From the NCBI RefSeq assembly GCF_014203225.1, contig NZ_JACHIO010000004.1, forward strand, positions 310,001 to 374,000: a stretch of 64,000 bases of DNA. The letters run 5' to 3'. Position numbers and translations under genes: made by a program. Below, piece after piece: positions 1 through 64,000 of the stretch. The notes under the pieces were generated by a model. That model was not told the origin of the DNA. It ran no database searches and was given only the letters and a program-made list of their open reading frames with translations. Source of the stretch: Granulicella mallensis (GTDB lineage: Bacteria > Acidobacteriota > Terriglobia > Terriglobales > Acidobacteriaceae). Positions within the stretch are counted from its first letter, which is position 1; each line of letters opens with the position of its first letter.

Positions 1-81
1 GTGTGCCGACCCAGAGGTCGAGTTGGCGATTTCGCTGGTTGCCACGCTGCATAGCTTGATTCTAGTGGGTGATGCGGAGAG

Positions 82-104
82 GGGTTCACTCTTGCGGTGA
101 ACCC
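82..104 (-). terminator. Hairpin downstream of the sugar transferase gene
   Basis: Eight-base arms GGGTTCAC (82-89) and GTGAACCC (97-104) enclose a 7-base loop, directly after the stop codon (109-111) of the minus-strand sugar transferase. No clear U-tract follows in the minus direction, so this is only a weak terminator candidate. Confidence 0.35.
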
Positions 105-108
105 GCTT

Positions 109-852
109 CTAATAAGCGCCGTCCTGCTTCAGGACCGTGGAGAACGTCTTGAAGAGAATCTTGATATCTCCTAAGAAGGTCCAATCGTGAACGTAACGGC
201 TGTCGAGTTGAAGCCGCTGCTGATAGGTTGTGCTGCTGCGTCCGGATACCTGCCACAGCCCTGTAATGCCGGGCTTGACGAGGCAGTAGTCGACAAAGTG
301 CTTGCCGTATTTTTCGACCTCGGCTGCAACGATGGGACGAGGTCCCACCAGACTCATGCTTCCGGTGAAAACGTTCCACAACTGTGGAATCTCGTCCAGG
401 CTGGTGCGGCGCAGAAAATTACCGATCTGGGTGACGCGAGGATCGTTCTGGAGCTTGCGGGCCTTGAGCCACTCCTCGCGGGCGTCAGGATTCTCCTGAA
501 GATAGGCTTCCAACACCTCTGCCGAGTCGACGCACATTGTGCGGAACTTCCACATGGAGAAGAAGCCGCCCTGGGCGCGGATACGGCGATGCGAGAAGAA
601 GATCGGTCCTGGCGAGGTAAACCGGACGATGCTGGCAACGATACCGACGATCAGCAGCAGAATAGGCGAGAAAAGCAGCACCAGAAAGATGTCCAACCCA
701 CGCTTGAGCACGCTATAGCGGAAGGTGCCCTGTGGCCCTTGCTCGAACCGAGAGACCCTGCCGGTCGTGCCGGAGCTGATGTCCGGGAATGAGAATACCC
801 GGCCATTCATGGCGGCGGTTTCGGATTTGTAGGAGTACATCTCTAACGCCAT
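109..852 (-). CDS. Undecaprenyl-phosphate sugar phosphotransferase (WcaJ/RfbP family, C-terminal catalytic type)
   Basis: This 247-residue protein should start exopolysaccharide or O-antigen repeat units by moving a sugar-1-phosphate from a nucleotide sugar to undecaprenyl phosphate at the inner membrane. One hydrophobic segment (about 54-76) precedes the bacterial sugar transferase domain. The classic motifs are visible: KFRTM (102-106), [14 protein letters not shown] (148-161), SLVGPRP (167-173) and [13 protein letters not shown] (193-205). It is the short form without the N-terminal CoA-binding-like and four-helix membrane region of full WcaJ proteins. It lies downstream of the other glycan genes on the same strand but is separated from gmhB by about 430 bp, so it probably has its own promoter. 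The donor sugar cannot be told from sequence. Confidence 0.93.
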
Positions 853-1281
853 ACGCTTCTTCTTCTCCCGGGGCCCTGTCCGGCTCTATCGCCGAACTTC
901 AGACCAAATCTTTCAACGGCGGCTGCGATCTTTATGTCGCTCTCGTGTTGAAGCTCTGTTGGTACGGCTCTGCAAATCTATCGCCCACGCCCATGACGAT
1001 AATCGCCCGAAAAGGCTTATCCATTGGACTGCGCTTTGTGTAAATGGTTGCACTTTGACATCAACTGGCCATAAAGCCAAGCAAAATGCGTACATCCATC
1101 CACAATCTGTAGCTTTTGTATTCAATACGAGGCTACAGCAAATAAGGTTGCAGGCAACCTCTACGGGCCGCTTCTTTGGGATAGGATGCGGGTTGGTAAG
1201 AGAGGGCTGTACGGAGCCCATGAATGACCGTTTAAAGAGTACGGCTGCCTGAAGATTAAAAGCGCTTGAACATTAGTGCGG
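853..1281. other. Intergenic region, 429 bp, no gene recognised
   Basis: This stretch lies between the start of the sugar transferase gene and the end of gmhB. It is less GC-rich than its flanks and presumably holds the sugar transferase promoter. Short open frames cross it on both strands, but none has a convincing start signal or recognisable protein. Confidence 0.5.
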
Positions 1282-1842
1282 CTACGATTGACCCACCAGC
1301 CATTGCTCTACCTCAGCGAGTGACTCCACCACCCGATGCAGTCCCTCACAGGGTACGCTCTCCGTTCCGCGCAGCAGGAACGCCTGTTTCAGCCCCGCGG
1401 CATTTGCCGCCGCGATGTCCGAGCAACGATCGCCAACCAGGACCGACTGCGAAAGATCGATCCACTCTTCACTGGCTGCGCGCCTCAACATTCCGGCGCC
1501 GGGTTTACGGTCTTCATGCTCGCGCTTGTATTCCCCGACACCGTGGACCGGGTGATAGGGGCAGTGATACACAGCGTTGAGCGTAATGCCATCGCGAGCA
1601 AGCTCTGAGCGCATCCACGTCATCAGGTCCTCGAACTGTTGCGGCGTATAGTAGCCGCGCGCGATGCCCGACTGGTTCGTCACCACAATCAACTTGTAAC
1701 CCAGCGACTGCGCCGTGCGGCAGAGCGGGACGATGCCCTCAACCCAACGAACATCCTCAGGACGATACAGGTAGCCAACCTCATGGTTCACGACCCCATC
1801 GCGGTCGAGAAACAGGGCACGCACTTTGGCGGGTGAGGTCAT
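1282..1842 (-). CDS. gmhB: D-glycero-beta-D-manno-heptose 1,7-bisphosphate 7-phosphatase
   Basis: This HAD-superfamily phosphatase of 186 residues removes the 7-phosphate from heptose bisphosphate in ADP-heptose synthesis for the LPS inner core. HAD motif I is DRDGVVN (residues 13-19, nucleophile Asp13), motif II is in VTNQSGIARG (54-63), and motif IV is GDRCSDI (137-143). The structural zinc loop begins with CPYHPVH (94-100) as in GmhB, but the second Cys pair of the Escherichia coli enzyme is replaced here by His and Asp in EHEDRKP. The start codon overlaps the stop of the upstream GT9 gene by 4 bp, so the two are translationally coupled, consistent with a heptose/LPS role. A related histidinol-phosphatase function is the main alternative, but the neighbour argues for heptose. 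Confidence 0.9.
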   Translation of the reverse strand: MTSPAKVRALFLDRDGVVNHEVGYLYRPEDVRWVEGIVPLCRTAQSLGYKLIVVTNQSGIARGYYTPQQFEDLMTWMRSELARDGITLNAVYHCPYHPVHGVGEYKREHEDRKPGAGMLRRAASEEWIDLSQSVLVGDRCSDIAAANAAGLKQAFLLRGTESVPCEGLHRVVESLAEVEQWLVGQS

Positions 1843-2927
1843 GGGCGTGCTCCTCCAAGTTGGACCAGCGCCGGCACAGGCGTGTGTTTGGGAGTACGAA
1901 CGCGCGGCAGCAACTCACGGCCTTCGCGCCTGGCAACGAGCAGCGTCTCGACCTCTCCGAGCGCCATCGCGGGCGTGATCTGGCGGACACAACCGTTGTG
2001 CTCGCAGGGAGCATAGTCGCGGCCGTCATAGCAGGGCCGGCAGGCAAAGCCTTCTCCACCCCACAGTGCGACACAGTTGCTACGCTGCGGAAGGCGTCCG
2101 CGCGGGTCGGTGGGACCGAAGATCGCGACCACCGCTGTGCTCGTAATGCCCGCAAGATGCAGCGGTCCCGTGTCGTGCGTAACGGTGACATCGATCTCGT
2201 TGAAGGCCCCGATCTGCTGCACCAGAGACATCGTCGCAATGCGGTTGGTCACGTCAAGAGAGGTGAAAGCATCCGACACCCAGCGATCATCCATGCCACC
2301 GCAGAGAACAACCTCGTACCCCCTCGCCAACAGAAGCTTCGCGAGTTCGACATAGCTCTCAAGCGGCCAGCGACGCAGGGCGTCATCGCGCATCATGTTG
2401 CGCGCTCCCCCAGGAACAAGCGCGATCCGAGGCTTGTCTCCCTTCGGCGGGAGGACGTTCTGCGCCGGGCCGGAAACAACGATCGGAGCCAGTTGACTTG
2501 GTGTCTCCCCATCTTTGCGGCCCAGCAGAATGCGGGCGTACTCGTCCGTGTGATGGCGTCCTGGAAGAAGTTGAGTGGCACGCTCGGTCCTGGAGAGCAT
2601 CACCTTGCGCGGCGCGCGCACCGGCAGCGTCAGCAGGTTGTAGCGAGCGTCGTAATACAACGTCGCGCAAACGTCATACTTGCGCCCCGCAAGCAGGCGC
2701 CATACCGCCATCATAACCCGGAGCCCGCTGACTTTGCCGCTGTGCAGCAGCGCCTTTTCATCAACGGGAATCACATGGATCCATGGGTAAAGCTGCAGAA
2801 TGGGAGCGACCACCGTGTTGCAGACCCAATCGACGGCATAGCCCTCCCGGTGCATGGCATACGCACCCGGAATCGCCATGACGACATCGCCAATCGCGCC
2901 GAGCTTGACGATCAGAAGGCGCGGCAT
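1839..2927 (-). CDS. Glycosyltransferase family 9 (ADP-heptose:LPS heptosyltransferase-like)
   Basis: This 362-residue GT-B protein of the heptosyltransferase family (GT9) should transfer heptose, or a similar sugar, to lipid A core on the cytoplasmic face. It opens with PRLLIVKLGAIGDVVMAIPG (2-21), the usual N-terminal motif of WaaC/WaaF/WaaQ proteins. It contains the nucleotide-binding region around LVPGGARN and VTHDTGPLHLAG plus the FGPTDP signature. It overlaps gmhB by 4 bp downstream and sits 3 bp from the end of the upstream glycosyltransferase, so these three genes form one unit. Near the C-terminus there is a Cys-rich stretch (FACRPCYDGRDYAPCEHNGC) typical of heptosyltransferase relatives. 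Which heptosyltransferase step it performs is not decidable from sequence. Confidence 0.9.
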   Translation of the reverse strand: MPRLLIVKLGAIGDVVMAIPGAYAMHREGYAVDWVCNTVVAPILQLYPWIHVIPVDEKALLHSGKVSGLRVMMAVWRLLAGRKYDVCATLYYDARYNLLTLPVRAPRKVMLSRTERATQLLPGRHHTDEYARILLGRKDGETPSQLAPIVVSGPAQNVLPPKGDKPRIALVPGGARNMMRDDALRRWPLESYVELAKLLLARGYEVVLCGGMDDRWVSDAFTSLDVTNRIATMSLVQQIGAFNEIDVTVTHDTGPLHLAGITSTAVVAIFGPTDPRGRLPQRSNCVALWGGEGFACRPCYDGRDYAPCEHNGCVRQITPAMALGEVETLLVARREGRELLPRVRTPKHTPVPALVQLGGARP

Positions 2928-2930
2928 CGG

Positions 2931-4196
2931 CTACTTCCCCGTCTCATCGGCCGGCCATTGCGGATCGCGCAAAAAGACCGACTGGTTGCGCAGCACCGTG
3001 ATGTACGCGAGATAGCGCATGAACAGCTCATACTTATGCGGGCCGAGCACGCGCAAGGCAACCTTCAGCAGTTTGTGTACAGCTTCAACGCGGCGATCGT
3101 GCGGATTGAACTCTTTCCACGTCGACTTCGCCTGAGCGACAGTGCCCTGCACCAGCTTCTGCTCTCTCGCAAACCCTGCGAACTTCGACTTCGCGTCAAA
3201 GGGATTCTCCGCAGGAAAGCGTGCCTGGTGCTTCGCATACATGCGCCGCGCCAGCAGCGTGACCGTCGTCCCATCCGAGAAGGAGTCGAAGCCATAGGGA
3301 AGCGACTCCGCCGCACCGTTTTTATTGGCGATCACCGCGGCCTTGTAGTCGGCAAAAAGCCGATGCAGATCGGGGCGCGAGGCCAGCGTAAAGCGGTCGG
3401 TATGCTTCGACAGCACCTCGGGGTCGCTCACCACAATGCCGCTGAAGTGATAGAAGCGCAGAAGCACGCGTCCGCTGACGGAACTGGTGACGTGATATCC
3501 CTCGGGGGTTTCGGCCAGCGTGCGTTCATGCAGATTCCAGTAGGCCATGTTGCAACCGGAATCGCGCAGGATGCAGACGCCGCCGAACAGGCTGGGAGCG
3601 AGGTTCATCCACTTCTGGTCGACGAACAGACCTGTTCGGCCCTCGCTGTATCCAAGCTCCAGGCAACGCTCTTCCCACCACGTCAGCAGGTTCCAGCTCT
3701 CCTCGCAACGGCGCACGGCGATGAAGCCCAGGTTGTACGAACCGTTGAACAGCAGGTCCTGCTCGCTGGGCGAGCGCCCGTCGAAGACCGGCGTCGTAAT
3801 ATGCGGCGTCAGCACTGCGGACGCTCCGTTGGCGAGCGCATCGAAGACCGGGTCGAGGGCGGTATAGCAGAAGATATCCGGGTCGATGTAAGCCAGCGCG
3901 TCCAGCTCATAGCGCTCGATCAGGTGCTTCATAAACGTCGGTTTGACGTTCGTATTCAACTCGAGAATGCCATACTTCATGGCCTCGGCGTGGACATCCC
4001 GCAGACCGATCTCGTGAAGCATGACCGGGGTAAAGGCATCGCCCTGGAAGGGTGAAGGATCGTGGAGGTTCGCGACGATCAGCACGAAAAAACGCTGGCC
4101 CGGATGCTGCGCGAGGTACGACGCTGCTAGCGTTCGCGCATAGGCAAGATAATTCGGAGAGACAATCGTGCAGGCGGCACGAGACGGCAGCATCAT
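2931..4196 (-). CDS. GT-A type glycosyltransferase of a surface glycan cluster
   Basis: This 421-residue cytoplasmic protein resembles GT8-like or nucleotide-sugar transferases. It has an N-terminal Rossmann-like start (ACTIVSPNYLAYARTLAASY), the metal-binding DxD in LAYIDPDIFCY (around residue 102), and the conserved middle NGSYNLGFIAVRR followed by FVDQKWMNLAP. It has no signal peptide or membrane span. The gene starts 51 bp after the acyltransferase stop and ends 3 bp before the GT9 gene, so it belongs to the same minus-strand operon. Donor and acceptor are unknown. The C-terminal third has no recognised domain. Confidence 0.75.
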   Translation of the reverse strand: MMLPSRAACTIVSPNYLAYARTLAASYLAQHPGQRFFVLIVANLHDPSPFQGDAFTPVMLHEIGLRDVHAEAMKYGILELNTNVKPTFMKHLIERYELDALAYIDPDIFCYTALDPVFDALANGASAVLTPHITTPVFDGRSPSEQDLLFNGSYNLGFIAVRRCEESWNLLTWWEERCLELGYSEGRTGLFVDQKWMNLAPSLFGGVCILRDSGCNMAYWNLHERTLAETPEGYHVTSSVSGRVLLRFYHFSGIVVSDPEVLSKHTDRFTLASRPDLHRLFADYKAAVIANKNGAAESLPYGFDSFSDGTTVTLLARRMYAKHQARFPAENPFDAKSKFAGFAREQKLVQGTVAQAKSTWKEFNPHDRRVEAVHKLLKVALRVLGPHKYELFMRYLAYITVLRNQSVFLRDPQWPADETGK

Positions 4197-4247
4197 GCGG
4201 TCAGTCTATCAAGCGCAGCCTCTATGAAGCGTGCCCTCGTTCACAAC

Positions 4248-4892
4248 CTACGCTATCGGTTCCCACGCACGGCTCGTCTCATTCCATCGCCGAACAGGCC
4301 GCGCTGGCGTTCCGACAACCACCGTCCCTGCAGGAACCATGCCGGTTACCACTGAATTCGCACCGATAATTGCCCCATCGCCGATCGTTGCCCCGGCAAG
4401 CACGGCTACCCCATCGCCGATCCAGACATTGCGCCCGATCAACACCACTCCAGTCGAATGCAGCCTGCGCTTTGACGGTACGGTATCCGGCCCAGACTGC
4501 CCTTCGCCCCTGTAGACTCCATGCGAATGGTCCGTGACGATCACACGGCTGCCAATCAGTGTTCCAGAGCCTATCGTGATGCTGTTGATGCAGGTAATGT
4601 GAACGTTGTCCGAAAAGCTCACCTCGTCACCGAGAGTCAGCACCGGTGAAAGCCGCTCCCCCGCATACTCCACCACAGCCTCCAGCCAGAGACTGTCCCC
4701 CGCACTGAAGTTACGGCCGATGCGCATATGCGAAAGACCGGACAGATGCGGATGGCGTCCATTGCGAAACCCCGGAGCCCGCAACTTGCGCGCGGTAAAG
4801 CTGTCGCGGAAACGATGGGCGGCAGCCCGCGCCAGACGCGGAAGAAGCTGCGCCCAGCCGTCCTCACGCGCAAGCTCAAACACGCGGCTCAA
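4248..4892 (-). CDS. Hexapeptide-repeat (left-handed beta-helix) acyltransferase
   Basis: A 214-residue O-acetyltransferase of the WbbJ/CysE-like fold that probably decorates a sugar of the surface polysaccharide using acetyl-CoA. The imperfect hexapeptide repeats run from about residue 85 to 200. The pattern is visible in ITIGSGTLIGSRVIV and again in VLIGRNVWIGDGVAVLAGA and IGDGAIIGANSVVTG. The extended loop with VTDHSHGVYRG supplies the usual catalytic His region. The last line, VPAGTVVVGTPARPVR, is the usual C-terminal cap. It overlaps the upstream VOC gene by 4 bp, which implies coupled translation. The acceptor is not predictable. Confidence 0.88.
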   Translation of the reverse strand: MSRVFELAREDGWAQLLPRLARAAAHRFRDSFTARKLRAPGFRNGRHPHLSGLSHMRIGRNFSAGDSLWLEAVVEYAGERLSPVLTLGDEVSFSDNVHITCINSITIGSGTLIGSRVIVTDHSHGVYRGEGQSGPDTVPSKRRLHSTGVVLIGRNVWIGDGVAVLAGATIGDGAIIGANSVVTGMVPAGTVVVGTPARPVRRWNETSRAWEPIA

Positions 4893-5401
4893 AGAGAGGG
4901 CTCCTCGAATCTGTGGCGATGACCGGGCTTTTCAATGAGCTCAATCACAAAGCGCAGAGGAGACATCCAGAACTGGACCCTTCGGCCTTCATAAGCCAGC
5001 GCCGGCTGCGGCTCGCCGGCCGGATAACAGCCCTGCTCGCGCAGATGCGCCGCCGAGGCTTCAAGATCGGGAGTCAGATAGGCCAGGTGATTCAGAATGT
5101 GTTTGCCCGTGCGCAGTGCATTGGCAATCGGCGTGCCCTCTCCCAGCGGGGCAATGAGCTCGTAGATCAGTTGCCCCCCGGAGGCCGTGCCAAACTGCAC
5201 CGAGACACAGAGACCAGGATCGTCAACGACCGGCGTCCAGCGAGTAATGCCCAGTGTCTGCTGCAGAAAGTTACGACCCACTGCGATGTCCTGCACGATG
5301 AGACCGAGGTGATCGAGTTCGAGCGCACTGCCGTTCACGACAGGCTGTTCCCCCTCTGCAGCCTGCAAAGGGGTCTCGGCGATGGAGGTCGACAGAGTCA
5401 T
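4889..5401 (-). CDS. VOC (glyoxalase/methylmalonyl-CoA epimerase-like) protein in the glycan operon
   Basis: This 170-residue vicinal-oxygen-chelate protein has two paired beta-alpha-beta-beta-beta modules. The first begins at LELDHLGLIVQDIAVGRNFL (about 28-47), the second at ILNHLAYLTPDLEASAAHL. Metal-ligand candidates are His30, Glu (YELIAP), His (LNHLAY) and Glu (FVIELIEKP). This pattern is typical of epimerase-like VOC enzymes. The gene lies exactly between rfbA (1-bp overlap) and the acyltransferase (4-bp overlap), so it is part of the surface-glycan operon rather than detoxification. Its substrate is unknown. A role in epimerising or isomerising a sugar or acyl-CoA precursor is inference. 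Confidence 0.78.
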   Translation of the reverse strand: MTLSTSIAETPLQAAEGEQPVVNGSALELDHLGLIVQDIAVGRNFLQQTLGITRWTPVVDDPGLCVSVQFGTASGGQLIYELIAPLGEGTPIANALRTGKHILNHLAYLTPDLEASAAHLREQGCYPAGEPQPALAYEGRRVQFWMSPLRFVIELIEKPGHRHRFEEPSL

Positions 5402-6276
5402 CAGTAAACCGTCTCCGCGAGGATACGCTGTAGGTAGGTGGCATAGGTACTCTTGCCCAGCTTCGCCGCCAGCGCTTCAAGCTCCGCAGCGGTAATGTAT
5501 CCGAGCCGGTAAGCAATCTCCTCAGGACATGCAATTTTGAGGCCCTGGCGACGTTCGATGGTCTGGATAAAGTTGGCGGCATCCAGCAACGAGTTGTGTG
5601 TCCCCGTATCGAGCCATGCCATGCCGCGTCCAAGAAGCTCGGTACGAAGCTGCCCGTTGCGGAGATACCACAGGTTTACATCGGTAATCTCAAGCTCGCC
5701 ACGAGGCGAGGGCTGCAGCGACTCCGCTACGCTGACCACCTGCGCATCGTAGAAGTAGATTCCCGTAACCGCATAACGCGACTTCGGCTTCAGGGGCTTT
5801 TCTTCCAGAGAGATCGCCGTGCCATCCTTATCGAACTCCACGACGCCATAGCGTTCAGGATCGCCCACCGCATAGGCGAATACAGTCGCACCGGAGGCCT
5901 GTGCAGCGGCCTTGCGCAGGCTCCGTGCAAAGTCGTGGCCGTAGAAGAGGTTATCTCCCAGGACCAGGCAGCAGCCTTCGCCGGCAAGAAACTCTTTGCC
6001 GATCAGAAACGCCTGCGCCAGGCCGTCAGGCGAGGGCTGCACGGCATATTGCAGGTGAATCCCCCACTGCTCCCCTGTGCCCAACAACTGCTCGAAGCGT
6101 GGTGTGTCCTCAGGGGTAGAGATAATGAGAATGTCGCGAATCCCCGCCAGCAGTAGCACTGAGAGGGGGTAGTAGATCATTGGCTTGTCATAGACAGGAA
6201 GCAGTTGCTTACTGATGGCCTGTGTCACCGGGTAGAGTCGCGTACCGGACCCGCCGGCGAGAATAATTCCCTTCAT
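5401..6276 (-). CDS. rfbA: Glucose-1-phosphate thymidylyltransferase
   Basis: This enzyme makes dTDP-glucose from glucose-1-phosphate and dTTP, the first step to dTDP-rhamnose and related deoxysugars. The 291-residue length is normal for RfbA/RmlA. The nucleotidyltransferase signature [20 protein letters not shown] (8-27) is intact, followed by [18 protein letters not shown]. Also visible are [12 protein letters not shown] with the metal-binding Asp, EEKPLKPKS and [14 protein letters not shown]. It appears to be the first gene of the minus-strand glycan operon, with the VOC gene overlapping its stop. rfbB, rfbC and rfbD are not in this window, so the fate of dTDP-glucose is unknown here. Confidence 0.95.
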
Positions 6277-6401
6277 CCATCTGCCTCCACTGCAGAATAC
6301 TCCCCCGTTAGACGCGCGGATGGCACAGTGATGCTGTACCCAGCAGCAATCTATCCGTCAGAAAACAGAGATTAATGGAAGGCAGAAGAGAAGATCAGAG
6401 G

Positions 6402-6572
6402 TCAGCGTGAGCGAAAGCGCACGTAAAGCGCGGCTCCCGCAGCCCCAACAAGGCCCAGCACGGCAGTCGGGCACTCCGGCGAATCCACACAGCCACCTAC
6501 ACCCTGAGCATGGGCAAACGCTGGGAGGAGAAACAACAGACCGAAAGAGGCGAACCGCAGAGCTATCTTCAT
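6402..6572 (-). CDS. Small secreted protein with a PExPT-CTERM-like sorting tail
   Basis: With the ATG at 6570-6572 the protein has 56 residues, almost all of them targeting signals. The signal peptide MKIALRFASFGLLFLLPAFA ends near AHAQ. A short middle follows, then SPECPTAV, which fits the P-E-x-P-T motif. After that come a hydrophobic stretch (LGLVGAAGAALYV) and the basic end RFRSR. This tripartite end is the layout of PExPT-CTERM anchors, which are paired with exosortase J in Acidobacteria (family knowledge). No exosortase gene is in the window. An upstream TTG at 6659 would extend the frame by 29 residues and bury the signal peptide, so it was rejected. The Cys residues in GGCVDSPEC are notable. 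Confidence 0.7.
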   Translation of the reverse strand: MKIALRFASFGLLFLLPAFAHAQGVGGCVDSPECPTAVLGLVGAAGAALYVRFRSR

Positions 6573-6762
6573 AAGGATGGGACACCGATCAGAGACGAAT
6601 TTAGAAACATTCTGCTCTGGCACAAAAGCATACGTGCCTTGGCGAGACAGCACAAGCAAGGTGATTCTACCGAATCCTACCTCCTTCCGATCAAACCGCT
6701 ATGAAAACAGAGAATGACCGCAAAGCAACCGGCAAGGCCCCTGCTCCTAATAAGATAAGTCG

Positions 6763-8199
6763 ATGAAGCGCATTGCAATCATCGGCGGAGGAATCGCCGG
6801 CCTTACCGCCGCCTACGAGCTCGAACTCGCCCGCAAACGTGGAGCGGAGATCGACTGGCATCTCTATGAAGCCGGCGACCGTCTCGGCGGAATCGTCGAA
6901 ACCACACAGTCTCAGGGCTTCGTCCTTGAAGGCGGCCCCGATGGCTGGGTCTCGGAAAAGCCCTGGGCTCGCGAACTGGCACTCGAACTCGGCCTCGGCG
7001 CAGAGCTGATCTCGAGCAACGACGCCACTCGCAAGACCTACATCCTGATCGACGGCAAGCTCCAGCCGATGCCCGATGGCATGCGCATGATGGTTCCGGA
7101 GAATCTCAGCACACTCGAAGACTCGCCTCTCTTCTCAGATACAGCCCGCAAAGCCTATGCCGCCGAGTTGGAGCGAGCGTCGGAACTCCGCTCCGAAGCT
7201 CCGGAACAAGACGAGTCCGTTGCCAGCTTCATCCTCCGCCACTTCGGTGAGGAGGTCCTCACCAAAATCGGCGCTCCCCTGCTCAGCGGAGTCTTTGGCG
7301 GCGATGTAAAGACCCTGAGCGTCCGCGCCGTGATGCCCAACTTCATCACCATGGAGCGCGAATACGGCTCCCTCATCGCAGCCCTGCAGGCCAAAGCAAA
7401 GACGCGCGGCAGCCGTCCGGTGCCATCGCTCTTTACGACCCTCCGCAACGGCCTCGGCACTCTCATCGAGGCCCTCGTTGCCCAGCTGCCGCCCGAACGG
7501 CTGAACCTTAGCCGCTCAGCTCTATCGATCAAGCGACAGGGCAAACGCTGGCTGCTCCGCACCTCCGCCTTTGCCACTGAGGGGCGCACCAGTAAGAAGC
7601 ACTTCCATCACGTCCTCTTCGCCACCCCCATCGACGCAACCCGCGCCCTGCTCACGCCGCTCGATGCTGAAGCCGCGGCACTCATCCCCACCGATGCCAG
7701 CTCCGCCGTACTCGCCGCACTGTGCTGGCCTGCCGCCGCCGCGAGCACTTTCTCGATTCCGCAGGGCTTCGGTTTCCTCGTGCCCCAGGCACGCTCCACC
7801 AGCGAGCCACAACTTCTTGCCGCCACCTTCGTCGATCAGAAGTTCCCCGACCGTGCGCCAGCCGGAGCCCGCGTCATCCGCGTCTTCTTTGGAGGGCCGA
7901 GCGCCGATACGCTCTCCCCCCAATCCGACGAAACGATCGCCGCCGCAGCCTTCGCCCAGCTCACCAAAGTCCTCGGCCCACTCCCTGCGCCCGATGCGGT
8001 ACTCACCACCGTGCGCCGCTGGCCGCGCAGCCTGCCGCAGTATGAGGTCGGCCACCTCGAACGCATGGTTCAACTCGACCTGCACATCGCGAAACTTGGC
8101 GATCTGACACTGCTGGGCAACGGCTACCGGGGCGTAGGCCTGCCTGACCTCATTCGCGACGCCCGCGCTGCAGCTCGTGAGCTGATCCCGACAGCGTGA
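6763..8199 (+). CDS. hemG: Protoporphyrinogen oxidase (oxygen-dependent HemY/PPOX type)
   Basis: This 478-residue FAD enzyme oxidises protoporphyrinogen IX (or coproporphyrinogen III in the coproheme branch) late in heme synthesis. The N-terminal dinucleotide fold is clear (IAIIGGGIAGLTAAYEL, residues 4-20), followed by the LYEAGDRLGG motif. Family features FVLEGGPDGWVSEKPW and GAPLLSGVFGGDVKTLSV follow, and the C-terminal FAD segment LTLLGNGYRGVGLPD is present. It has no membrane span. An exact tie to the protoporphyrin or coproporphyrin pathway needs comparison with characterised enzymes. A long inverted repeat follows the stop codon. Confidence 0.93.
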   Translation: MKRIAIIGGGIAGLTAAYELELARKRGAEIDWHLYEAGDRLGGIVETTQSQGFVLEGGPDGWVSEKPWARELALELGLGAELISSNDATRKTYILIDGKLQPMPDGMRMMVPENLSTLEDSPLFSDTARKAYAAELERASELRSEAPEQDESVASFILRHFGEEVLTKIGAPLLSGVFGGDVKTLSVRAVMPNFITMEREYGSLIAALQAKAKTRGSRPVPSLFTTLRNGLGTLIEALVAQLPPERLNLSRSALSIKRQGKRWLLRTSAFATEGRTSKKHFHHVLFATPIDATRALLTPLDAEAAALIPTDASSAVLAALCWPAAAASTFSIPQGFGFLVPQARSTSEPQLLAATFVDQKFPDRAPAGARVIRVFFGGPSADTLSPQSDETIAAAAFAQLTKVLGPLPAPDAVLTTVRRWPRSLPQYEVGHLERMVQLDLHIAKLGDLTLLGNGYRGVGLPDLIRDARAAARELIPTA

Positions 8200-8209
8200 G
8201 GGACCTCTA

Positions 8210-8278
8210 TCAGCAGAGAGCAACGAGGGCTTCAGCTACGAATACCTCTTAGCTAAACCCCTCGTCGCCCTCTGCTGA
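8210..8278 (+). terminator. Long imperfect inverted repeat between hemG and mqnC
   Basis: Two 20-base arms (8210-8229 and 8259-8278) match at 18 positions and enclose a 29-base loop. The left arm begins TCAGCAGAG and the right arm ends CTCTGCTGA. It starts 11 bases after the hemG stop and could end hemG transcripts or stabilise their 3' end. There is no U-tract, so intrinsic termination is not assured. Confidence 0.45.
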
Positions 8279-8335
8279 ACCAACCCCGAACCACCAGAAC
8301 TGCAAGGAAACAGACGACAGGCGTAAACTAACCCT

Positions 8336-9382
8336 ATGGGCATTACCCGCCAGCAAGCTCTCGACTGTTTCGCCTCCGACGATCTCATCGGCATCGGCAT
8401 GGAGGCCGATGCGGTCCGCCGCCGCCTCCACCCGGAGGGCGTGGTCAGCTACATCATCGACCGCAACATTAACTACACCAACTTCTGCACCGAATACTGC
8501 ACCTTCTGCGCCTTCTATCGGCCCTTGAAGGGCAAGCTCGCCGCCGAAGGCTACATCCTCGACTTCGACACGATCTATGACAAGATCCGCGAAACAGTCG
8601 AGATGGGCGGCACCGGCGTACTGATGCAGGGCGGCATCCATCCCGACCTCAAGATCGACTGGTTCGAATCGCTCTTCACGGGCATCAAGCAGCGCTTCCC
8701 GTCCATCTGGCTGCACTGCCTCTCTGCCTCCGAGATTCTGGCCATCGCCGAGTACTCCGAGATCTCGCTGCGCGACACCATTGCGCGTCTTCGTGACGCC
8801 GGGCTCGACAGCATTCCCGGCGGCGGTGCAGAGATCCTCGATGACGAGGTCCGCAAACGCATCGCGCGGCTGAAGTGCAGAACGGAAGATTGGGTTGCCG
8901 TTCACCGCACCGCACACTCGCTCGGCATGCGGACTACGGCAACCATGATGTTCGGCGTCGGCGAGACGATGGAGCATCGTGTCAATCACTTCGAAGTGGT
9001 TCGCCAGCTTCAGGAAGAGACCGGCGGATTTACGGCATTCATCCCCTGGAGCTTCCAGCCCAACAACACCGCTCTCGGCGGTCGCGGCTGGGATGAGGCT
9101 ACCTCGGTCGAATACCTCAAGACCCTCGCCATCAGCCGCATGTATCTCGACAACATCGAAAATGTGCAGAGTTCTTGGGTCACGCAGGGCCTGAAGGTTC
9201 TGCAGATGGGCCTGCGTTTCGGCGGTAATGATGTTGGCTCGGTAATGCTCGAAGAGAACGTGGTTCGCGCCGCAGGCACCTCGAATTGCACGACGGAAGA
9301 GGAGCTTCGCCGCATCATTCGCGACGCAGGCTTCAAACCCGTGCAGCGCGATACGCTCTATCGGACGATGTTCCTGAATTAG
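8336..9382 (+). CDS. mqnC: Cyclic dehypoxanthinyl futalosine synthase (radical SAM, menaquinone pathway)
   Basis: MqnC closes the ring of dehypoxanthine futalosine in the futalosine route to menaquinone. The 348-residue protein carries the radical SAM cluster motif CTEYCTFC (Cys51, Cys55, Cys58), followed by AFYR as in the MqnC/MqnE/CofH group. GMRTTATMMFGVGET, the IPWSFQPNNT segment and the C-terminal GSVMLEENVV region favour MqnC over MqnE. Presence of this gene suggests that the organism uses futalosine-derived menaquinone in respiration. Other mqn genes are not in the window. Its stop overlaps the stop region of a convergent minus-strand gene by 4 bp. Confidence 0.93.
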   Translation: MGITRQQALDCFASDDLIGIGMEADAVRRRLHPEGVVSYIIDRNINYTNFCTEYCTFCAFYRPLKGKLAAEGYILDFDTIYDKIRETVEMGGTGVLMQGGIHPDLKIDWFESLFTGIKQRFPSIWLHCLSASEILAIAEYSEISLRDTIARLRDAGLDSIPGGGAEILDDEVRKRIARLKCRTEDWVAVHRTAHSLGMRTTATMMFGVGETMEHRVNHFEVVRQLQEETGGFTAFIPWSFQPNNTALGGRGWDEATSVEYLKTLAISRMYLDNIENVQSSWVTQGLKVLQMGLRFGGNDVGSVMLEENVVRAAGTSNCTTEEELRRIIRDAGFKPVQRDTLYRTMFLN

Positions 9383-9642
9383 GCTGCTTTCAATAAATGT
9401 AACTGTAGATATTTTCGAAACATCGTCTCAATTTGCCTTGATGCCTCGTTGTCATTCTTCGGAATCAGGTCAAATATCTCAAAGTCAGGGAGTAAGCGAT
9501 GTCCCTGTCGGAAGACCTTGTAGCGAAGAGTTGACGCATAAGCTACCGTGTTTACAGGTTCAAGCAACAGCGTGTCGTCGATTTTCGAGGTAATGGTGGT
9601 CTGTATTTGTTCCAAATACTTGATTGCAGAATCAGCATTCAT
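9379..9642 (-). CDS. Small protein of unknown function next to a ribbon-helix-helix gene
   Basis: An 87-residue soluble protein not recognised as a known family. It begins MNADSAIKYLEQIQTTITSK and ends in a charged helix, with no Cys, no signal peptide and no membrane span. A strong ribosome-binding site (AGGAGGG, about 10 bases before the ATG at 9642) supports it as a real gene. It lies 62 bp downstream of the ribbon-helix-helix gene on the same strand, the arrangement of many toxin-antitoxin pairs. No toxin fold can be named from the sequence. The 3' end overlaps mqnC by 4 bp tail to tail. Confidence 0.6.
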   Translation of the reverse strand: MNADSAIKYLEQIQTTITSKIDDTLLLEPVNTVAYASTLRYKVFRQGHRLLPDFEIFDLIPKNDNEASRQIETMFRKYLQLHLLKAA

Positions 9643-9704
9643 TTGATGCAGCCCTCCTAGGACTGTCCCTGAAGCTTATTTGCCAGGGTTCGTCTGCGGG
9701 AGCC

Positions 9705-10004
9705 TTATGCCAAAAAAATAAACCCAGCATCTTTGATTGCCGCCGAAATTTTCTCATCCGGCACACCCTGCCTCCGCAAGCTTTCCGTAAGCGCCTGCAC
9801 CTGCGATCCCTCAAGACGCTCTAAATCCCTTCGCAGCCCCTGCGAAATATATGCCTTGATTAACCCCTGATAACCGGAAAAGCCGAGACTTGGCGCAATC
9901 TCTTTCAGCGATTCGATCACACTCTCCGGAATTCGGAGACTGATCGCAGTCATGACCCTTGGTGTCCGTAGCCGTTCGCGCATACGTTCTTTGGATGTCT
10001 TCAT
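9705..10004 (-). CDS. Ribbon-helix-helix (CopG/BrnA-like) DNA-binding protein, antitoxin-like
   Basis: This 99-residue protein has a ribbon-helix-helix pattern: the strand MTAISLRIPESV (18-29), then helix ESLKEIAPSLG, a turn and a second helix, YQGLIKAYISQGL. Such dimers bind short direct or inverted repeats and often autoregulate toxin-antitoxin operons. A GGGAG ribosome-binding site lies about 11 bases before the ATG. The small unknown gene 9379-9642 follows it on the same strand, and a candidate operator lies upstream. No upstream BrnT-like toxin is visible, so the toxin-antitoxin reading rests only on fold and layout. Confidence 0.68.
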   Translation of the reverse strand: MKTSKERMRERLRTPRVMTAISLRIPESVIESLKEIAPSLGFSGYQGLIKAYISQGLRRDLERLEGSQVQALTESLRRQGVPDEKISAAIKDAGFIFLA

Positions 10005-10065
10005 AGATTTTCATCTCCCGTTTCATCGCTAAACGTGTCAATAGAAAAGATGGCTCTACGAGTAG

Positions 10066-10084
10066 ATGTATATCAAATGTATAT
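10066..10084 (-). promoter_or_regulatory. Candidate operator: two ATGTATAT direct repeats
   Basis: The octamer ATGTATAT occurs at 10066-10073 and again at 10077-10084, 11 bases apart (one helical turn) and on the same face. The second copy also contains the palindrome GTATATAC. The site lies about 60-80 bases upstream of the ribbon-helix-helix gene, in an AT-rich region. RHH repressors commonly bind such repeats, so autoregulation is plausible. Confidence 0.4.
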
Positions 10085-10153
10085 ACAAAAGTTAAAATAC
10101 ATTCCCTTATAACCATACGTAGCGGCTATGTTGCCTCACGTTAGAACAAACCC

Positions 10154-10531
10154 ATGAAGATAGACCGCCTCGACCACCTCGTCCTCACCGTTGCAAGCAT
10201 TCCTGCAACGATCGCCTTCTACACTCGCGTCCTCGGATTTGAAGCCGCCGAAGCTAACAGTCGCTGGGCTCTCAAGTTCGGCCAGCAAAAGATCAATCTC
10301 CACCAGACAGACCATACCTTCGACCCCAAGGCGGCAAATCCTACACCAGGCTCCGGGGATCTTTGCTTCATCACCGGCGATCAGCCTGAGCAAACCCTCC
10401 ACCACCTGAAATCCCTCGACATAGCCATTGAGGAAGGCCCTGTAGAGCGTCATGGAGCTCTCGGCAGGATGGTCTCCGTCTACTTCCGTGATCCCGACGG
10501 CAACCTTCTCGAAATCGCAAGGTATCTCTAA
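10154..10531 (+). CDS. VOC family (glyoxalase/bleomycin-resistance-like) protein
   Basis: This 125-residue single-domain VOC protein starts MKIDRLDHLVLTVASIPATI with the usual first metal ligand His8. The middle segment FGQQKINLHQ and the ending VSVYFRDPDGNLLEIARYL give the other usual metal-ligand positions (His in NLHQ, Glu in LLEIA). It resembles the small stand-alone VOC proteins often annotated as biphenyl-2,3-diol dioxygenase-like or virulence-type. The substrate cannot be inferred. It lies 44 bp upstream of the large glycosyltransferase, but a joint role is not suggested. Confidence 0.85.
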   Translation: MKIDRLDHLVLTVASIPATIAFYTRVLGFEAAEANSRWALKFGQQKINLHQTDHTFDPKAANPTPGSGDLCFITGDQPEQTLHHLKSLDIAIEEGPVERHGALGRMVSVYFRDPDGNLLEIARYL

Positions 10532-10575
10532 GCCTCCTCGCGTAAAATCAATGCGATACCCTGACGCAGAGCGCG

Positions 10576-12291
<1,716 letters not shown>

Positions 12292-12324
12292 GCTCGACTA
12301 TAAAACCATCCTTCGTTCGCACAC

Positions 12325-12360
12325 AAGCAGAAAGGCCCGCTTTCGCGGGCCTTTCTGCTT
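12325..12360. terminator. Bidirectional rho-independent terminator
   Basis: A perfect 16-bp hairpin (12325-12340 and 12345-12360) with loop TTTC stands between the convergent GT2 and outer-membrane protein genes. The stem starts AAGCAGAAAGG and has a GC-rich core. A- and T-rich stem ends on both sides suit termination in both directions. Confidence 0.85.
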
Positions 12361-12382
12361 GCACGAACCTATTCAGTATCCG

Positions 12383-13456
12383 TTAGAAGCGGACGCCAAA
12401 CTTGATCGGAAAGTATCCCGTGTGGTTGCTGTTCGCCGGATAATCGTTCGCCACATCGACATTTGCCGCGGAAGCGGTAGCGGCCGTAACACCGGCACGC
12501 TGCGAGTTATCAACGAACACATACCGAACCTCGCCGTAGAACCGCTCATTCGAGAAGCGCGAGAACTTATAGGTCAGTCCCAGGCCGGCATTGAAGCCAG
12601 GTGCGTTCGAAGTGTAGTGGTCGATGGTCTGGTTTGCAGAGTAGGTATAGCAACCATAGAACGGATCGCAGTACTCACCGAGCGCCGGAACCGTGAAATC
12701 GGCTGTCTTGTGGTAGAAGCCGACACCGGCTACGACATAAGCGCCCAGTCCCTCACCCGAGTAGAACGTATAGGTGGGATCGATGGAGAAGGACCACACA
12801 TGGCTGCTACCGTCCAGGTTGGAGATAGGTGCAATGGTGCCAACCGAGGGGTCCGGGTTCTGATTGTAGAGATCGATGTAGGTGTTATAGATTGTCGTCT
12901 GATTGGCGAGCGTACGGCCCTGGAAGCCGAAGTTATCCCAATCGAACTCGATCGGAAGCGCAAAATGCTTACTGAACTGAGGACCGCCGCCGACCTGGAA
13001 GCTGTAGCTCGGGGTCAGATAGGTATGAGTATTGCCAGTCGGTACGGTGAAACCGGCGCCACCGTAGAAAGTGAACTTGTTCGAGCCATCCGCGTTCGTG
13101 TTGCCGCCACGATAGCGAGGACGGCCATAGCGCTGATGTCCGCCACCATACTGGGGATCGACAAAATTGAAGGGAGCAGCGGAGTTATCCGCCACTTCAT
13201 TGATCTCCGCGCTGCTGCTTGAAAACAGCGCGTCACTGCTGGTTCCGGCTACCGGAACGTCCAAATTCAATGTTGGCTTCGCCTGAAGACTGTTTTGCAT
13301 AGAAGCCACGTTGGACTGGGTGGCAGCCCGGGCGACTGAAGAATCGCTGGACTGGCTGGTCTGCGCACTCATCACGGCAACACTTGCGCCGAGAATCGCC
13401 GACAGCGCCACAGTGCGGCGCACAAAACCTGAGGGTCTAGTAAAGGTAAACAACAT
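12383..13456 (-). CDS. Outer-membrane beta-barrel protein (OmpA-like barrel)
   Basis: From the ATG at 13454-13456, which has an AAGGAG site at the right spacing, the protein has 357 residues. The frame is open further upstream, but that would bury the signal peptide (FVRRTVALSAILGASVAVMS, cleavage near AQT). A low-complexity Ser/Asn-rich linker (about 30-100) is followed by a barrel of alternating strands, for example FTFYGGAGFTVPTGN and YVVAGVGFYHKTADF. The end, NHTGYFPIKFGVRF, has a terminal Phe, the usual BAM recognition signature. It resembles the outer-membrane barrel superfamily found in Acidobacteria. The Cys pair in EYCDPFYGCYTY may form a loop disulfide. A specific function is not predictable. 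Confidence 0.8.
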   Translation of the reverse strand: MLFTFTRPSGFVRRTVALSAILGASVAVMSAQTSQSSDSSVARAATQSNVASMQNSLQAKPTLNLDVPVAGTSSDALFSSSSAEINEVADNSAAPFNFVDPQYGGGHQRYGRPRYRGGNTNADGSNKFTFYGGAGFTVPTGNTHTYLTPSYSFQVGGGPQFSKHFALPIEFDWDNFGFQGRTLANQTTIYNTYIDLYNQNPDPSVGTIAPISNLDGSSHVWSFSIDPTYTFYSGEGLGAYVVAGVGFYHKTADFTVPALGEYCDPFYGCYTYSANQTIDHYTSNAPGFNAGLGLTYKFSRFSNERFYGEVRYVFVDNSQRAGVTAATASAANVDVANDYPANSNHTGYFPIKFGVRF

Positions 13457-13788
13457 CTTTTGAACTCCTTGCCGTAAAACGGGAACCGAATGCTGGATCA
13501 AACCCAAGCCTTCGCGAATTGTTGCGAACGCTGCGCCCCTTTCGATTCCATTTCCACGTAGGACGATCATAATGCCGAATAGGATGCAGGATATTTAGGA
13601 ATCAATCCTCATGTGCCTGCCTCGATAAGGTGACAAATCATGGGCATTCCTTCAAGTTTGCGCAACTCTATGCGAAAAAGGCCGTCTAATATAGTAAGTC
13701 TACGTGTATCCAAATTCCGCTGCTTTGTAAGCGCGAGTAACTTCGTCAGGATGGTGTCTGCTTGTCTTTTTCCCCGCATGTCTGGTCT

Positions 13789-14787
13789 ATGCCACGGGCT
13801 TTTTGCGCCTGTGCTTTTGGTTTTGCCGGACTCGCCCTCCTACCCCTGACTTCCTCTGCCCAGCAAGCTCCCTCCAATGTGCTGATTGCGACCCTTACGC
13901 CAGTGACTCATCCTGCGCTTCCTAATGCTCCCTCCGCGCTGCTGTTTTCGCCCACCGAAACAGGCACCTCTCCGGATACATTGGATACCGACGACTCCTC
14001 TTCCAACAGCGATCCGGATTCCGCGGACAATCAGGATCTGAAAGATCCGCACCAACGGACACAGGACAACTCTCCCGACACCAAGAAGAAACCTGTTCCC
14101 CCTATCGAACTCGACTCCAATGGAAACCCGATTCCGCTCAATCGCCGCCAGCCGCAGCGCATTCTCGGGTTTATGCCGAACTTTCGTTCTGTTTCAGGCG
14201 GTGCCGTAGCTCATCCTCCCGGTTGGAAGTACAACTTCCAGGTAGCCACCCATCAGTCGTTCGATTACTCCTCCTTTATCTTCCTCGGCATCACATCCCT
14301 TTCGGCCGAAGGCCTGAACTCTCATCCAGTCCTGGGCAAAGGTGTCGATGGCTTCTATGCCTACACCTGGCGCGGCTTGCTCGACAAGACAGACGGCACC
14401 TATCTCTCCGCCTGGTTTCTTCCCAGCCTGCTGCATGAAGACACGCGCTACTATGCGATGGGCCGTGGCCACAGTATTCCCATCCGCGCCCTCTACGTCA
14501 TCAGCCGGCAGGCCGTAGCTCAAACCTACGGAGGCAAGCAGACCCCCAATATCGCCGGCCTCGGCGGCAAAGTGCTCACCCAGGTCATCTCCCGCGAGTA
14601 CTATCCCGCGGGAGCCACCAGCTTCGGTGTCCTCGCCACGAAGTTCGCCTACGCCTCCATGCGTGACATCGCCTTCACCTCCATCCGCGAGTTCTACCCC
14701 GACATCGCCGCACACTACGTTCGCACACACCGAGAAAAGGTCGCGCACCAGGCCGCACGCGATGCCCAGGCCGCCGGCGTCCACTAA
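13789..14787 (+). CDS. Secreted protein of unknown function
   Basis: Using the ATG at 13789 the protein has 332 residues. A TTG at 13762 would add nine. The N-terminus PRAFCACAFGFAGLALLPLT followed by SSAQQ looks like a signal peptide. A Ser/Asp/Pro-rich, probably disordered stretch (to about 120) contains repeated acidic clusters (DTLDTDDSSSNSDPDSADNQ). After residue 130 a folded part starts with PQRILGFMPNFRSVS. It contains FDYSSFIFLGITSL, WRGLLDKTDGTYLSAWFLPS, then EDTRYYAMGRGHS. This region resembles conserved Acidobacterial periplasmic or outer-membrane proteins of unknown function. It could be an outer-membrane or lipid-associated protein. Confidence 0.72.
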   Translation: MPRAFCACAFGFAGLALLPLTSSAQQAPSNVLIATLTPVTHPALPNAPSALLFSPTETGTSPDTLDTDDSSSNSDPDSADNQDLKDPHQRTQDNSPDTKKKPVPPIELDSNGNPIPLNRRQPQRILGFMPNFRSVSGGAVAHPPGWKYNFQVATHQSFDYSSFIFLGITSLSAEGLNSHPVLGKGVDGFYAYTWRGLLDKTDGTYLSAWFLPSLLHEDTRYYAMGRGHSIPIRALYVISRQAVAQTYGGKQTPNIAGLGGKVLTQVISREYYPAGATSFGVLATKFAYASMRDIAFTSIREFYPDIAAHYVRTHREKVAHQAARDAQAAGVH

Positions 14788-14854
14788 ATCCGCGATTATG
14801 CGTCTGGCCAATGAGAATCCTTATCTCAGGCTTCGCGTCTAAACTGGACATAAT

Positions 14855-15544
14855 ATGTCCATAACCTCAAACATCGATCGTCTTCGCAATGAGATTGCGG
14901 ACGCCTGCGCCCGTGCCAACCGCCGTGTAGAAGACGTCGCCCTGATGGCCGTCAGCAAGATGCACCCCGCCGAAGCTATTCTGGAAGCCCACTCCGCAGG
15001 CCAGCGCCTGTTCGGCGAAAACCGCGTGCAGGAGGCTCAGGCCAAATCCGCGCAAATTGAGCTGCTTGAAGGGCTCGACCTGCACCTCATCGGCCCCCTG
15101 CAGAACAACAAGACAGCCAAGGCCGCCGAGATCTTCCACGCCATCGACGCCGTCGACTCGCTGAAGACCGCGGAACGCCTCAACTCCGCCGCACAGGCCC
15201 TCGGCAAGACCTTGCCCCTGCTCATCGAAGTGAAGCTTTCGCATGAAGAGACCAAACATGGTCTCGCTCCTGAAGAACTCCCAGCCTTCCTGGATGCCCT
15301 GCAACCATTCAGCTTCCTAAAACCCCTGGGATTGATGACCGTTCCCCCCTGGAGCGACGACCCCGAAACGGCACGGCCCTACTTCCAGCATCTACGCAGG
15401 TTGCGCGACGAGAACGTTGCCAAACATTCAAATCTCACGCAGCTCTCCATGGGGATGTCCCACGATTTTCAAGTGGCCATTGAAGAGGGTTCCACCACGG
15501 TACGCATCGGCACTGCGATCTTCGGCAAACGGAGTTACGTGTGA
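14855..15544 (+). CDS. YggS/PLPBP family pyridoxal-phosphate homeostasis protein
   Basis: This 229-residue single-domain PLP-barrel protein of the YggS family buffers PLP and affects amino-acid and cofactor metabolism. The PLP lysine is Lys35 in LMAVSKMHPAE, followed by the signature FGENRVQEAQAK. Later features are HLIGPLQNNKTAKA (HxIGxLQxNK, typical) and the C-terminal LSMGMSHDFQVAIEEGSTTV and VRIGTAIFG. The gene overlaps the next one by 4 bp (GTGA), and yggS-yggU adjacency is a common bacterial pairing. Confidence 0.95.
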   Translation: MSITSNIDRLRNEIADACARANRRVEDVALMAVSKMHPAEAILEAHSAGQRLFGENRVQEAQAKSAQIELLEGLDLHLIGPLQNNKTAKAAEIFHAIDAVDSLKTAERLNSAAQALGKTLPLLIEVKLSHEETKHGLAPEELPAFLDALQPFSFLKPLGLMTVPPWSDDPETARPYFQHLRRLRDENVAKHSNLTQLSMGMSHDFQVAIEEGSTTVRIGTAIFGKRSYV

Positions 15545-15840
15545 TTCTCGCGCTGCGGGATACGCCCGGCGGCTGTTCCCTCCCAGTACGCGTTCATCCC
15601 GGGGCCAAACAGAATGCCATCACGGGCACACACGACGGTTCCATCAAGGTCTCACTGATCACACCGCCCACCGACGGACGTGCCAACGCCGCGCTGATCG
15701 CCTTCCTCAGCGACCGCCTCAACATCCCGCGAGCCCATATCGAACTCCTCACCGGCGCGACCAGCCGGACCAAGATGCTGCGCATAGCGGGACTAACTTC
15801 CGCAGAGGTCGAAGCCCGATTGCTCACCGATCTCGCTTAG
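15541..15840 (+). CDS. DUF167/YggU family protein
   Basis: This 99-residue protein matches the small conserved YggU (DUF167) family. The core VRVHPGAKQNAITGTHDGSI is followed by the typical PTDGRANAALIAFLSDRL and a C-terminal helix with GATSRTKMLRIAGL. Its biochemical role is unknown. It starts with GTG overlapping the yggS stop, so the two are translationally coupled. Its own stop overlaps the end of a convergent membrane-protein gene by 4 bp. Confidence 0.92.
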   Translation: MILALRDTPGGCSLPVRVHPGAKQNAITGTHDGSIKVSLITPPTDGRANAALIAFLSDRLNIPRAHIELLTGATSRTKMLRIAGLTSAEVEARLLTDLA

Positions 15841-16046
15841 CTCTTGCTCCGCTTCCAGAGCAGCGCAATCAAGACCAGGGTCGCCGCAATTCCCCCCGCG
15901 AAGAGTCCCGCCATTGCGCTGCCAAGCCGAACCTGCAGAGCATACATTCCACCCGGCGCGGCGTGGGCGATGACGGTCTTCGCCGTCAGCCATCCTACGC
16001 CGACGAAGACCGCCACCACGACTGATGCCTTCCACACATACTGCAT
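15837..16046 (-). CDS. Small two-helix membrane protein, unknown function
   Basis: A 69-residue protein with two predicted membrane helices, roughly residues 6-24 (KASVVVAVFVGVGWLTAKT) and 43-64 (AMAGLFAGGIAATLVLIALL). A short polar link separates them, and the basic tail WKRSKS suggests that both ends lie in the cytoplasm. No family is recognised. It is convergent with yggU (4-bp overlap) and lies just upstream of the GH28 gene's 3' end on the same strand, 25 bp away. No functional link can be stated. Confidence 0.6.
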   Translation of the reverse strand: MQYVWKASVVVAVFVGVGWLTAKTVIAHAAPGGMYALQVRLGSAMAGLFAGGIAATLVLIALLWKRSKS

Positions 16047-16071
16047 AAGGCGAGTCTACTGCCTCCGCCTC

Positions 16072-17343
16072 TTACTTCCCGGCCACCGTCGCCGTCGGTG
16101 CCACGGTCAGGTTCTCACCCTCGTCCGCTTTGACCTTTACGTTGTCGAACGCGACCTTCGCATAGGCAATCTTCAGCCCGGTCTTCGCTTGCAGATCGAC
16201 GTTCTTCAACGACAGCCCTTCCACAGGCGACTCCGGCAAACCTACGATCGTTCCTGCCGATCCACTTCCAGTTGCATGAACATTCTCGATCGCGATGTTG
16301 TGAAAGCGCGGCGTCAGACGTCCCATCGGCATAGACGGAACCTCACCGTCCGGCGCTGCCTTCGGGTAATACTCCGTGATCAGGATCGCCGTCTTCACAT
16401 CGACCATGTCGATGTCCTTGAACGAGATGTTGCTCACATCGTTGCCCCGGTCGCGATTCGCCTTGATACGAATTCCCTGGTCCGTGCCCTTGAAGTGAAT
16501 CCGCTCGGCGTGAACATTCTGCACGCCGCCAGCGATCTCACTGCCGATAGAGAGCCCGTGGCCATTTTCGAACGTGCAGTCGGTGATCATGATGTTCTTC
16601 GAAGGAGCATCCGGTCCGGGCGAGTTGATCGCGCCTGACTTGATCGCGACGTTGTCATCTCCAACCGACGAGAACACGTGGTCGATCACAATATTGCTGG
16701 AGCTGAAGGGGTCAATCGCGTCGGTGTTCGGCGAGTGCGGAGCGAGGATCTTGAGGTTACGAAAGACAAGATCGTCTGCGTAGTACGGCACGATCTGCCA
16801 GAAGCCCGCATTCTGTATGGTGATTCCCTCGACACGGATGTGCTTCGAGTGGTCGAAGACGAGGCCCATCGGTCGCGGATGATCGTTGCCCAGTACACCG
16901 GCCTCCTTCACGGCGTGCACATACTCCCACCAGATATGTCCGTTGCCGTCGATTGTTCCGCCGCCGGTAATGGTGATGTTCTCCGCATTCACCGAGCCCA
17001 CCAGGGGCTGCACGGTCGGTTGCCGGGCAAACGTCACTTTGGGATAGTCCTCACGGTCTGGAGAACCGAGCAGGGTCGCGCCCTCGGCAATGTTCAGCGT
17101 GATATTCGACTTCAGGGAGATGGGTCCACTCAAGAATGTGCCGCCGCTGAGCTTTACGACACCACCCTTTTTATAGCCGGCACAAGTATCGATGGCCTCC
17201 TGAATAGCCGCCGTATCCTTGGTCGTGCCATCGCCCTTGGCGCCGAACGCACGTACATCACAGGTCTTCGCACTTGTACCAGCCGCCCACGCCTGCGGCA
17301 CTACCGCCAGGGCCAACACTCCAATCAACGCTACAAAACGCAT
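16072..17343 (-). CDS. Secreted glycoside hydrolase family 28 (polygalacturonase-like)
   Basis: This 423-residue protein starts at the ATG 17341-17343 with a GGAG site nine bases upstream. A signal peptide (MRFVALIGVLALAVVPQAWA) is followed by the standard GH28 opening CDVRAFGAKGDGTTKDTAAI and a right-handed beta-helix. The catalytic region holds NTDAIDPFSSSNI (usual N-T-D), then GDDNVAIKSG (D-D), GHGLSIGSE (G-H-G) and GIRIKANRDRG (R-I-K). All four GH28 signature blocks are therefore present. It probably cleaves galacturonan or a rhamnogalacturonan side chain in the periplasm or outside. An exo-acting or rhamnogalacturonan specificity cannot be excluded. It adds to the plant-cell-wall degradation profile with GH127 and GH30. 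Confidence 0.9.
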   Translation of the reverse strand: MRFVALIGVLALAVVPQAWAAGTSAKTCDVRAFGAKGDGTTKDTAAIQEAIDTCAGYKKGGVVKLSGGTFLSGPISLKSNITLNIAEGATLLGSPDREDYPKVTFARQPTVQPLVGSVNAENITITGGGTIDGNGHIWWEYVHAVKEAGVLGNDHPRPMGLVFDHSKHIRVEGITIQNAGFWQIVPYYADDLVFRNLKILAPHSPNTDAIDPFSSSNIVIDHVFSSVGDDNVAIKSGAINSPGPDAPSKNIMITDCTFENGHGLSIGSEIAGGVQNVHAERIHFKGTDQGIRIKANRDRGNDVSNISFKDIDMVDVKTAILITEYYPKAAPDGEVPSMPMGRLTPRFHNIAIENVHATGSGSAGTIVGLPESPVEGLSLKNVDLQAKTGLKIAYAKVAFDNVKVKADEGENLTVAPTATVAGK

Positions 17344-17638
17344 TGCGCACACTCCACGGGAATCTGTCAGACAGCTACGGGAGCCATCTTACATGGCAGA
17401 GGCCAGGACTGGCACGAGACAGAACTCTACCGGCAATTTCTGCGGGGATAGACTAGCCGGTGACAAGCTGGGCTATGAAACTTTGCGAAATTTCTTCCCA
17501 CACTCTGCCAAGGTTAAACGTGCCTTACGGCTGTGACACGGCTATGCTTGAATTCTTTTCTTCCTACACTGCTCAATGATTAGCGACAAACGCCGTTCTC
17601 GATATTGGGACGATACGTCGTCCTATCGACCAAGTGGC

Positions 17639-18535
17639 TTAGTTCTCCGTAGGCCGCTCAATATGGTCTGCGACAATCACAGAAACCATAGCCCGCGTCG
17701 GCTTCAGCTTGATTCCCAACTGTTCCTGCACGGCCTCCAATACGGTCGGTCCCGTCGATGCCACATCCGGCGGAGACGTCTGCATCGGTGGGGGACCCTC
17801 CAGAGTAAAGTCCCACAGCCCCGTCAACCCGGTCTGGTCCACAACACGGCGGCCGATCTCCTCTGAAGACCCGCCCAAACTCCCTACAAACTTGCCAACC
17901 AGATCCATGGAAGTCGCTCGTGAACCAAACAGAGCCATGCCGTCTTTGCTGGGCCTGGCGAAGTAACCATAGCACTCTATCGGATAGGTCTCCGGTTTCG
18001 GTTTTTCGTCGCAAGCCTGCCCCTGAGCATGCGGAATCAACCTCGGCCCCGGTTTCCCGGGCTTCACCAGCACCATCGCGAGCACTGGAGCCTCTTTTTG
18101 CTCGAAGTGTATCTTTAGTCCAAATCGGTCGGCCAATAGTGCCTGCATCATCAACCGGTACTGGTCCTTGGTCGCGTGCAGCGGGGCTGTCGCCTCGATA
18201 TCAAATCGGTCTGTCTTCACCCACCCGGGAAGATTGGCCAACATGGCCTTCTCTTCTTCTCCCGAGAGCCAGATCTTGTAAGCAAACTCAATGTAGGTCG
18301 GCAACGCAAAATCTGCGTGAAACCGCCCATTCGTTTCCCGGAACCAATCATCGGAACTCAGTGCAAACGAAGGCGACTTGAACTCGCCCTTGTCCTCGCG
18401 AATCGAAGCGACCTCAAACGTCATCGCTCCGCCAGCCGCCTTCTGCCAATCAGGAACGCTCTGCACAGGCCTCTGCACCCGCATGGAACCTACACTCGCA
18501 ACACCGCAAAGCAGCAGCACTCCAAGCCTTTTCAT
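17639..18535 (-). CDS. TIGR03435 family secreted protein (Acidobacteria-specific expansion)
   Basis: A 298-residue protein of the TIGR03435 family, greatly expanded in Acidobacteria and of unknown role. The N-terminal segment GVLLLCGVASVGSMRVQRPV is a probable signal peptide or anchor. The characteristic start MTFEVASIREDKGEFKSPSF follows. Later diagnostic parts are ATKDQYRLMMQALLADRFGL, MDLVGKFVGSLGGSSEEIGR, RRVVDQTGLTGLWDFTLE and the C-terminal LEAVQEQLGIKLKPTRA. All the usual blocks are in order. It is most likely periplasmic. It is a useful taxonomic marker for this window. Confidence 0.92.
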   Translation of the reverse strand: MKRLGVLLLCGVASVGSMRVQRPVQSVPDWQKAAGGAMTFEVASIREDKGEFKSPSFALSSDDWFRETNGRFHADFALPTYIEFAYKIWLSGEEEKAMLANLPGWVKTDRFDIEATAPLHATKDQYRLMMQALLADRFGLKIHFEQKEAPVLAMVLVKPGKPGPRLIPHAQGQACDEKPKPETYPIECYGYFARPSKDGMALFGSRATSMDLVGKFVGSLGGSSEEIGRRVVDQTGLTGLWDFTLEGPPPMQTSPPDVASTGPTVLEAVQEQLGIKLKPTRAMVSVIVADHIERPTEN

Positions 18536-18676
18536 TGAGACCGTCCCTGAATTCTATTCACTTTGACGTCTCACGATACACGTTGTCATTCCCTGTCGCC
18601 GCCTTTCCCAGAGAATCGATAAAAGCGTGCCCAGCGAATGCCATCAAATGCCCTGGTCTTAGCGCATAAATCAGAA

Positions 18677-18755
18677 GGCCCGACTTCAGTCGGGCCATAA
18701 AGATGAGAAACCCTTCTGCTCTGCCGAAGGCTGGAGAGAAGGCGTACGGGAACAA
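18677..18755. repeat. Two-hairpin intergenic repeat, family A copy 1
   Basis: A 9-bp hairpin (GGCCCGACT, loop TC, AGTCGGGCC; 18677-18696) is followed by a second weaker stem whose arms are CCTTCT and AGAAGG around the conserved CTGCCGAAGGC core. The same arrangement recurs at 42962-43036. Small open frames read across it on the minus strand but have no support as genes. Confidence 0.65.
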
Positions 18756-18860
18756 CTGGATATTTGTGGGAAGCGACAGAAGCAGCAAAAACCACAATGC
18801 CAGCACAAAACCCTACTTTAATTATACTATTTTGTATTCGTAAATACGATTCGAGGTTGT

Positions 18861-21257
18861 ATGCGAAAGCTCACCACGCCGGTACTCTTTCTCTGCTCTT
18901 TTCTGCAGGCGCTTCCCTTCGCGCATGCCGCGACGATTCAGCAAAAGGTTCAGCTCAAGGCTGTCCCTCTACCGTTCAGTAGCGTGCGGCTGACGGGTGG
19001 CCCATTGAAGCGGGCGCAAGACCTCGACGCCCAGTACCTCCTCGACCTTCAGCCCGAGCGCATGCTTGCCCGTCTGCGCCAGCGCGCCGGTCTCGACCCC
19101 AAGGCGGAAGGGTACGGTGGTTGGGACGGTGACGGCCGGCAGCTCACCGGACATATCGCAGGACACTATCTCTCCGCCATCAGCATGATGTATGCGACCA
19201 CGGGAGATATACGCTTCAAGAACCGCGCTGACGATTTCGTTACGGAGTTGCAGAACATCCAAAATGCGCAGGGAGACGGCTACATCGGCGCGCTGCTGGA
19301 TGCAAAGGGTGTGGATGGCAAGGTTCGGTTCCAGGATCTGAGCAAGGGCGAGATCCACTCCGGAGGCTTCGATCTGAATGGCTTATGGTCCCCCTGGTAC
19401 GTCGAGCACAAACTCTTTGCCGGGTTGCGCGATGCGTACCACCTCACGGGGAACCGCAAAGCGCTCGACGTCGAAATCAAGTTCGCCGGATGGGCAGAGA
19501 GCATCGTGGGACATCTCAGCGACGAGCAGCTTCAGCGCATGCTCGCAACCGAGTTCGGCGGCATGAACGAAGTGCTCGCGGATCTTTACGCCGACACCAA
19601 CGACCCGCGCTGGCTTAAGCTTTCGGACAAGTTCGAACATCACGCTATCGTCGATCCTCTGTCGAAAGGGCAGGACATCCTTGCCGGCAAGCATGCCAAC
19701 ACGCAGATCCCGAAGATGATCGGAGAGCTCGCGCGCTACGTCTACACCGGGGATGAAACCGACGGGAAAGCAGCGATGTTCTTCTTCGACGAGGTGTCCG
19801 AGCACCACAGCTTCGCCACCGGCGGGGATGGCAAAAATGAATATTTCGGACAGCCCGACAAGATGAATGACATGATCGACGGGCGCACCGCCGAGAGCTG
19901 CGCCGCCTACAACATGATCAAGATGGCGCGGGACCTTTTCTCGCTTGACCCTCAGGCCCGTTATGCAGACTTTATCGAACGCGCGGATCTCAACGCGATT
20001 CTCGGCGGACAGGATCCCGAAGACGGACGCGTCAGTTACATGGTTCCGGTCGGACGCGGCGTGCAGCACGAATATCAGGACAAGTTCGAAAGCTTTACCT
20101 GCTGCGTCGGATCGCAGATGGAAACCCACGCCTTTCATGCCTACGGGATTTACAGCGAATCCGGCAACAAGCTCTGGGTCAGCCAGTATGATCCGACCAC
20201 GGTCGATTGGACATCGCAGGGCATGAAGCTCGAGATGGTGACAAACCTGCCCATGGGCGATTCGGCGGCCTTAAAGATTACCTCTGGGAAGACGAAGGTG
20301 TTCACGATTGCGCTGCGGCGTCCGTACTGGGTCGGTGCCGGCTTTTCGGTAAAGGTAAACGGTGAGACCTTGCCAAACACCTCGACGCCCGATACGTACA
20401 TCGAGATCAACCGCAAATGGAAAGTGGGCGATACGGTCGAAATTGTGCTGCCCAAAACGCTGCGGAAAGAGGCTCTGCCGGACAATCCGAGCCGTATGGC
20501 GATCATGTGGGGACCGCTTGTGCTGGCAGGCGATCTTGGGCCGGAGGTGAGCCGCAGACATTCCGGCGGCCAGGGCGGAACGGCTCCCGAGCCGGCACCT
20601 GCGTTGATCACTGCGGAGCAAAATGTCGATGGCTGGTTGAAGCCCGTTGCCGGCAAGGATGGAGTCTTTCGCACCGCCAACGTCGGGCTGAAACAGGACA
20701 TCGAATTTGCGCCGTTCTACGAGATGCCGCGCCGCCGGTACGCGATCTATTGGGACGTGTTTACGCCCACTGATTGGGCCAATAAATCCGCGGCCTATCA
20801 AGCCGAAGAGGCAAGCGAGAAAAAATTGACGGCGGCCACCATCGGCTTCGCTCAGCCCGGGCAGATGCAGTCAGAACGCGATTTTGCGGAGAAAGACGAA
20901 GATAGCTCACCAGTACAGCTGCAGGGCCGCTACGGACGTCAGGGGAACAACTGGTTCTCGTACGACTTGCCGGTCGATCCCGCTTCTCCTGCGACCCTGG
21001 TCGTGACCTACAGCAACGATGCACGAGGGCGCAAAGGCGGCTTCGACGTCCTGGTGGACGGCACGAAGGTCGGGGAGCAGTCGATGGAACGACGAACTCC
21101 GGAGCAGGATGTTCGCTTCTTCGATGTAAAGTATCCACTTCCGCTGGACATCGTGAAGGGCAAGCAGAAGATCACGGTGCGCTTCCAGGCGAAAGAAGGA
21201 GAGGCGATTCCCGGCGTCTTCGGCATCCGCACCGTGCGCGTTGATGGTGCGCAGTAG
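18861..21257 (+). CDS. Glycoside hydrolase family 127 (beta-L-arabinofuranosidase, formerly DUF1680)
   Basis: This 798-residue secreted hydrolase has a signal peptide (MRKLTTPVLFLCSFLQALPF, then AHAATI). An (alpha/alpha)6 barrel follows, running from about residue 40. GH127 features are WDGDGRQLTGHIAGHYLSAI (about 93-112), then TAESCAAYNMIKM (about 343) and FTCCVGSQMETHAF (about 412). The Glu and the Cys pair fit the zinc-thiolate catalytic centre of the family. Two beta domains follow, the last (from about 680) looking like a carbohydrate-binding domain. It should remove beta-L-arabinofuranose from plant glycans or glycoproteins. No arabinose uptake gene is adjacent. Confidence 0.9.
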   Translation: MRKLTTPVLFLCSFLQALPFAHAATIQQKVQLKAVPLPFSSVRLTGGPLKRAQDLDAQYLLDLQPERMLARLRQRAGLDPKAEGYGGWDGDGRQLTGHIAGHYLSAISMMYATTGDIRFKNRADDFVTELQNIQNAQGDGYIGALLDAKGVDGKVRFQDLSKGEIHSGGFDLNGLWSPWYVEHKLFAGLRDAYHLTGNRKALDVEIKFAGWAESIVGHLSDEQLQRMLATEFGGMNEVLADLYADTNDPRWLKLSDKFEHHAIVDPLSKGQDILAGKHANTQIPKMIGELARYVYTGDETDGKAAMFFFDEVSEHHSFATGGDGKNEYFGQPDKMNDMIDGRTAESCAAYNMIKMARDLFSLDPQARYADFIERADLNAILGGQDPEDGRVSYMVPVGRGVQHEYQDKFESFTCCVGSQMETHAFHAYGIYSESGNKLWVSQYDPTTVDWTSQGMKLEMVTNLPMGDSAALKITSGKTKVFTIALRRPYWVGAGFSVKVNGETLPNTSTPDTYIEINRKWKVGDTVEIVLPKTLRKEALPDNPSRMAIMWGPLVLAGDLGPEVSRRHSGGQGGTAPEPAPALITAEQNVDGWLKPVAGKDGVFRTANVGLKQDIEFAPFYEMPRRRYAIYWDVFTPTDWANKSAAYQAEEASEKKLTAATIGFAQPGQMQSERDFAEKDEDSSPVQLQGRYGRQGNNWFSYDLPVDPASPATLVVTYSNDARGRKGGFDVLVDGTKVGEQSMERRTPEQDVRFFDVKYPLPLDIVKGKQKITVRFQAKEGEAIPGVFGIRTVRVDGAQ

Positions 21258-21284
21258 GGCCGGAATAGCTGTTATTCGGATAAC

Positions 21285-21476
21285 GCAGGGCCAACGGCCC
21301 GATTTCATACCAGCCTGGGGTGAAGCCCCAGGAAAAGGGTGAGGAAATTTGTGAGGGCTGAAAGCCCGACTCATCCCTGGCACTCATGAGTCGGGCCTTC
21401 AGCCCTTAGTGTCTTGGTAATTCGCGTACCTGGGGCTTTGCCCCAGGCTGGTATGAAACCGGGCCGTTGGCCCTGC
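21285..21476. repeat. 192-bp nested palindrome (cruciform-forming repeat)
   Basis: Outer arms of 48 bp (21285-21332 and 21429-21476) pair with only about three mismatches. Inner arms of 21 bp (21354-21374 and 21386-21406) pair with one mismatch. Each outer arm carries its own small hairpin (CCTGGGG..CCCCAGG). The element lies between convergent GH127 and guaA genes and could serve as a terminator for both or form a cruciform. Confidence 0.8.
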
Positions 21477-21529
21477 ATCTCATCACCCGCCTTTATTTTG
21501 AAGGCCCACTCGATGAGTGGACTAACCGA

Positions 21530-23101
21530 TTACTCCCACTCAATCGTCCCTGGCGGCTTCGACGTAATGTCATACACCACGCGATTGATTCCCCGCACCT
21601 CGCTTACGATGCGGCTGGAGATAGCACGCAGCACCTCATACGGCAGCGCAGCCCAGTCGGCAGTCATGCCGTCTTCGCTCTCCACCGCACGAATCGCGCA
21701 GGTATAGGCATAGGTGCGCTGGTCGCCCATCACCCCCACAGATTTGACTGGCAGCAGCACCGCGAAGCTCTGCCAGACCTTACGGTAGAGTCCCGCGCGC
21801 TTGATCTCTTCGACACAGATCGCATCCGCCTCCTGCAGGATGGCCACACGGTCCGGCGTAACCTCGCCAAGGATGCGCACCGCGAGACCGGGCCCCGGAA
21901 AGGGCTGGCGTTCAAGAATCTCCTCCGGCATATCGAGATCGCGGCCGATACGGCGAACCTCATCCTTGAAGAGATCGCGTAGCGGCTCGATCAGCTTGAG
22001 CTTCATGTCTTCCGGCAGGCCACCGACGTTGTGATGGCTCTTGATCACGTGCGAAGGCCCATGGACACTGGCGGATTCGATCACGTCGGGGTAGAGTGTC
22101 CCCTGCACCAACCAGGCAATCTCCTCGCCCGAGGACTTCTCCGCCTCAAAGATCTTCTTGGCTTCATCGTCGAAGACCGAGATGAACTCGTTGCCGATAA
22201 TCTTGCGCTTCTTCTCGGGGTCGGTCACACCCGCCAGCTTGCCAAGGAATCGTTCGCTCGCATCAACCGCGACGACGTTCAGCTTCAGCTCCTCGCGCAT
22301 GGTCTTCTGTACCTTCGCAAACTCGTCCTTGCGCAGCACGCCATTGTTTACGAAGATGCACGTCAGCCTGTCGCCAATCGCACGCGCGACCAGCACCGCC
22401 GCAACGCTCGAATCCACACCGCCGCTGAGGCCGCAGATAGCATGCCCCGTCTCGCCTACCTGCTCGCGAATCTTGGCGACAGTCGTAGCGATGAAGTGCT
22501 CGGGGGTCCAATCCTGCTTTGCGCCGCAGATGTCTACAGCGAAGTTCTTCAACAGGGCCATGCCCTGCTTGGTGTGCGCTACCTCGGGATGGAACTGTAC
22601 CGCCCACATCTTGCGCGACTCATCGGCGATACTCGCCACGGCGTTGGCCGTGCGGGCTGTCACGCGAAAGCCTGGCGCAAGCGTCTCAGCGTGGTCGCCA
22701 TGCGACATCCAGACTTCCAGCTTCTCCGGCAGGCCATGGAATAGCGCCGTCGGATCGACGAGTTCGACCTCCGCATGGCCATACTCGCGGGCCGCGGCGG
22801 GAACGACCTTGCCGCCGAGATGATGGGTCATGAACTGGAGTCCGTAGCAGATGCCAAGCACCGGCAGGCCGGTTTCGAGCACCTTGGGATCGGCCTTGGG
22901 GGCTGTATCGTCGTACACGCTCGATGGGCCTCCGGAGAGCACGATGCCCTTCGGCTGAAGAGCCAGCACTTTATCGAGAGGCGTTGTGCAGGGCAGCACG
23001 ACGGAGAAGACATTGAACTCGCGGATGCGACGCGCGATCAGTTGGGTGTACTGCGATCCAAAATCGAGGATGACGATGGTTGAAGTTTGAGGAGTGTCCA
23101 C
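21530..23101 (-). CDS. guaA: GMP synthase (glutamine-hydrolysing)
   Basis: This enzyme converts XMP to GMP with ATP and glutamine. The 523-residue protein has an N-terminal class I glutamine amidotransferase ([20 protein letters not shown] at the start, nucleophile Cys in LGICYGLQ, His/Glu in [10 protein letters not shown]). The PP-loop ATP pyrophosphatase follows ([19 protein letters not shown]). The C-terminal dimerisation domain ends with the family signature [18 protein letters not shown]. All active-site features are intact. It lies downstream of a membrane protein gene on the same strand with 104 bp between, so it may have its own promoter. Confidence 0.98.
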
Positions 23102-23140
23102 AGATCTAGTCTAAATCTATGGGTCTGCCTAGCTTTTGTT

Positions 23141-23183
23141 TTTCGTCGTCATCCTGAGCCTGCGGCTCAGGATGACGACGAAA
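23141..23183. repeat. Perfect 20-bp inverted repeat of the GTCATCCTGAGC type
   Basis: Perfect 20-bp arms (23141-23160 and 23164-23183) have a 3-base loop (TGC). The arm reads TTTCGTCGTCATCCTGAGCC. It lies between the membrane-protein gene and guaA, both on the minus strand, and may end transcripts of the upstream gene. The same core (GTCATCC..GAGCG) occurs in the inner arms of the element at 38988-39382. Confidence 0.75.
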
Positions 23184-23205
23184 GACAAGCAACGGCGAAA
23201 CAGCC

Positions 23206-24123
23206 TCAAGCCACTTCATACACCCGGCAAAGCGAAATATAGGCCGCCGTCCGCACAACGTGGAAGTAGTCCGACGCCAGCAGGTACAGCACGCCCACTC
23301 CCATACTCCAGTGCACCAGGAAATCCTGCGTCGCCACACTCTCAAACGGCAGCGGACAGGCCGAGAAGACCAGCGCCAGCACCAGCAGCGCGATCCTGAT
23401 GATCCCCATCACCAGGTTGATCTCGACCAGTTTGCCGCGCAGAGGCCCCAGCTTCCACGCCTGCCGCAGGCTTTCCATCGCACCGATACCGCGAACCATC
23501 GCGAGCACCGGCGCAATATCGAGCAGCCATCCGGTAGCCGCCCAGGCGACAAACAGAGCCAGAGTCCCGCAGATCAGCATCGCAGCGTAGAGCACCAGGT
23601 TCGGCTCGCCACCGTGGACCACAGGCCCTGTAACCGCCGCCTGCCCCGCAAACTGAACGCCCCAGAACCAGACTCCATACACCGCCAGCAGCACGACGAT
23701 GCGCAGGCCGCCCAGCACCAGCAGCGTCCCCGGTTTCGGAACCAGTTGTGGATCCAGGCGACGCAGCACATACGTTCTGCCGAACGCAGCCACCACCGCC
23801 CAGGCTATCAACGCGAGCGGCGCAAGCCAAAGGGCGACATGCAGGATCGCTGGCAGCAGAGCACTCGCCACCAGGCTCAGGGTCTGCGCCGCGTCCACGG
23901 GCTTGAAGACCGTCATCGCCTCGAGCGCACGTGTATCCACCGGCACAACACGCTGGATGCGCATAGCCTCCCAGGCGACCAGCGCAACAATCGGCCCCCC
24001 GACAAGCCAGCGCCAAAGCACTTCAAAACCCGTGAGCGATGGCCGCTTCCACACTGCGGCCATCACGCCAACGAACGACTGCGTTCCACGAACCGGTACG
24101 TGATGGCCTGCAGTCTCCGGCAC
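23206..24123 (-). CDS. Integral membrane protein of unknown function
   Basis: A 305-residue protein with about six membrane helices. They are roughly at 40-60 (WLVGGPIVALVAWEAMRI), 84-102, 105-125 and 140-160. Two more are at 180-200 (LYAAMLICGTLALFVAWAAT) and 240-280. It starts with GTG, and the start codon overlaps the leuS stop (TAGTG), so it is probably translated from a leuS transcript. A possible later start is MAAVWKRPS. No known domain was recognised. Trp and basic residues near helix ends fit an inner-membrane protein. An unlinked function is as likely as any link to translation. Confidence 0.7.
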   Translation of the reverse strand: MPETAGHHVPVRGTQSFVGVMAAVWKRPSLTGFEVLWRWLVGGPIVALVAWEAMRIQRVVPVDTRALEAMTVFKPVDAAQTLSLVASALLPAILHVALWLAPLALIAWAVVAAFGRTYVLRRLDPQLVPKPGTLLVLGGLRIVVLLAVYGVWFWGVQFAGQAAVTGPVVHGGEPNLVLYAAMLICGTLALFVAWAATGWLLDIAPVLAMVRGIGAMESLRQAWKLGPLRGKLVEINLVMGIIRIALLVLALVFSACPLPFESVATQDFLVHWSMGVGVLYLLASDYFHVVRTAAYISLCRVYEVA

Positions 24124-26738
24124 TACTTCACCACCAGGTTCACCATGCGGCCCTTGACCACAATGGTCTTGACCACCGTCTTGCCCACGAGCCGCGCGGC
24201 GACCTTTTCATCTGCCAGGGCTGCCGCCTTGATCGTCTCTTCGTCGCTCTCCGCGGCGACCTTCACCACGTTCGCGAGCTTGCCGTTGATCTGCACGGGA
24301 ATCTCAATCTCGCTCTCACGTGCGAGTTCCGCGTCGGCCTCCGGCCAGGGCTGCCGGAACAGCACGCCTTCGCCGCCCATCTGCTCCCACAACTCCGCCG
24401 CCATGAAAGGCGCGAACGGGGCGAGCATCAACACCAGCTTATGGAAGACCTCGGCAATCGTGCCTGCGGAGATATCGCCCGCGTCCATCGCCGCTTCGGC
24501 GGTGGAGATCTCGTTCACCAGGATCATGATCGCGGCGATGCAGGTGTTGAAGTGCCAGCGCCCGCTGAAGTCCTCGGTGATCTTGGCGATCGTCTGATGC
24601 AGCGTGCGCAGCAGCGCCGCGCCGGCTGGCGTCTGAGCCGCAAACGCCGACGGGGCAATCTCATCGCCGTGTGCGTTCTTCTCCAGCTCGCGCACAACAG
24701 GCGCGAACTTCGAAGTCAGCCGATAGACGCGCGCCAGGAAGCGGCTAATGCCCGCAACGCCCTCTTCCTGCCACTCCAGATCGCGATCCGGCGGCGCAGC
24801 GAAGAGGGCGTACATGCGTGTCGCATCGGCGCCGTAGCGCGAGATCATCTCGTCGGGCGAGACCACGTTGCCCTTCGACTTGGACATCTTCGCGCCGTCC
24901 TTGATGACCATGCCCTGCGTAAACAGGCGCTCGGCAGGCTCGGCATTCTTGATCAACCCGAGATCTCGCATCACCTTCGTCCAGAAGCGCGAGTAGATCA
25001 GGTGCAGAATGGCGTGCTCTACGCCGCCAATGTACTGGTCGATCGGGAACCAGTAATTAGCCTTGTCGGAATCGAACGGCGCATTCGAGTTCCGTGCATC
25101 GGTGTAGCGATAGAAGTACCAGCTCGAATCGACGAAGGTATCCATCGTGTCGGTCTCACGCCGCGCGGGACCACCGCACACCGGACAGGTGGTGTTGACG
25201 AACTCCGGCACCTTGGCGAGCGGCGAACCGCCCTCCTGCGTGATCTCGATCTTCTCCGGCAGCAGCACCGGCAACGCGCTCTCCGGCAGAGCAACGACGC
25301 CCTGGGGCTTCACGCCCTCATGTCCGTTGATGCAATACACCATCGGGATCGGCGTGCCCCAGTAGCGCTGGCGGCTCACGCCCCAGTCCTTCAGGCGGAA
25401 CGTCGTGGTCTTCTGGCCGAAGCCGTGTTCCTCAGCGAAGCGAGCCATCTTGTCCTGCGCTTCGAGCGAAGCCTCACCGGTCCACTCGCCGGAGTCGACC
25501 AGCACGGCCTCTTCCTTGCCGGTGTAGGGGAGCGCAATCTCTTCGGTGCCGGAAACGCTCGGCGCAACAACACGCTTGATCGGCAGGCCATACTTCTGCG
25601 CGAACTCAAAGTCGCGCTCATCGTGACCCGGAACGCTCATGATCGCGCCCGTGCCGTAGTCCGCCAGAATATAGTTCGCGACCCAGATCGGCAGCGTCTC
25701 GCCGTTGAAGGGATTGACCGCATGCCCGCCGGTAGAGACACCATGCTTCTCGATGTTGCCGATATCACCAGTCTCACGCGCGACCTTCTGCTGCCCGATC
25801 ATCTCCTCAACAGACTGCTGCAATGCAGCATCATTCAACGCCCACTGCTTGACCAACGGGTGCTCCGGCGCAAGCTGAATCGACGTCGCACCAAAGATGG
25901 TATCCACACGGGTCGTAAACACCCGAATCTTTCCCTCCGGCTCACTGACTCGCTGACTCGCTGACTCGCTGACTCGCTGCCCCTCCGGCTCGCTGACAGC
26001 AAAGTCGACGTGCGTGCCTTCACTGCGTCCGATCCAGTTGCGCTGCATCGTGCGCACCTTCTCGGGCCAGCCGGGCAGCTTGTCCAGGCCGTCCAGCAGC
26101 TCATCGGCATACTTCGTGATGCGCAGGAACCACTGTTCCAGCTCGCGTTGCTCTACGAGCGTGTCTTCGTGACGCCAGCAGCAACCGCCGATGACCTGCT
26201 CGTTCGCCAGCACGGTCGCGCACTTCGGGCACCAGTTCACCTTGCTCGATTTGCGATAAGCGAGGTCGTTTTCGACCATCTTCAGGAAGATCCACTGGTT
26301 CCAGCGGTAGTACTCGGGCAGGCAGGTGGCGATCTCGGTGCCGGCCCAGTCGTAGCTGAGGCCGATGCGCCGCATCTGCACCTTCATCTGCTCGATGTTC
26401 TTGAGGGTCCACTCGCGCGGCGGCGTGTTGTTCTTGAGCGCGGCGTTCTCCGCCGGCAGGCCGAAGGCGTCCCAGCCCATGGGGTGCAGCACGTTATAGC
26501 CGCGCATCCACATAAAGCGCGCTAGCGCATCGCCGATGGAGTAGTTGCGCACATGCCCCATGTGCAGTTGGCCGCTGGGGTACGGCAGCATCTCGAGGCA
26601 ATAAAACTTGGGTTTGCCGCTCGAATGCGGCTCCGCTGCGTAAAGCGAAGGATCGGCGTCCCACCGCGCCTGCCACCTGGGTTCGATCTCTGCGGGATTG
26701 TACCGGTTCTGGTTCTCGTTCTTCTCAATCTCTGGCAT
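24123..26738 (-). CDS. leuS: Leucyl-tRNA synthetase with an unusual repeat insertion
   Basis: A class I aminoacyl-tRNA synthetase that charges tRNA-Leu, 871 residues. The HIGH-type motif is PYPSGQLHMGHVRNY (about 52-66), and the KMSKS motif is KMSKSKGN (about 615). The CP1 editing domain contains the proofreading segment with GTGAIMSVPGHDERDFEFA. At the entry of the editing domain, after RSEGTHVDFAV, there is an extra low-complexity segment rich in Ser, Glu, Gln and Arg. It is encoded by tandem DNA repeats at 25933-25997. The reading frame stays open, so the enzyme is probably functional. A membrane-protein gene follows with a 1-bp overlap. Confidence 0.97.
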   Translation of the reverse strand: MPEIEKNENQNRYNPAEIEPRWQARWDADPSLYAAEPHSSGKPKFYCLEMLPYPSGQLHMGHVRNYSIGDALARFMWMRGYNVLHPMGWDAFGLPAENAALKNNTPPREWTLKNIEQMKVQMRRIGLSYDWAGTEIATCLPEYYRWNQWIFLKMVENDLAYRKSSKVNWCPKCATVLANEQVIGGCCWRHEDTLVEQRELEQWFLRITKYADELLDGLDKLPGWPEKVRTMQRNWIGRSEGTHVDFAVSEPEGQRVSESASQRVSEPEGKIRVFTTRVDTIFGATSIQLAPEHPLVKQWALNDAALQQSVEEMIGQQKVARETGDIGNIEKHGVSTGGHAVNPFNGETLPIWVANYILADYGTGAIMSVPGHDERDFEFAQKYGLPIKRVVAPSVSGTEEIALPYTGKEEAVLVDSGEWTGEASLEAQDKMARFAEEHGFGQKTTTFRLKDWGVSRQRYWGTPIPMVYCINGHEGVKPQGVVALPESALPVLLPEKIEITQEGGSPLAKVPEFVNTTCPVCGGPARRETDTMDTFVDSSWYFYRYTDARNSNAPFDSDKANYWFPIDQYIGGVEHAILHLIYSRFWTKVMRDLGLIKNAEPAERLFTQGMVIKDGAKMSKSKGNVVSPDEMISRYGADATRMYALFAAPPDRDLEWQEEGVAGISRFLARVYRLTSKFAPVVRELEKNAHGDEIAPSAFAAQTPAGAALLRTLHQTIAKITEDFSGRWHFNTCIAAIMILVNEISTAEAAMDAGDISAGTIAEVFHKLVLMLAPFAPFMAAELWEQMGGEGVLFRQPWPEADAELARESEIEIPVQINGKLANVVKVAAESDEETIKAAALADEKVAARLVGKTVVKTIVVKGRMVNLVVK
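25933..25997 (-). repeat. In-frame tandem repeat within leuS
   Basis: The 8-base unit CTGACTCG is repeated about four times and is flanked by two near-identical 17-base copies (CCCTCCGGCTCaCTGAC and CCCTCCGGCTCgCTGAC). The encoded residues repeat the motif SEPEG and SQRVSE. The block sits in the linker that leads into the LeuRS editing domain. Confidence 0.85.
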
Positions 26739-26765
26739 ACAGATTGATTGTAAAGAACCGGAGCA

Positions 26766-27575
26766 CTACTGAGCTGTAGAAGCGGTTATAACGTCAGCCG
26801 GGTGGTCTTCTATCTTGTACCCCTCGGGAGGAGCGAATACAGCAGGGTTCGGCTCGTTCTGGTCCAGTTCTTCTATCTCGTAGGTCGTCTTTCCGTGTCT
26901 TGGATCGTCACTGACAGTCATCATCACAAGTCCGAGCTTAGTCGACTGCCAGATTTCGTTTGTCGTCACCAGTTGAAGCTGATTGCCTTCCTCCCCTGGC
27001 GGAATTGTCCGCGTCGTCCGCGATCCATGTACTTCCACACCTGCAATGATTTTGGAGCCCAAATCCTCCGTTTTGTACTCGTTTCTTGGAGGTTGCTGCC
27101 TCTCCGCAGCTTTACGTTGAGCGGCAAGCTCTTCCGGCGTTAACGGCTTGCGCGGCGTTGTCGACGCATGAAATACCTTAACAACCTTGGGCGTATCGTC
27201 TCTCCCCACGTTCCAATTCATCGAGGTCTTCGTCGCAGGATCGAAAACACTCACATAAAGCAGAGCTCTCGGCTCGCCATTCTCATCCCGCACGCAACCT
27301 TGCCCCATTTCGGACATCCGTTTCCCTGCCCCATCACGCGCCAAGTGGGTCCGCATGAAACCACCAACGACGTTGCCATCTGGAAGTCGCTGTTCAAAGA
27401 TCGTCTTTGCAGTTGCGGTGTAGGCAACTCTACCCGAAGAGCCGTAGCCGCTCGCACTGCCAACACCCACAGAGCAGACAGGTTCCGAGTTCTGCGCTTT
27501 CGCCGCCACGCTCAGAGCCATCCCAGCAGCCGCTGCGGCCATCGTCCAACGACAAAGCTTCATGCGCATCGTCAT
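26766..27575 (-). CDS. Secreted protein of unknown function
   Basis: A 269-residue protein with a signal peptide (MTMRMKLCRWTMAAAAAGMA, then LSVAAKAQN). Three in-frame ATGs (27575, 27569, 27563) lie close together, and the AGAGGG site best fits the second. The mature part is soluble, with the segment QRLPDGNVVGGFMRTHLARD. A long Arg/Gln/Lys-rich linker (ELAAQRKAAERQQPPR) follows. The second half reads SRTTRTIPPGEEGNQLQLVT and ends in a charged tail. It resembles secreted proteins of unknown function common in Acidobacteria. It lies just upstream of leuS on the same strand. Confidence 0.7.
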   Translation of the reverse strand: MTMRMKLCRWTMAAAAAGMALSVAAKAQNSEPVCSVGVGSASGYGSSGRVAYTATAKTIFEQRLPDGNVVGGFMRTHLARDGAGKRMSEMGQGCVRDENGEPRALLYVSVFDPATKTSMNWNVGRDDTPKVVKVFHASTTPRKPLTPEELAAQRKAAERQQPPRNEYKTEDLGSKIIAGVEVHGSRTTRTIPPGEEGNQLQLVTTNEIWQSTKLGLVMMTVSDDPRHGKTTYEIEELDQNEPNPAVFAPPEGYKIEDHPADVITASTAQ

Positions 27576-27721
27576 TCCCTCTCGGCTGGATCCTTAGCTA
27601 ATTCCTCAACGGTCAAGCGCAATCAAGGTAATCAATCCGATACGAGAAAATCAATCAATCTTCTGAAGTCTTTTTAAATTTCCATTGCGGCAGGGCTAGC
27701 TCTTCATCCAACGACGTCCCC

Positions 27722-28582
27722 TTACCCCGCCGACAACGCCCGTAATGCCATCACATTGCGCGTCTCATCGCCGGGTTCATCCACGGGCGTCTCCGCGATA
27801 AACGCCGCATGGGCGAAACGCTCATCGTGTAACAGCCGCCGAAATGCCGCCGCCCCAATCGTGCCTTCACCGATATGCTCATGCCGGTCGAGCTTCGAGC
27901 CCATCGCGGCCTTCGCGTCATTGCAATGCCAGACCCGCACCGCGTCGAAGCCGACGGTCTCGCCGATCTGCTGCATCGTCGCGTCGTAGCCCTCGGGAGA
28001 CACAATGTCATAGCCAGCAACGTGTACGTGGCACGTATCGAGGCACACCGCGACCGGCGCGCACGCCTTCAGCCGCTCCACCAACTCGGCGACCTGCTCC
28101 AGGCTGCCGCCCAGCGAAAACTCCGCGCCGGCCGTGTTCTCGATCAGGATGCGGAAGTTCTTGTCCTGCCATGCCAGCCCCTCGATAGCCTGCTCGATCG
28201 ACTGCGCAGCCAGCCGCAAGCCCTCGTCGCGCGTCAGCCCCTTCCAGCTTCCCGGATGCAGCACCAGAAACTCCGCCCCCAGCGCCAGTGCCCGCTCTAC
28301 TTCGCCACGAAAGCCGCCGATGGAGTTCGCCCGCACGCTTTCGGTCTGCGAGCACAGGTTGATCAGGTAGCTGGCGTGGATCGCCACGGGATTTACGTCG
28401 AGCTTTGCACGCAGTTCCTGCATCTTCAGCGCGTCTTCAGGCTTTACAGGCGCGGACTTCCACTGCCTGGGACTCGCGCTGAAGATCTGAAATGTGTTCG
28501 CGCCTGCCGCAGCCGCGCGTTCTACCGCCGTCCATACCCCGCCCGAGGTCCCTACATGCACACCAATTCGCTTCTTTGCCAT
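27722..28582 (-). CDS. nfo: Endonuclease IV (AP endonuclease)
   Basis: A DNA-repair endonuclease that cuts 5' to abasic sites, 286 residues. I start it at the ATG 28580-28582 (MAKKRIGVHVGTSGG). An open frame continues about 340 bp upstream, but that part has no family similarity and overlaps the divergent gene. TIM-barrel motifs include GANTFQIFSASPRQW, EFLVLHPGSW, ENTAGAEFSLGGSLEQ, VAVCLDTCHVHVAGYD and NDAKAAMGSKLDRHEHIG. These carry the His, Glu and Asp residues that bind the three zinc ions. It is divergent from the CysJ-like gene, with 99 bp between. Confidence 0.95.
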   Translation of the reverse strand: MAKKRIGVHVGTSGGVWTAVERAAAAGANTFQIFSASPRQWKSAPVKPEDALKMQELRAKLDVNPVAIHASYLINLCSQTESVRANSIGGFRGEVERALALGAEFLVLHPGSWKGLTRDEGLRLAAQSIEQAIEGLAWQDKNFRILIENTAGAEFSLGGSLEQVAELVERLKACAPVAVCLDTCHVHVAGYDIVSPEGYDATMQQIGETVGFDAVRVWHCNDAKAAMGSKLDRHEHIGEGTIGAAAFRRLLHDERFAHAAFIAETPVDEPGDETRNVMALRALSAG

Positions 28583-28681
28583 GTAAGAAAGCCTACCGCA
28601 ACCGCAGCGCGGCGGTTTCCATTTGGAAAGCTCGCTCGCCCGCAGACCTCGGCGTTTCTGGCCGTTTACAATAAAAGGAAC

Positions 28682-29830
28682 ATGAGTGAACATGCTTCGA
28701 AGTACACACGCAACCAGCCTTACACCTCTAAAGTCCTGGTAAACGATCGGCTGACCGGCCCCGAGTCGGAAAAAGAGACCATCCACATTGAACTGGCCCT
28801 GGAAGAGGGCATGACCTACACGCCGGGCGACGCCGTCGGAATTATCCCGACGAACCGCGAAGAGGCTGTAGAAGGCGTCCTGAAGGCGCTTGGCTTCGAC
28901 GGCACGGAGCGCGTACTGGACCACTACAAGGTCGAGATTTCACTGCATGATGCGCTGACGACGCGCCTCGGCATCGGCAAACTGGGCCGCGGAAACCTGA
29001 ACCAGTACGCCAAGCTGTGCGGCGAGAACGTTCCTGCCGGCCTGAAGGCCCTGATGGGCCAGGAAAACAAGGCCATCGCTGAGGAGTACGTCTGGGGACG
29101 TGAGTTCATCGACCTCGCAACCGAGTTTCCGGGCATCGTAAAGCAGCCCCAAGAGTTGTTCAACGTTCTGCAGCGCCTGACACCGCGCATGTATTCGATC
29201 GCCTCCAGCCAGGCAGCACATCCCGACCAGGTACATACGACCGTACGCGTCGTCCGCTACAACGCCCACCATGCCGACCGGCAGGGCGTGTGCTCGGGCC
29301 ACCTCGGCGAGCGCTCTCCCGTAGACAGCACCATGCCGATCTTCCTGCACGAGAACAACGCGTTCCGTCTGCCCGAAGACACCAATGCGCCGGTCATCAT
29401 GATCGGTCCGGGCACAGGCATCGCACCGTTCCGCGCGTTCCTGGAGCATCGCCAGGCCCTCGGCGAAAAGGGCGACATGTGGCTCTTCTTCGGCGAGCAG
29501 CGGTCGGTGTCGGACTACCTATATAAGGAGCAGTTCCTCGGCATGCAGAAGGACGGCCTGCTGACACGGCTCGACACCGCCTTCTCGCGCGACCAGGGCA
29601 AGAAAGTCTACGTGCAGGACCGCATGCAGGAGAAGGCTGCGGAACTCTACGCCTGGCTGGAACGCGGAGCTTACTTCTATGTCTGCGGCGATGCAAGCCG
29701 CATGGCCAAGGACGTGGAGAATGCATTGCTGGATGTGATCGCGAAGGGCTCGAACGGAACCCTGGAGCACGCGACGGAGTATCTCGGGGAGATGAAGAAG
29801 GCCAAGCGGTATCAGCGCGACGTCTACTAA
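28682..29830 (+). CDS. CysJ-like sulfite-reductase flavoprotein fragment (FNR module without flavodoxin domain)
   Basis: A 382-residue NADPH-dependent diflavin-type reductase module, starting at the ATG 28682. It contains the FAD-binding connecting domain, with the motif RMYSIASSQ. NADP-binding follows in MIGPGTGIAPFRAFLEHRQ and in LFFGEQRSVSDYLYKEQF. The end, GEMKKAKRYQRDVY, is the typical C-terminus of CysJ and related reductases. No FMN-flavodoxin domain precedes it. It could serve as the electron-donating subunit of an assimilatory sulfite reductase with a separate flavodoxin or ferredoxin, or act alone. An open frame extends upstream into the nfo region but has no family similarity. Confidence 0.85.
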   Translation: MSEHASKYTRNQPYTSKVLVNDRLTGPESEKETIHIELALEEGMTYTPGDAVGIIPTNREEAVEGVLKALGFDGTERVLDHYKVEISLHDALTTRLGIGKLGRGNLNQYAKLCGENVPAGLKALMGQENKAIAEEYVWGREFIDLATEFPGIVKQPQELFNVLQRLTPRMYSIASSQAAHPDQVHTTVRVVRYNAHHADRQGVCSGHLGERSPVDSTMPIFLHENNAFRLPEDTNAPVIMIGPGTGIAPFRAFLEHRQALGEKGDMWLFFGEQRSVSDYLYKEQFLGMQKDGLLTRLDTAFSRDQGKKVYVQDRMQEKAAELYAWLERGAYFYVCGDASRMAKDVENALLDVIAKGSNGTLEHATEYLGEMKKAKRYQRDVY

Positions 29831-29850
29831 AACCATTCTTCATAAAGCAG

Positions 29851-29884
29851 ACAAAGGCCGCCAGGAGATTCTGGTGGCCTTTGT
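29851..29884 (+). terminator. Rho-independent terminator after the CysJ-like gene
   Basis: A 14-bp stem (29851-29864 and 29871-29884) with one G-U pair and a 6-base loop follows the stop codon by about 20 bases. The arms begin ACAAAGGCC and end GGCCTTTGT. A partly T-rich run follows. Confidence 0.8.
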
Positions 29885-29944
29885 GTTGTGGATGATGCCA
29901 GAAGGCCGGGACCTATCATCAAAATTCGCCCAGGCTCAGCTTTT

Positions 29945-29984
29945 GCTTTGAAAGGGCGGGGCTTCAGCCCCGCCCCTTCAAAGC
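29945..29984. repeat. GC-rich palindromic repeat
   Basis: Arms of 19 bp (29945-29963 and 29966-29984) form a very stable hairpin with a loop of two bases and one mismatch. The core is GGGCGGGGCT..AGCCCCGCCC. It lies between the terminator after the CysJ-like gene and the GH30 gene on the opposite strand, so it could also terminate GH30 transcripts. Confidence 0.65.
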
Positions 29985-30029
29985 GAGAAGTTGGTTAGAC
30001 CTGGAACAAGGTTAGGTAACACTCCCGAA

Positions 30030-31466
30030 TCACCACGTATACGTCGCGGCCGCATTCGCTCCGAGACTGGTGCTGATGTCTTTGCCCTCAAAGCGAATAT
30101 TGAAGGTTTTGGCCTCCGCTCCCGGATTGGCAACGATCAGCACATGCTTCCCCGCCGGAGTGCGAAAGGCAACATGCGGAGGAATCTCAGCAGAGGCAGG
30201 GCTGGAAGCGATCCTAGTAGAGCCCACCGGAATAAACTTCGATGCCTGACCAACGGTATAGAAGGCCAGGTTTCTAGTTACCTTGTCGCCATCGAGGGTG
30301 ATGGCGCCTTCGCAGACCGGGCAACCTCCATTGCTGGTGTGGGGACCGAACTGCGGATCGGCCGCCAGGTTCCAAAGCAGGACATTGCGGCTCCAGTTTT
30401 CAGTCGCACCGATCACAACGCGAGACACAGGCTTGGCGATCTGGAGAGTTGGGTCAGACTTCTGATCGATGATCATCTGCTCGGTAAAGTAGAGGTTCTT
30501 TTGCGGAGCCGCGTCGTGGACCGTCGTCATCGCATCGATGGTGCCGCCATAAAGATGGAAGCCCGAACCATCGACGTACTGGCTGGCCTCTGGGTCCTTA
30601 AGAATTGAGATCGCATACTGCGGCTTGTCGCAGTTGTGGTCGTAGAGGACGATCTTCGTAGCGAGGTTGCTCTTGCGAAGCTGCGGCCCAAAAGCCTGCT
30701 GGATGAACTGCTCCTGCTCTTCCGACGACATGGACATACTCGGCGTGTTCTTTGGATTCAACGGCTCGTTCTGGATCGTGATCGCAGCGATCGTAATCCC
30801 CAGGGAACGCATCGCCTCGATGTACTTCACCAGGTAGCGGCTATAAACCTCGTAGTACTCCGGCTTGAGGGAGCCGCCTTTCGGATCGTCGTTCGTCTTC
30901 ATCCACGAAGGAGCGCTCCAGGGGGAAGCGAGGATAGAGATCCTGGGGTTGATCGCGAGAATCTCCTTCAAAACAGGAACCACGTCCTTCAGATCAGGGC
31001 CCAGATTGAAGTGCTTCAGGGACAGATCCTTCTCCTCCTGCGCCAGATCGTCATAGGTAAACACGTGGTCGTTCATGTCGGAGGAACCGATGCTCACCCG
31101 GAGATAACTCACTCCAATCGCATTCCCCTTCACGCCAAAGAGCTCATGGAGAAGGCTCGTGCGCGCCTTCGGGGTCATGCGCATGATCAACTCGGCGCTT
31201 CCTCCCGTCAGAGCGAAGCCAAAACCATCCATTGTCTGAAAGGTCTTCGCATCATCCACCTCAATCGTGGGTCCCGCTCCGGAGGCATCTTTGAAGCGGA
31301 GTTGCCCAGGCTGTTTTGCCAGCAGAGACGTGCGGTCCGGCGTCGTCAGCCATTGCGTAACCTTCGGACCGGCAGCACGGGCAGGCACAGCAAGCGCTCC
31401 CAGCAAAAGGACCGAACTGGCCGCAATCCGGGGAAAAGAGGGGGAAATAGCTTGAAAGATGCGCAT
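30030..31466 (-). CDS. Secreted glycoside hydrolase family 30 (glucosylceramidase-like)
   Basis: This 478-residue GH30 beta-glycosidase begins with a signal peptide (about residues 15-33, SSVLLLGALAVPARAAG). The TIM barrel contains FQTMDGFGFALTGGSAELI (about 75), SWMKTND and ITIQNEPLNP with the acid/base Glu. The nucleophile is in LYFTEQM. The beta-domain ends with HVLIVANPGAEAKTFNIRF. Relatives cleave beta-glucosyl or beta-xylosyl bonds; the closest family name is glucosylceramidase/beta-1,6-glucanase. The gene is divergent from a LacI regulator and an MFS transporter, suggesting regulated sugar uptake and breakdown. Periplasmic or extracellular location is inferred from the signal peptide. 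Confidence 0.9.
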   Translation of the reverse strand: MRIFQAISPSFPRIAASSVLLLGALAVPARAAGPKVTQWLTTPDRTSLLAKQPGQLRFKDASGAGPTIEVDDAKTFQTMDGFGFALTGGSAELIMRMTPKARTSLLHELFGVKGNAIGVSYLRVSIGSSDMNDHVFTYDDLAQEEKDLSLKHFNLGPDLKDVVPVLKEILAINPRISILASPWSAPSWMKTNDDPKGGSLKPEYYEVYSRYLVKYIEAMRSLGITIAAITIQNEPLNPKNTPSMSMSSEEQEQFIQQAFGPQLRKSNLATKIVLYDHNCDKPQYAISILKDPEASQYVDGSGFHLYGGTIDAMTTVHDAAPQKNLYFTEQMIIDQKSDPTLQIAKPVSRVVIGATENWSRNVLLWNLAADPQFGPHTSNGGCPVCEGAITLDGDKVTRNLAFYTVGQASKFIPVGSTRIASSPASAEIPPHVAFRTPAGKHVLIVANPGAEAKTFNIRFEGKDISTSLGANAAATYTW

Positions 31467-31511
31467 GATGAATTGCTCCTGGTGTCGCCGAATACTTTTC
31501 GATTATTGAAG

Positions 31512-31523
31512 ATAAACGCTTGT
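31512..31523. promoter_or_regulatory. Weak LacI-type operator candidate
   Basis: ATAAACGCTTGT has a central CG with partly matching half-sites (3 of 5 positions), as in LacI-family operators. It lies in the intergenic region between GH30 and the LacI gene. Support is weak without a comparison of related promoters. Confidence 0.2.
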
Positions 31524-31685
31524 CTAAACGAGATGCATCGCGGATCGCGCTGCCGGAAAACTATAACGAGTCGCAGGAGTGATGCGCAAGTGGCCCTAAA
31601 GGAGAAGGGTCCCTGCAAAAGAACCACGCTAAGAACCTGTCCGAACCTGCTACAACCGCCCTGACAGGGTTTAGACTGGGCGGTA

Positions 31686-32753
31686 ATGCCACGTTCAACC
31701 AAATCACCAAGCATCCCGGCTCGTGTAAGCCTCAAGACGCTTGCCGATTTCCTGGATCTAAGCCCCGCAACCATCTCCTTCGTCCTGAACAATGTTCCGG
31801 GGCGTTCCATTCCGCAGATCACGCGCAATCGCGTTCATGCCGCCGCCAAGAAGTTCGGATACCAGCCGAGTTTTGTGGCCCGGTCCCTGCAGGGGATGAA
31901 GAGCCAGACCATCGGCGTGCTGCTGCCGGTCTTCGGCGAGGGCTACCATACGCAGGTGCTGGCAGGCGCTGGAGACTCCCTGATCGACAAGGGCTACTTC
32001 TTCTTCACGGCGCATCATCGCCATCGCGAAGACCTGGTGCTGGAGTATCCCAACCTGATGGCGGCGCGAGGCATCGAAGGCATCCTGGCCATCGATACCC
32101 ATCTCAAGAAATCGCCGCAATGCCCGACCGTGGCCATTGCGAGCCATCATGCCCTGCCCGGTGTCACGAATGTCGTCCTGAACCACCAACGTGCGGCAGA
32201 GCTGGCGCTACAACACCTTTATCAACTCGGTCACCGCAAGATCGCCTTCATGCGCGGTCAGAACGTCAGCTCGGACTCGGATGCCCGCTGGAAGGCAACG
32301 GTCAAAGTAGCACGCAGCATGGGACTGACCGTCTCGTCCGACCTGACCGTCAAACTGGATCAGGACCTCGACACACCCGAGCTGGGTTATCCGGGCATTC
32401 GAAACCTGTTGCGCCACACGAGCAACTTCACCGCCATGCTGTGCTTCAACGACGTCGCCGCCATTGGAACGCTGCGAGCCCTCTTCGATACGGGTTTGCG
32501 CGTTCCCCACGATGTCTCCATCCTGGGCTTCGACGATATCCCCGCTGCAGCATTCAACGTGCCCAGCATCTCGACGATTCGGCAACCGCTACAGGAGTTC
32601 GGCCGCACAGCCGCGCAGTTGCTCTTGAGAAAGATCGCCGGCGAACGGGTCCCTTCTATTGTCACCATTGAGCCTGAACTGATCGTTCGTGAGTCGACAG
32701 GACCGGCTCCGAAGAAATCAGCAGCGGCGCGATCTCATCCCGGGAAGAAATGA
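31686..32753 (+). CDS. LacI family transcriptional regulator
   Basis: A 355-residue sugar-responsive repressor. The N-terminal helix-turn-helix is VSLKTLADFLDLSPATISFV (13-32) followed by LNN and the hinge NRVHAAAKKFGYQPSFVARS. The periplasmic-binding-like sensor domain follows (TIGVLLPVFGEGYHTQV, then LYQLGHRKIAFMRG, DVSILGFDDIPAAAF). It runs next to an MFS transporter gene that overlaps it by 4 bp, and it is divergent from GH30. It likely controls both, as is usual for LacI-family sugar loci. The effector sugar is not predictable. Confidence 0.93.
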   Translation: MPRSTKSPSIPARVSLKTLADFLDLSPATISFVLNNVPGRSIPQITRNRVHAAAKKFGYQPSFVARSLQGMKSQTIGVLLPVFGEGYHTQVLAGAGDSLIDKGYFFFTAHHRHREDLVLEYPNLMAARGIEGILAIDTHLKKSPQCPTVAIASHHALPGVTNVVLNHQRAAELALQHLYQLGHRKIAFMRGQNVSSDSDARWKATVKVARSMGLTVSSDLTVKLDQDLDTPELGYPGIRNLLRHTSNFTAMLCFNDVAAIGTLRALFDTGLRVPHDVSILGFDDIPAAAFNVPSISTIRQPLQEFGRTAAQLLLRKIAGERVPSIVTIEPELIVRESTGPAPKKSAAARSHPGKK

Positions 32754-33943
32754 ACTCGTCTCCTGAGCCGAAGCTCCTTAGCTGGCTTTCGATCCGCAAG
32801 CGGTTGCCTCTGTATCTTGCCTTCGCGGCAACAGGGTTTTCCTGCGCCCTTCCCGGCGCTCTCATGCCGTGGCTGCTTGCCCGCTGGTCGCTTCAAGACT
32901 CTGAAGTGGGACTACTGCTGGGCCTTTTCTTCGTAGGAGGAACCAGCGGAGCCCTGCTCTCCCGCGGGTCGCTGCGCTGGTCGATCTTTCGCGGAACCCT
33001 CTGCACCTCGATCGGAGCAGCCCTTCTGCCCTTTGCCTCCGGCAGGACTGCCAATGGAGCGATCCTGCTCTTCGGCCTGGGCCTGGGAATCACCATGACC
33101 TCCATCAGCCTCCTTCAGTCGAGGCGATGGACGGAGACGCGCCCGGCTGAGATGACCCGTCTAAACCTGCTGTGGGCTATCGGCGCCTGCACCGCCCCCT
33201 GGATCATCCTGCACGAGGGCATTCGCAATACAGCCAATGCAAAAAACGTCTTGCTGCTTCTGGCCTCCGCCTTCGCCGCCTTTGGTGTGTGGGTAGCCGC
33301 CTTCGAACGAGATGAGCCTCGTCCCACACCATCGCAGGCCGCGGCTGGGTCTCTCAAACTGGCAGGGTTTGCAGCACCTCTGTCCCTATTGGTGCTCGTG
33401 CTCTGCGCAACAGGCGTGGAGGCTTCGTCGGCTGGCTGGCTCGCGACCTACTCGCAACGCAGCGGGGACAGCCTCCGCATCACAATAGGCGCGCCTACCT
33501 GCTTTTGGATCGGCCTGCTGACAAGCCGTCTGGTCCATTCGAGTGCCGCCATTGGACGAGCCACAAAACGGTTTCTGCTGACATGGAACCTGTTGGCGAT
33601 GGCCACGGCTCTCGCAGCCTTGATTCTCTTCCGCAACGGTCCCGTATTGTTGTCGGCAGCTTTTGCGATCGGATTCGCCGCCGGCCCCATCTATCCCCTG
33701 CTACTCGCCCTGGTGTTCGAACATGACAGCGGCAATACCGTCTACGTCATCGGGGGCATCGGCTCCGCGCTGTTGCCGCTACTAACGGGCACGGTCTCCA
33801 GCAGAACAGGATCGTTGCGGATGGGAATTGCAGTTCCCTGCGCCGCTGCCATGATCATGGCGATAACAGGGTGGAGCGTTATGCGAATGAGAGAACCCGC
33901 CCTAAGAGAGAATGTGTCCGGCGATAGCTCGTCCACAGCTTAA
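32750..33943 (+). CDS. MFS transporter (sugar-porter-like)
   Basis: A 397-residue major facilitator protein with about 12 membrane helices and small loops. The N-terminal part holds LYLAFAATGFSCALPGALMP and GLLLGLFFVGGTSGALLSRG. This type of signature resembles the FucP/GGP-like sugar transporters. The start overlaps the LacI stop by 4 bp (ATGA), which implies that regulator and transporter are made together. The neighbouring GH30 and LacI genes suggest uptake of a sugar released by GH30 or a related hydrolase. The substrate is inferred only. Confidence 0.88.
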   Translation: MNSSPEPKLLSWLSIRKRLPLYLAFAATGFSCALPGALMPWLLARWSLQDSEVGLLLGLFFVGGTSGALLSRGSLRWSIFRGTLCTSIGAALLPFASGRTANGAILLFGLGLGITMTSISLLQSRRWTETRPAEMTRLNLLWAIGACTAPWIILHEGIRNTANAKNVLLLLASAFAAFGVWVAAFERDEPRPTPSQAAAGSLKLAGFAAPLSLLVLVLCATGVEASSAGWLATYSQRSGDSLRITIGAPTCFWIGLLTSRLVHSSAAIGRATKRFLLTWNLLAMATALAALILFRNGPVLLSAAFAIGFAAGPIYPLLLALVFEHDSGNTVYVIGGIGSALLPLLTGTVSSRTGSLRMGIAVPCAAAMIMAITGWSVMRMREPALRENVSGDSSSTA

Positions 33944-34029
33944 CGATGTGATGAATCGAAGAAGTTAATATTTAAAATATCCGCCTCCCCCATAATTGGA
34001 AAACACTCTATTTTGTGGTTTCGCATGCC

Positions 34030-34461
34030 TGCGCACCTAATAATTAACATATATTTTTTTGTGTCAGCAAATGCGGTTTCTGATATAAAAGCTGCACACG
34101 TCAAAATTTTATACGCATCGCCGGTTTCACATTTACCGTTTGGCAATAGCAGCCTATCCTGGTGGAATCAATTCGCATACGCTAATTTTGAGCAATTTTT
34201 AGCTCGACTGCAGCACTTGGGATAAGAAGCTGACGGCGTTTGGCAGCTATTGCAGCATGTCATTGCATTGTGTACTCATAAGTGAAAATAGTTTGCCTGT
34301 GTGCTCGTTTACTGGGTTTGCGCGGTTGGCGTTTCTGTTGCCAACTCCCCAATAATGCAATCGAGCGCTCGATGATTCACCCTGGTTTGTGGCTTGCCGC
34401 TCACGCGGAGAAGACGTTCGAACAACTAGAGATGGACCGTACTCGAGAGGTGCTATATTTC
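34030..34461 (+). pseudogene. Decayed, internally deleted acyltransferase copy
   Basis: Two stretches match the minus-strand acyltransferase gene 36124-37194 in protein space but on the plus strand. At 34095-34154 the translation HTSKFYTHRRFHIYRLAIAA matches HTLDFYIRRWFRIYPLAIAA of that gene, and the frame just upstream carries an FFV..A segment like its membrane helix. At 34390-34449 WLAAHAEKTFEQLEMDRTRE matches RLAARAEKRYEQREKDRSRE near its C-terminus. The middle, about 200 residues, is missing. Stops and frameshifts separate the pieces, and the region is AT-rich. It is therefore a decayed relic in inverted orientation. Confidence 0.75.
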
Positions 34462-34582
34462 CAACCCAATCTTCAAGGTTGCCATTCAGTCCGCGCCTGC
34501 GGAAGCAGAAATCCAGAGGCCGCACAACTGGATTCATAAATACTACCCAGCATTCGACGGGTTACGTGCCGTTGCAATCCTT

Positions 34583-35785
34583 ATGGTCTTTTTTTGCCAT
34601 TACATGCCGATTGCGCTGCCCGGACACTTTCTTCCAGGATTCTGGACAGGAGTCGACCTGTTCTTTGTTCTCTCCGGTTTTTTGATTACTGGAATCCTCT
34701 GTGATTCACAACGGACAGAGCACTACTTCCGCAATTTTTATATAAGACGTTCATTACGTATTCTTCCAGTCTTTTATGGGTTTTTCCTTTTAGTGTTCTT
34801 GCTGACTCCGCTGCTGCACCTGCGATATTCCAACTACATATGGACAAATCCGCTGTATGTGATGAACTTTGTCGTCAAAGGAGCAGTTCTTCTCAAGCAC
34901 GGAAACCCAACTGTCTTTTGGGTCCCCCAACTCCCTGGGATGCAGGTCTCGCTGGGGCCGCTCTGGAGCTTATGCGTAGAGGAACAGTTTTATTTGTTAT
35001 GGCCGCTTATTGTCTGGCTCGTTCCTTCACGCACAAAACTGATGAATATATGTGCCGTCGTTATTTGTCTGACGGTCGTATTACGGAGTCTTCTTTATTT
35101 TCACGACCCGGCTCTGGCGTACAAGACAAAATACCTCTATAACGCTACCTATGCGCGGTGCGATACGCTGCTTGTGGGCGCATGGATAGCACTTTGGCTG
35201 CGTGGCGCAACCCCCTCTCGCGAGTCATTGCGACGTATTGCTCATGTCATGTTTTGGGGCAGTCTCGGTCTGCTCACGTTATTGCAGCTTATCTTCAGCG
35301 GGCATTGCTATTTTGAGATCGATAATCCTGTGCTGCAGACGGTGGGATACACGTTAATTGCCTTTGCAGGCGGTGGCGTGCTCCTTAGGTGCCTGGATGA
35401 GAGATCGAAGGTGTATCGAGCGCTCCTGCATCCGGCGCTCAGACGACTTGGCGTCATCAGCTACGGATTCTATTTTTTTCATGATTTGCCTGAGGCTCAA
35501 TTTTTGATTGTGTCCAGCAAACTGCATCCCTATCACCTCAATCTTCTTGTTTTCCCCCTTGCTTTTGCTTACACCTACGGCGCGGCATTTCTGAGTTTCC
35601 GCTACCTGGAATCGCCGTTTTTGAGATTGAAGGCCTTGCTTGCTCCTGGACACCGCAGTGTGCCGCCGCCTCTGCCGAATAACATACCTTCTGCGCTAGC
35701 TGCTCTCGTGAGCGCATTACGTAATTCGCCCATAGAGGCGAATCCTTCAAGTCAATATGCCCCATCTCAATCTCCACCTGCCTGA
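34583..35785 (+). CDS. Acyltransferase family 3 (OatA-like) membrane protein, start uncertain
   Basis: A 400-residue integral membrane O-acyltransferase from the first ATG. The frame carries the conserved entry KYYPAFDGLRAVAIL immediately before that ATG (34538-34582), so the functional N-terminus lies upstream. Yet no ATG, GTG or TTG occurs in this frame back to a TAG at 34427-34429. The family motif FFVLSGFLITGIL follows, then YIRRSLRILPVFYG. WSLCVEEQFYLLWPLIVWL is the typical active region (SxxxEEQFY). About ten membrane helices are visible. It probably adds acetyl or another acyl group to a surface glycan. It either uses a rare start (ATT/ATC) or has lost its 5' end by recombination with the upstream relic. 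Confidence 0.75.
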   Translation: MVFFCHYMPIALPGHFLPGFWTGVDLFFVLSGFLITGILCDSQRTEHYFRNFYIRRSLRILPVFYGFFLLVFLLTPLLHLRYSNYIWTNPLYVMNFVVKGAVLLKHGNPTVFWVPQLPGMQVSLGPLWSLCVEEQFYLLWPLIVWLVPSRTKLMNICAVVICLTVVLRSLLYFHDPALAYKTKYLYNATYARCDTLLVGAWIALWLRGATPSRESLRRIAHVMFWGSLGLLTLLQLIFSGHCYFEIDNPVLQTVGYTLIAFAGGGVLLRCLDERSKVYRALLHPALRRLGVISYGFYFFHDLPEAQFLIVSSKLHPYHLNLLVFPLAFAYTYGAAFLSFRYLESPFLRLKALLAPGHRSVPPPLPNNIPSALAALVSALRNSPIEANPSSQYAPSQSPPA

Positions 35786-36123
35786 GGATAGTCACTTGAT
35801 AGCGGTAGAGCGTTCATCGATCAGCATGCAAGCCAGGATATCTGCCCTCGCTTGATGGAAGATGCGCTTTACCATTCTGGGTACATAAGATGGCGCATTA
35901 CGGCGACACATAAACCATCAGACGCCGGGTAGAGCATTTTCCCTGTTGCTGGGAATCCGGAAGCGGGCGTGCAGTGGCGTTTTCATTGGGGAAAACGCCC
36001 ATAAAAATCGAGGCACCGCTCTACACCTACAGGGAAAATGCTCTAGTATCTACGAATCCAATCGCATGGTCGCTGAATTGTTGTCTCTGTAGGTACTGCC
36101 GGCAGGATCGACTCATATTTTGA
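35786..36123. other. Intergenic region with a nested inverted repeat, no gene
   Basis: This 338-bp gap lies between two convergent acyltransferase genes. No open frame with a convincing start was found. It contains the family B repeat at 35930-36045. The remainder shows nothing else recognisable. Confidence 0.5.
35930..36045. repeat. Nested inverted repeat, family B copy 1
   Basis: Perfect 17-bp terminal arms (35930-35946 and 36029-36045), starting TAGAGCATTTTCCCTGT, enclose an inner hairpin with 8-bp arms (GGCGTTTT at 35976-35983, AAAACGCC at 35992-35999). A shorter relative with the same TAGAGCA ends lies at 44393-44432. This suggests a mobile palindromic unit. Confidence 0.75.
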
Positions 36124-37194
36124 CTAGAAATTCAATACCTCACGAGATCGGTCCTTCTCCCGCTGCTCGTATCTCTTCTCGGCACGAGCAGCCAGTCGAG
36201 AACCAAGGCGCATCATCGGGTGCTCGATGACATGATAGGCAATGAACGGTAGCACCACTAACGGAACAACCTCGCCCAGTAAACGCACTGGCAGACTGCA
36301 TCCACGCAATAGATATAACCCTATGACAATCGCGAATGGGTGCGTTATGTAGATGCCATAGGAGTACCGTGCAATGATCCGGCTTGGCGCTAACACAATC
36401 TCTGACTTCATTTGCTTAAAGAGAGGCAAAGCTAATGCAATCACAAGACAGAAGTACCATCCTTTATGAAAGTTGCAATGGTATAGAAACAACAGCCATA
36501 TCGTCAGCAGGAAAAACGGCAAAAGCCAACCTGGCGCACGCGGCTTCCAACGCCCAAACGCAACATAGGACATGATGCCTGGAAGGAAGTATCCAATCGC
36601 AACGGCAAAGTTATTCTGGTCAGCCGGCACATAGCGACACTGCAGGAGCACCAGGCCCCAGATCAACAGCAACGGCCATAAAGAGAAGTTGCGTCTTACA
36701 AAAAAATAGAGTGGCGGAAGAAGGAGATACATCTGCACTTCATAGGGCAAAGTCCATAGTACAGAGAGTACAGAAGGGGCATGAATAACATTCTGCAGCA
36801 AGGCCATCTGCACCAAAAGGCCGGTGATTCCTCCCGGGTGCGTGTACAGAAAAAACTGAGTCGGCGTGCCGGCGACCGGCGCATGCGAAACCACTGCCGC
36901 CAAGATAGCTGCTATCGCTAAAGGGTAGATGCGAAACCAACGACGTATGTAGAAATCCAACGTGTGCGGCTTTCGTTCCAAAGACCACATCAACACCAGC
37001 GCAGTCAGCACGAAGAAGACAAAAACACCAAGCACACCCGCGTACGCTACCGGAAACGGACCAACCTGTTGGATCCCAAGCGCGAGCAAGGTGTGCTCTG
37101 CAACCACTGAAATCACCGCGATAGATCGGACAAAATCCAGGTTGGGCAGGTCTCGCATTTTTTCAATTATAGGGGCTGTAACCTCCTGCATCAT
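36124..37194 (-). CDS. Acyltransferase family 3 (OatA/ExoZ-like) membrane protein
   Basis: A 356-residue membrane acyltransferase. The N-terminal catalytic entry is LPNLDFVRSIAVISVVAEHT with the usual Arg-Ser and His. Then come FVFFVLTALVLMWSL, the DFYIRRWFRIYPLAIAA loop and about ten membrane helices in total. A GGAG site sits five bases before the first ATG. The C-terminus is charged (LAARAEKRYEQREKDRSRE). It should O-acylate a surface polysaccharide or lipid. A decayed, inverted relative is seen at 34030-34461. It differs from the acyltransferases at 34583 and 39444 in lacking the PxLDGLRA-type entry in its usual form. Confidence 0.88.
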   Translation of the reverse strand: MMQEVTAPIIEKMRDLPNLDFVRSIAVISVVAEHTLLALGIQQVGPFPVAYAGVLGVFVFFVLTALVLMWSLERKPHTLDFYIRRWFRIYPLAIAAILAAVVSHAPVAGTPTQFFLYTHPGGITGLLVQMALLQNVIHAPSVLSVLWTLPYEVQMYLLLPPLYFFVRRNFSLWPLLLIWGLVLLQCRYVPADQNNFAVAIGYFLPGIMSYVAFGRWKPRAPGWLLPFFLLTIWLLFLYHCNFHKGWYFCLVIALALPLFKQMKSEIVLAPSRIIARYSYGIYITHPFAIVIGLYLLRGCSLPVRLLGEVVPLVVLPFIAYHVIEHPMMRLGSRLAARAEKRYEQREKDRSREVLNF

Positions 37195-37290
37195 CGATCT
37201 CCTTCAATCACAACACAGCTATACTACGGACGAGCTATCGCTAGACATTCGTCCCCTCCCACTAGGCGGGAGGAACCTCTGATCGCTGAT

Positions 37291-37479
37291 TCGATGATCG
37301 TAACCGGCAACACCTCTCACACACGACCGGGGAATCGCGCTTACTGTTCTTATCCTGGCTTCACCTGGCATCAATGCCATGTTGCTCGGCATCATCGGAG
37401 AGTATCTGGGTCGGATGTATCTCCAGATGAAGAATCGATCGCTGAGTATCGTGGGGCGGGAACTGCACAATGAGATCTG
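37291..37479 (+). pseudogene. Chimeric relic: acyltransferase 5' end joined to a GtrB-like glycosyltransferase 3' end
   Basis: The first part translates VTGNTSHTRPGNRAY (about 37300-37345), nearly identical to VTGNTAHTRPENRAY in the acyltransferase at 39444-40724. Directly after, the frame shifts by one and reads LLGIIGEYLGRMYLQMKNRS and SIVGREL, ending with a TGA at 37477-37479. That ending is the conserved C-terminal helix and cytoplasmic tail of GtrB/DPM1-type bactoprenol glycosyltransferases. No catalytic part of either protein remains. The junction lies near 37345. It is a deletion or recombination scar within the accessory island. Confidence 0.75.
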
Positions 37480-38789
37480 AAGCCGGAGAGGCATTGCATT
37501 CGATGGATGAGGCCGGAGTAAAACGGCAGAGCGCGTGGCAGGGTGTACCGCCGATAGTGCTTCACTGCCTGTTACTGATGGTTGTTGCAGTGGCGGTCTG
37601 CGTGGCTACGGAGTCTGTGTGCCGATACGTACTGCATCTTGGCGATCCTGTCTATAGGTGGCCATTGCGCAGGGAGAACGTGAGCTTTCCAGATTTGGTG
37701 AACTTTTACCCGCGTTTTAAGTATCTACATACGGAGTCTTTTTTCACATGGACGGGAGTGACCCCCTTCATGTATCCGGCTACGGCGACGATACCGTACG
37801 AATGCTTCTATGCCTTCGCGCCACACGTTGTTGCTGCATATCTAAGCTTTGCGTTCGGATCGCTGACAGTAGCAGCAGCGTTATTTACGCGGGCGCTCTT
37901 TCGACGCGGTGTGCGGTTGGCCGCTGCAGCAGCCTTGGTCCTCTTGAGTTTGCTGTGTTGTTATCCTGTATGGTTTGCGCTGGGCCAGGCTAACCTCGAA
38001 ATCATCGTATGGGCATTCATTGCAGGCGGCATCGCATTATTTTTAACGGGCAAAGGCTATGGGGCTGCGGTGTGCTTTGGGCTGACAGCATCCTTGAAGA
38101 TTTACCCGGTGCTGTTTCTTGTTCTACTTCTGGTTCGGCGGCAATATCGGCAAGCGATTGCCGGTGTAGTGACTGCCGCTGTTTTTTCGGCAGGTGCGCT
38201 GATGTTTGTAGGACCTACCTTCGCAGCAGCGTCAAAGGGCATTCAACACGGCCTGGATCTATTTCGACAGCTTTACATGTTAACCGTGCGAAACGAGACA
38301 GGCGTCGATCACTCCTTATTCGCGCTATTTAAGCGGATATTCTGGCGGCATGCCATCGATCCACACGGGGCAAGCGAAACCCTGACGCTCTATCTTGGCC
38401 TGATGGCGCTGCTAACGCTGGGGCTGCTGGTCGGTAGAGTATGGCGGCAACCGGTACTCAATCAGATCGTATTCTGCACGGTAGTCTGCGTTCTGTTTCC
38501 GCCGACCTCCTTTGAATACACCCTGTTGCATGTATTGACAGTGTTCGGAGCCTTGATTCTGCTGGCAGTCGACACGTATCGGACTGGGCAGCGGATTCCG
38601 GGATTAACGGCGATGTTACTTTGCTGTGCCGCGACTCTGGTATTTCTTCCTGAGGTCATCTACCACGGAAAACAGTGGGACGGACAGTTGAAGTGCCTGC
38701 TGCTCGTTGCGCTGCTGGTACTAACGTTGCGTTACCCGTTGCAGGCGAGGCCGACCACTGAGCCCTCCGGCATGGTTACAAGAGGGTAA
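37470..38789 (+). CDS. Membrane mannosyltransferase-like protein (GT87/DUF2029 family)
   Basis: A 439-residue protein with about ten membrane helices, resembling the polyprenyl-phosphate-mannose-dependent alpha-mannosyltransferases of GT87 (DUF2029). N-terminal features are YPRFKYLHTESFFTWTGVTP and PFMYPATATIPYECFYAFAP, with the family pattern of a loop between helices. Later come GLTASLKIYPVLFLVLLLVR and the last helix pairs. The first ATG (37470) overlaps the TGA of the GtrB-like relic. A second Met at 37503 is an alternative start. It may extend or modify the same surface glycan targeted by the acyltransferases. Confidence 0.78.
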   Translation: MRSEAGEALHSMDEAGVKRQSAWQGVPPIVLHCLLLMVVAVAVCVATESVCRYVLHLGDPVYRWPLRRENVSFPDLVNFYPRFKYLHTESFFTWTGVTPFMYPATATIPYECFYAFAPHVVAAYLSFAFGSLTVAAALFTRALFRRGVRLAAAAALVLLSLLCCYPVWFALGQANLEIIVWAFIAGGIALFLTGKGYGAAVCFGLTASLKIYPVLFLVLLLVRRQYRQAIAGVVTAAVFSAGALMFVGPTFAAASKGIQHGLDLFRQLYMLTVRNETGVDHSLFALFKRIFWRHAIDPHGASETLTLYLGLMALLTLGLLVGRVWRQPVLNQIVFCTVVCVLFPPTSFEYTLLHVLTVFGALILLAVDTYRTGQRIPGLTAMLLCCAATLVFLPEVIYHGKQWDGQLKCLLLVALLVLTLRYPLQARPTTEPSGMVTRG

Positions 38790-39443
38790 GAGACAAAGAG
38801 CTAAGAGAAAGAGTTTCAGTACGATGGCTAAGCTTGTGGCAAAACCGGAGGAAACGACAGGAACCCCTCTGAGGAAGGGAATCCAATTCGTCCCCTCCAG
38901 ATTGCCATGCCGTGCAATTTCCAGTAATGCATGGCCATCGAGGCATACATGTCACATAAAACTTAAGAGAGCAGGCGAACGAGGACCAGGTAGTGTCTGA
39001 TGAATCGGGGACAACAACGCATCATCTATTTTGTTCCCCCACAGAGACGTCATCCCGAGCGTAGCGCCTCGCGTTTTTTGCGAGGTGCGTCCGTTCGACT
39101 ACGCTCAGGACCGAAGGACCCCGAAGAACTTGATCTCGCCAAGGATGTCGGACCCTTTTCCAACACGAGAGTCAGGCTCGAGCGCTCGGGGTAGAAAAGC
39201 TCCAAAGGGCATAGGCAAGAGGTCAACCCTCGGGGTCCTTCGACTCCGCGTCCCCAAAAGCTGGGACGCTCCGCTCAGGATGACGTTTCTGTGGGAGACA
39301 TAAAACAAAAACTATGAATGCAGCGATCTTGGTTTCGCTCGAAACCACTATCTCCTATTCTCCGATTCGTCAGACACTACCTAGTACGATGACTGGCAAA
39401 CTAACAGTTTGCTAATAGACACAGCAGTAGAGACAATAAGCCA
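38790..39443. other. Intergenic region holding the MITE-like element, no gene
   Basis: This 654-bp gap is filled mainly by the element at 38988-39382, which is reported separately. The first 200 bp (38790-38987) show no recognisable feature. Short open frames within the repeat are artefacts of its palindromic sequence. Confidence 0.55.
38988..39382. mobile_element. MITE-like element with nested inverted repeats
   Basis: Terminal inverted repeats of 23 bp (38988-39010 and 39360-39382), starting AGGTAGTGTCTGA, differ at two positions. Inside is a second inverted repeat of about 29 bp (39032-39061 and 39272-39300) of the GTCATCC..GAGCG type also found at 23141-23183. No transposase or long open frame is inside. 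No clear target-site duplication was found. The size (395 bp) and layout fit a miniature inverted-repeat transposable element. Confidence 0.65.
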
Positions 39444-40724
39444 ATGCCTAACATCGAAGATTTGGCTGCCTTAAAACCTGATTCCACGGCAATCATTCCG
39501 TTACAGGACGTCGGCAATGAGGGATTGTCCCCTATAGTGAATCGGAGCCCTGTAACAGGCAATACCGCGCACACCAGGCCAGAGAATCGCGCTTACTTTC
39601 CAGCGCTCGACGGCATACGCGCGCTTGCCTTTGTCATGGTTCTCGGCCAGCATTATGCCGCCATCCCCTGGGGCTGGACCGGTGTCGATATCTTTTTCGT
39701 GCTCTCCGGATTTTTGATCACCGGCATCCTCTTCGACTCGCGTGACGATCCCCATCGCGTGCGGAACTTCTACATTCGACGCACACTCCGCATCTTCCCG
39801 CTCTACTATGGCATCTTCCTTGTGCTGCTTTTTTCAACACCACTCATCCACTGGAGCTGGTCGCGGAGCTGGATCGCCTGGCCGCTCTACCTTGGAAACT
39901 ATCTGCGCTTCCTGCATCCCTATATCCTCGGAACACCCTGGCAACGCATCGCCGATGCCCAGATCTCCGGAACAAATGCGCACGGTATCACCGTATACAT
40001 GGGGCACTTCTGGTCTTTGTGCGTGGAAGAACAGTTTTATCTCTTCTGGCCGTGGGTTATCTTTTTCGTCCGTAGCCGACGCACCCTGCTCTGGATCTGC
40101 GGCTGCAGCGTAATGCTGATGCCGCTTGTGCGCATCTGGGCAAACACGGTACTACCTCAGAACATGCTCAATGTAGAGGTCCTTTATCGAGTCACCCCGT
40201 TTCGCATCGACGCCCTGCTGCTTGGCGGACTCATTGCCCTCTGGTATCGCGGCACGCAGCGTAATGCCATGCTAAAGATTGCGCACTGGCTCTTCTGGTT
40301 GTGCGCGGCAATCTCCGCGGTGTATTTGGCACTCACCCTTCACCACCACAGGGACTACATCTACCCGGCGTGGAAATTCACCTGTGGCCTCAGCTTTATC
40401 GACCTCTTCGCCGCTTCCGCTCTTGTCGTCGCATTGCAACCAGGTTCTGTTCTCTATCGCCTGTTCAAGCTGCGCCCGTTGCGCTGGCTGGGCCGCATTA
40501 GTTATGGAGCTTATGTGTTTCATGATCTATTCCATGGGGCACTACTGAGATTACTCAATCGCACCCATCTCCTCGAACACATATACGGCGCACAGGAGCA
40601 TGCGAGATACGCTACCGCGCTCATCGCCCTCGTCCTTACCTGTGCACTCGCATGGCTCAGCTTCCGGTTCTTTGAAACGCCCTTCCTGAATCTCAAGGAA
40701 CGCTGGACGATACGAACATCCTGA
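39444..40724 (+). CDS. Acyltransferase family 3 (OatA-like) membrane protein
   Basis: A 426-residue membrane O-acyltransferase with a cytosolic N-terminal extension of about 50 residues. The conserved entry is AYFPALDGIRALAFVMVLGQ (around 51-70). It is followed by DIFFVLSGFLITGILFDSR, then FYIRRTLRIFPLYYGIF and WSLCVEEQFYLFWPWVIFFV (active region). About ten membrane helices are visible. It probably adds acetyl groups to a surface polysaccharide. The N-terminal segment VTGNTAHTRPENRAY is also present in the relic at 37291, showing that the two loci share ancestry. Confidence 0.9.
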   Translation: MPNIEDLAALKPDSTAIIPLQDVGNEGLSPIVNRSPVTGNTAHTRPENRAYFPALDGIRALAFVMVLGQHYAAIPWGWTGVDIFFVLSGFLITGILFDSRDDPHRVRNFYIRRTLRIFPLYYGIFLVLLFSTPLIHWSWSRSWIAWPLYLGNYLRFLHPYILGTPWQRIADAQISGTNAHGITVYMGHFWSLCVEEQFYLFWPWVIFFVRSRRTLLWICGCSVMLMPLVRIWANTVLPQNMLNVEVLYRVTPFRIDALLLGGLIALWYRGTQRNAMLKIAHWLFWLCAAISAVYLALTLHHHRDYIYPAWKFTCGLSFIDLFAASALVVALQPGSVLYRLFKLRPLRWLGRISYGAYVFHDLFHGALLRLLNRTHLLEHIYGAQEHARYATALIALVLTCALAWLSFRFFETPFLNLKERWTIRTS

Positions 40725-40769
40725 CTACCGTGCCATACCCAGGTCTTCTGTCTGGCATCTATCTATTTC

Positions 40770-40901
40770 ATGCCGTCCTCTTCTCTGCAAAACGAACATC
40801 TTAAAGAACCGATCGAGGACATCGTCCTCGCGCAAACCGAACTCCATATTTTGCTTTCTGCGGAACAGCTCACGATCCCACAGGAGGTCGCAAACATTTA
40901 G
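40770..40901 (+). CDS. Possible 43-residue leader or small protein directly before the PQQ dehydrogenase
   Basis: An ATG at 40770 opens a 43-codon frame (MPSSSLQNEHLKEPIEDIVL at the start) ending in TAG exactly one base before the next ATG (40902). The GGAGG site of the downstream gene lies inside it. There are no Cys residues and no signal peptide. The abutment suggests translational coupling, but the frame is short and has no recognised relatives. Confidence 0.3.
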   Translation: MPSSSLQNEHLKEPIEDIVLAQTELHILLSAEQLTIPQEVANI

Positions 40902-42872
40902 ATGAGTCGAACCTATTCGCTATCTTTGTCTGCCCTCGGGCTTGTCCTGTTTTCGGCCTTCAGCCTTCACGCTCAAACTACCGCAACGGGAGAAGGCTGG
41001 CCTACCTACGGCGGCGATCCGGGTGGTCAGCGTTACTCCAGTGCGGCCCAGATCACGCGGAAGAATGTCGCGAAGCTGCATCCCGTCTGGACGTATCACA
41101 CCCATGCGCTCGAGACCTCTAATCTTTCGGGAAGCAAAAGCAACTTTGAAGCCACACCGATCCTCTTCAACGAGACCCTGTACCTCACCACGGCCTTCGA
41201 CCGCATCATCGCGCTCGACCCCGCAACAGGTGCGGAACGCTGGACCTACGATCCTCATATTCCTGACGATCTCGTCACAGGCAACTACACCTCGCGCGGC
41301 GTTGCAGCCTGGCAGAGTGCCGCAGGCAGCAGCTCTCCCTGCGCCGGTCGAATCTTCGTAGCCACACTCGACGCACGCCTGATCGCCGTCGATGCTGCCA
41401 CCGGCAAACCCTGCGCCGATTTCGGCAACGACGGTCAGGTCGACCTCAAAGCAAATATTCCCACCCTGACGAATTACAGGTCCTTCGGGAATACATCGCC
41501 ACCCACCGTCATTGGCGATGTCGTGGTCGTGGGTTCAGCCGTTCCCGACAACCAGGCGGTCGAGGTCGAACCCGGCGTCGTTCGCGGCTACGACGTGCGC
41601 ACGGGCCGTCTGCTCTGGGGCTGGAACCCGCTTCCCTGGGCGACGCAGCAGCATCCACGCACAGGCGCCGGCAATGCCTGGGCCGTCATCGCCGCCGATC
41701 CGGCGCACAATCTCGTCTTCGTCCCCACCGGCGCTCCCTCACCTGACTTCTACGGAGGCCTGCGCCCCGGTGACGATAAAGACGCCAACTCCATCGTCGC
41801 GCTCGATGCCCGCACCGGCAAAAAGGTCTGGGCCTTCCAGTTGGTGCATCACGATATCTGGGACTACGACGTCGCCGCCGAACCCCTGCTCTTCGACTTC
41901 CAGGGACACATCCCCGCCCTCGCGGTCTCGGCCAAGATCGGCAGCGTCTTCGTTCTCAACCGTCTCACCGGCGAGCCGCTCTACCCTGTCGAAGAACGTC
42001 CTGTTCCCACCAGCGATATTCCGGGCGAACGGACTTCCCCAACCCAGCCTTTCTCTTCGCTGCCCCCGATGAACCCACTCACCATCAACCCCACACGGCT
42101 CAAAGGCCATGATGCGCAGAGCAAAGCAGTCTGTTTCGCCAAGCTTCGCAGCCTGCGTTACGACGGCATCTTTACGCCGCCCAGCATAGGAGGCACTTTG
42201 CAGTATCCCGGCAGCCTCGGCGGCATCAACTGGGCTTCCATGTCCTTCGATCCGGAGACGGGGATACTCTACTCCAACACCAATGGATCGGCCTACGAGA
42301 TTCGGCTTATCGACCGCCTGCACTATCCTCCCGACAGCCATGCCAATCCGACACAGTCCGCTGAGGCCGAGCACAAAGGGTCTGCGGGTTACAGCTATCA
42401 ACGCAGCCACAATATGGTGAACAGTCCCGACTCGGTCGGCGAGATCTCGGCCAATGCCGGAGCGCCCTATCTCATCTATCGCCGGGTGCTGCAGGACGAC
42501 GACGGCCGCCCCTGCACACCAACTCCCTGGGGAGCCACCAGCGCGCTGAATCTCAATACCGGTAAGTTCCTCTGGCGCAAGCCGCTCGGCACGCTCGATC
42601 CTGGCCGTCATACCGGCACGGTAAACTTCGGAGCTCCCATCGTTACCGCCGGAGGGCTGCTCTTCACCGCAGGCACATCCGAGCCGCTACTCCGCGCAAT
42701 CGACAAGGCCACAGGCAAAGAGGTCTGGACCGGCGCGTTGCCGGTTCCTGCGCAATCCACGCCGATGACCTACATGTTCCACGGACGCCAGTATGTCGTG
42801 ATTTCAGCCGGGGGTCACGGGGGACTGGGAACTCCGCTGGGTGATTCGGTTGTTGCTTTCGCTTTGCAATAG
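40902..42872 (+). CDS. PQQ-dependent membrane/periplasmic dehydrogenase (glucose/quinate dehydrogenase-like)
   Basis: A 656-residue secreted quinoprotein. A signal peptide (SLSALGLVLFSAFSLHAQTT) precedes an eight-bladed propeller of PQQ repeats. Typical segments are WPTYGGDPGGQRYSSAAQIT (33-52), then TPILFNETLYLTTAFDRIIA and VIGDVVVVGSAVPDN. The C-terminal part has GGHGGLGTPLGDSVVAFAL, the usual family ending. No heme c motif (CxxCH) is present, so electrons probably go to quinone or an external cytochrome. Substrate is likely a sugar or alcohol. Cys residues near GSSSPCAGRIF and GKPCADFGN might form a disulfide. Confidence 0.9.
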   Translation: MSRTYSLSLSALGLVLFSAFSLHAQTTATGEGWPTYGGDPGGQRYSSAAQITRKNVAKLHPVWTYHTHALETSNLSGSKSNFEATPILFNETLYLTTAFDRIIALDPATGAERWTYDPHIPDDLVTGNYTSRGVAAWQSAAGSSSPCAGRIFVATLDARLIAVDAATGKPCADFGNDGQVDLKANIPTLTNYRSFGNTSPPTVIGDVVVVGSAVPDNQAVEVEPGVVRGYDVRTGRLLWGWNPLPWATQQHPRTGAGNAWAVIAADPAHNLVFVPTGAPSPDFYGGLRPGDDKDANSIVALDARTGKKVWAFQLVHHDIWDYDVAAEPLLFDFQGHIPALAVSAKIGSVFVLNRLTGEPLYPVEERPVPTSDIPGERTSPTQPFSSLPPMNPLTINPTRLKGHDAQSKAVCFAKLRSLRYDGIFTPPSIGGTLQYPGSLGGINWASMSFDPETGILYSNTNGSAYEIRLIDRLHYPPDSHANPTQSAEAEHKGSAGYSYQRSHNMVNSPDSVGEISANAGAPYLIYRRVLQDDDGRPCTPTPWGATSALNLNTGKFLWRKPLGTLDPGRHTGTVNFGAPIVTAGGLLFTAGTSEPLLRAIDKATGKEVWTGALPVPAQSTPMTYMFHGRQYVVISAGGHGGLGTPLGDSVVAFALQ

Positions 42873-42961
42873 GTTTCGCCGTGAGCTAGGGCCTGTCATC
42901 AAACTGCAATTCGAGAAGGAGATTAAGCCTTGCAAATAACTTCTTGAGGCAAACATCGGAC

Positions 42962-43036
42962 GAGCCCGGCTTCCGCCGGGCCGTAAGAACTGAGCAACAT
43001 CTCTTTCCATTCTGCCGAAGGCCGGAGTGGAGAGAG
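42962..43036. repeat. Two-hairpin intergenic repeat, family A copy 2
   Basis: A first hairpin (42964-42981, GCCCGGC, loop TTCC, GCCGGGC) is followed by a second stem (arms around TCTCTTTCCA and TGGAGAGAGG) enclosing CTGCCGAAGGCCGGAG. The spacing and core match the copy at 18677-18755, although several stem bases differ in a compensating way. Confidence 0.65.
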
Positions 43037-43157
43037 GCTAGTCCCGCCCTTATATGCGATTCATTGATATAGCCGATCCAGACACCACACACCGACTGAG
43101 GAGAGCAAGAAGCCAGCGAGAGACTTGAGTGTGTGAGCCATGCTATCCCAGTAGAAA

Positions 43158-43185
43158 GCCCCGCGCCAGAGAACTGGAGCGGGGC
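43158..43185 (-). terminator. Hairpin after the HTH-ATPase gene
   Basis: Seven-base GC arms GCCCCGC (43158-43164) and GCGGGGC (43179-43185) with extra CCAG/CTGG pairing inside form a stem just beyond the stop of the minus-strand gene. No strong U-tract follows. Confidence 0.45.
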
Positions 43186-43205
43186 CGGATCTTTGCTAGC
43201 ACATA

Positions 43206-44264
43206 CTATTCGATGGGTAGGTCTCCCTTGAATCCGGGACGCCCTGCTTTGATGGTCGCCACTATCAACTTCAGGATGTCTGGATTCGCATGGGACGGGA
43301 TTAGGGAAACTTCAGGGTGCTCTGCCGCAAAGACTCGGAAGATCTGATCAGCGAAGGCCTGCCCAATCATGTCTACGCCTTCGAAATTAAAAATTACTTG
43401 TGCGAAACGGTCTACGCGCATGAGTACCCGCTTAGCCTGAGACCGCGAAACCAGCTGATCGTTTCCGTACTTTGCCAGCTTCACGGGCACGACCGTCTTG
43501 TTGAAGCCTTCTGATCCATTGACACTGAATTGGTCATAGACCTTCTTGACAGTACGGGCAGTGTGATTTTCCACCTTTAGGAAAACAGCAGTTCCGTCCC
43601 AAGAAACGTCGCGCTCAATCATCCAGTCCACTTCATTTCCAAGTTCGTGACTAAAGAAGACCCCACCTGACAAGATATCGAAGCCGCCCACCATCCGCGA
43701 AGTGAAGAAGATGCCTTGACCAGAATGGTTGACCGAATCAGTGGTCAGTTTTCCTTTCTGGAGTTCGAAAATGGCTTGTCTTTCATCTGGTAGATTTAGG
43801 GCATCTTGAATCTTTTTGAAGATGCCTATCCCGTCGTCCACAATCGAGATTTCCGAATCAACAGCAGACTTCTTAACTCGTACCAAAATGTGAGTTCCGC
43901 TTGAGTGATCAATGGCGTTATTGAACATCTCGGTGAACGCGTAATTCCAAATGTGCAATACGTTATCGGGTAGTTCCCCTAAGAACGGCTGAATATCTCG
44001 TCTCCAAACGACATCTTCAGCAAGTCCAGGTTCGATTACATAACGGAAAGTGACAGCTGCAGTTTCCGCCATCTTGTAGGAACGTTTTCGTGTTACGCCG
44101 TCCGCCACTAATGATCCCTCACCAGTCAGCTTTTGGAGATGCCTATTGGCCGCTTGACGAGTGATCTTGAACTTTTCAGCTACCTTGGCGGCTATCCCCT
44201 CTTCGTCAATGTGTTCCAAGATGAAAGCTCTAATGTCTTCGGTATTTTTGCGAATCCCCGTCAT
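43206..44264 (-). CDS. Signalling protein: N-terminal helix-turn-helix, HATPase_c ATPase and STAS-like C-terminus
   Basis: A 352-residue cytosolic protein. Residues 1-65 form a winged helix (IAAKVAEKFKITRQAANRHL with turn). Next is a GHKL ATPase domain: N-box EMFNNAIDHSSG, G1 VDDGIGIFKK, and G2 SGQGIFFTSRM. The C-terminal third (about 270-352) is a STAS-like (DUF4325-like) domain. No histidine phosphoacceptor domain and no membrane segment are present. It could act as a DNA-binding, ATP-switching anti-sigma or kinase-like regulator. Base composition is lower in GC than its neighbours, hinting at horizontal gain. It lies between the PQQ dehydrogenase and the kinase gene, but no functional link is shown. 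Confidence 0.8.
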   Translation of the reverse strand: MTGIRKNTEDIRAFILEHIDEEGIAAKVAEKFKITRQAANRHLQKLTGEGSLVADGVTRKRSYKMAETAAVTFRYVIEPGLAEDVVWRRDIQPFLGELPDNVLHIWNYAFTEMFNNAIDHSSGTHILVRVKKSAVDSEISIVDDGIGIFKKIQDALNLPDERQAIFELQKGKLTTDSVNHSGQGIFFTSRMVGGFDILSGGVFFSHELGNEVDWMIERDVSWDGTAVFLKVENHTARTVKKVYDQFSVNGSEGFNKTVVPVKLAKYGNDQLVSRSQAKRVLMRVDRFAQVIFNFEGVDMIGQAFADQIFRVFAAEHPEVSLIPSHANPDILKLIVATIKAGRPGFKGDLPIE

Positions 44265-44392
44265 GTCTTATTTGTAAACTTTTCCTGCCCTAATTGTCAA
44301 CCTAAAGCCTTACCATTGGAAACATAAGAGGCGCAACCGGAAACTTATGGATCAGCCGAAGACATTGACCGAAGCGATCCGCTACTACGCCT

Positions 44393-44432
44393 AGAGCAGC
44401 TTCCGTATAGATGTAAAGGGAAACTGCTCTAA
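44393..44432. repeat. Short inverted repeat, family B copy 2
   Basis: Arms of 13 bp (44393-44405 and 44420-44432) with one mismatch, starting TAGAGCAG and ending CTGCTCTA, resemble the terminal arms of the family B element at 35930-36045. It sits between the HTH-ATPase and the kinase gene and may act as the operon terminator for the latter. Confidence 0.6.
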
Positions 44433-44443
44433 GGAAATCACCA

Positions 44444-45421
44444 TTACTCGGCGCTCAGGCGAGCGCGGCGAACGGTATTGATCGGTGCTTTGGAAGTGGC
44501 ACGGATCGCCAGGCGTTCGCGAAACTCGGGCCGTGAAAATCCGAGTCCTGCCAATGCCCCCGAGACCTCGAAGGCACTTTGAAAGCGATCCTCTCGCCTG
44601 GTTGCCAGCAGTTTTTCAAGCAGGTGTTTGATGGCTTTGTCCTGCGTCACAGCAGAAGGAAGCTTCCAGTCTCCCTTGAGATGCTTTCGATCGATCGCAT
44701 CCAGAGTCTCTGCGTGGAACAACGGTTGTCCTGTCAGCATCTCCGCCAGGATGGCTCCAAGGGAGTAGAGATCGCTGCGAAAGTCCGGGGTCTCGCCCCG
44801 CAGTTGTTCCGGGCTAGTGTACAGCGGGGTGCCACCGCGAAAAGAGCGCTCGCGGCCACAGGACTCCGAGTGCGAGATTCCGAAATCGAGCAGGCGGTAA
44901 AGTCCGAAGATATCGAGCCGGATATTGGCAGGCGTCAGGTCGCAGTGGACGATGCCCTCGGTCTCCGCAAAGCTGAGCAAACTGCTGATCTGTGCGGCAA
45001 AGTCGAGAGTCTCTACACGCGACAAAGGACCGTTTCGCTCCAGCAGCTTGTCGACATCCTCACCTTCGACATAAGGCATGGTCATAAAGAACAAACCATC
45101 CAACTCTCCAAAGTCGAAGACCGGAACGGCGTTCGGATGGCCTCCGAGCCGCGCGGCATGAGCGGCCTCCGCGCGAAAACTGCGGATGATGCCCGGCTTG
45201 CCGGCAAGGCGCGGATGCAACACCTTCGCGACGAACAGGCCTTTATGCAGACGATGGCGCAGTTGGAAGATCGTTGCCATTCCGCCGATGGCGAGGGGAC
45301 GCAGCACCTCGAAGCGGCCGCCAAAGATAATCTGCAGCCGCGCCGCAATATCGGTAAGGTCGGCGCCGTTATCCACGTTCAATGGCGCAGCCTTTGCCTG
45401 GCTTATCCCTAAGGCGATCAC
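44444..45421 (-). CDS. Ser/Thr protein kinase (soluble, Hanks type)
   Basis: A 325-residue cytosolic kinase. The glycine loop is PLAIGGMATIF (42-52), the ATP-binding Lys is Lys66 (FVAKVL), and the catalytic loop is HCDLTPANI (159-167; Cys replaces the usual Arg). The Mg motif is DFG (179-181), with YTSPEQL (201-207) as the APE-like motif. There is no membrane helix or C-terminal sensor domain. It is the last gene of the E1/RING/Ubl/E2 operon, with a GTG start overlapping the E2 stop by 4 bp. In other T6SSs a PpkA kinase phosphorylates Fha proteins, and the FHA genes nearby fit that role. Phosphorylation of the Ubl system is another possibility. Confidence 0.9.
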   Translation of the reverse strand: MIALGISQAKAAPLNVDNGADLTDIAARLQIIFGGRFEVLRPLAIGGMATIFQLRHRLHKGLFVAKVLHPRLAGKPGIIRSFRAEAAHAARLGGHPNAVPVFDFGELDGLFFMTMPYVEGEDVDKLLERNGPLSRVETLDFAAQISSLLSFAETEGIVHCDLTPANIRLDIFGLYRLLDFGISHSESCGRERSFRGGTPLYTSPEQLRGETPDFRSDLYSLGAILAEMLTGQPLFHAETLDAIDRKHLKGDWKLPSAVTQDKAIKHLLEKLLATRREDRFQSAFEVSGALAGLGFSRPEFRERLAIRATSKAPINTVRRARLSAE

Positions 45422-45948
45422 GACAGCCGGTGTCTCCTATTCTGCGTTTCTGGATTCAGCGCAAAGGTATCATGCGTGACACCGAGAAGCGGCTTTACCT
45501 GGATCGGCGCGAACCCTTCGCTGTGCTGCTGCTCGATCCAGCCCAAGGCCTCCGGCTGCATGATGTGCAGGGCTTCGCGGTTGTACAAACGTCCATCCAT
45601 CATCGCAACGACCTTGTGCAGGGCATGCTCCACCGTGTTCTCGGCCCGATGCCGCTCCCAGAGACAAACAAAACCGGTCTCCGGATGAACATTAGGATGC
45701 TGAAAGGCAGCGTCCACGTAGAGCTCTAACGGCACTGCGGGAAAGTACGATGGATAAAGCACCCGAAAGCGATGCACGGTCACCGGCTCGTCGTGTACGG
45801 CACGGGCCAGACGGGCGGGAGCTTCGCGCAGGGTCACGCGAAACAGTTTGTCCTCCGCCGAGATATCAGTAAGCCTACCGGGATTCAACTGCGCGAGCCC
45901 CTGCAGCAGATCCCACTCCGCCTGCAGTCTTCGCTCGGAACCGGTCAC
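45418..45948 (-). CDS. UBC/E2-like ubiquitin-conjugating enzyme homologue
   Basis: A 176-residue protein with the UBC fold pattern. N-terminal helix 1 is ERRLQAEWDLLQGLAQL (5-21), then the beta-meander FRVTLREAP and HRFRVLYPSYFPAVPLELYV (60-79). The HPN motif is HPNV (84-87), followed eight residues later by GFVCLW with the presumed catalytic Cys95. Helices after it (TVEHALHKVVAMMDGRLYN) fit the usual C-terminal part of E2s. The Asn of HPN (Asn86) stabilises the transition state in known E2s. The start is GTG. It lies immediately after the Ubl (3-bp gap) and overlaps the kinase by 4 bp. Catalytic activity is inferred. Confidence 0.8.
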   Translation of the reverse strand: MTGSERRLQAEWDLLQGLAQLNPGRLTDISAEDKLFRVTLREAPARLARAVHDEPVTVHRFRVLYPSYFPAVPLELYVDAAFQHPNVHPETGFVCLWERHRAENTVEHALHKVVAMMDGRLYNREALHIMQPEALGWIEQQHSEGFAPIQVKPLLGVTHDTFALNPETQNRRHRLS

Positions 45949-45951
45949 AGC

Positions 45952-46212
45952 TTACCCATTGGTGGCTGCGGTGGAGACGCGCAGCACATCGTTGGGACGC
46001 ACTCCCTGCTGAGAGAGCGGCGCGGCAAAGTCGAGAGTCGATCCATTCCAGATCACCTCGGGCTCGCCATCGCCCTTCAGCACATTGCCGCGTTCGCGCA
46101 GGTCGAAGAGGATCTCCTCCAACACCATATTGAGGGTCTCTCCCTCGTCGATATCGACGTTGTACTTCGTCTCGCCGCTGATTGTTTCGAAGTAGATCTG
46201 ATACTTGGGCAT
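45952..46212 (-). CDS. Ubiquitin-like (beta-grasp) protein
   Basis: An 86-residue protein from the ATG at 46210-46212 with a GAAGGTG site upstream. A TTG 21 bases further up would add seven residues. It is predicted to form a beta-grasp: strand KYQIYFETISG, second strand TKYNVDIDEGET, helix LNMVLEEILFDLRERG, then GEPEVIWNGSTLDFAAPLSQ and final strand NDVLRVST. It ends TNG, a single C-terminal glycine (no GG). The pattern resembles YukD-like and other bacterial Ubls. It lies between the RING-like and E2 genes. Whether the C-terminal Gly is adenylated and conjugated must be shown. Confidence 0.72.
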   Translation of the reverse strand: MPKYQIYFETISGETKYNVDIDEGETLNMVLEEILFDLRERGNVLKGDGEPEVIWNGSTLDFAAPLSQQGVRPNDVLRVSTAATNG

Positions 46213-46252
46213 GGCCGACTTATTCACCTTCAAGAGATTGGGCGCAGCAGAC

Positions 46253-46972
46253 TTATACGCCGTGGGTTTTAGCAGCTTGTGTCACCGTCATGGTAAGCGA
46301 TTCCGGTAAATCGGGGAGTGCTTTTCCGCAACGCTGGCACTCTCCGTTATTGAAGTCCCAGCACTCCCGGCACTGCGGACGGCGGCAGTGCGGGCAGATA
46401 CGCAGGTCTACCTGCTCGGCCGAGCCGAGACACATCTGGCAGCGGCCATACGTAATACGAGGCCCCGCGGCCTTCGTCCACCACTTTTCACCCGTGGGCA
46501 GGACCGGAACGCGCTGCTCCAGGCACAGGGTGCAGCGCCTGTGCTCGAAGCTCCAGCAGGTCTCCTCGCAGACCTTCAGGTGGCAGCGGGGGCACTGAAA
46601 GCTCAAGGCCTGCACGCCCATTCGGCGATTGCACAACGCACAACGTACCCGGGTGCGCAGCAGCACAAACATTGTCAGGCCACTGCCTGCGCCTGCGAGC
46701 AGAAAGCTGAACCACTCGGCGAAGTCGCTGCGAAACGTGAACTCCGCCAGCAAAACACTGAGCAATACAACGCCCGCACATACCAGCGGGGGCAGCCAGG
46801 GACGGCCCGAGGGAAGATCGAAGTGCATCCACAGCAGCGTGATACCGGCGCTCAGCAGCAGTGCAGCCGGCAGCGCAACGGCGCCGCCGCCAAGGCAAGC
46901 GCCAAACTGGACCGAGCCAAGCAAAATCATTACACCGGCAAGCAGCGCAAAACGTTCAAGCGACCGGTTCAT
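46253..46972 (-). CDS. Membrane protein with two RING-like eight-Cys zinc modules
   Basis: From the ATG at 46970-46972 (GAAGGAAGG site upstream) the protein has 239 residues. About four membrane helices occupy the first 108 residues (FALLAGVMILLGSVQFGACL, AALLLSAGITLLWM, LPPLVCAGVVLLSVLLAEFT and FSFLLAGAGSGLTMFVLL). Two cytosolic modules follow. Module 1 spaces its Cys as C-x2-C-x12-C-x2-C-x4-C-x3-C-x7-C-x2-C (residues 111-150). Module 2 has C-x2-C-x11-C-x2-C-x4-C-x2-C-x7-C-x2-C (178-215). These are binuclear treble-clef or RING-like zinc sites. It overlaps the E1 gene by 17 bp. An E3-like membrane adaptor is inferred. Confidence 0.8.
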   Translation of the reverse strand: MNRSLERFALLAGVMILLGSVQFGACLGGGAVALPAALLLSAGITLLWMHFDLPSGRPWLPPLVCAGVVLLSVLLAEFTFRSDFAEWFSFLLAGAGSGLTMFVLLRTRVRCALCNRRMGVQALSFQCPRCHLKVCEETCWSFEHRRCTLCLEQRVPVLPTGEKWWTKAAGPRITYGRCQMCLGSAEQVDLRICPHCRRPQCRECWDFNNGECQRCGKALPDLPESLTMTVTQAAKTHGV

Positions 46973-48107
46973 CAACGTCCTTCCTTCTCATCATGGGAGC
47001 AAAAACACGGCGGAACAGGTATAGATGCTGTTTCGGTAATCCTAGCTGCCGCGGCGTAAAATCCGCCGCAAAATCTTCATCTCCCACACTATCGATGATC
47101 CTGGTGGGTTCATAGCTGCCGGTAGTGCCGCACCGCGCGCAGACCGCCTTACGGCGAAGCCGGGCAACGCGCAGATTCGGTGTGCTCTGGTGACCGCACA
47201 CATGGCAGCGGGCCTCCAGGCAATGCGGCCAAAGTAACTGTACCCGCATATTGTTTCTATGGAGCGAATCCCGAATAGGTTGATCGTAACCCAGTGGAAG
47301 CCACTCGCCCTCAGGCAGATCGTGCCAGGGACAGGTCACACTTCGGGGCAGCTTCAAATCCTTCTGTATCCATGATTGTGCCGTAGGGTCCCACTCGATA
47401 CGCGAAGAGAAGGAAGTTTTTAAACAATGTTTATCTGCGGAGAAAGACTGAATTAACTGAAGCATGGCGGCGGCGGTCTCTCGCACGGCATCGGGCGCGC
47501 CAGTCATGGCAGGAGCTTCCGCAGGAAGGCCGCATCCCAAAGAGGTTGAGAGGGCATAGGATAGCAGCTCGGCGCGCCTGGTTTCGGAGATTCCGCAGAG
47601 ATAACAGGCAGCTTCGTGCGAGGGAGAAAACCAGGAGACCCGGCCGGCAGGAATCCCCTCTCCCCTCACGCCGCCGTCCAGCATCGGCAGGTTCAGCACA
47701 CGGGCGGCAAGGGCGGTCTCGACCCGAGCCAAAGTGCTGTCAGTACAGGAGATAACGAGATCGCACAAAGCGAGGCGGCCTAAACTAGTATCCGCAATCT
47801 CTGCAGCAAAGCCTTCCCAGATCAGGCTATACTTCTGCCGGACCCAATCGACGAGTAACTCTGTCTTGTAGTGGATGAAGGCCTCAGGACCCTCTTCGGC
47901 AAAGATGTCTCGATACAACGAACTAAGAGCCACGTTGTGCGGCTCAAGCCGGTCTGGATCGACGAGTAAAACGTTGGAGAAGGAGTTTTCAGCCAGCAGC
48001 CTGCCCAGCTCGGAGCCAAGCGTCCCTGCACCGACTACAGCAAGACGCAGGTCTTTCAAGCGTTCTCCGACAGAAATGCAGGAACCATGCTGCGGAAACT
48101 TTTCCAA
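46956..48107 (-). CDS. ThiF/E1-like ubiquitin-activating enzyme homologue
   Basis: A 383-residue protein with an N-terminal Rossmann fold (LAVVGAGTLGSELG, 22-35) followed by VLLVDPDRLEPHNVALSSLY and the ATP-binding residues Asp, Asn and Arg. A Lys in IHYKTELL and the segment VISCTDSTLARVE are typical of ThiF-like E1s. EAACYLCGISETRRAELLSY and TSLGCGLPAEAPAMTGAPDA include conserved Cys residues that may act catalytically. The C-terminal part has a zinc ribbon (CHVCGHQ near residue 301 and CARCG near 322). The open frame starts with TTG at 48107 with no good ribosome-binding site. A TTG at 48059 (GGAG five bases upstream) is an alternative. First gene of the Ubl operon, divergent from the T6SS genes. 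Confidence 0.85.
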   Translation of the reverse strand: MEKFPQHGSCISVGERLKDLRLAVVGAGTLGSELGRLLAENSFSNVLLVDPDRLEPHNVALSSLYRDIFAEEGPEAFIHYKTELLVDWVRQKYSLIWEGFAAEIADTSLGRLALCDLVISCTDSTLARVETALAARVLNLPMLDGGVRGEGIPAGRVSWFSPSHEAACYLCGISETRRAELLSYALSTSLGCGLPAEAPAMTGAPDAVRETAAAMLQLIQSFSADKHCLKTSFSSRIEWDPTAQSWIQKDLKLPRSVTCPWHDLPEGEWLPLGYDQPIRDSLHRNNMRVQLLWPHCLEARCHVCGHQSTPNLRVARLRRKAVCARCGTTGSYEPTRIIDSVGDEDFAADFTPRQLGLPKQHLYLFRRVFAPMMRRKDVDEPVA

Positions 48108-48120
48108 TTAATATTAATTG
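48105..48120. promoter_or_regulatory. 16-bp perfect palindrome in the divergent promoter region
   Basis: CAATTAATATTAATTG is a perfect palindrome at the E1 start codon, within the region separating the E1 operon and the T6SS/FHA operon. Its AT-rich symmetric sequence fits a repressor or activator operator that could control both directions. Confidence 0.45.
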
Positions 48121-48249
48121 ACATTTCTTGCATACAACTTCATGCCTTCTTGATTACTCCAATACACTTTACACACAACATCAGAACGGTACCGGCCTGG
48201 AGCCGTCTCGTATCTACGGTTGAATTAATGCTATTTTCCGATTGGCAAG

Positions 48250-49200
48250 ATGAGTATTTATCGTGGGCTTTATTTCTCGACGTTGATCGGTACGCTGGGT
48301 GGGCTTCTGGCATCACTATGCGCTGTTCTGCTTTCGATCCCGATGGCAGATACAGGACTGCGCTGGTTGCCGGACACTGTGAGCCTCATGGCCTTTGGGC
48401 CTGTGGTTGGCGTGCTGCTCTATCTTCATTTTGACCGCGTTCTACTGGGCAGAATTCGCGGCTCCTCCATCGGGTTCGGCCTGCTCCTCGGAGTGCTCTC
48501 CGCCGCTGCTGCTTCGGCACTTGCCTTCGGGCTGCGGAACGGCATCTCCTCTACCTCTCCCACGCTCTATCGCGTAACCGTCTGGGCCTTCTGCTTCTCT
48601 CTCATCGGCCTGGGCCTCGGCCTTCGCTGGATGCAGACGAATCGCGGACGCATCCTTCACACCTATGCGGGCAGCCTTGCCGGTGGTCTGCTGGGCGGAC
48701 TGGCCTTCATCCTCTTCACACCCCATCTGTCGGCCGGCATCTCCATGTGCAGCCTGATCCTCGCAGGTGCGGGAACGGGCTTCGGAAGCGGCATCGCCCC
48801 GGTCCTGGTGCGCGAAGGCATCATGCGCTTTATCAGCTCCGGCGACGCGCGCGCACAGAACAAGCTCGGAAAAAACAAGACCCTGTGGGATCTTGATATG
48901 GGCGAGTCCTACGTCCTCGGCAGCGCCCCCACGGCGCAGAGCGGAAGCCGCTTCCAGCAGGGCGCCGATATCTGCATTCCCGACTCCTCCGTCGCTCCAC
49001 GCCATGCCGTTGTCTTTCACAAGGATGGCCGCTACTTCATCGCACGGCATCCGGATGCCTCCGGTCCCGAAGGCATAGCGAAGTACGTTCTGCGCATCAA
49101 AGGAAAGACGGTGGTCAGCTCACAGGAGCTGCATCCCACTGATGATCTTCTGATTGGCCGCACCGCTCTACGCTTCGAAAGCAGAAAGCAAGGGGAATAG
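48250..49200 (+). CDS. Membrane protein with a C-terminal FHA-like domain
   Basis: A 316-residue protein with about six membrane helices (first: LYFSTLIGTLGGLLASLCAV; later GLLLGVLSAAAASALAFGL). A cytosolic C-terminal domain (from about 215) contains YVLGSAP and DICIPDSSVAPRHAVVFHKD with the FHA-like SxxH pattern. The segment KGKTVVSSQELHPTDDLLIG follows. FHA domains bind phosphothreonine. It is the first gene of the divergent T6SS operon, 50 bp or so downstream of its promoter region, and sits next to the vWA gene. Together with the kinase on the other strand it suggests phospho-regulation. Confidence 0.78.
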   Translation: MSIYRGLYFSTLIGTLGGLLASLCAVLLSIPMADTGLRWLPDTVSLMAFGPVVGVLLYLHFDRVLLGRIRGSSIGFGLLLGVLSAAAASALAFGLRNGISSTSPTLYRVTVWAFCFSLIGLGLGLRWMQTNRGRILHTYAGSLAGGLLGGLAFILFTPHLSAGISMCSLILAGAGTGFGSGIAPVLVREGIMRFISSGDARAQNKLGKNKTLWDLDMGESYVLGSAPTAQSGSRFQQGADICIPDSSVAPRHAVVFHKDGRYFIARHPDASGPEGIAKYVLRIKGKTVVSSQELHPTDDLLIGRTALRFESRKQGE

Positions 49201-49201
49201 C

Positions 49202-50668
49202 GTGAAGATCATTCAACATCTTGCCGTTCTCACCTGCGCTGCCGCGGCCATCGCCGCTGCGCAGCAACCTGCAAAGCCATCCCGGCTGCTGTTGACCTCT
49301 CCGCCACAACTGGTGGACTGCGCTCCGGTCATGCAGTCTCCATGCATGTCCGCCGCCGTTACACCGGGCGATGCGGAGGGCAAGCCCGCTCCGGTCACCC
49401 TGCCTGCGGCGTCACAACTCGCGGGGGCCTTCACACTGCAAAGCGCCTCCGGTGAGGCTAAGCCGTTCTATGCCAGCGCTGGAAGCGGTCCCGATGCCGG
49501 CCAGCACACCAACGTCGTCCTGATGCTCGTCGATATCAGCGGCAGCATGAACCAGCCGATGTCCGGTGGCAGCACTCGATTCCAATCGCTTAAAAGCGCT
49601 ATTGCGCAGTTCCTCGCAGGAATGCAGGAAGGCTCGGATCGGGTCGCCATCGTCCCCTTCGAGAGCCACAACGTCGTCTCGACGATTCGGTCTGCGGTCT
49701 TCACCACGCATCGGGCCGATGTCCTTGCCCAACTGAATGCGCTTCCCGCCCCCGGCCCCAAGAACAACACCGCGCTCTACCAGGCCGTCTTCTCCGGCGT
49801 CGACTCCATGAAGGGCGAGCTCGCTTCCCTGCAGCACGAAGGCGCTACCCTCGCGGAGCTGCAGCCCCACCTGATCGTCATGACCGACGGCAAGAACGAA
49901 GTGGCCCCCGGCGACGATCCTCAGCTTCTGAACGGCGACCTTGGCCTACAGCAGGCCGTGGCCCAGGTCCAGACTTCGAACCTGGACACCATCGGCATCG
50001 GCTTCGGCGATAAGAACGACATCGATGCAGGCGCCCTGCAGAAGCTCACCAAGCGGTTCTTCTATGCCGCGGACGCCAATCAACTGCTCGCGGCGCTGCA
50101 TGTCAGCCGTTCGGCGGTCAGCCATTCGATCCAGATCACCTGGCCGCTGTCCGAGGCCAATCGCGTTGCCCTGATGGGCCGCGACCAGATCTGGACGCCG
50201 AGCATGCAGCTGGAAGACGGCTCTGTCCTGACCGGCGACCCGCTTCGCCTCATCGTCCCGGCCACCAACGCCCCCGCGTATGACCGTGCGGCCTCGCCCC
50301 AAGAGCTGGAAGCGCTGATTGCCACCCATCCGCCGGCGAATTCCGGCTGGTCGAGCGTTCTCGTCCACCTATTGCTCTATCTGGGTGCGTCAGCTATCTT
50401 GCTCATACTGTGGTTTTGGGTGCCGCGATTGATCTGGGGAGAACAATATTCTAGTTCTGTCCCGGACCGCTCACGGCGCTGGAGCAGCGATCGTTCAGGT
50501 GTCACCTCCGCCTCCGGCGTGCAGGTACGTTCGACCTCGAACCTTCCCGCAGGTTTCACCCCGGAGCTCGAATCTGCCAGCCCGCTACAACGTTCTGCTG
50601 CCCAGACGACGCAGGTTTTACCGCGTAGCGAAGCTTCCCGCACACGTCTTACTTTCGATCAGAATTAG
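49202..50668 (+). CDS. Secreted/membrane von Willebrand factor A domain protein
   Basis: A 488-residue protein starting with GTG at 49202, one base after the FHA stop. A signal peptide (HLAVLTCAAAAIAAAQ) leads to a short N-terminal region. The vWA domain (about 104-310) has the MIDAS motif DISGSM (111-116) and a later Asp/Thr-rich MTDGKNE segment. A membrane helix (VLVHLLLYLGASAILLILWF) near 386-410 is followed by a cytosolic Ser/Arg-rich tail. Most of the protein is in the periplasm, so it may act as a structural or signalling partner of the membrane complex. vWA proteins occur in some T6SS loci but are not core components. Confidence 0.82.
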   Translation: MKIIQHLAVLTCAAAAIAAAQQPAKPSRLLLTSPPQLVDCAPVMQSPCMSAAVTPGDAEGKPAPVTLPAASQLAGAFTLQSASGEAKPFYASAGSGPDAGQHTNVVLMLVDISGSMNQPMSGGSTRFQSLKSAIAQFLAGMQEGSDRVAIVPFESHNVVSTIRSAVFTTHRADVLAQLNALPAPGPKNNTALYQAVFSGVDSMKGELASLQHEGATLAELQPHLIVMTDGKNEVAPGDDPQLLNGDLGLQQAVAQVQTSNLDTIGIGFGDKNDIDAGALQKLTKRFFYAADANQLLAALHVSRSAVSHSIQITWPLSEANRVALMGRDQIWTPSMQLEDGSVLTGDPLRLIVPATNAPAYDRAASPQELEALIATHPPANSGWSSVLVHLLLYLGASAILLILWFWVPRLIWGEQYSSSVPDRSRRWSSDRSGVTSASGVQVRSTSNLPAGFTPELESASPLQRSAAQTTQVLPRSEASRTRLTFDQN

Positions 50669-50686
50669 TTGAAATAGGAGCCCTCT

Positions 50687-51187
50687 ATGCCTCTGGTAAA
50701 AGTTGTTCGTAAAGGAGTTACCCCCGCGGTTCGAAAGGTTCCCACCTCGACGGCCGCCGCGATGCTGCCGATGACGCTGAATCGCGTTGGCGGCGAGGCC
50801 GTATCCGAGACGGAAGACCTCTTGAAGGTAGAAGACCTTGGTGATGCGTTCCGGAAGTTCGAGCCCAAGCTCAGCTTTCGCGGCTATGCCGGCCCCGAGG
50901 AGACAGAGTTCCGCTCCGAGTTCGAATTCCGCTCCATCAAGGACTTCGATCCTGAGAACCTGCAGAAGCGGCAGGAGGTCAAGGACGCCGACGGCGCATC
51001 GCACTTCCTGCGCAACGACCTTGCCGATCTGAAGCAGAACATCGACCTGCTCTACCGGTTGAAAGACCGCTGGAAGCTGCCGGCGGTACGCCGCGCGTGG
51101 GGCAACGCCGCCCAGCGCGAGGAGATCGTCAATGCTCTCGGCAAGTTGCGCTCCGAACTCGAACGCGTTGCGGAAGGGGAGAAGTAA
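50687..51187 (+). CDS. tssB: T6SS contractile sheath small subunit TssB (VipA)
   Basis: A 166-residue protein with the usual TssB layout: after a short N-terminal part come ETEDLLKVEDLGDAFRKFEP and the segment LSFRGYAG. The C-terminal half has EFRSIKDFDPENLQKRQEV and LYRLKDRWKLPAVRRAW, the conserved helix that joins TssC. It pairs with TssC to form the sheath around the Hcp tube. The gene is 3 bp upstream of tssC, and the usual order tssB-tssC supports the call. Its N-terminus is less typical than that of proteobacterial TssB. Confidence 0.88.
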   Translation: MPLVKVVRKGVTPAVRKVPTSTAAAMLPMTLNRVGGEAVSETEDLLKVEDLGDAFRKFEPKLSFRGYAGPEETEFRSEFEFRSIKDFDPENLQKRQEVKDADGASHFLRNDLADLKQNIDLLYRLKDRWKLPAVRRAWGNAAQREEIVNALGKLRSELERVAEGEK

Positions 51188-51190
51188 ATC

Positions 51191-52531
51191 ATGGCTGAGA
51201 CCACGACATTGAACCGCACCACCGAGCAGATCCTGGGCAACAGCCCCGCACGTGAGTTGCTTCAGGACATCTTCGCCGATCTTCATCCCGGCCTGACCAA
51301 CGAGAAGCGCGACCTGGCCAGCATCTTCTCCGCCCAGTCGGCCAAGGAGTTCCTCGGCCAGCTCACGAACTTCGAGCAGCTGATCAGCGCCGACGACAGC
51401 TACGAGCAGACCGTCAAGAAGCTTCAGGGTCAGATCGACAGCGCCGAAGGCATCCGCGACCAACTCCTGTCGCAGATCTTCGACCAGATCCGCACGCTGG
51501 AGCTTTCATACCGCCAGATCCAGCTCTTCTTTGAGAACTCCAAGGTGGGCGACGGCAAGATCCGCAAGCCCGTCGAACTCTTCATCCTCAACGCCGATCC
51601 GAAGGCGATGCAGGATATCTTCTCCATGAATATCGCCGCGCTGGAGCACTTCATCGTGCAGCGCAACGATAACTTCAACTTCCGCGACGACATCTGCAAC
51701 CTGGTCATTCCGGGCTACTATCCGCAGCCTATCCGCGAGAAGTTCGAACAGATCGCCAATGCCTGGGGCATGCTCCTGATCGGCGACCTGGACGATGAAA
51801 CCTCCTTCAAGAACGTCGAGCGCAACTTCCTGCCCGGCGGCAAGTATGAGTTCCTCAAGCGGCCCGAAGATCAGGCTGCCTCGGACGTCTGCCTGATGGG
51901 CTATCTGCAGTTGCGCGCCCCTCACTGGTTCGAAAAGGACAGTGACGCCAGCGAAGGACTCTACAGCCCTCCGTCGATGGTCTTTGCAGGTGCGGTTGCA
52001 CGTGCGGACGACGCGCAGGGCATGGCGCAGGGGCCGGTCGGCTCCCGCTTCGGCCGGGTCCATGGCGCGGCTAAAGCTCGCATCGAGCCGCTCATCGGCC
52101 AGATGGAGCACCTCTCCATGGAACGCCAGTTGATCCCGATCATTCGCGATGCGGACAACCACCTCTGCTTCTACGGTTGCCGTACGCAGGCAGACGATCC
52201 GTACGGCGTGCTCAAGTTCTTTACCTCCTACCGCATCCTGCGGTACCTGGAACGCTGCTGCCGCCACTACCTGCTGCAGGTTGCGGGCCAGGTGCTGACG
52301 CGCGACTTCATGGACCAGCAGATCGAGACTCCTCTGAAGCGTCTGTTGGACGAGCAGGTAGAGCAGGGCACGATTCTGGGCTACGACTTGTTCGTCGACA
52401 AGGATTCCAACAAACGCATGCAGGGCATCTGCGACATCACGCTGAACGTGATGCCTACCGGACCTGCTGAAACCTTCGTGCTCAAGATCGATGTACCGGA
52501 GTTCAGCCGCCAGGAACCCGCTAAGAACTAG
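51191..52531 (+). CDS. tssC: T6SS contractile sheath large subunit TssC (VipB)
   Basis: A 446-residue sheath protein whose size matches TssC. Features are the N-terminal domain from ETTTLNRTTEQILGNSPARE and the central fold with FNFRDDICNLVIPGYYPQPI. The C-terminal part has FKNVERNFLPGGKYEFLKRP and FTSYRILRYLERCCRHYLLQ, with conserved basic residues used for ClpV recycling. With TssB it builds the contractile sheath, which shortens to drive the Hcp tube outwards and is disassembled by ClpV. It is followed, after 28 bp, by a gene of unknown function. Confidence 0.93.
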   Translation: MAETTTLNRTTEQILGNSPARELLQDIFADLHPGLTNEKRDLASIFSAQSAKEFLGQLTNFEQLISADDSYEQTVKKLQGQIDSAEGIRDQLLSQIFDQIRTLELSYRQIQLFFENSKVGDGKIRKPVELFILNADPKAMQDIFSMNIAALEHFIVQRNDNFNFRDDICNLVIPGYYPQPIREKFEQIANAWGMLLIGDLDDETSFKNVERNFLPGGKYEFLKRPEDQAASDVCLMGYLQLRAPHWFEKDSDASEGLYSPPSMVFAGAVARADDAQGMAQGPVGSRFGRVHGAAKARIEPLIGQMEHLSMERQLIPIIRDADNHLCFYGCRTQADDPYGVLKFFTSYRILRYLERCCRHYLLQVAGQVLTRDFMDQQIETPLKRLLDEQVEQGTILGYDLFVDKDSNKRMQGICDITLNVMPTGPAETFVLKIDVPEFSRQEPAKN

Positions 52532-52559
52532 AACTAGACCCCCGCTGAGGTGTATTGGG

Positions 52560-53015
52560 ATGAATCAGGTTCGATTTCAAATTGGTGTGCCGCGCGCTGG
52601 ATCGGCCGCACATCAGGCAGAACAGGAAGACCATGGGACCAACGCCGGACGGATCGTTCGTCCGGCGGCTGGTTCAGCCGCCAGGGCAGCAGAAGAAGAA
52701 AAAGCTGCGGGCGGCCGCACGGCGCAAACCAGTGCCGGATTTTCATTGCGTGGTCAGAATGGAACGGTAGTTCGTAACGCAGCCGTCACCCCGGCAGCGT
52801 TGAACCACCGGGCCGGGGTGCAGACGCCCCCGGCTGAAGCGCTTGCGCAGCCCGCACGACCGGCATCGCAACAGGCGTCCGAAACGCTGCCCTCCAACCC
52901 TAGAGGCAGCAACGCCGAACCCGCTCCTGCTGGTCCGCTGCAGCTCGCCGCGAGCCGGTTTCAAACACTGGTGCAATCGCTCTTTTCTCCGGGCGATAAG
53001 ACCGGTAAGCCCTAA
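52560..53015 (+). CDS. Proline/alanine-rich protein of unknown function between TssC and Hcp
   Basis: A 151-residue protein from the ATG at 52560 with a GAGG site about ten bases upstream. The frame is open upstream but overlaps tssC. The composition is rich in Ala, Pro, Gln and Arg, for example EQEDHGTNAGRIVRPAAG and PARPASQQASETLPSNPRG, so much of it is probably disordered. No signal peptide or membrane helix is visible. Its location between tssC and hcp suggests a system-specific accessory part, such as a chaperone, adaptor or tube-associated factor. It is not recognised. Confidence 0.6.
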   Translation: MNQVRFQIGVPRAGSAAHQAEQEDHGTNAGRIVRPAAGSAARAAEEEKAAGGRTAQTSAGFSLRGQNGTVVRNAAVTPAALNHRAGVQTPPAEALAQPARPASQQASETLPSNPRGSNAEPAPAGPLQLAASRFQTLVQSLFSPGDKTGKP

Positions 53016-53061
53016 ACTGCCCAACGCCATAACCCAACCCTCACCCTAAGGAGCTTCCCCT

Positions 53062-53538
53062 ATGGCAAATCCATACCGCACAACCGTCACCATCGATGGC
53101 CAGAAGTTTCAGGCAGTGACAACCAGCGTAAAGTTCAACACCGCAAAAGATCGTTCGGGCACGGCCCAGATGGGCTCGCTCTCCACGAAGATCCGCGTGT
53201 GGGCCGATCTTCACGACGACACCAACCTCCCCTTCTCCACGGTGAAGCATCTGTTCGATCTCTCGAACGTGGTGACCCGCGACAAGATCAAGCCCATCAA
53301 GATCGAGTTCTGGAAGGACGATTCGCAGCAGGATGCTCTGCTCTCCTACAGCTTCAATGGCTGGATCCGCCGCTTCGAAACCTCGAACCCGCTCGACTTC
53401 CTTCCGAAGGCACAGTCCATCAACACCGAGGACGCCCTGGCCGAGGGAGCAGCACCCAGCCTGAACCACATGCTGGTGCTCGACATCGAGCCTGCGCTGA
53501 ATCAGCAGAACTTCCAGGCTGTTCAGATGAGCAACTAA
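53062..53538 (+). CDS. tssD: Hcp/TssD-like tube protein 1
   Basis: A 158-residue protein with an AAGGAG site upstream. It is a small beta-barrel protein with the Hcp-like order: ANPYRTTVTIDGQKFQAVTT, then TKIRVWADLHDDTNLPFSTV and IKIEFWKDDSQQDALLSYSF. The end is LNQQNFQAVQMSN. It should form the inner tube as stacked hexamer rings. A close paralogue follows. These Hcp proteins differ in sequence from the proteobacterial ones and resemble the TssD variants of other phyla. The exact role of the two paralogues (tube or effector carrier) is open. Confidence 0.82.
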   Translation: MANPYRTTVTIDGQKFQAVTTSVKFNTAKDRSGTAQMGSLSTKIRVWADLHDDTNLPFSTVKHLFDLSNVVTRDKIKPIKIEFWKDDSQQDALLSYSFNGWIRRFETSNPLDFLPKAQSINTEDALAEGAAPSLNHMLVLDIEPALNQQNFQAVQMSN

Positions 53539-53569
53539 CCAGGCGCTGCTCTCGCATTGTTCTGATCAC

Positions 53570-53583
53570 GCCCGACGTCGGGC
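53570..53583. promoter_or_regulatory. 14-bp GC palindrome between the two hcp genes
   Basis: GCCCGACGTCGGGC is a perfect palindrome in the 66-bp gap between hcp1 and hcp2. It may form a small hairpin or serve as a protein-binding site. No function is established. Confidence 0.3.
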
Positions 53584-53604
53584 CCACCGAAAGGACTGAT
53601 TTTT

Positions 53605-54054
53605 ATGGCAAATCCCTCACGCAGCACCTGCACGATCGATGGACAGAAGTTCGACTGCCTCTCCATCTCGGTCGCGTTCAGCACCGATAAAGACCGCTCC
53701 GGCATGCCCCAGATGGGCTCGCTGGCAACCGACATTCGTGTGTACGTCGACTTCCATGACGACACGAACATCCCCTTCTCCACGATGAGCAATCTCTTCA
53801 GCCTGTCCAATGTCGTTACCAAGGACAAGGTCAAGGCGATCAAGCTCGAGTTCTGGAAGGACGATGCCCATCAGGACTCGCTGGCTGCCTACAGCTTCAA
53901 TGGCTGGATCAGCGGTTTCCACACGCTCAATCCTTACCAGAGCGATGACCAGCTCGCGGACGAGAGCCATGCCGGTGTGAACCACATCCTGGTGCTCGAC
54001 CTGGAAGCGCAGATGAACCAGCAGAACTTCCAGAACATCTCGCTGAGCAACTAA
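53605..54054 (+). CDS. tssD: Hcp/TssD-like tube protein 2
   Basis: A 149-residue paralogue of the upstream Hcp. It shares the pattern SRSTCTIDGQKFDCLSISVA and IRVYVDFHDDTNIPFSTMS, then LEFWKDDAHQDSLAAYSFNG. The C-terminal LEAQMNQQNFQNISLSN also matches the other paralogue. It contains two Cys residues in the first 20 positions that the first Hcp lacks. The pair may form mixed tubes or load different effectors. A hairpin terminator follows the stop. Confidence 0.8.
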   Translation: MANPSRSTCTIDGQKFDCLSISVAFSTDKDRSGMPQMGSLATDIRVYVDFHDDTNIPFSTMSNLFSLSNVVTKDKVKAIKLEFWKDDAHQDSLAAYSFNGWISGFHTLNPYQSDDQLADESHAGVNHILVLDLEAQMNQQNFQNISLSN

Positions 54055-54069
54055 CACCTTGTCTTCGAG

Positions 54070-54092
54070 GCCCGGGACGATGCGTCCCGGGC
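54070..54092 (+). terminator. Terminator-like hairpin between hcp2 and tssE
   Basis: Perfect 10-bp arms GCCCGGGACG (54070-54079) and CGTCCCGGGC (54083-54092) with a 3-base loop are followed by a T-rich run (TTTGAAGTTCTTTT). It lies 15 bp after the hcp2 stop and could keep hcp expression above that of the baseplate genes. Confidence 0.6.
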
Positions 54093-54126
54093 TTTGAAGT
54101 TCTTTTCAAGTACACGGAGCTACCGA

Positions 54127-54489
54127 GTGCAATCCATCGCCTTTCCGATGCGGCTTCAGGAAAACGGACTGTTGCTCCGCGACGACAAGATAGCTTCCCT
54201 CATCGCGCTGCTCCAGATGATGGCACGCACCCCTGCCGGCTCATGGGCCGCCTGTCCGACGTTTGGCCTGCGCGACCTCTTCGAGAACAGCCGGCAACGC
54301 GCCGATGTGGCACGGCTTGCGGCCTCACGCATTAACGAGACCTTTGAAGACCTTGGAATCGATGGGTATACGGTGACCGAAATCGTGCGTGAGATCAGTC
54401 CGGGCCGTGAGACCGATACGTACTCCATCACACTCGAAAACACCGCGAACACAGAGACATTCACCACGTATGTGGCACACGAGCAGTAG
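54127..54489 (+). CDS. tssE: T6SS baseplate protein TssE (gp25-like)
   Basis: From the GTG at 54127 (GGAG site upstream) the protein has 120 residues. It has the gp25 fold pattern: QSIAFPMRLQENGLLLRDDK, then helix IASLIALLQMMARTPAGSWA. FGLRDLFENSRQRADVARLA follows, then the end IVREISPGRETDTYSITLE. It forms the wedge of the baseplate with TssF and TssG. An earlier ATG at 54094 would add 11 residues and is less likely. The gene lies just after the hcp terminator and 29 bp before tssF. Confidence 0.82.
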   Translation: MQSIAFPMRLQENGLLLRDDKIASLIALLQMMARTPAGSWAACPTFGLRDLFENSRQRADVARLAASRINETFEDLGIDGYTVTEIVREISPGRETDTYSITLENTANTETFTTYVAHEQ

Positions 54490-54518
54490 CGCAAAACCGC
54501 GCGGGAAGGAGGAAGACG

Positions 54519-56210
54519 ATGAGCAGCCATACCCCGAACGTTCTTGAGATCGACCGCAAGCTCCGCGACGACTTCCGCCGCCGCGTAAAGGACTTCGGCG
54601 TCAGCACCGAGACCACAGATCCCCTGCTCGCCGTGCTCTTCCGCACCGTGGCCCAGCAGATCGACCAGGTCTACAGCGACACCGCACAGCTTCGCCAGTC
54701 GCTGCTGCATGAGCTGATGAGCGGCCTGCAGGTGCAGCAATATCTTGCAACGCCCGCACAAGCGGCGGTCCGGCTGATCAACGATCTCAGCGAGCCGCGC
54801 GTGCTGCGCGCAGGCACGGAGCTGAACGCTGTCGCCTCCACCGGCGAGCGTCTCTCCTTCGGTCTCGACGCGACCTTTGAAGTCTCACAGGCGCGCATCG
54901 CGCTTGCCCTCAGCTATCAGGACCAGTCCCTGCGCCTGCTGACCGGCGTGGAGATGAGCGATACCATCCAGGCGATGCGGCCTTCGTCCGATCCGGTCCC
55001 CGTGGGCCTGGGGCCACAGCCGGCACTGTATATCGCCGTTGAAAACCTGCCGCCCGGACTGCTCAACCGCCATAGTCTCTTCTTTGAACTGAGCCCCGGC
55101 ACCTATCCCGTGCAGCACGCACTCTGCCATGAGCCGTGGTGGATCTTCGGCGAGGACGGCGATCTCTCCGGCGAAGGCCTGATGCGGCCCAAGCGCATCA
55201 ACGGCGGTGTCTATCGGCTTGAGTTCCAGTTGGGCCAGAATGAGCCGGTCGGCATGTTCGATGCGCCGCTGCCTTCGATTCCCAATGGCTTCTATACGGG
55301 CAGGCAATACCTGTTTCCTCCCATGCACGCAGGCCAACCGCTGCTGTGCCGCGTACCGCGCCTGCTGGAGCCGGCGCTCACCCGCATCCTCAATCGCGAC
55401 GCGGCCCAGCTGCTCTCCGAGCCCCGGCTGTGGATCAAGATTCCGATGCCGCCCGGTGTACCGGCGCTGCATCACGCAATCAACGGCATCCTGCTGCACA
55501 CCATGACAGCTTCGAACGTCTTCGCGCGCAACCAGACGATCCACTTCGAGCGCGACGGCATCTCGATTCCCGTCGTCCGCGAAGGCGGCACACCGGAGCA
55601 CCTCGTCGCACCGCTGACCGTGATGAGCGTCGACAACGATGCCTATGAGGCAGCCACTCGCCCCGGCGCGGATGCCTCCGCCGGACGCTTTGAGCTGCAC
55701 AACAATCGCCTGACACTCTACCCCGGCACGCACAGCGACGGCACGCCTCACAGCGCGGCCAACATCCGCCTGTGGCTGACCAACGGCGCACTCGGCAATC
55801 GGGTCGGCCCCGGCGACATCACCAGCTTTGCCAATGCCGCCTCACTGACCGGCATCCGGCTCACGCCCTTCACCGCAGCATCCGGCGGTTCCGATGGAGA
55901 ACACATCGCCAGCGAAGAGCGGCGCTTCGCCGACGCCCTGCTGACGCGCGGCCGCATCGTGACGCGGCAGGACCTGGAGACCGCTGCTCTCGCCGTAGAC
56001 CGCCGCATCCTGAACGCGGTGACGGACTCCGGCATGGTACGTAAAGAAGAAGGCATTCGGCGTGTGGAACGGCTGCATCTCACGCTCGACTCGCACGCCT
56101 TCTCGAAGCCGGAGATCGAGCTGCCCGCGCTGAAGTCACAGATTGAAACCTCGCTCGGCGCGCGCCTGGTGCAGGGGCTGGAACTGGAGGTAGCGTTCAC
56201 ATGGAACTAG
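54519..56210 (+). CDS. tssF: T6SS baseplate protein TssF (VasA)
   Basis: A 563-residue baseplate protein with a strong AAGGAGGAAGACG site. The N-terminal domain (NVLEIDRKLRDDFRRRVKDF) is followed by typical TssF elements. These include LLHELMSGLQVQQYLATPAQ, the central beta domain with RAGTELNAVASTGERLSFGL, and a C-terminal gp6/J-like part (NAASLTGIRLTPFTAASGGS). It interacts with TssG and TssK in the wedge. It overlaps the tssG start by 10 bp, which implies coupled translation. Confidence 0.9.
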   Translation: MSSHTPNVLEIDRKLRDDFRRRVKDFGVSTETTDPLLAVLFRTVAQQIDQVYSDTAQLRQSLLHELMSGLQVQQYLATPAQAAVRLINDLSEPRVLRAGTELNAVASTGERLSFGLDATFEVSQARIALALSYQDQSLRLLTGVEMSDTIQAMRPSSDPVPVGLGPQPALYIAVENLPPGLLNRHSLFFELSPGTYPVQHALCHEPWWIFGEDGDLSGEGLMRPKRINGGVYRLEFQLGQNEPVGMFDAPLPSIPNGFYTGRQYLFPPMHAGQPLLCRVPRLLEPALTRILNRDAAQLLSEPRLWIKIPMPPGVPALHHAINGILLHTMTASNVFARNQTIHFERDGISIPVVREGGTPEHLVAPLTVMSVDNDAYEAATRPGADASAGRFELHNNRLTLYPGTHSDGTPHSAANIRLWLTNGALGNRVGPGDITSFANAASLTGIRLTPFTAASGGSDGEHIASEERRFADALLTRGRIVTRQDLETAALAVDRRILNAVTDSGMVRKEEGIRRVERLHLTLDSHAFSKPEIELPALKSQIETSLGARLVQGLELEVAFTWN

Positions 56211-57199
56211 CCTCCGCCGCTCCTACTCCCATTCCTGCCTCGACGGCACGGATGCGCCGCATGCCTGCCCTGGCCGAAGGCACCCACGCGCACAGCCACT
56301 CCATTCACTCCGCGCTGGCTTCTCTGACGGCGCTGGGGATCAGCCAGCATCGCATCGTGGTTCGGTGCACAGGCCGGGAGTCCGTCGCGGCGGGTACGGT
56401 AGTACGCCAGGAACCAGCAGCAGGCATGCCGATCTTTCCCGATACTTCTGTTCATCTCGATATCGCAGGGCTGGGCTTCTCGCACTCGCTTCCTGTCGGC
56501 ATGTGGGACTCCGGCGGCGAGACCCATGCGGGCACACGCGAGATCCTCGAACCCTTCGACGATCCGCTTGAGAAGTTGCGGCACTGGTTCCACGAGGGTG
56601 CGCCGCTCTTCCGCATCTCGCCGGACGACCCCGCGGCCTGCGCCCGCTGGTTGAAGCTCTTTGGCGTGAATGCCGCCGAGTGGCCGCGCCCGCTCTGGTA
56701 TCGGCTGGCTTCGCTGATCGCCAGCGTCTCGCAGCTTAGCTGTTCGCAGGATGGCTGTGCCTTTGTACTGCGCACGCTGCTCGATCTTCCCGTAGAGAGC
56801 TTCTCGTATCATTCGTCGGTCTCCGCCCTGCCCTCGACCGCACTCTCCTCGCTGAGTACGCACGCCTCGCGGCTCGGCGTCGATCTGCTGATGGGAGACT
56901 CCGTTGAAGATCTCGCCACCTTGCAGGTAGAGATCGGGCCGGTCTCGCTCGAAACTTACGAACGTTACACCGAAAGCGAAGAGGGTGCGGCTCTGCTGCG
57001 CCGCTCGCTTGAGATGATCATGCCCGTCTCCACTCGCTACGACGTGCGCTGGTCCGTGCTGGACCGCAACCAGGCCCCACGTCTTGGGATGAAAGAGCAC
57101 AACGCCCGTCTCGGCATCAACACGCACATGGGAAGACAGCTCTCCTCTGCACCACAAAACAATCAGCCGCAAGAATCTACCAGTTGGAGCAACGCATGA
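56201..57199 (+). CDS. tssG: T6SS baseplate protein TssG (VasB)
   Basis: A 332-residue baseplate protein. Main segments are VRCTGRESVAAGTVVRQEPA, FPDTSVHLDIAGLGFSHSLP and a His/Pro-rich middle. The C-terminal half contains SLETYERYTESEEGAALLRR and VLDRNQAPRLGMKEHNARLG, resembling the usual TssG end. Its N-terminal region is less conserved than in proteobacterial TssG. Overlaps with tssF (10 bp) and tssK (4 bp) show tight coupling. The gene order tssE-tssF-tssG-tssK supports the assignment. Confidence 0.86.
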   Translation: MELASAAPTPIPASTARMRRMPALAEGTHAHSHSIHSALASLTALGISQHRIVVRCTGRESVAAGTVVRQEPAAGMPIFPDTSVHLDIAGLGFSHSLPVGMWDSGGETHAGTREILEPFDDPLEKLRHWFHEGAPLFRISPDDPAACARWLKLFGVNAAEWPRPLWYRLASLIASVSQLSCSQDGCAFVLRTLLDLPVESFSYHSSVSALPSTALSSLSTHASRLGVDLLMGDSVEDLATLQVEIGPVSLETYERYTESEEGAALLRRSLEMIMPVSTRYDVRWSVLDRNQAPRLGMKEHNARLGINTHMGRQLSSAPQNNQPQESTSWSNA

Positions 57200-58995
57200 A
57201 CGAATCGCGGCCAGAAACGCGCAATCTGTTGAACCTGCGGTCGGTGAACTGGGAGCATGGCATGCTTCTGACGCCCGACCATTTTCTGCGACAGGAGCAG
57301 TACCTCGAATCGCTTTCGGCGTGGGGCCTGCGCTATCTCGCCGCGGCCAACGGCCTGGTGGGCGGCGGCGTGCGGATTCCCGAGAGCGATCTCGGCACCG
57401 TCCGCTTCGATCCCGAAGTGACGCTCAATGAGTCGGCAGAGCACCTCGACATCTCCGTATCGCGGGCACGCGGCATCACGCCCTCCGGCGCGATCGTAGA
57501 CATCGAGACCGCAGGCAGCATCTCGAACCGCTTCTCGAAGGACCATCTCGCGGGCGTCGCAGAGTCCGTGGTCTACGTCGTCCTCGATCCATTGGTTCGC
57601 ATCAAGAGCAACGGCGTGATCGACTCCTTCAATCCGCAGATGCGCACCGAGCGTATTCCCAGCTACCGCATCGCACTCAATGTCACGGCAGTCGAGCGGG
57701 CAAACGGACTCGCTGTAGGCCGCATCCGCCGTCCCGCTACGGGCATGTACTTTGAAGCGGACCCAGGCTTTATTCCCACGTGCGTTTCAGTCGCCGGCCA
57801 CTCCGAGTTGATGACCGGCAGCCGCCGCATCCTGGACGCCATCAATCGCCTCGCCTCCGGCTATGCGGAACTGCATCGCGCGATGCGCGAGTTCATGGTC
57901 ATCTTCACGGAACGCGGTCTCGAGACGGAAGTCGACCGCGATTCGATGGCGTTCGCCGAGCGCATGGTGCTCGAGCTGCAGGACACAGCCTATGCGCTGC
58001 TCGACCGTACCCAGACTCCTGAGAACTTCTTCGGCCGCGTGCGCCGCATGCTGCACTCCGCCGCCATCTTCTTCGATCTCGCAACCGGCATGCAGCAGTA
58101 CTACGACATGCTCCGCGAGACTGGCGAAAGCGAATTGCTCGGCCTGATCGAGCTGCAGAAACATACGTTGCAACTGGGCCGCAGCCTGCGACTCGACGAG
58201 GACCTAGGGCTGGAGGTGCGCAAGATGCTTCAATCGCTCGCCGGACTGGAGAAGCTTGAGCGCGCCCTCGAAGGCAAGTACATCGACTTCCGTAAGAGCG
58301 CCTCGCTCGAGAGCACCAACTTCATCTTCGACCGCGGCGGCAAGGCGCTGTACAAGCTGGCGGCGCGTCCGTCGCGCGTGCAGGGCGTTGCGGACGAGAT
58401 GACCATCATCTTCTCGAACCTGCGGCTCGAAGGCCGCGACCGCTACCGGCTCATCCTGGTCGGCGACCGCGCCACACCGTGGCTTCGCGGCACATCCATC
58501 GGCGCGGAGATCCGGCTGAATGAGGGCTCTGGCTTTCGCCGCGAGAGCCTCATCCTCACCGGCGACGTAAAGTTCGACGAACAGAACAACATCGAGCTCG
58601 ACTTCGAAGCGCCCGACGTTCCTACCATCACCGACCTTCGCGTCACGGTACCCGCGTATCACACCGTGCACACCGCGCTGCTCTTCCTGCGCCATCGCTT
58701 CTATGCCAGCCGCCAGGACAATCTGGAGGCGCGTACCGTCGAGCGCGAACCGGAACGCACCGGCATCCTGCCACGCCCGGAGAACGTCTCCACGTACGCC
58801 GCAAAGAGCGGGCGCACCGAGACTCCCGCACCAGTAGCGCAACGATCTGTGACGCAGCCGATCGAGCGCATGGAGAGCACGACACCCGCCACTCCGGCAC
58901 CGATCATCCAGCCGCCGTGGATGCCTCGCGATAACCCTGCGAATGGAGCAGAGGAAGACGCCTCCAACCGCCCACGCCGCCGCCGTCTGGAATAA
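57196..58995 (+). CDS. tssK: T6SS baseplate adaptor TssK
   Basis: From the ATG at 57196 (TTGGAG site) the protein has 599 residues, longer than the usual 440-450 of TssK. The N-terminal shoulder domain starts LRSVNWEHGMLLTPDHFLRQ, a TssK hallmark. The middle has RVRRMLHSAAIFFDLATGMQ and FRKSASLESTNFIFDRGGKA. After about residue 510 the extra C-terminal part is Pro/Thr/Arg-rich (ERMESTTPATPAPIIQPPW) and is probably disordered. TssK trimers join the baseplate to the membrane complex. The C-terminal extension may adapt it to the local membrane partners. Confidence 0.87.
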   Translation: MNESRPETRNLLNLRSVNWEHGMLLTPDHFLRQEQYLESLSAWGLRYLAAANGLVGGGVRIPESDLGTVRFDPEVTLNESAEHLDISVSRARGITPSGAIVDIETAGSISNRFSKDHLAGVAESVVYVVLDPLVRIKSNGVIDSFNPQMRTERIPSYRIALNVTAVERANGLAVGRIRRPATGMYFEADPGFIPTCVSVAGHSELMTGSRRILDAINRLASGYAELHRAMREFMVIFTERGLETEVDRDSMAFAERMVLELQDTAYALLDRTQTPENFFGRVRRMLHSAAIFFDLATGMQQYYDMLRETGESELLGLIELQKHTLQLGRSLRLDEDLGLEVRKMLQSLAGLEKLERALEGKYIDFRKSASLESTNFIFDRGGKALYKLAARPSRVQGVADEMTIIFSNLRLEGRDRYRLILVGDRATPWLRGTSIGAEIRLNEGSGFRRESLILTGDVKFDEQNNIELDFEAPDVPTITDLRVTVPAYHTVHTALLFLRHRFYASRQDNLEARTVEREPERTGILPRPENVSTYAAKSGRTETPAPVAQRSVTQPIERMESTTPATPAPIIQPPWMPRDNPANGAEEDASNRPRRRRLE

Positions 58996-59024
58996 ACCGC
59001 GCTAACCGCAGAAAGGAGTCGTAC

Positions 59025-61769
59025 ATGGCTTTGGATCTCAGCAAACTCTCCGACGAAATGGAATCGGCTCTCTCAGGGGCGCGATTGCTGGCCGAGCAGC
59101 GCCGCCAGGCGTTGATTCAACCCGAGCATCTGCTGCTGCTGCTGATCGACAACGAAGGCTCAAGCCTGCGTGCGATCCTCGAGCGCAAGAACGTCGCGCT
59201 GCTTCCCCTGCTCGATGCCCTCTCACGCCGCGCAGACACGCTCTCGGCACAACGTCTGGAGGAGTTGCGCAGGCCGCTGGCCTCACAGGCCCTGCGCACG
59301 CTGCTGGCGGATGCGTTCAAGCTCTCCGAACGGCACGGCCGCCCTGCTGCCGAGGCCATCGACGTGCTCGAAGCAGCACTGACTACCGGCACCAACGATC
59401 TACGCAACGACTTCCGCAAGGCGGGCTTTACGATCGACGATATCGAGCAGCCCACTGCCTCTGCACCTCCTACGCGCCGGGCTCAAGCAGCCGCTGCCGC
59501 GCAGGCTCCGCAGAGCGCCAATGAGACGGAACTTGCAGGCGGAGCCAGGATGCTGGAGCGCTTTGGTCGCGACCTGACCGCCGCCGCAGCCGCCGGAGAG
59601 TTGATGCCGGTGGTCGGACGCGACGAAGAGGTGCGGCAGCTCATCCAGACGCTGCTGCGCAAGACCAAGTCCAACCCCGTGCTGGTCGGCGACCCCGGCA
59701 CCGGCAAGACGGCCATCGTTGAAGGCCTCGCGCTGCGCATCGCCGCGCAGGATGTGCCGGAGAGCATGAAGCGCTGCCGCGTGATCGCGCTCGACCTGAT
59801 GGGCCTTGTTGCAGGGGCTAAATACCGGGGTGAGTTCGAAGAACGGCTCAAGGCTGTGGTGGACGAAGTTCGCCTTCGCAAAGGCGAGATCATTCTCTTC
59901 CTCGACGAGATCCACCAGCTCGTAGGCGCGGGCGGAACGGAAGGCGGCATGGATGCTGCCAACATTCTGAAGCCGGCCCTCGCACGTGGCGAACTGCGCT
60001 GCGTAGGTGCGACTACCTTTGACGAGTATCGCGAACGTATCGAGAAGGACGGCGCTCTGGCGCGGCGGTTCGAGCGCGTGCAGGTGGGCGAGCCCAGCGA
60101 TGAGGCGATGCTCTACATCCTGCGCGGCATCCGCGAGCGCTACGCCACGTTTCACGGCGTCGACCTCACTGACGAGGCGCTGCACGCTGCCATCAAGCTT
60201 TCGCGCCGCTACATGCGCGACCGCTTCCTGCCGGACAAGGCTATCGATGTCATCGACGCCGCAACGGCAAGGCTGCGCATGCAGCTCGAGTCGCGCCCCA
60301 CGGCGCTCGATCAGCAGGAGCGTCTGCTGACACGGCATCGTGCCGAGCTGGAGACGCTGCGCTCCCTGCCGAAGCTCAGCGCCGCGCAGACCAAGCAGAT
60401 CACCACGCTCGAAGAGGAGATTGCCACACTCGAGCCGCGCGTCGCCGCCGACTCCGAGGCCTGGGAACTCCAGCGCAACGCGCGGATCGATCTCGGTAAA
60501 ACCGTGCAAGCTATTGAAGAGAACACACGCCTGCTGGCTGCCGCCGAGGGCGCGGGAGACGTGACCAAAGCCGCTGAGATTCGCTATGGCGCGTTGAAGC
60601 ATCTCGAAGCGCAGCGTGCAGATCTTGAGGCGCGCATCGCCGCACAGCGCGAGAGTGGCAACATCACCATTGCCGATAAGGTCCTGCCGGAGCACATCGC
60701 CGAGGTCGTCGCCGAACGCTGCGGCGTGCCTGCCTCGCGCATGCTGGAGAGCGAGCGCGACCGATTGCTACATCTTGAAGATCGCCTGGGCGAGCGCGTC
60801 TACGGCCAGCCCGAAGCGATCCGCGCTGTGTCTGAAGCGGCGCGGCGCATGCGTACCGACCTGCAACTGAAGCGCTCGCCCGCGTCGTTCCTCTTCGTCG
60901 GCCCCACCGGCGTCGGCAAGACGGAGCTGGCCAAGGCGCTGGCGGAAGCACTGTTCGACGACGAGAGCGCGCTCATTCGCATCGATATGGGCGAGTACAA
61001 GGACAGCGCCTCCGCGGCCGGACTCATCGGTTCGCGCCCGGGCCTTATCGGCTCCGACGAAGGCGGCTTCCTCACCGAGCAGGTACGCCGTTCGCCCTAC
61101 TCGATCGTGCTCTTCGACGAGGTAGAGAAGGGCCATCCCGAGATCCTCGACCTTCTGCTCGGCGTGCTCGACGAAGGCCGCCTCACCGATGCCAAGGGAC
61201 GCTTCTGCGACTTCACCAACACCGTGGTGCTCTTCACCTCCAACCTCGGCGTGCGCGAGTCCATGGCGGCGGGCGAGGACAACGCTCTTCGCGAGCAGAT
61301 CATCCTCGACGCAGTCCGCGCCAACCTGCGGCCGGAGCTCTACAACCGCATCGGACAGGTCATTCCCTTCCATCCTCTCGGTATGCCGGAGCTGGAGCGC
61401 ATCGTCACCGGCCACCTGCGCGCACTGAAGCGCAAACTCGAAGATGATCGCGAGCTGCACCTCGAGACCACTCCTACCGCCATCGATCTTCTGGCCCGGC
61501 TCTCCTACGATCCGGAGTACGGCGCACGTCCGGCAGGCCGCGTGATGCAGCGCGAAGTGCTGTCACCTCTTGCCGAGATTCTGCTCGGCGGAGACGCCAT
61601 CCCCGGCTCCACGATTACCGTAGACGCCACGCCCCTGGAAACACCCACCGAAGGGAGTGAAGAACAGCCTCCGCAGGAGATGATCTTCTCGCTCACACAA
61701 CCTCACGAATCTGACTCATTGCACGCTGATGTAACACCTGATTCCATGCCCGAGGAGGTCGCTCAATGA
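59025..61769 (+). CDS. clpV: T6SS sheath-recycling AAA+ ATPase TssH/ClpV
   Basis: A 914-residue ClpB-family ATPase that disassembles contracted sheaths. The N-terminal domain (DLSKLSDEMESALSGARLLA, 3-22) has a Clp-N fold. The first AAA domain has Walker A GDPGTGKT and Walker B LFLDEIHQ. A short middle coiled-coil (QQERLLTRHRAELETLRSLP) follows, then the second AAA domain with Walker A GPTGVGKT and Walker B VLFDEVEKGHPE. The tail after about 885 is Glu/Thr-rich (TPTEGSEEQPPQEMIFSL). An AAAGGAG site precedes the start. It overlaps the next gene by 4 bp. Confidence 0.95.
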   Translation: MALDLSKLSDEMESALSGARLLAEQRRQALIQPEHLLLLLIDNEGSSLRAILERKNVALLPLLDALSRRADTLSAQRLEELRRPLASQALRTLLADAFKLSERHGRPAAEAIDVLEAALTTGTNDLRNDFRKAGFTIDDIEQPTASAPPTRRAQAAAAAQAPQSANETELAGGARMLERFGRDLTAAAAAGELMPVVGRDEEVRQLIQTLLRKTKSNPVLVGDPGTGKTAIVEGLALRIAAQDVPESMKRCRVIALDLMGLVAGAKYRGEFEERLKAVVDEVRLRKGEIILFLDEIHQLVGAGGTEGGMDAANILKPALARGELRCVGATTFDEYRERIEKDGALARRFERVQVGEPSDEAMLYILRGIRERYATFHGVDLTDEALHAAIKLSRRYMRDRFLPDKAIDVIDAATARLRMQLESRPTALDQQERLLTRHRAELETLRSLPKLSAAQTKQITTLEEEIATLEPRVAADSEAWELQRNARIDLGKTVQAIEENTRLLAAAEGAGDVTKAAEIRYGALKHLEAQRADLEARIAAQRESGNITIADKVLPEHIAEVVAERCGVPASRMLESERDRLLHLEDRLGERVYGQPEAIRAVSEAARRMRTDLQLKRSPASFLFVGPTGVGKTELAKALAEALFDDESALIRIDMGEYKDSASAAGLIGSRPGLIGSDEGGFLTEQVRRSPYSIVLFDEVEKGHPEILDLLLGVLDEGRLTDAKGRFCDFTNTVVLFTSNLGVRESMAAGEDNALREQIILDAVRANLRPELYNRIGQVIPFHPLGMPELERIVTGHLRALKRKLEDDRELHLETTPTAIDLLARLSYDPEYGARPAGRVMQREVLSPLAEILLGGDAIPGSTITVDATPLETPTEGSEEQPPQEMIFSLTQPHESDSLHADVTPDSMPEEVAQ

Positions 61770-63943
61770 GCCTGTCCCCGTTGCCTCAGTACTATCGCAA
61801 ATCCAGAAAGCCTGCCGCTCTCCTTGGCGTCCTTGCGCTTGCCACCAGCCTGTCTGCCGCGCCCGTTCCCGATCCCTCACTCTCGCTCTTCAACGGGACT
61901 TCGATGGCGGGCTGGAATGCTCACGGAACCTGGGGCGCAAGCAACGGAAACCTCACCAGCAATGGCACCGGCAACCGCAACGTGCTCACCGCCGTTCCGT
62001 TTGCCGACTTCAACCTGCAGTTTGAGTACTTCGAGAGCGCTCCCACCGGAGCCAAGCTGCGTCTGTGGGCCTCACGCGAGAATAACGGCGGCTTCACCAT
62101 CGATCTCGATAACAGTGATGCTCCTTCGGGTATCGGCGGCATTGAGACCATCTCGGTTTCCTCGATCAAGAATCTTCCGTCAGCATGGCATCGCGTCCAG
62201 GTAGACGCCTCCCACGGCCAGATCACGGTTCGTGTCGACGGCCTGCCTTCCGGAACCGCCTCAGGGCTCGGTTCGCGCGCCGGCTATATCGGCTTCGAGG
62301 CCACCGGTGGCGCAGTGCTGCAAGTGCGCAATATCAGGATCACCCCGCTCAATCCCGGCAGCACCTTCAACAACACGGACCTCAGCGGCTGGAAGAGTAT
62401 CGCGCGTAACCCAAGTGCCAAGGGCGGACTGGGCCACTCTGTCGAGAGGACCTTCACCATGGGCATCGGCGGTGGCAGCACCAAACCGCACGAGGCCAAG
62501 TGGTCAGTCCATAACGGCGCGATCCACGGAGAAAGCGGCCCCGGCGGTCTGGAGAACGGCAATACCGCCGAGGACGCCATCATTCAATTGGTGGCGTCGG
62601 TCAAAGGCGAGATCAAAAAAGAAAACTTCACCGCCCTCTTACTGCGCAACACCGCAGGACAGCTTGAAGGGGGCTATGAGGTCGGTATTGGCCCCTACGC
62701 GGGCGGTATTGAGCACCTCGAAAACCATGCGTTCGGCAGCGCCGAGACACCGGTCAACGAGACCATCGTTATCGGCGGACGCACCATTGCCATCTGGATC
62801 AACGGCGTCCTGACGACCGTACACACCGACTCCCGCCCGGACAGCAACAACAGCGCGCAGGGAGCCCGCACCACTGCCGGCGCCATGACCCTGCTCCTGC
62901 CGAACGGCGGCGAACAACTGGACGTGCAGAAGTTCATCACGACAGTCCTGCCGAAGACCTACGGCGCACCGGCGCACACTCCGCCGCCACCGCCACCGCC
63001 GCCTACGCCCCAGCCAACGCCGCAAGCTGCTGCAGCCGCAGCGCCGGCAGCCCCCTCGGTAGCGGAGACGGCATTGATCCAGCAACAGCAGAGTGCCGCG
63101 AAGAAGGATGCCACCGATCAACAGAACAAGCAGAAGGTGGCGTCGCTCATGGGGCAGGCACTGGCGACCTCCGACCCGCAACAACAGATGAGCGCGTACG
63201 GCCAGGTCGTCCAGATCGATCCGTCAAACGCCGCGGCCGTGCAGGGTTATAAGGAAGCGCAGCAGAAAGTACAAGCCCAGCAGGAAGAACAGGCCAAGGC
63301 TTCTACCACTGCCGTGGTGCAGCAGCACGACGAGCAGACGCGCGAGCAGCAGACCAGCGACTCGTTGTCGAAGGCGCAGAGCGCCTTCCTCGCGGGACAT
63401 CTGGCAGCTGCCAGCGGCGCGCTCGCCATTGCGGAGCGACTGTCGCCCAGCAATCCCCTGGCCCACGATCTGCGGACTCGCATCAGCGCCGCGCAGATGC
63501 TTCGTTCGCGACTCGTCATGCTGGGCAGTGGCGCAGGCCTGCTGGCTCTCGTGGGAATGATTGCGATGTGGATGCGGCGCAGGAAGATGCAGCGCTTCCC
63601 TGTGCTTGAGATCACACGCGGGCTCGACTCCGGCCGCACACACCCGATCGATAAAGACATCGTCCGCATCGGCGCGGTCGCTCAGGACGGGGGCCAGAAG
63701 AACGACATCGTGATCCGCGACGTCGAGCATGCCATCTCGCGCTTCCACTGCGAGATCGTCAAGCGTGACGGCCAGCTCTACGTCAACGATCTCAACAGCT
63801 CCAACGGCACCCGCTTGAACGGCGCACAGATCAAGCCGGGCAGTCCGGAACCTCTACGCAGAGGCAGCAACATTCTGCTGGCCAATGTCGTGGAACTGCG
63901 CTTCGACTACGATCGCGGTGCGAAGACAAAAAAACGAGACTAA
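61766..63943 (+). CDS. Membrane protein: two DUF1080-like domains, Pro linker, coiled coil, membrane helix and FHA domain
   Basis: A 725-residue multi-domain protein. A signal sequence (AALLGVLALATSLSAAPVPD) is followed by two DUF1080/concanavalin-like domains: SLSLFNGTSMAGWNAHGTWG (about 38-57) and a second one from TDLSGWKSIARN (about 205). Next come a Pro-rich linker (PPPPPPPPTPQPTPQ), a Gln/Ala-rich helical part and one membrane helix (LVMLGSGAGLLALVGMIAMW). A cytosolic FHA domain (ISRFHCEIVKRDGQLYVNDL, SSNGTRLNG) ends the protein. The periplasmic half could bind glycan or peptidoglycan; the FHA part can bind phosphothreonine. It overlaps clpV by 4 bp. Confidence 0.85.
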   Translation: MSLSPLPQYYRKSRKPAALLGVLALATSLSAAPVPDPSLSLFNGTSMAGWNAHGTWGASNGNLTSNGTGNRNVLTAVPFADFNLQFEYFESAPTGAKLRLWASRENNGGFTIDLDNSDAPSGIGGIETISVSSIKNLPSAWHRVQVDASHGQITVRVDGLPSGTASGLGSRAGYIGFEATGGAVLQVRNIRITPLNPGSTFNNTDLSGWKSIARNPSAKGGLGHSVERTFTMGIGGGSTKPHEAKWSVHNGAIHGESGPGGLENGNTAEDAIIQLVASVKGEIKKENFTALLLRNTAGQLEGGYEVGIGPYAGGIEHLENHAFGSAETPVNETIVIGGRTIAIWINGVLTTVHTDSRPDSNNSAQGARTTAGAMTLLLPNGGEQLDVQKFITTVLPKTYGAPAHTPPPPPPPPTPQPTPQAAAAAAPAAPSVAETALIQQQQSAAKKDATDQQNKQKVASLMGQALATSDPQQQMSAYGQVVQIDPSNAAAVQGYKEAQQKVQAQQEEQAKASTTAVVQQHDEQTREQQTSDSLSKAQSAFLAGHLAAASGALAIAERLSPSNPLAHDLRTRISAAQMLRSRLVMLGSGAGLLALVGMIAMWMRRRKMQRFPVLEITRGLDSGRTHPIDKDIVRIGAVAQDGGQKNDIVIRDVEHAISRFHCEIVKRDGQLYVNDLNSSNGTRLNGAQIKPGSPEPLRRGSNILLANVVELRFDYDRGAKTKKRD

Positions 63944-63969
63944 GTAACAGGAAAGAGTAATAGGGCTAG

Positions 63970-64000
63970 ATGGAAATTCGGATTCGGGCAGCGGCATCGA
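63970..64000 (+). CDS. 5' end of a further gene, cut by the window edge
   Basis: An ATG at 63970 opens a frame reading MEIRIRAAAS before the window ends. A purine-rich AGGAAAGAG lies about 12-20 bases upstream. The opening is too short to identify. In kinase/FHA-regulated T6SS loci a PP2C-type phosphatase commonly lies here, and this start would fit one, but that is only inference from context. Confidence 0.4.
   Translation, partial: MEIRIRAAAS

Follow-up and report, generated by a model that had tools for sequence, protein, structure and literature searches.

A five-gene operon on the minus strand of the Granulicella mallensis genome (positions 44444-48107 of the window, the 64,000-nucleotide stretch analysed here) probably encodes a ubiquitin-like (Ubl) conjugation cascade dedicated to a type VI secretion system (T6SS) without TssM, for which it would serve as a post-translational switch at the membrane anchor or baseplate. 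The operon comprises an E1-like ThiF protein, a RING-like membrane protein, a Ubl, an E2 and a Ser/Thr kinase. Its distribution suggests that in some soil bacteria of the Acidobacteriota a Ubl tagging set is inherited with one unusual injection machine, and that the tag contributes to assembly or control of this machine. What is known of bacterial Ubl cascades comes mostly from phage defence; the linkage seen across the class sample would be the first known sign of ubiquitin-type signalling controlling a bacterial secretion machine.

The gene content agrees with the original prediction, which had named a ThiF protein of E1 type, a membrane protein carrying two RING-like modules, a Gly-ending Ubl, an E2 and a kinase. 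The E1-like adenylating enzyme (46956..48107, on the minus strand like the other four genes) contains a PF00899 domain (9.3e-14) and a C-terminal Cys-rich, zinc-ribbon-like part, and its profile matches chains of NEDD8 E1, MoeB and BubCD. Residues D50, D52, N58, K81, D123, D144, C168, C171, C192, C301, C304, C323 and C326 are invariant in nine aligned orthologs, with C192, located in the crossover region, presumably being the catalytic Cys as judged from MoeB and UBA layouts. The RING-like protein (46253..46975) has three to four predicted hydrophobic segments followed by two tandem 8-Cys zinc modules, in which 16 of 16 Cys are invariant across nine aligned orthologs; Prok-RING_1 matches it at E 0.015, below the Pfam cut-off. 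The Ubl (45952..46233) ends exactly in Asn-Gly and the E2 (45418..45948) carries an HPN...GFVCLW active site with conserved His, Asn and Cys and a C-terminal RRHRLS tag. Predicted structures support a beta-grasp modifier for the former and a UBC fold for the latter, while the Ubl sequence gave no credible match among solved structures. The kinase (44444..45421; PF00069, 3.5e-33) ends in an RRARLS tag, and is not adjacent to the cassette in the five subtype B loci. A sigma-70 promoter scan of the operon and its upstream gap found no site (1.6 expected in shuffles), and terminator-like sites numbered 7 against 4.3 expected.

Comparable sets have been described elsewhere. Burroughs, Iyer and Aravind (2011) reportedly described prokaryotic operons of RING, E1, E2 and Ubl genes and are said to have suggested conjugation of YukD-like Ubls; these operons join the four components as the G. 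mallensis cassette does. Candidatus Caldiarchaeum likewise has Ubl, E1, E2 and RING in one operon according to the excerpts of its descriptions, and its ubiquitin (6fnn) matches the Ubl model; it is archaeal, however, and those excerpts mention no tie to a secretion machine.

The Ubl could instead act non-covalently, as a scaffold of a membrane complex in the manner that the EccD Ubl domain and YukD/EsaB may do in type VII secretion, where a ubiquitin fold is also tied to a secretion system, and the E1- and E2-like proteins would then be assembly partners. The Ubl model does match the EccD Ubl domains of ESX-5 (7b9f, 7b9s), no JAB protease was found near stand-alone cassettes, and YukD, which has the ubiquitin fold, is reported as unconjugated in the part of the source available (PMC5845737). 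The G. mallensis cassette, in contrast, has an E1-E2-RING set, in which the E2 His/Asn/Cys and the E1 adenylation and Cys positions are invariant, and a C-terminal Gly is present in all 28 distinct stand-alone Ubl tails and in all 120 listed of 598. A JAB protease was moreover found only at the two loci with a Ubl-E2 fusion, which fits a requirement for a free C-terminus. A purely scaffolding Ubl is considered unlikely.

Across a gap of 142 bp lies the divergently transcribed T6SS cluster, arranged as the original prediction described, with its genes in the window on the plus strand. The first two encode FHA1 (48250..49200), with at least four hydrophobic segments and a C-terminal FHA-like domain (E 0.0023, below cut-off), and a vWA protein (49154..50668; PF00092, 5.7e-11) composed of a signal-like N-terminus, the vWA domain, one TM segment and a short tail with a TRL motif. 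The sheath genes follow, a TssB-like small subunit (50687..51187), named from position and matches below cut-off (PF05591 E 0.0092; TIGR03358 E 0.047), and a divergent TssC large subunit (51191..52531; PF17541, 8.5e-20). Next are a subtype-A protein without Pfam match (52491..53015), for which a related ORF occurs in three of five other subtype-A loci, and two Hcp-like tube proteins, as found in subtype A; the first (53062..53538) has no Pfam match of its own and is 58% identical to the second (53605..54054), which matches PF17642 TssD sub-threshold (E 0.045). The TssE/gp25-like (54094..54489) and TssF-like (54519..56210) baseplate proteins are named from position, having no Pfam match, and are matched at 11 of 11 loci. 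TssG (56201..57199; PF06996, 5.3e-15), TssK (57184..58995; 603 aa, ending PRRRRLE; PF05936 3.6e-7, and TIGR03353 4e-14, below cut-off), a ClpV/ClpB-like ATPase (59025..61769; AAA_2, with ClpB 8.9e-269 and ClpV 4.8e-210 both below cut-off) and FHA2 (61766..63943), in which a PF06439-like N-terminal part (2.7e-19), a TM segment and a C-terminal FHA domain (3.5e-14) are joined, complete the set, with VgrG and further uncharacterised genes downstream. The cluster is recognised as a T6SS by TssC, TssG, TssK, ClpV and VgrG, with TssB, Hcp, gp25 and TssF sub-threshold or positional.

This machine resembles the canonical T6SS under PpkA/PppA/Fha control in its sheath, tube, baseplate, ClpV, VgrG, kinase, PP2C and FHA proteins, but differs in that TssM is missing, TssB and TssK fall below NCBIfam cut-offs, TssC has no NCBIfam match and a Ubl cascade is added. 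No TssM (IcmF_C) belonging to the cassette-linked T6SS was found in the ten genomes tested; IcmF_C occurs in only three of them, each time at another T6SS locus, and the sole match in the G. mallensis genome likewise sits in another T6SS. These canonical, TssM-bearing systems (own genome, G158 and G117) gave no match to E1, Ubl, E2, RING, FHA1 or vWA. They do have PP2C matches, with kinase matches in G117, so that neither is peculiar to the Ubl system. TssN-R are the membrane subunits specific to T6SS-iii of Bacteroidota. The cassette-linked TssC fits PF17541, and its closest plasmid-borne relatives, the only plasmid matches, are Bacteroidota DUF5458 proteins in five distant records; identity is only 22-26%, however, the host belongs to the Acidobacteriota and an FHA1/vWA/Ubl module is present. 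Plasmids gave no Ubl match, and a search of TssC against solved structures returned spurious citrate synthase matches only.

The tie between a complete E1-E2-RING-Ubl set and a T6SS, as proposed in the original prediction, holds against the refuting conditions set there. Searches of 344 class genomes found the Ubl profile in 19 and the TssC profile in 19, the identical ones, and neither matched any of the other 325. In 18 of 20 locus pairs the two genes lie 4.8-9.3 kb apart, the remaining two pairs being interrupted by contig ends that fall within the cluster. Given the same 19 genomes and this close spacing, the linkage is not chance. A search of 200 family genomes with E1 matched 93, of which only 11 loci (at least 73 bits) belong to the cassette family and no other match exceeds 50.1 bits; E1-specific and TssC matches fall in the same ten genomes, with 11 loci each, and the cassette and T6SS genes keep the same divergent order at all 11. 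Generic ThiF/MoeB matches were rejected as cassettes, since at E 0.001 the 20 such loci (L011-L030, 2.8-3.5 kb) matched none of Ubl, RING, FHA1, vWA and Tss; among them L022 has a different E1-E2 pair and L029 a generic kinase match. In a scan of another collection, tss genes flank the cassette at 19 of 22 loci, and the other three are at a contig edge on that side. The linkage persists despite rearrangement in Bryobacteraceae. The E1s of same-genus A/B pairs are only 26-36% identical, and by sequence comparison the type of cassette tracks the type of T6SS, not the host genus. Distances of cassette and T6SS proteins are correlated, which favours co-inheritance, although linkage by itself would produce the same pattern.

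Outside the class there is one exception, genome G422, where a module of fused Ubl-E2, JAB, FHA and vWA adjoins no T6SS gene and the genome has no TssC match. The cascade is therefore no inherent component of a T6SS. In G422 the FHA and vWA proteins, counted with the T6SS in the original prediction, accompany the Ubl module even without a T6SS, so that they probably bridge module and machine.

The same locus lends some weight to a distinctly improbable alternative, in which the cassette would serve defence or stress response and share a mobile island with the T6SS, neither acting on the other. Phage defence is the main context discussed for bacterial Ubl operons, which combine Ubl, E1 and E2 with a specific protease (PMC12687455, in the part available), and Bub is described, in the accessible portion of a second source, as a putative immune pathway whose protection is not yet demonstrated (PMC13373217). 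The present operon shares with Bil/Bub the presence of Ubl, E1-like and E2-like genes, and the E1 profile matches BubCD of Citrobacter. As a stand-alone cassette, however, it lacks the protease gene and adds a membrane RING-like protein and FHA/vWA partners beside T6SS genes. PADLOC recognised neither Ubl, E2 nor RING, and for E1 gave only partial matches to E1-E2 models (best 1.2e-9). Neither cassette nor T6SS occurs alone in the 344 class genomes, their linkage outlasts rearrangement, and E2 and TssK have a common C-terminal tag, all of which argues against mere cohabitation. Adjoining the operon in the window is an HTH/GHKL/STAS gene (43206-44264) with a CapK-like domain set (PMC13373217, same portion), which would suit a defence module; it was not found at the other ten loci and was rejected as a regulator.

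That tag, RRxRL(S/E), is shared by the majority of the system's E2s, TssKs and kinases. An R.R[LI][STEQ] tail ends 28 of 31 distinct E2s and 13 of 22 kinases, with FGE-type kinases lacking it, and 18 of 19 distinct complete TssK orthologs end in RRRRLE, while TssKs of the canonical T6SS in the own genome, G158 and G117 are without it. It is found in 97 of 120 stand-alone E2s (the best 120 of 368 against a tail-including profile, so that the count is biased upwards) vs 6 of 120 fused Ubl-E2s, the shuffled expectations being 1.8 and 1.9. A weaker signal is the TRL of the vWA protein, which 23 of 29 distinct tails carry within their last 30 residues. In the canonical T6SS, TssL is bound by the C-terminal head of TssK, according to the available part of one report (PMC10433429).

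Together, the hints on the role of the Ubl point to the membrane and baseplate. Conjugation itself, and the order of its steps, we infer as follows. The C-terminal Gly of the Ubl would be adenylated by E1 and passed to the Cys of E2, and the membrane-anchored RING-like protein would bring the charged E2 to the inner membrane. The Ubl would then be attached to a membrane-anchor or baseplate component, the target being a guess (FHA1, vWA, TssK or a close partner), and this mark, along with the kinase, a PP2C phosphatase and the two FHA proteins, would form a switch governing how the machine is assembled or recycled. More specifically, and tentatively, the E2 may dock through its TssK-like RRxRL tag, the membrane RING may give the Ubl to an FHA1/vWA/baseplate anchor that replaces TssJLM, and the mark may license assembly or ClpV-driven recycling. 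That the Ubl marks secreted cargo such as Hcp, VgrG and effectors, or immunity proteins, and not the anchor, is very improbable; VgrG and the uncharacterised genes downstream, and the pair of Hcp-like proteins, would offer substrates, but RING, FHA1 and vWA have hydrophobic segments and are probably membrane proteins. Granulicella mallensis, a cultured soil bacterium, has two such loci; as it is cultured, conjugates, targets and T6SS phenotypes are directly testable.

Removal of the mark can be considered from the distribution of proteases. The five operon genes show no protease match in Pfam, and a JAB protease, the counterpart of the dedicated Bil/Bub protease, is found only in two loci with fused Ubl-E2, G422 and G614, with no similar JAB matched in the other loci compared. 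JAB (PF14464) does match all 11 genomes scanned, every match lying outside the cassette region but for one of the five in G422, as well as 8 of 14 control genomes; a housekeeping JAB may act as deconjugase of the stand-alone cassettes. Fused Ubl-E2 was found in 1 of 38 genomes of other Acidobacteriota classes (G422 itself) and in 1 of 41 (G493, weak, another E2). A junction pattern is present in only 30 of 120 fused sequences, and no general Gly-Gly cleavage site is therefore claimed. The comparison suggests a history with two arrangements, fused Ubl-E2 with JAB (G422, G614) and, in the other loci read, a stand-alone Gly-ending Ubl with no JAB nearby. The three matches from a JAMM pattern scan all lie in frames outside the cassette region (window ~4529, L069 ~19307 and L072 ~609).

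The pairing of the Ubl cassette (minus strand, 44444-48107) with the neighbouring T6SS, which the original prediction had read from this single locus, recurs in related genomes. In a sample of 200 Acidobacteriaceae genomes, E1-specific matches (73 bits or more) fell at 11 loci in 10 genomes and coincided exactly with the TssC matches, likewise 11 loci in 10 genomes. Cassette and T6SS genes had the same divergent order at all 11, with the second locus of genome G158 compared only as far as TssG. Across 344 Terriglobia genomes, the Ubl and TssC profiles each marked the same 19 genomes, spanning 8 of 121 genera, with zero matches to either in the other 325. Eighteen of the 20 Ubl-TssC locus pairs in this class sample lay on a single contig, spaced 4.8-9.3 kb, while two were split, in G836 where one contig stops and the other begins inside TssB, and in G614 where one stops in FHA1 and the other begins in vWA. 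A further genome collection gave 22 loci, with tss genes in the available flank of 19; at the remaining three (L065, L066 and L075) the contig edge was reached first on the tss side, at L075 after FHA1 and vWA. The samples overlap, since at least 5 of these 22 loci lie on contigs equal in length to those of family-sample loci and, of the 19 positive class genomes, 10 belong to the family, and the co-occurrences are not independent events because the genomes are related.

At phylum level (396 genomes), Ubl was found in 7 genomes and TssC in 7, six being common to both. The seventh Ubl genome is G422, and the seventh TssC is a weak match (29.7 bits) in G384; it belongs to another T6SS, and nothing on its 17.7-kb contig matches the cassette. 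Linkage is retained in Bryobacteraceae, where cassette and T6SS are not divergent but share a strand, the cassette being upstream; at locus L072 kinase and FHA1 are about 4 kb apart. A metagenome-assembled genome labelled Arcobacter (L074) holds a Bryobacteraceae-like cassette and T6SS, and is perhaps mislabelled or mixed.

In genome G422, from another class of the phylum, a single gene run comprises PP2C, E1 and RING-TM together with a fused Ubl-E2, a JAB protease whose C-terminus is hydrophobic, FHA1 and vWA; past vWA comes a gene on the opposite strand. On the 19 kb examined, nothing matched a Tss protein at better than E 0.02, and the genome (90% complete) gave no TssC match. G614, from the window's class, has the fused Ubl-E2 and JAB together with the TssM-less T6SS. 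From these two arrangements FHA1 and vWA therefore belong with the Ubl module, which the T6SS appears to have joined or been lost from. Among 59 records searched, no other locus has a similar JAB. One or more JABs lie elsewhere in each of the 11 genomes tested. By reading of translations, PQQ-dependent-dehydrogenase-like proteins lie near the Ubl module in both the window (40902-42872, plus strand) and G422 (L097:9271-11460, minus strand), which may be coincidence.

Two subtypes are distinguished within the family. The kinase and a pair of Hcp-like genes are present in subtype A (own locus, G158, G066, G098, G128 and G088). In subtype B (second G158 locus, G168, G160, G130 and G117) no kinase adjoins the cassette, and four loci have a single Hcp-like gene; at the second G158 locus none was matched between TssC and gp25. 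The cassette follows T6SS type within a genus; E1 identity there is 26-36% in five A/B pairs, 95% in one A/A pair and 55% in one B/B pair. Distances of cassette proteins correlate with those of TssC (r 0.68-0.90, Mantel p 0.0001, 11 loci), as linkage alone would also produce. Transfer or loss of both together would be consistent with the patchy spread (10/200 in the family) and with the occurrence of two types within a genus. An unknown-family protein between TssC and Hcp (52491-53015, plus strand) occurs, among the 11 loci, only in subtype A. In the subtype B genomes G130 and G168, a protein of ~1,600 aa with a kinase-like N-terminus (L047:3369-8162 and L043:1571-6355 for the pair) lies past the cassette's E2 side, some 6 to 8 kb away.

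Active-site residues are conserved throughout the cascade. The adenylation residues and Cys192 of E1, which we take from MoeB/UBA layouts to be the catalytic Cys, are unchanged in all 9 aligned orthologs, as are the RING protein's two 8-Cys modules (9 of 9). His84, Asn86 and Cys95 of E2 are unchanged in all 70 aligned sequences, and HxN..C is kept in 119 of the 120 homologs listed of 368. Every stand-alone Ubl checked ends in Asn-Gly directly before the stop, namely 11/11 orthologs, 28/28 distinct stand-alone tails in the loci (the 29th distinct tail being the fused G614 protein) and the 120/120 best-scoring of 598 homologs. Some of these E2s are already named ubiquitin-conjugating enzyme E2 in RefSeq-derived annotation.

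The E1-E2-RING-Ubl operon type may already be known, and its likeliest earlier description would be that of Burroughs 2011. A full-text literature search gave no E1/E2/Ubl set linked to a T6SS by title or abstract opening, and the available portions of Iyer 2006, of the 2012 polymorphic toxin survey and of reviews do not mention such a link. In the literature thus covered, no printed account of the T6SS link was found.

The T6SS itself is divergent. Its TssC fits the Bacteroidota-type family PF17541, yet shares 22-26% identity with plasmid-borne members; with NCBIfam, TssB and TssK score below cut-offs and TssC is without any match. PP2C and VgrG come at and past the window end. TssM (IcmF_C) is present in 3 of 10 cassette genomes, always in another T6SS cluster. 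That of the own genome (L148-L149, G000:C9), with TssM, a 457-aa TssK and no Ubl cassette match, is canonical by Pfam (TssK PF05936 2.7e-125, VipB, IcmF, ImpA). At E 0.001, the three TssM clusters (20-40 kb each examined) matched none of E1, Ubl, E2, RING, FHA1 and vWA; PP2C matched in all three and a kinase in G117. Hydrophobic segments occur in the RING protein, FHA1 and vWA, which are candidates for the missing membrane anchor.

A C-terminal tail is shared across the two gene sets. RRRRLE ends 18 of 19 distinct complete TssK orthologs (the exception, G614, has ARRSRLLD) and is absent from the TssKs of the three TssM clusters (453-457 aa). R.R[LI][STEQ] occurs within the last 45 residues of 28/31 distinct E2s, the exceptions being L063 (ending GRKSRLS), L079 (RRRLA) and the fused G614 protein, and of 13/22 kinases, that of L064 falling in a stretch with undetermined bases. 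Of the nine kinases without it, seven have the tail of the FGE-fused kinase of L072, the only one with Pfam-identified FGE, the other two being the distant proteins of 1,600 aa. Among database homologs, R.R[LI][STE] lies in the tail of 97 of 120 stand-alone E2s, the best of 368 by a tail-including profile that favours tagged ones, versus 6 of 120 fused Ubl-E2s (shuffled tails, 1.8 and 1.9, respectively). Because the TssK C-terminal head binds TssL in canonical T6SS, as the available text of PMC10433429 describes, one might guess that tail-sharing proteins use a common dock. In Agrobacterium, according to the portion available of PMC3953482, FHA reading of PpkA-made phosphothreonine activates a T6SS. 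Here, the cascade would most likely conjugate Ubl to the membrane-anchor or baseplate side of the T6SS, this putative mark acting as a switch beside the kinase/PP2C/FHA system.

Other genes accompany individual cassettes. A protein with HTH, GHKL ATPase and DUF4325 (STAS-like) domains adjoins the operon (43206-44264, minus strand) and was not found at the other 10 loci compared; its domain set resembles that of CapK in the available text of PMC13373217. At locus L022 (genome G031), a further E1-like gene sits next to an E2-like one, which is 26% identical to the cassette E2, and no Ubl of the cassette family was matched. At the Bryobacteraceae locus L072 (10795-16445), the interval from E2 to FHA1 holds a kinase carrying a fused FGE-sulfatase-like domain, a pair of DUF4384 proteins and one caspase-TPR protein.
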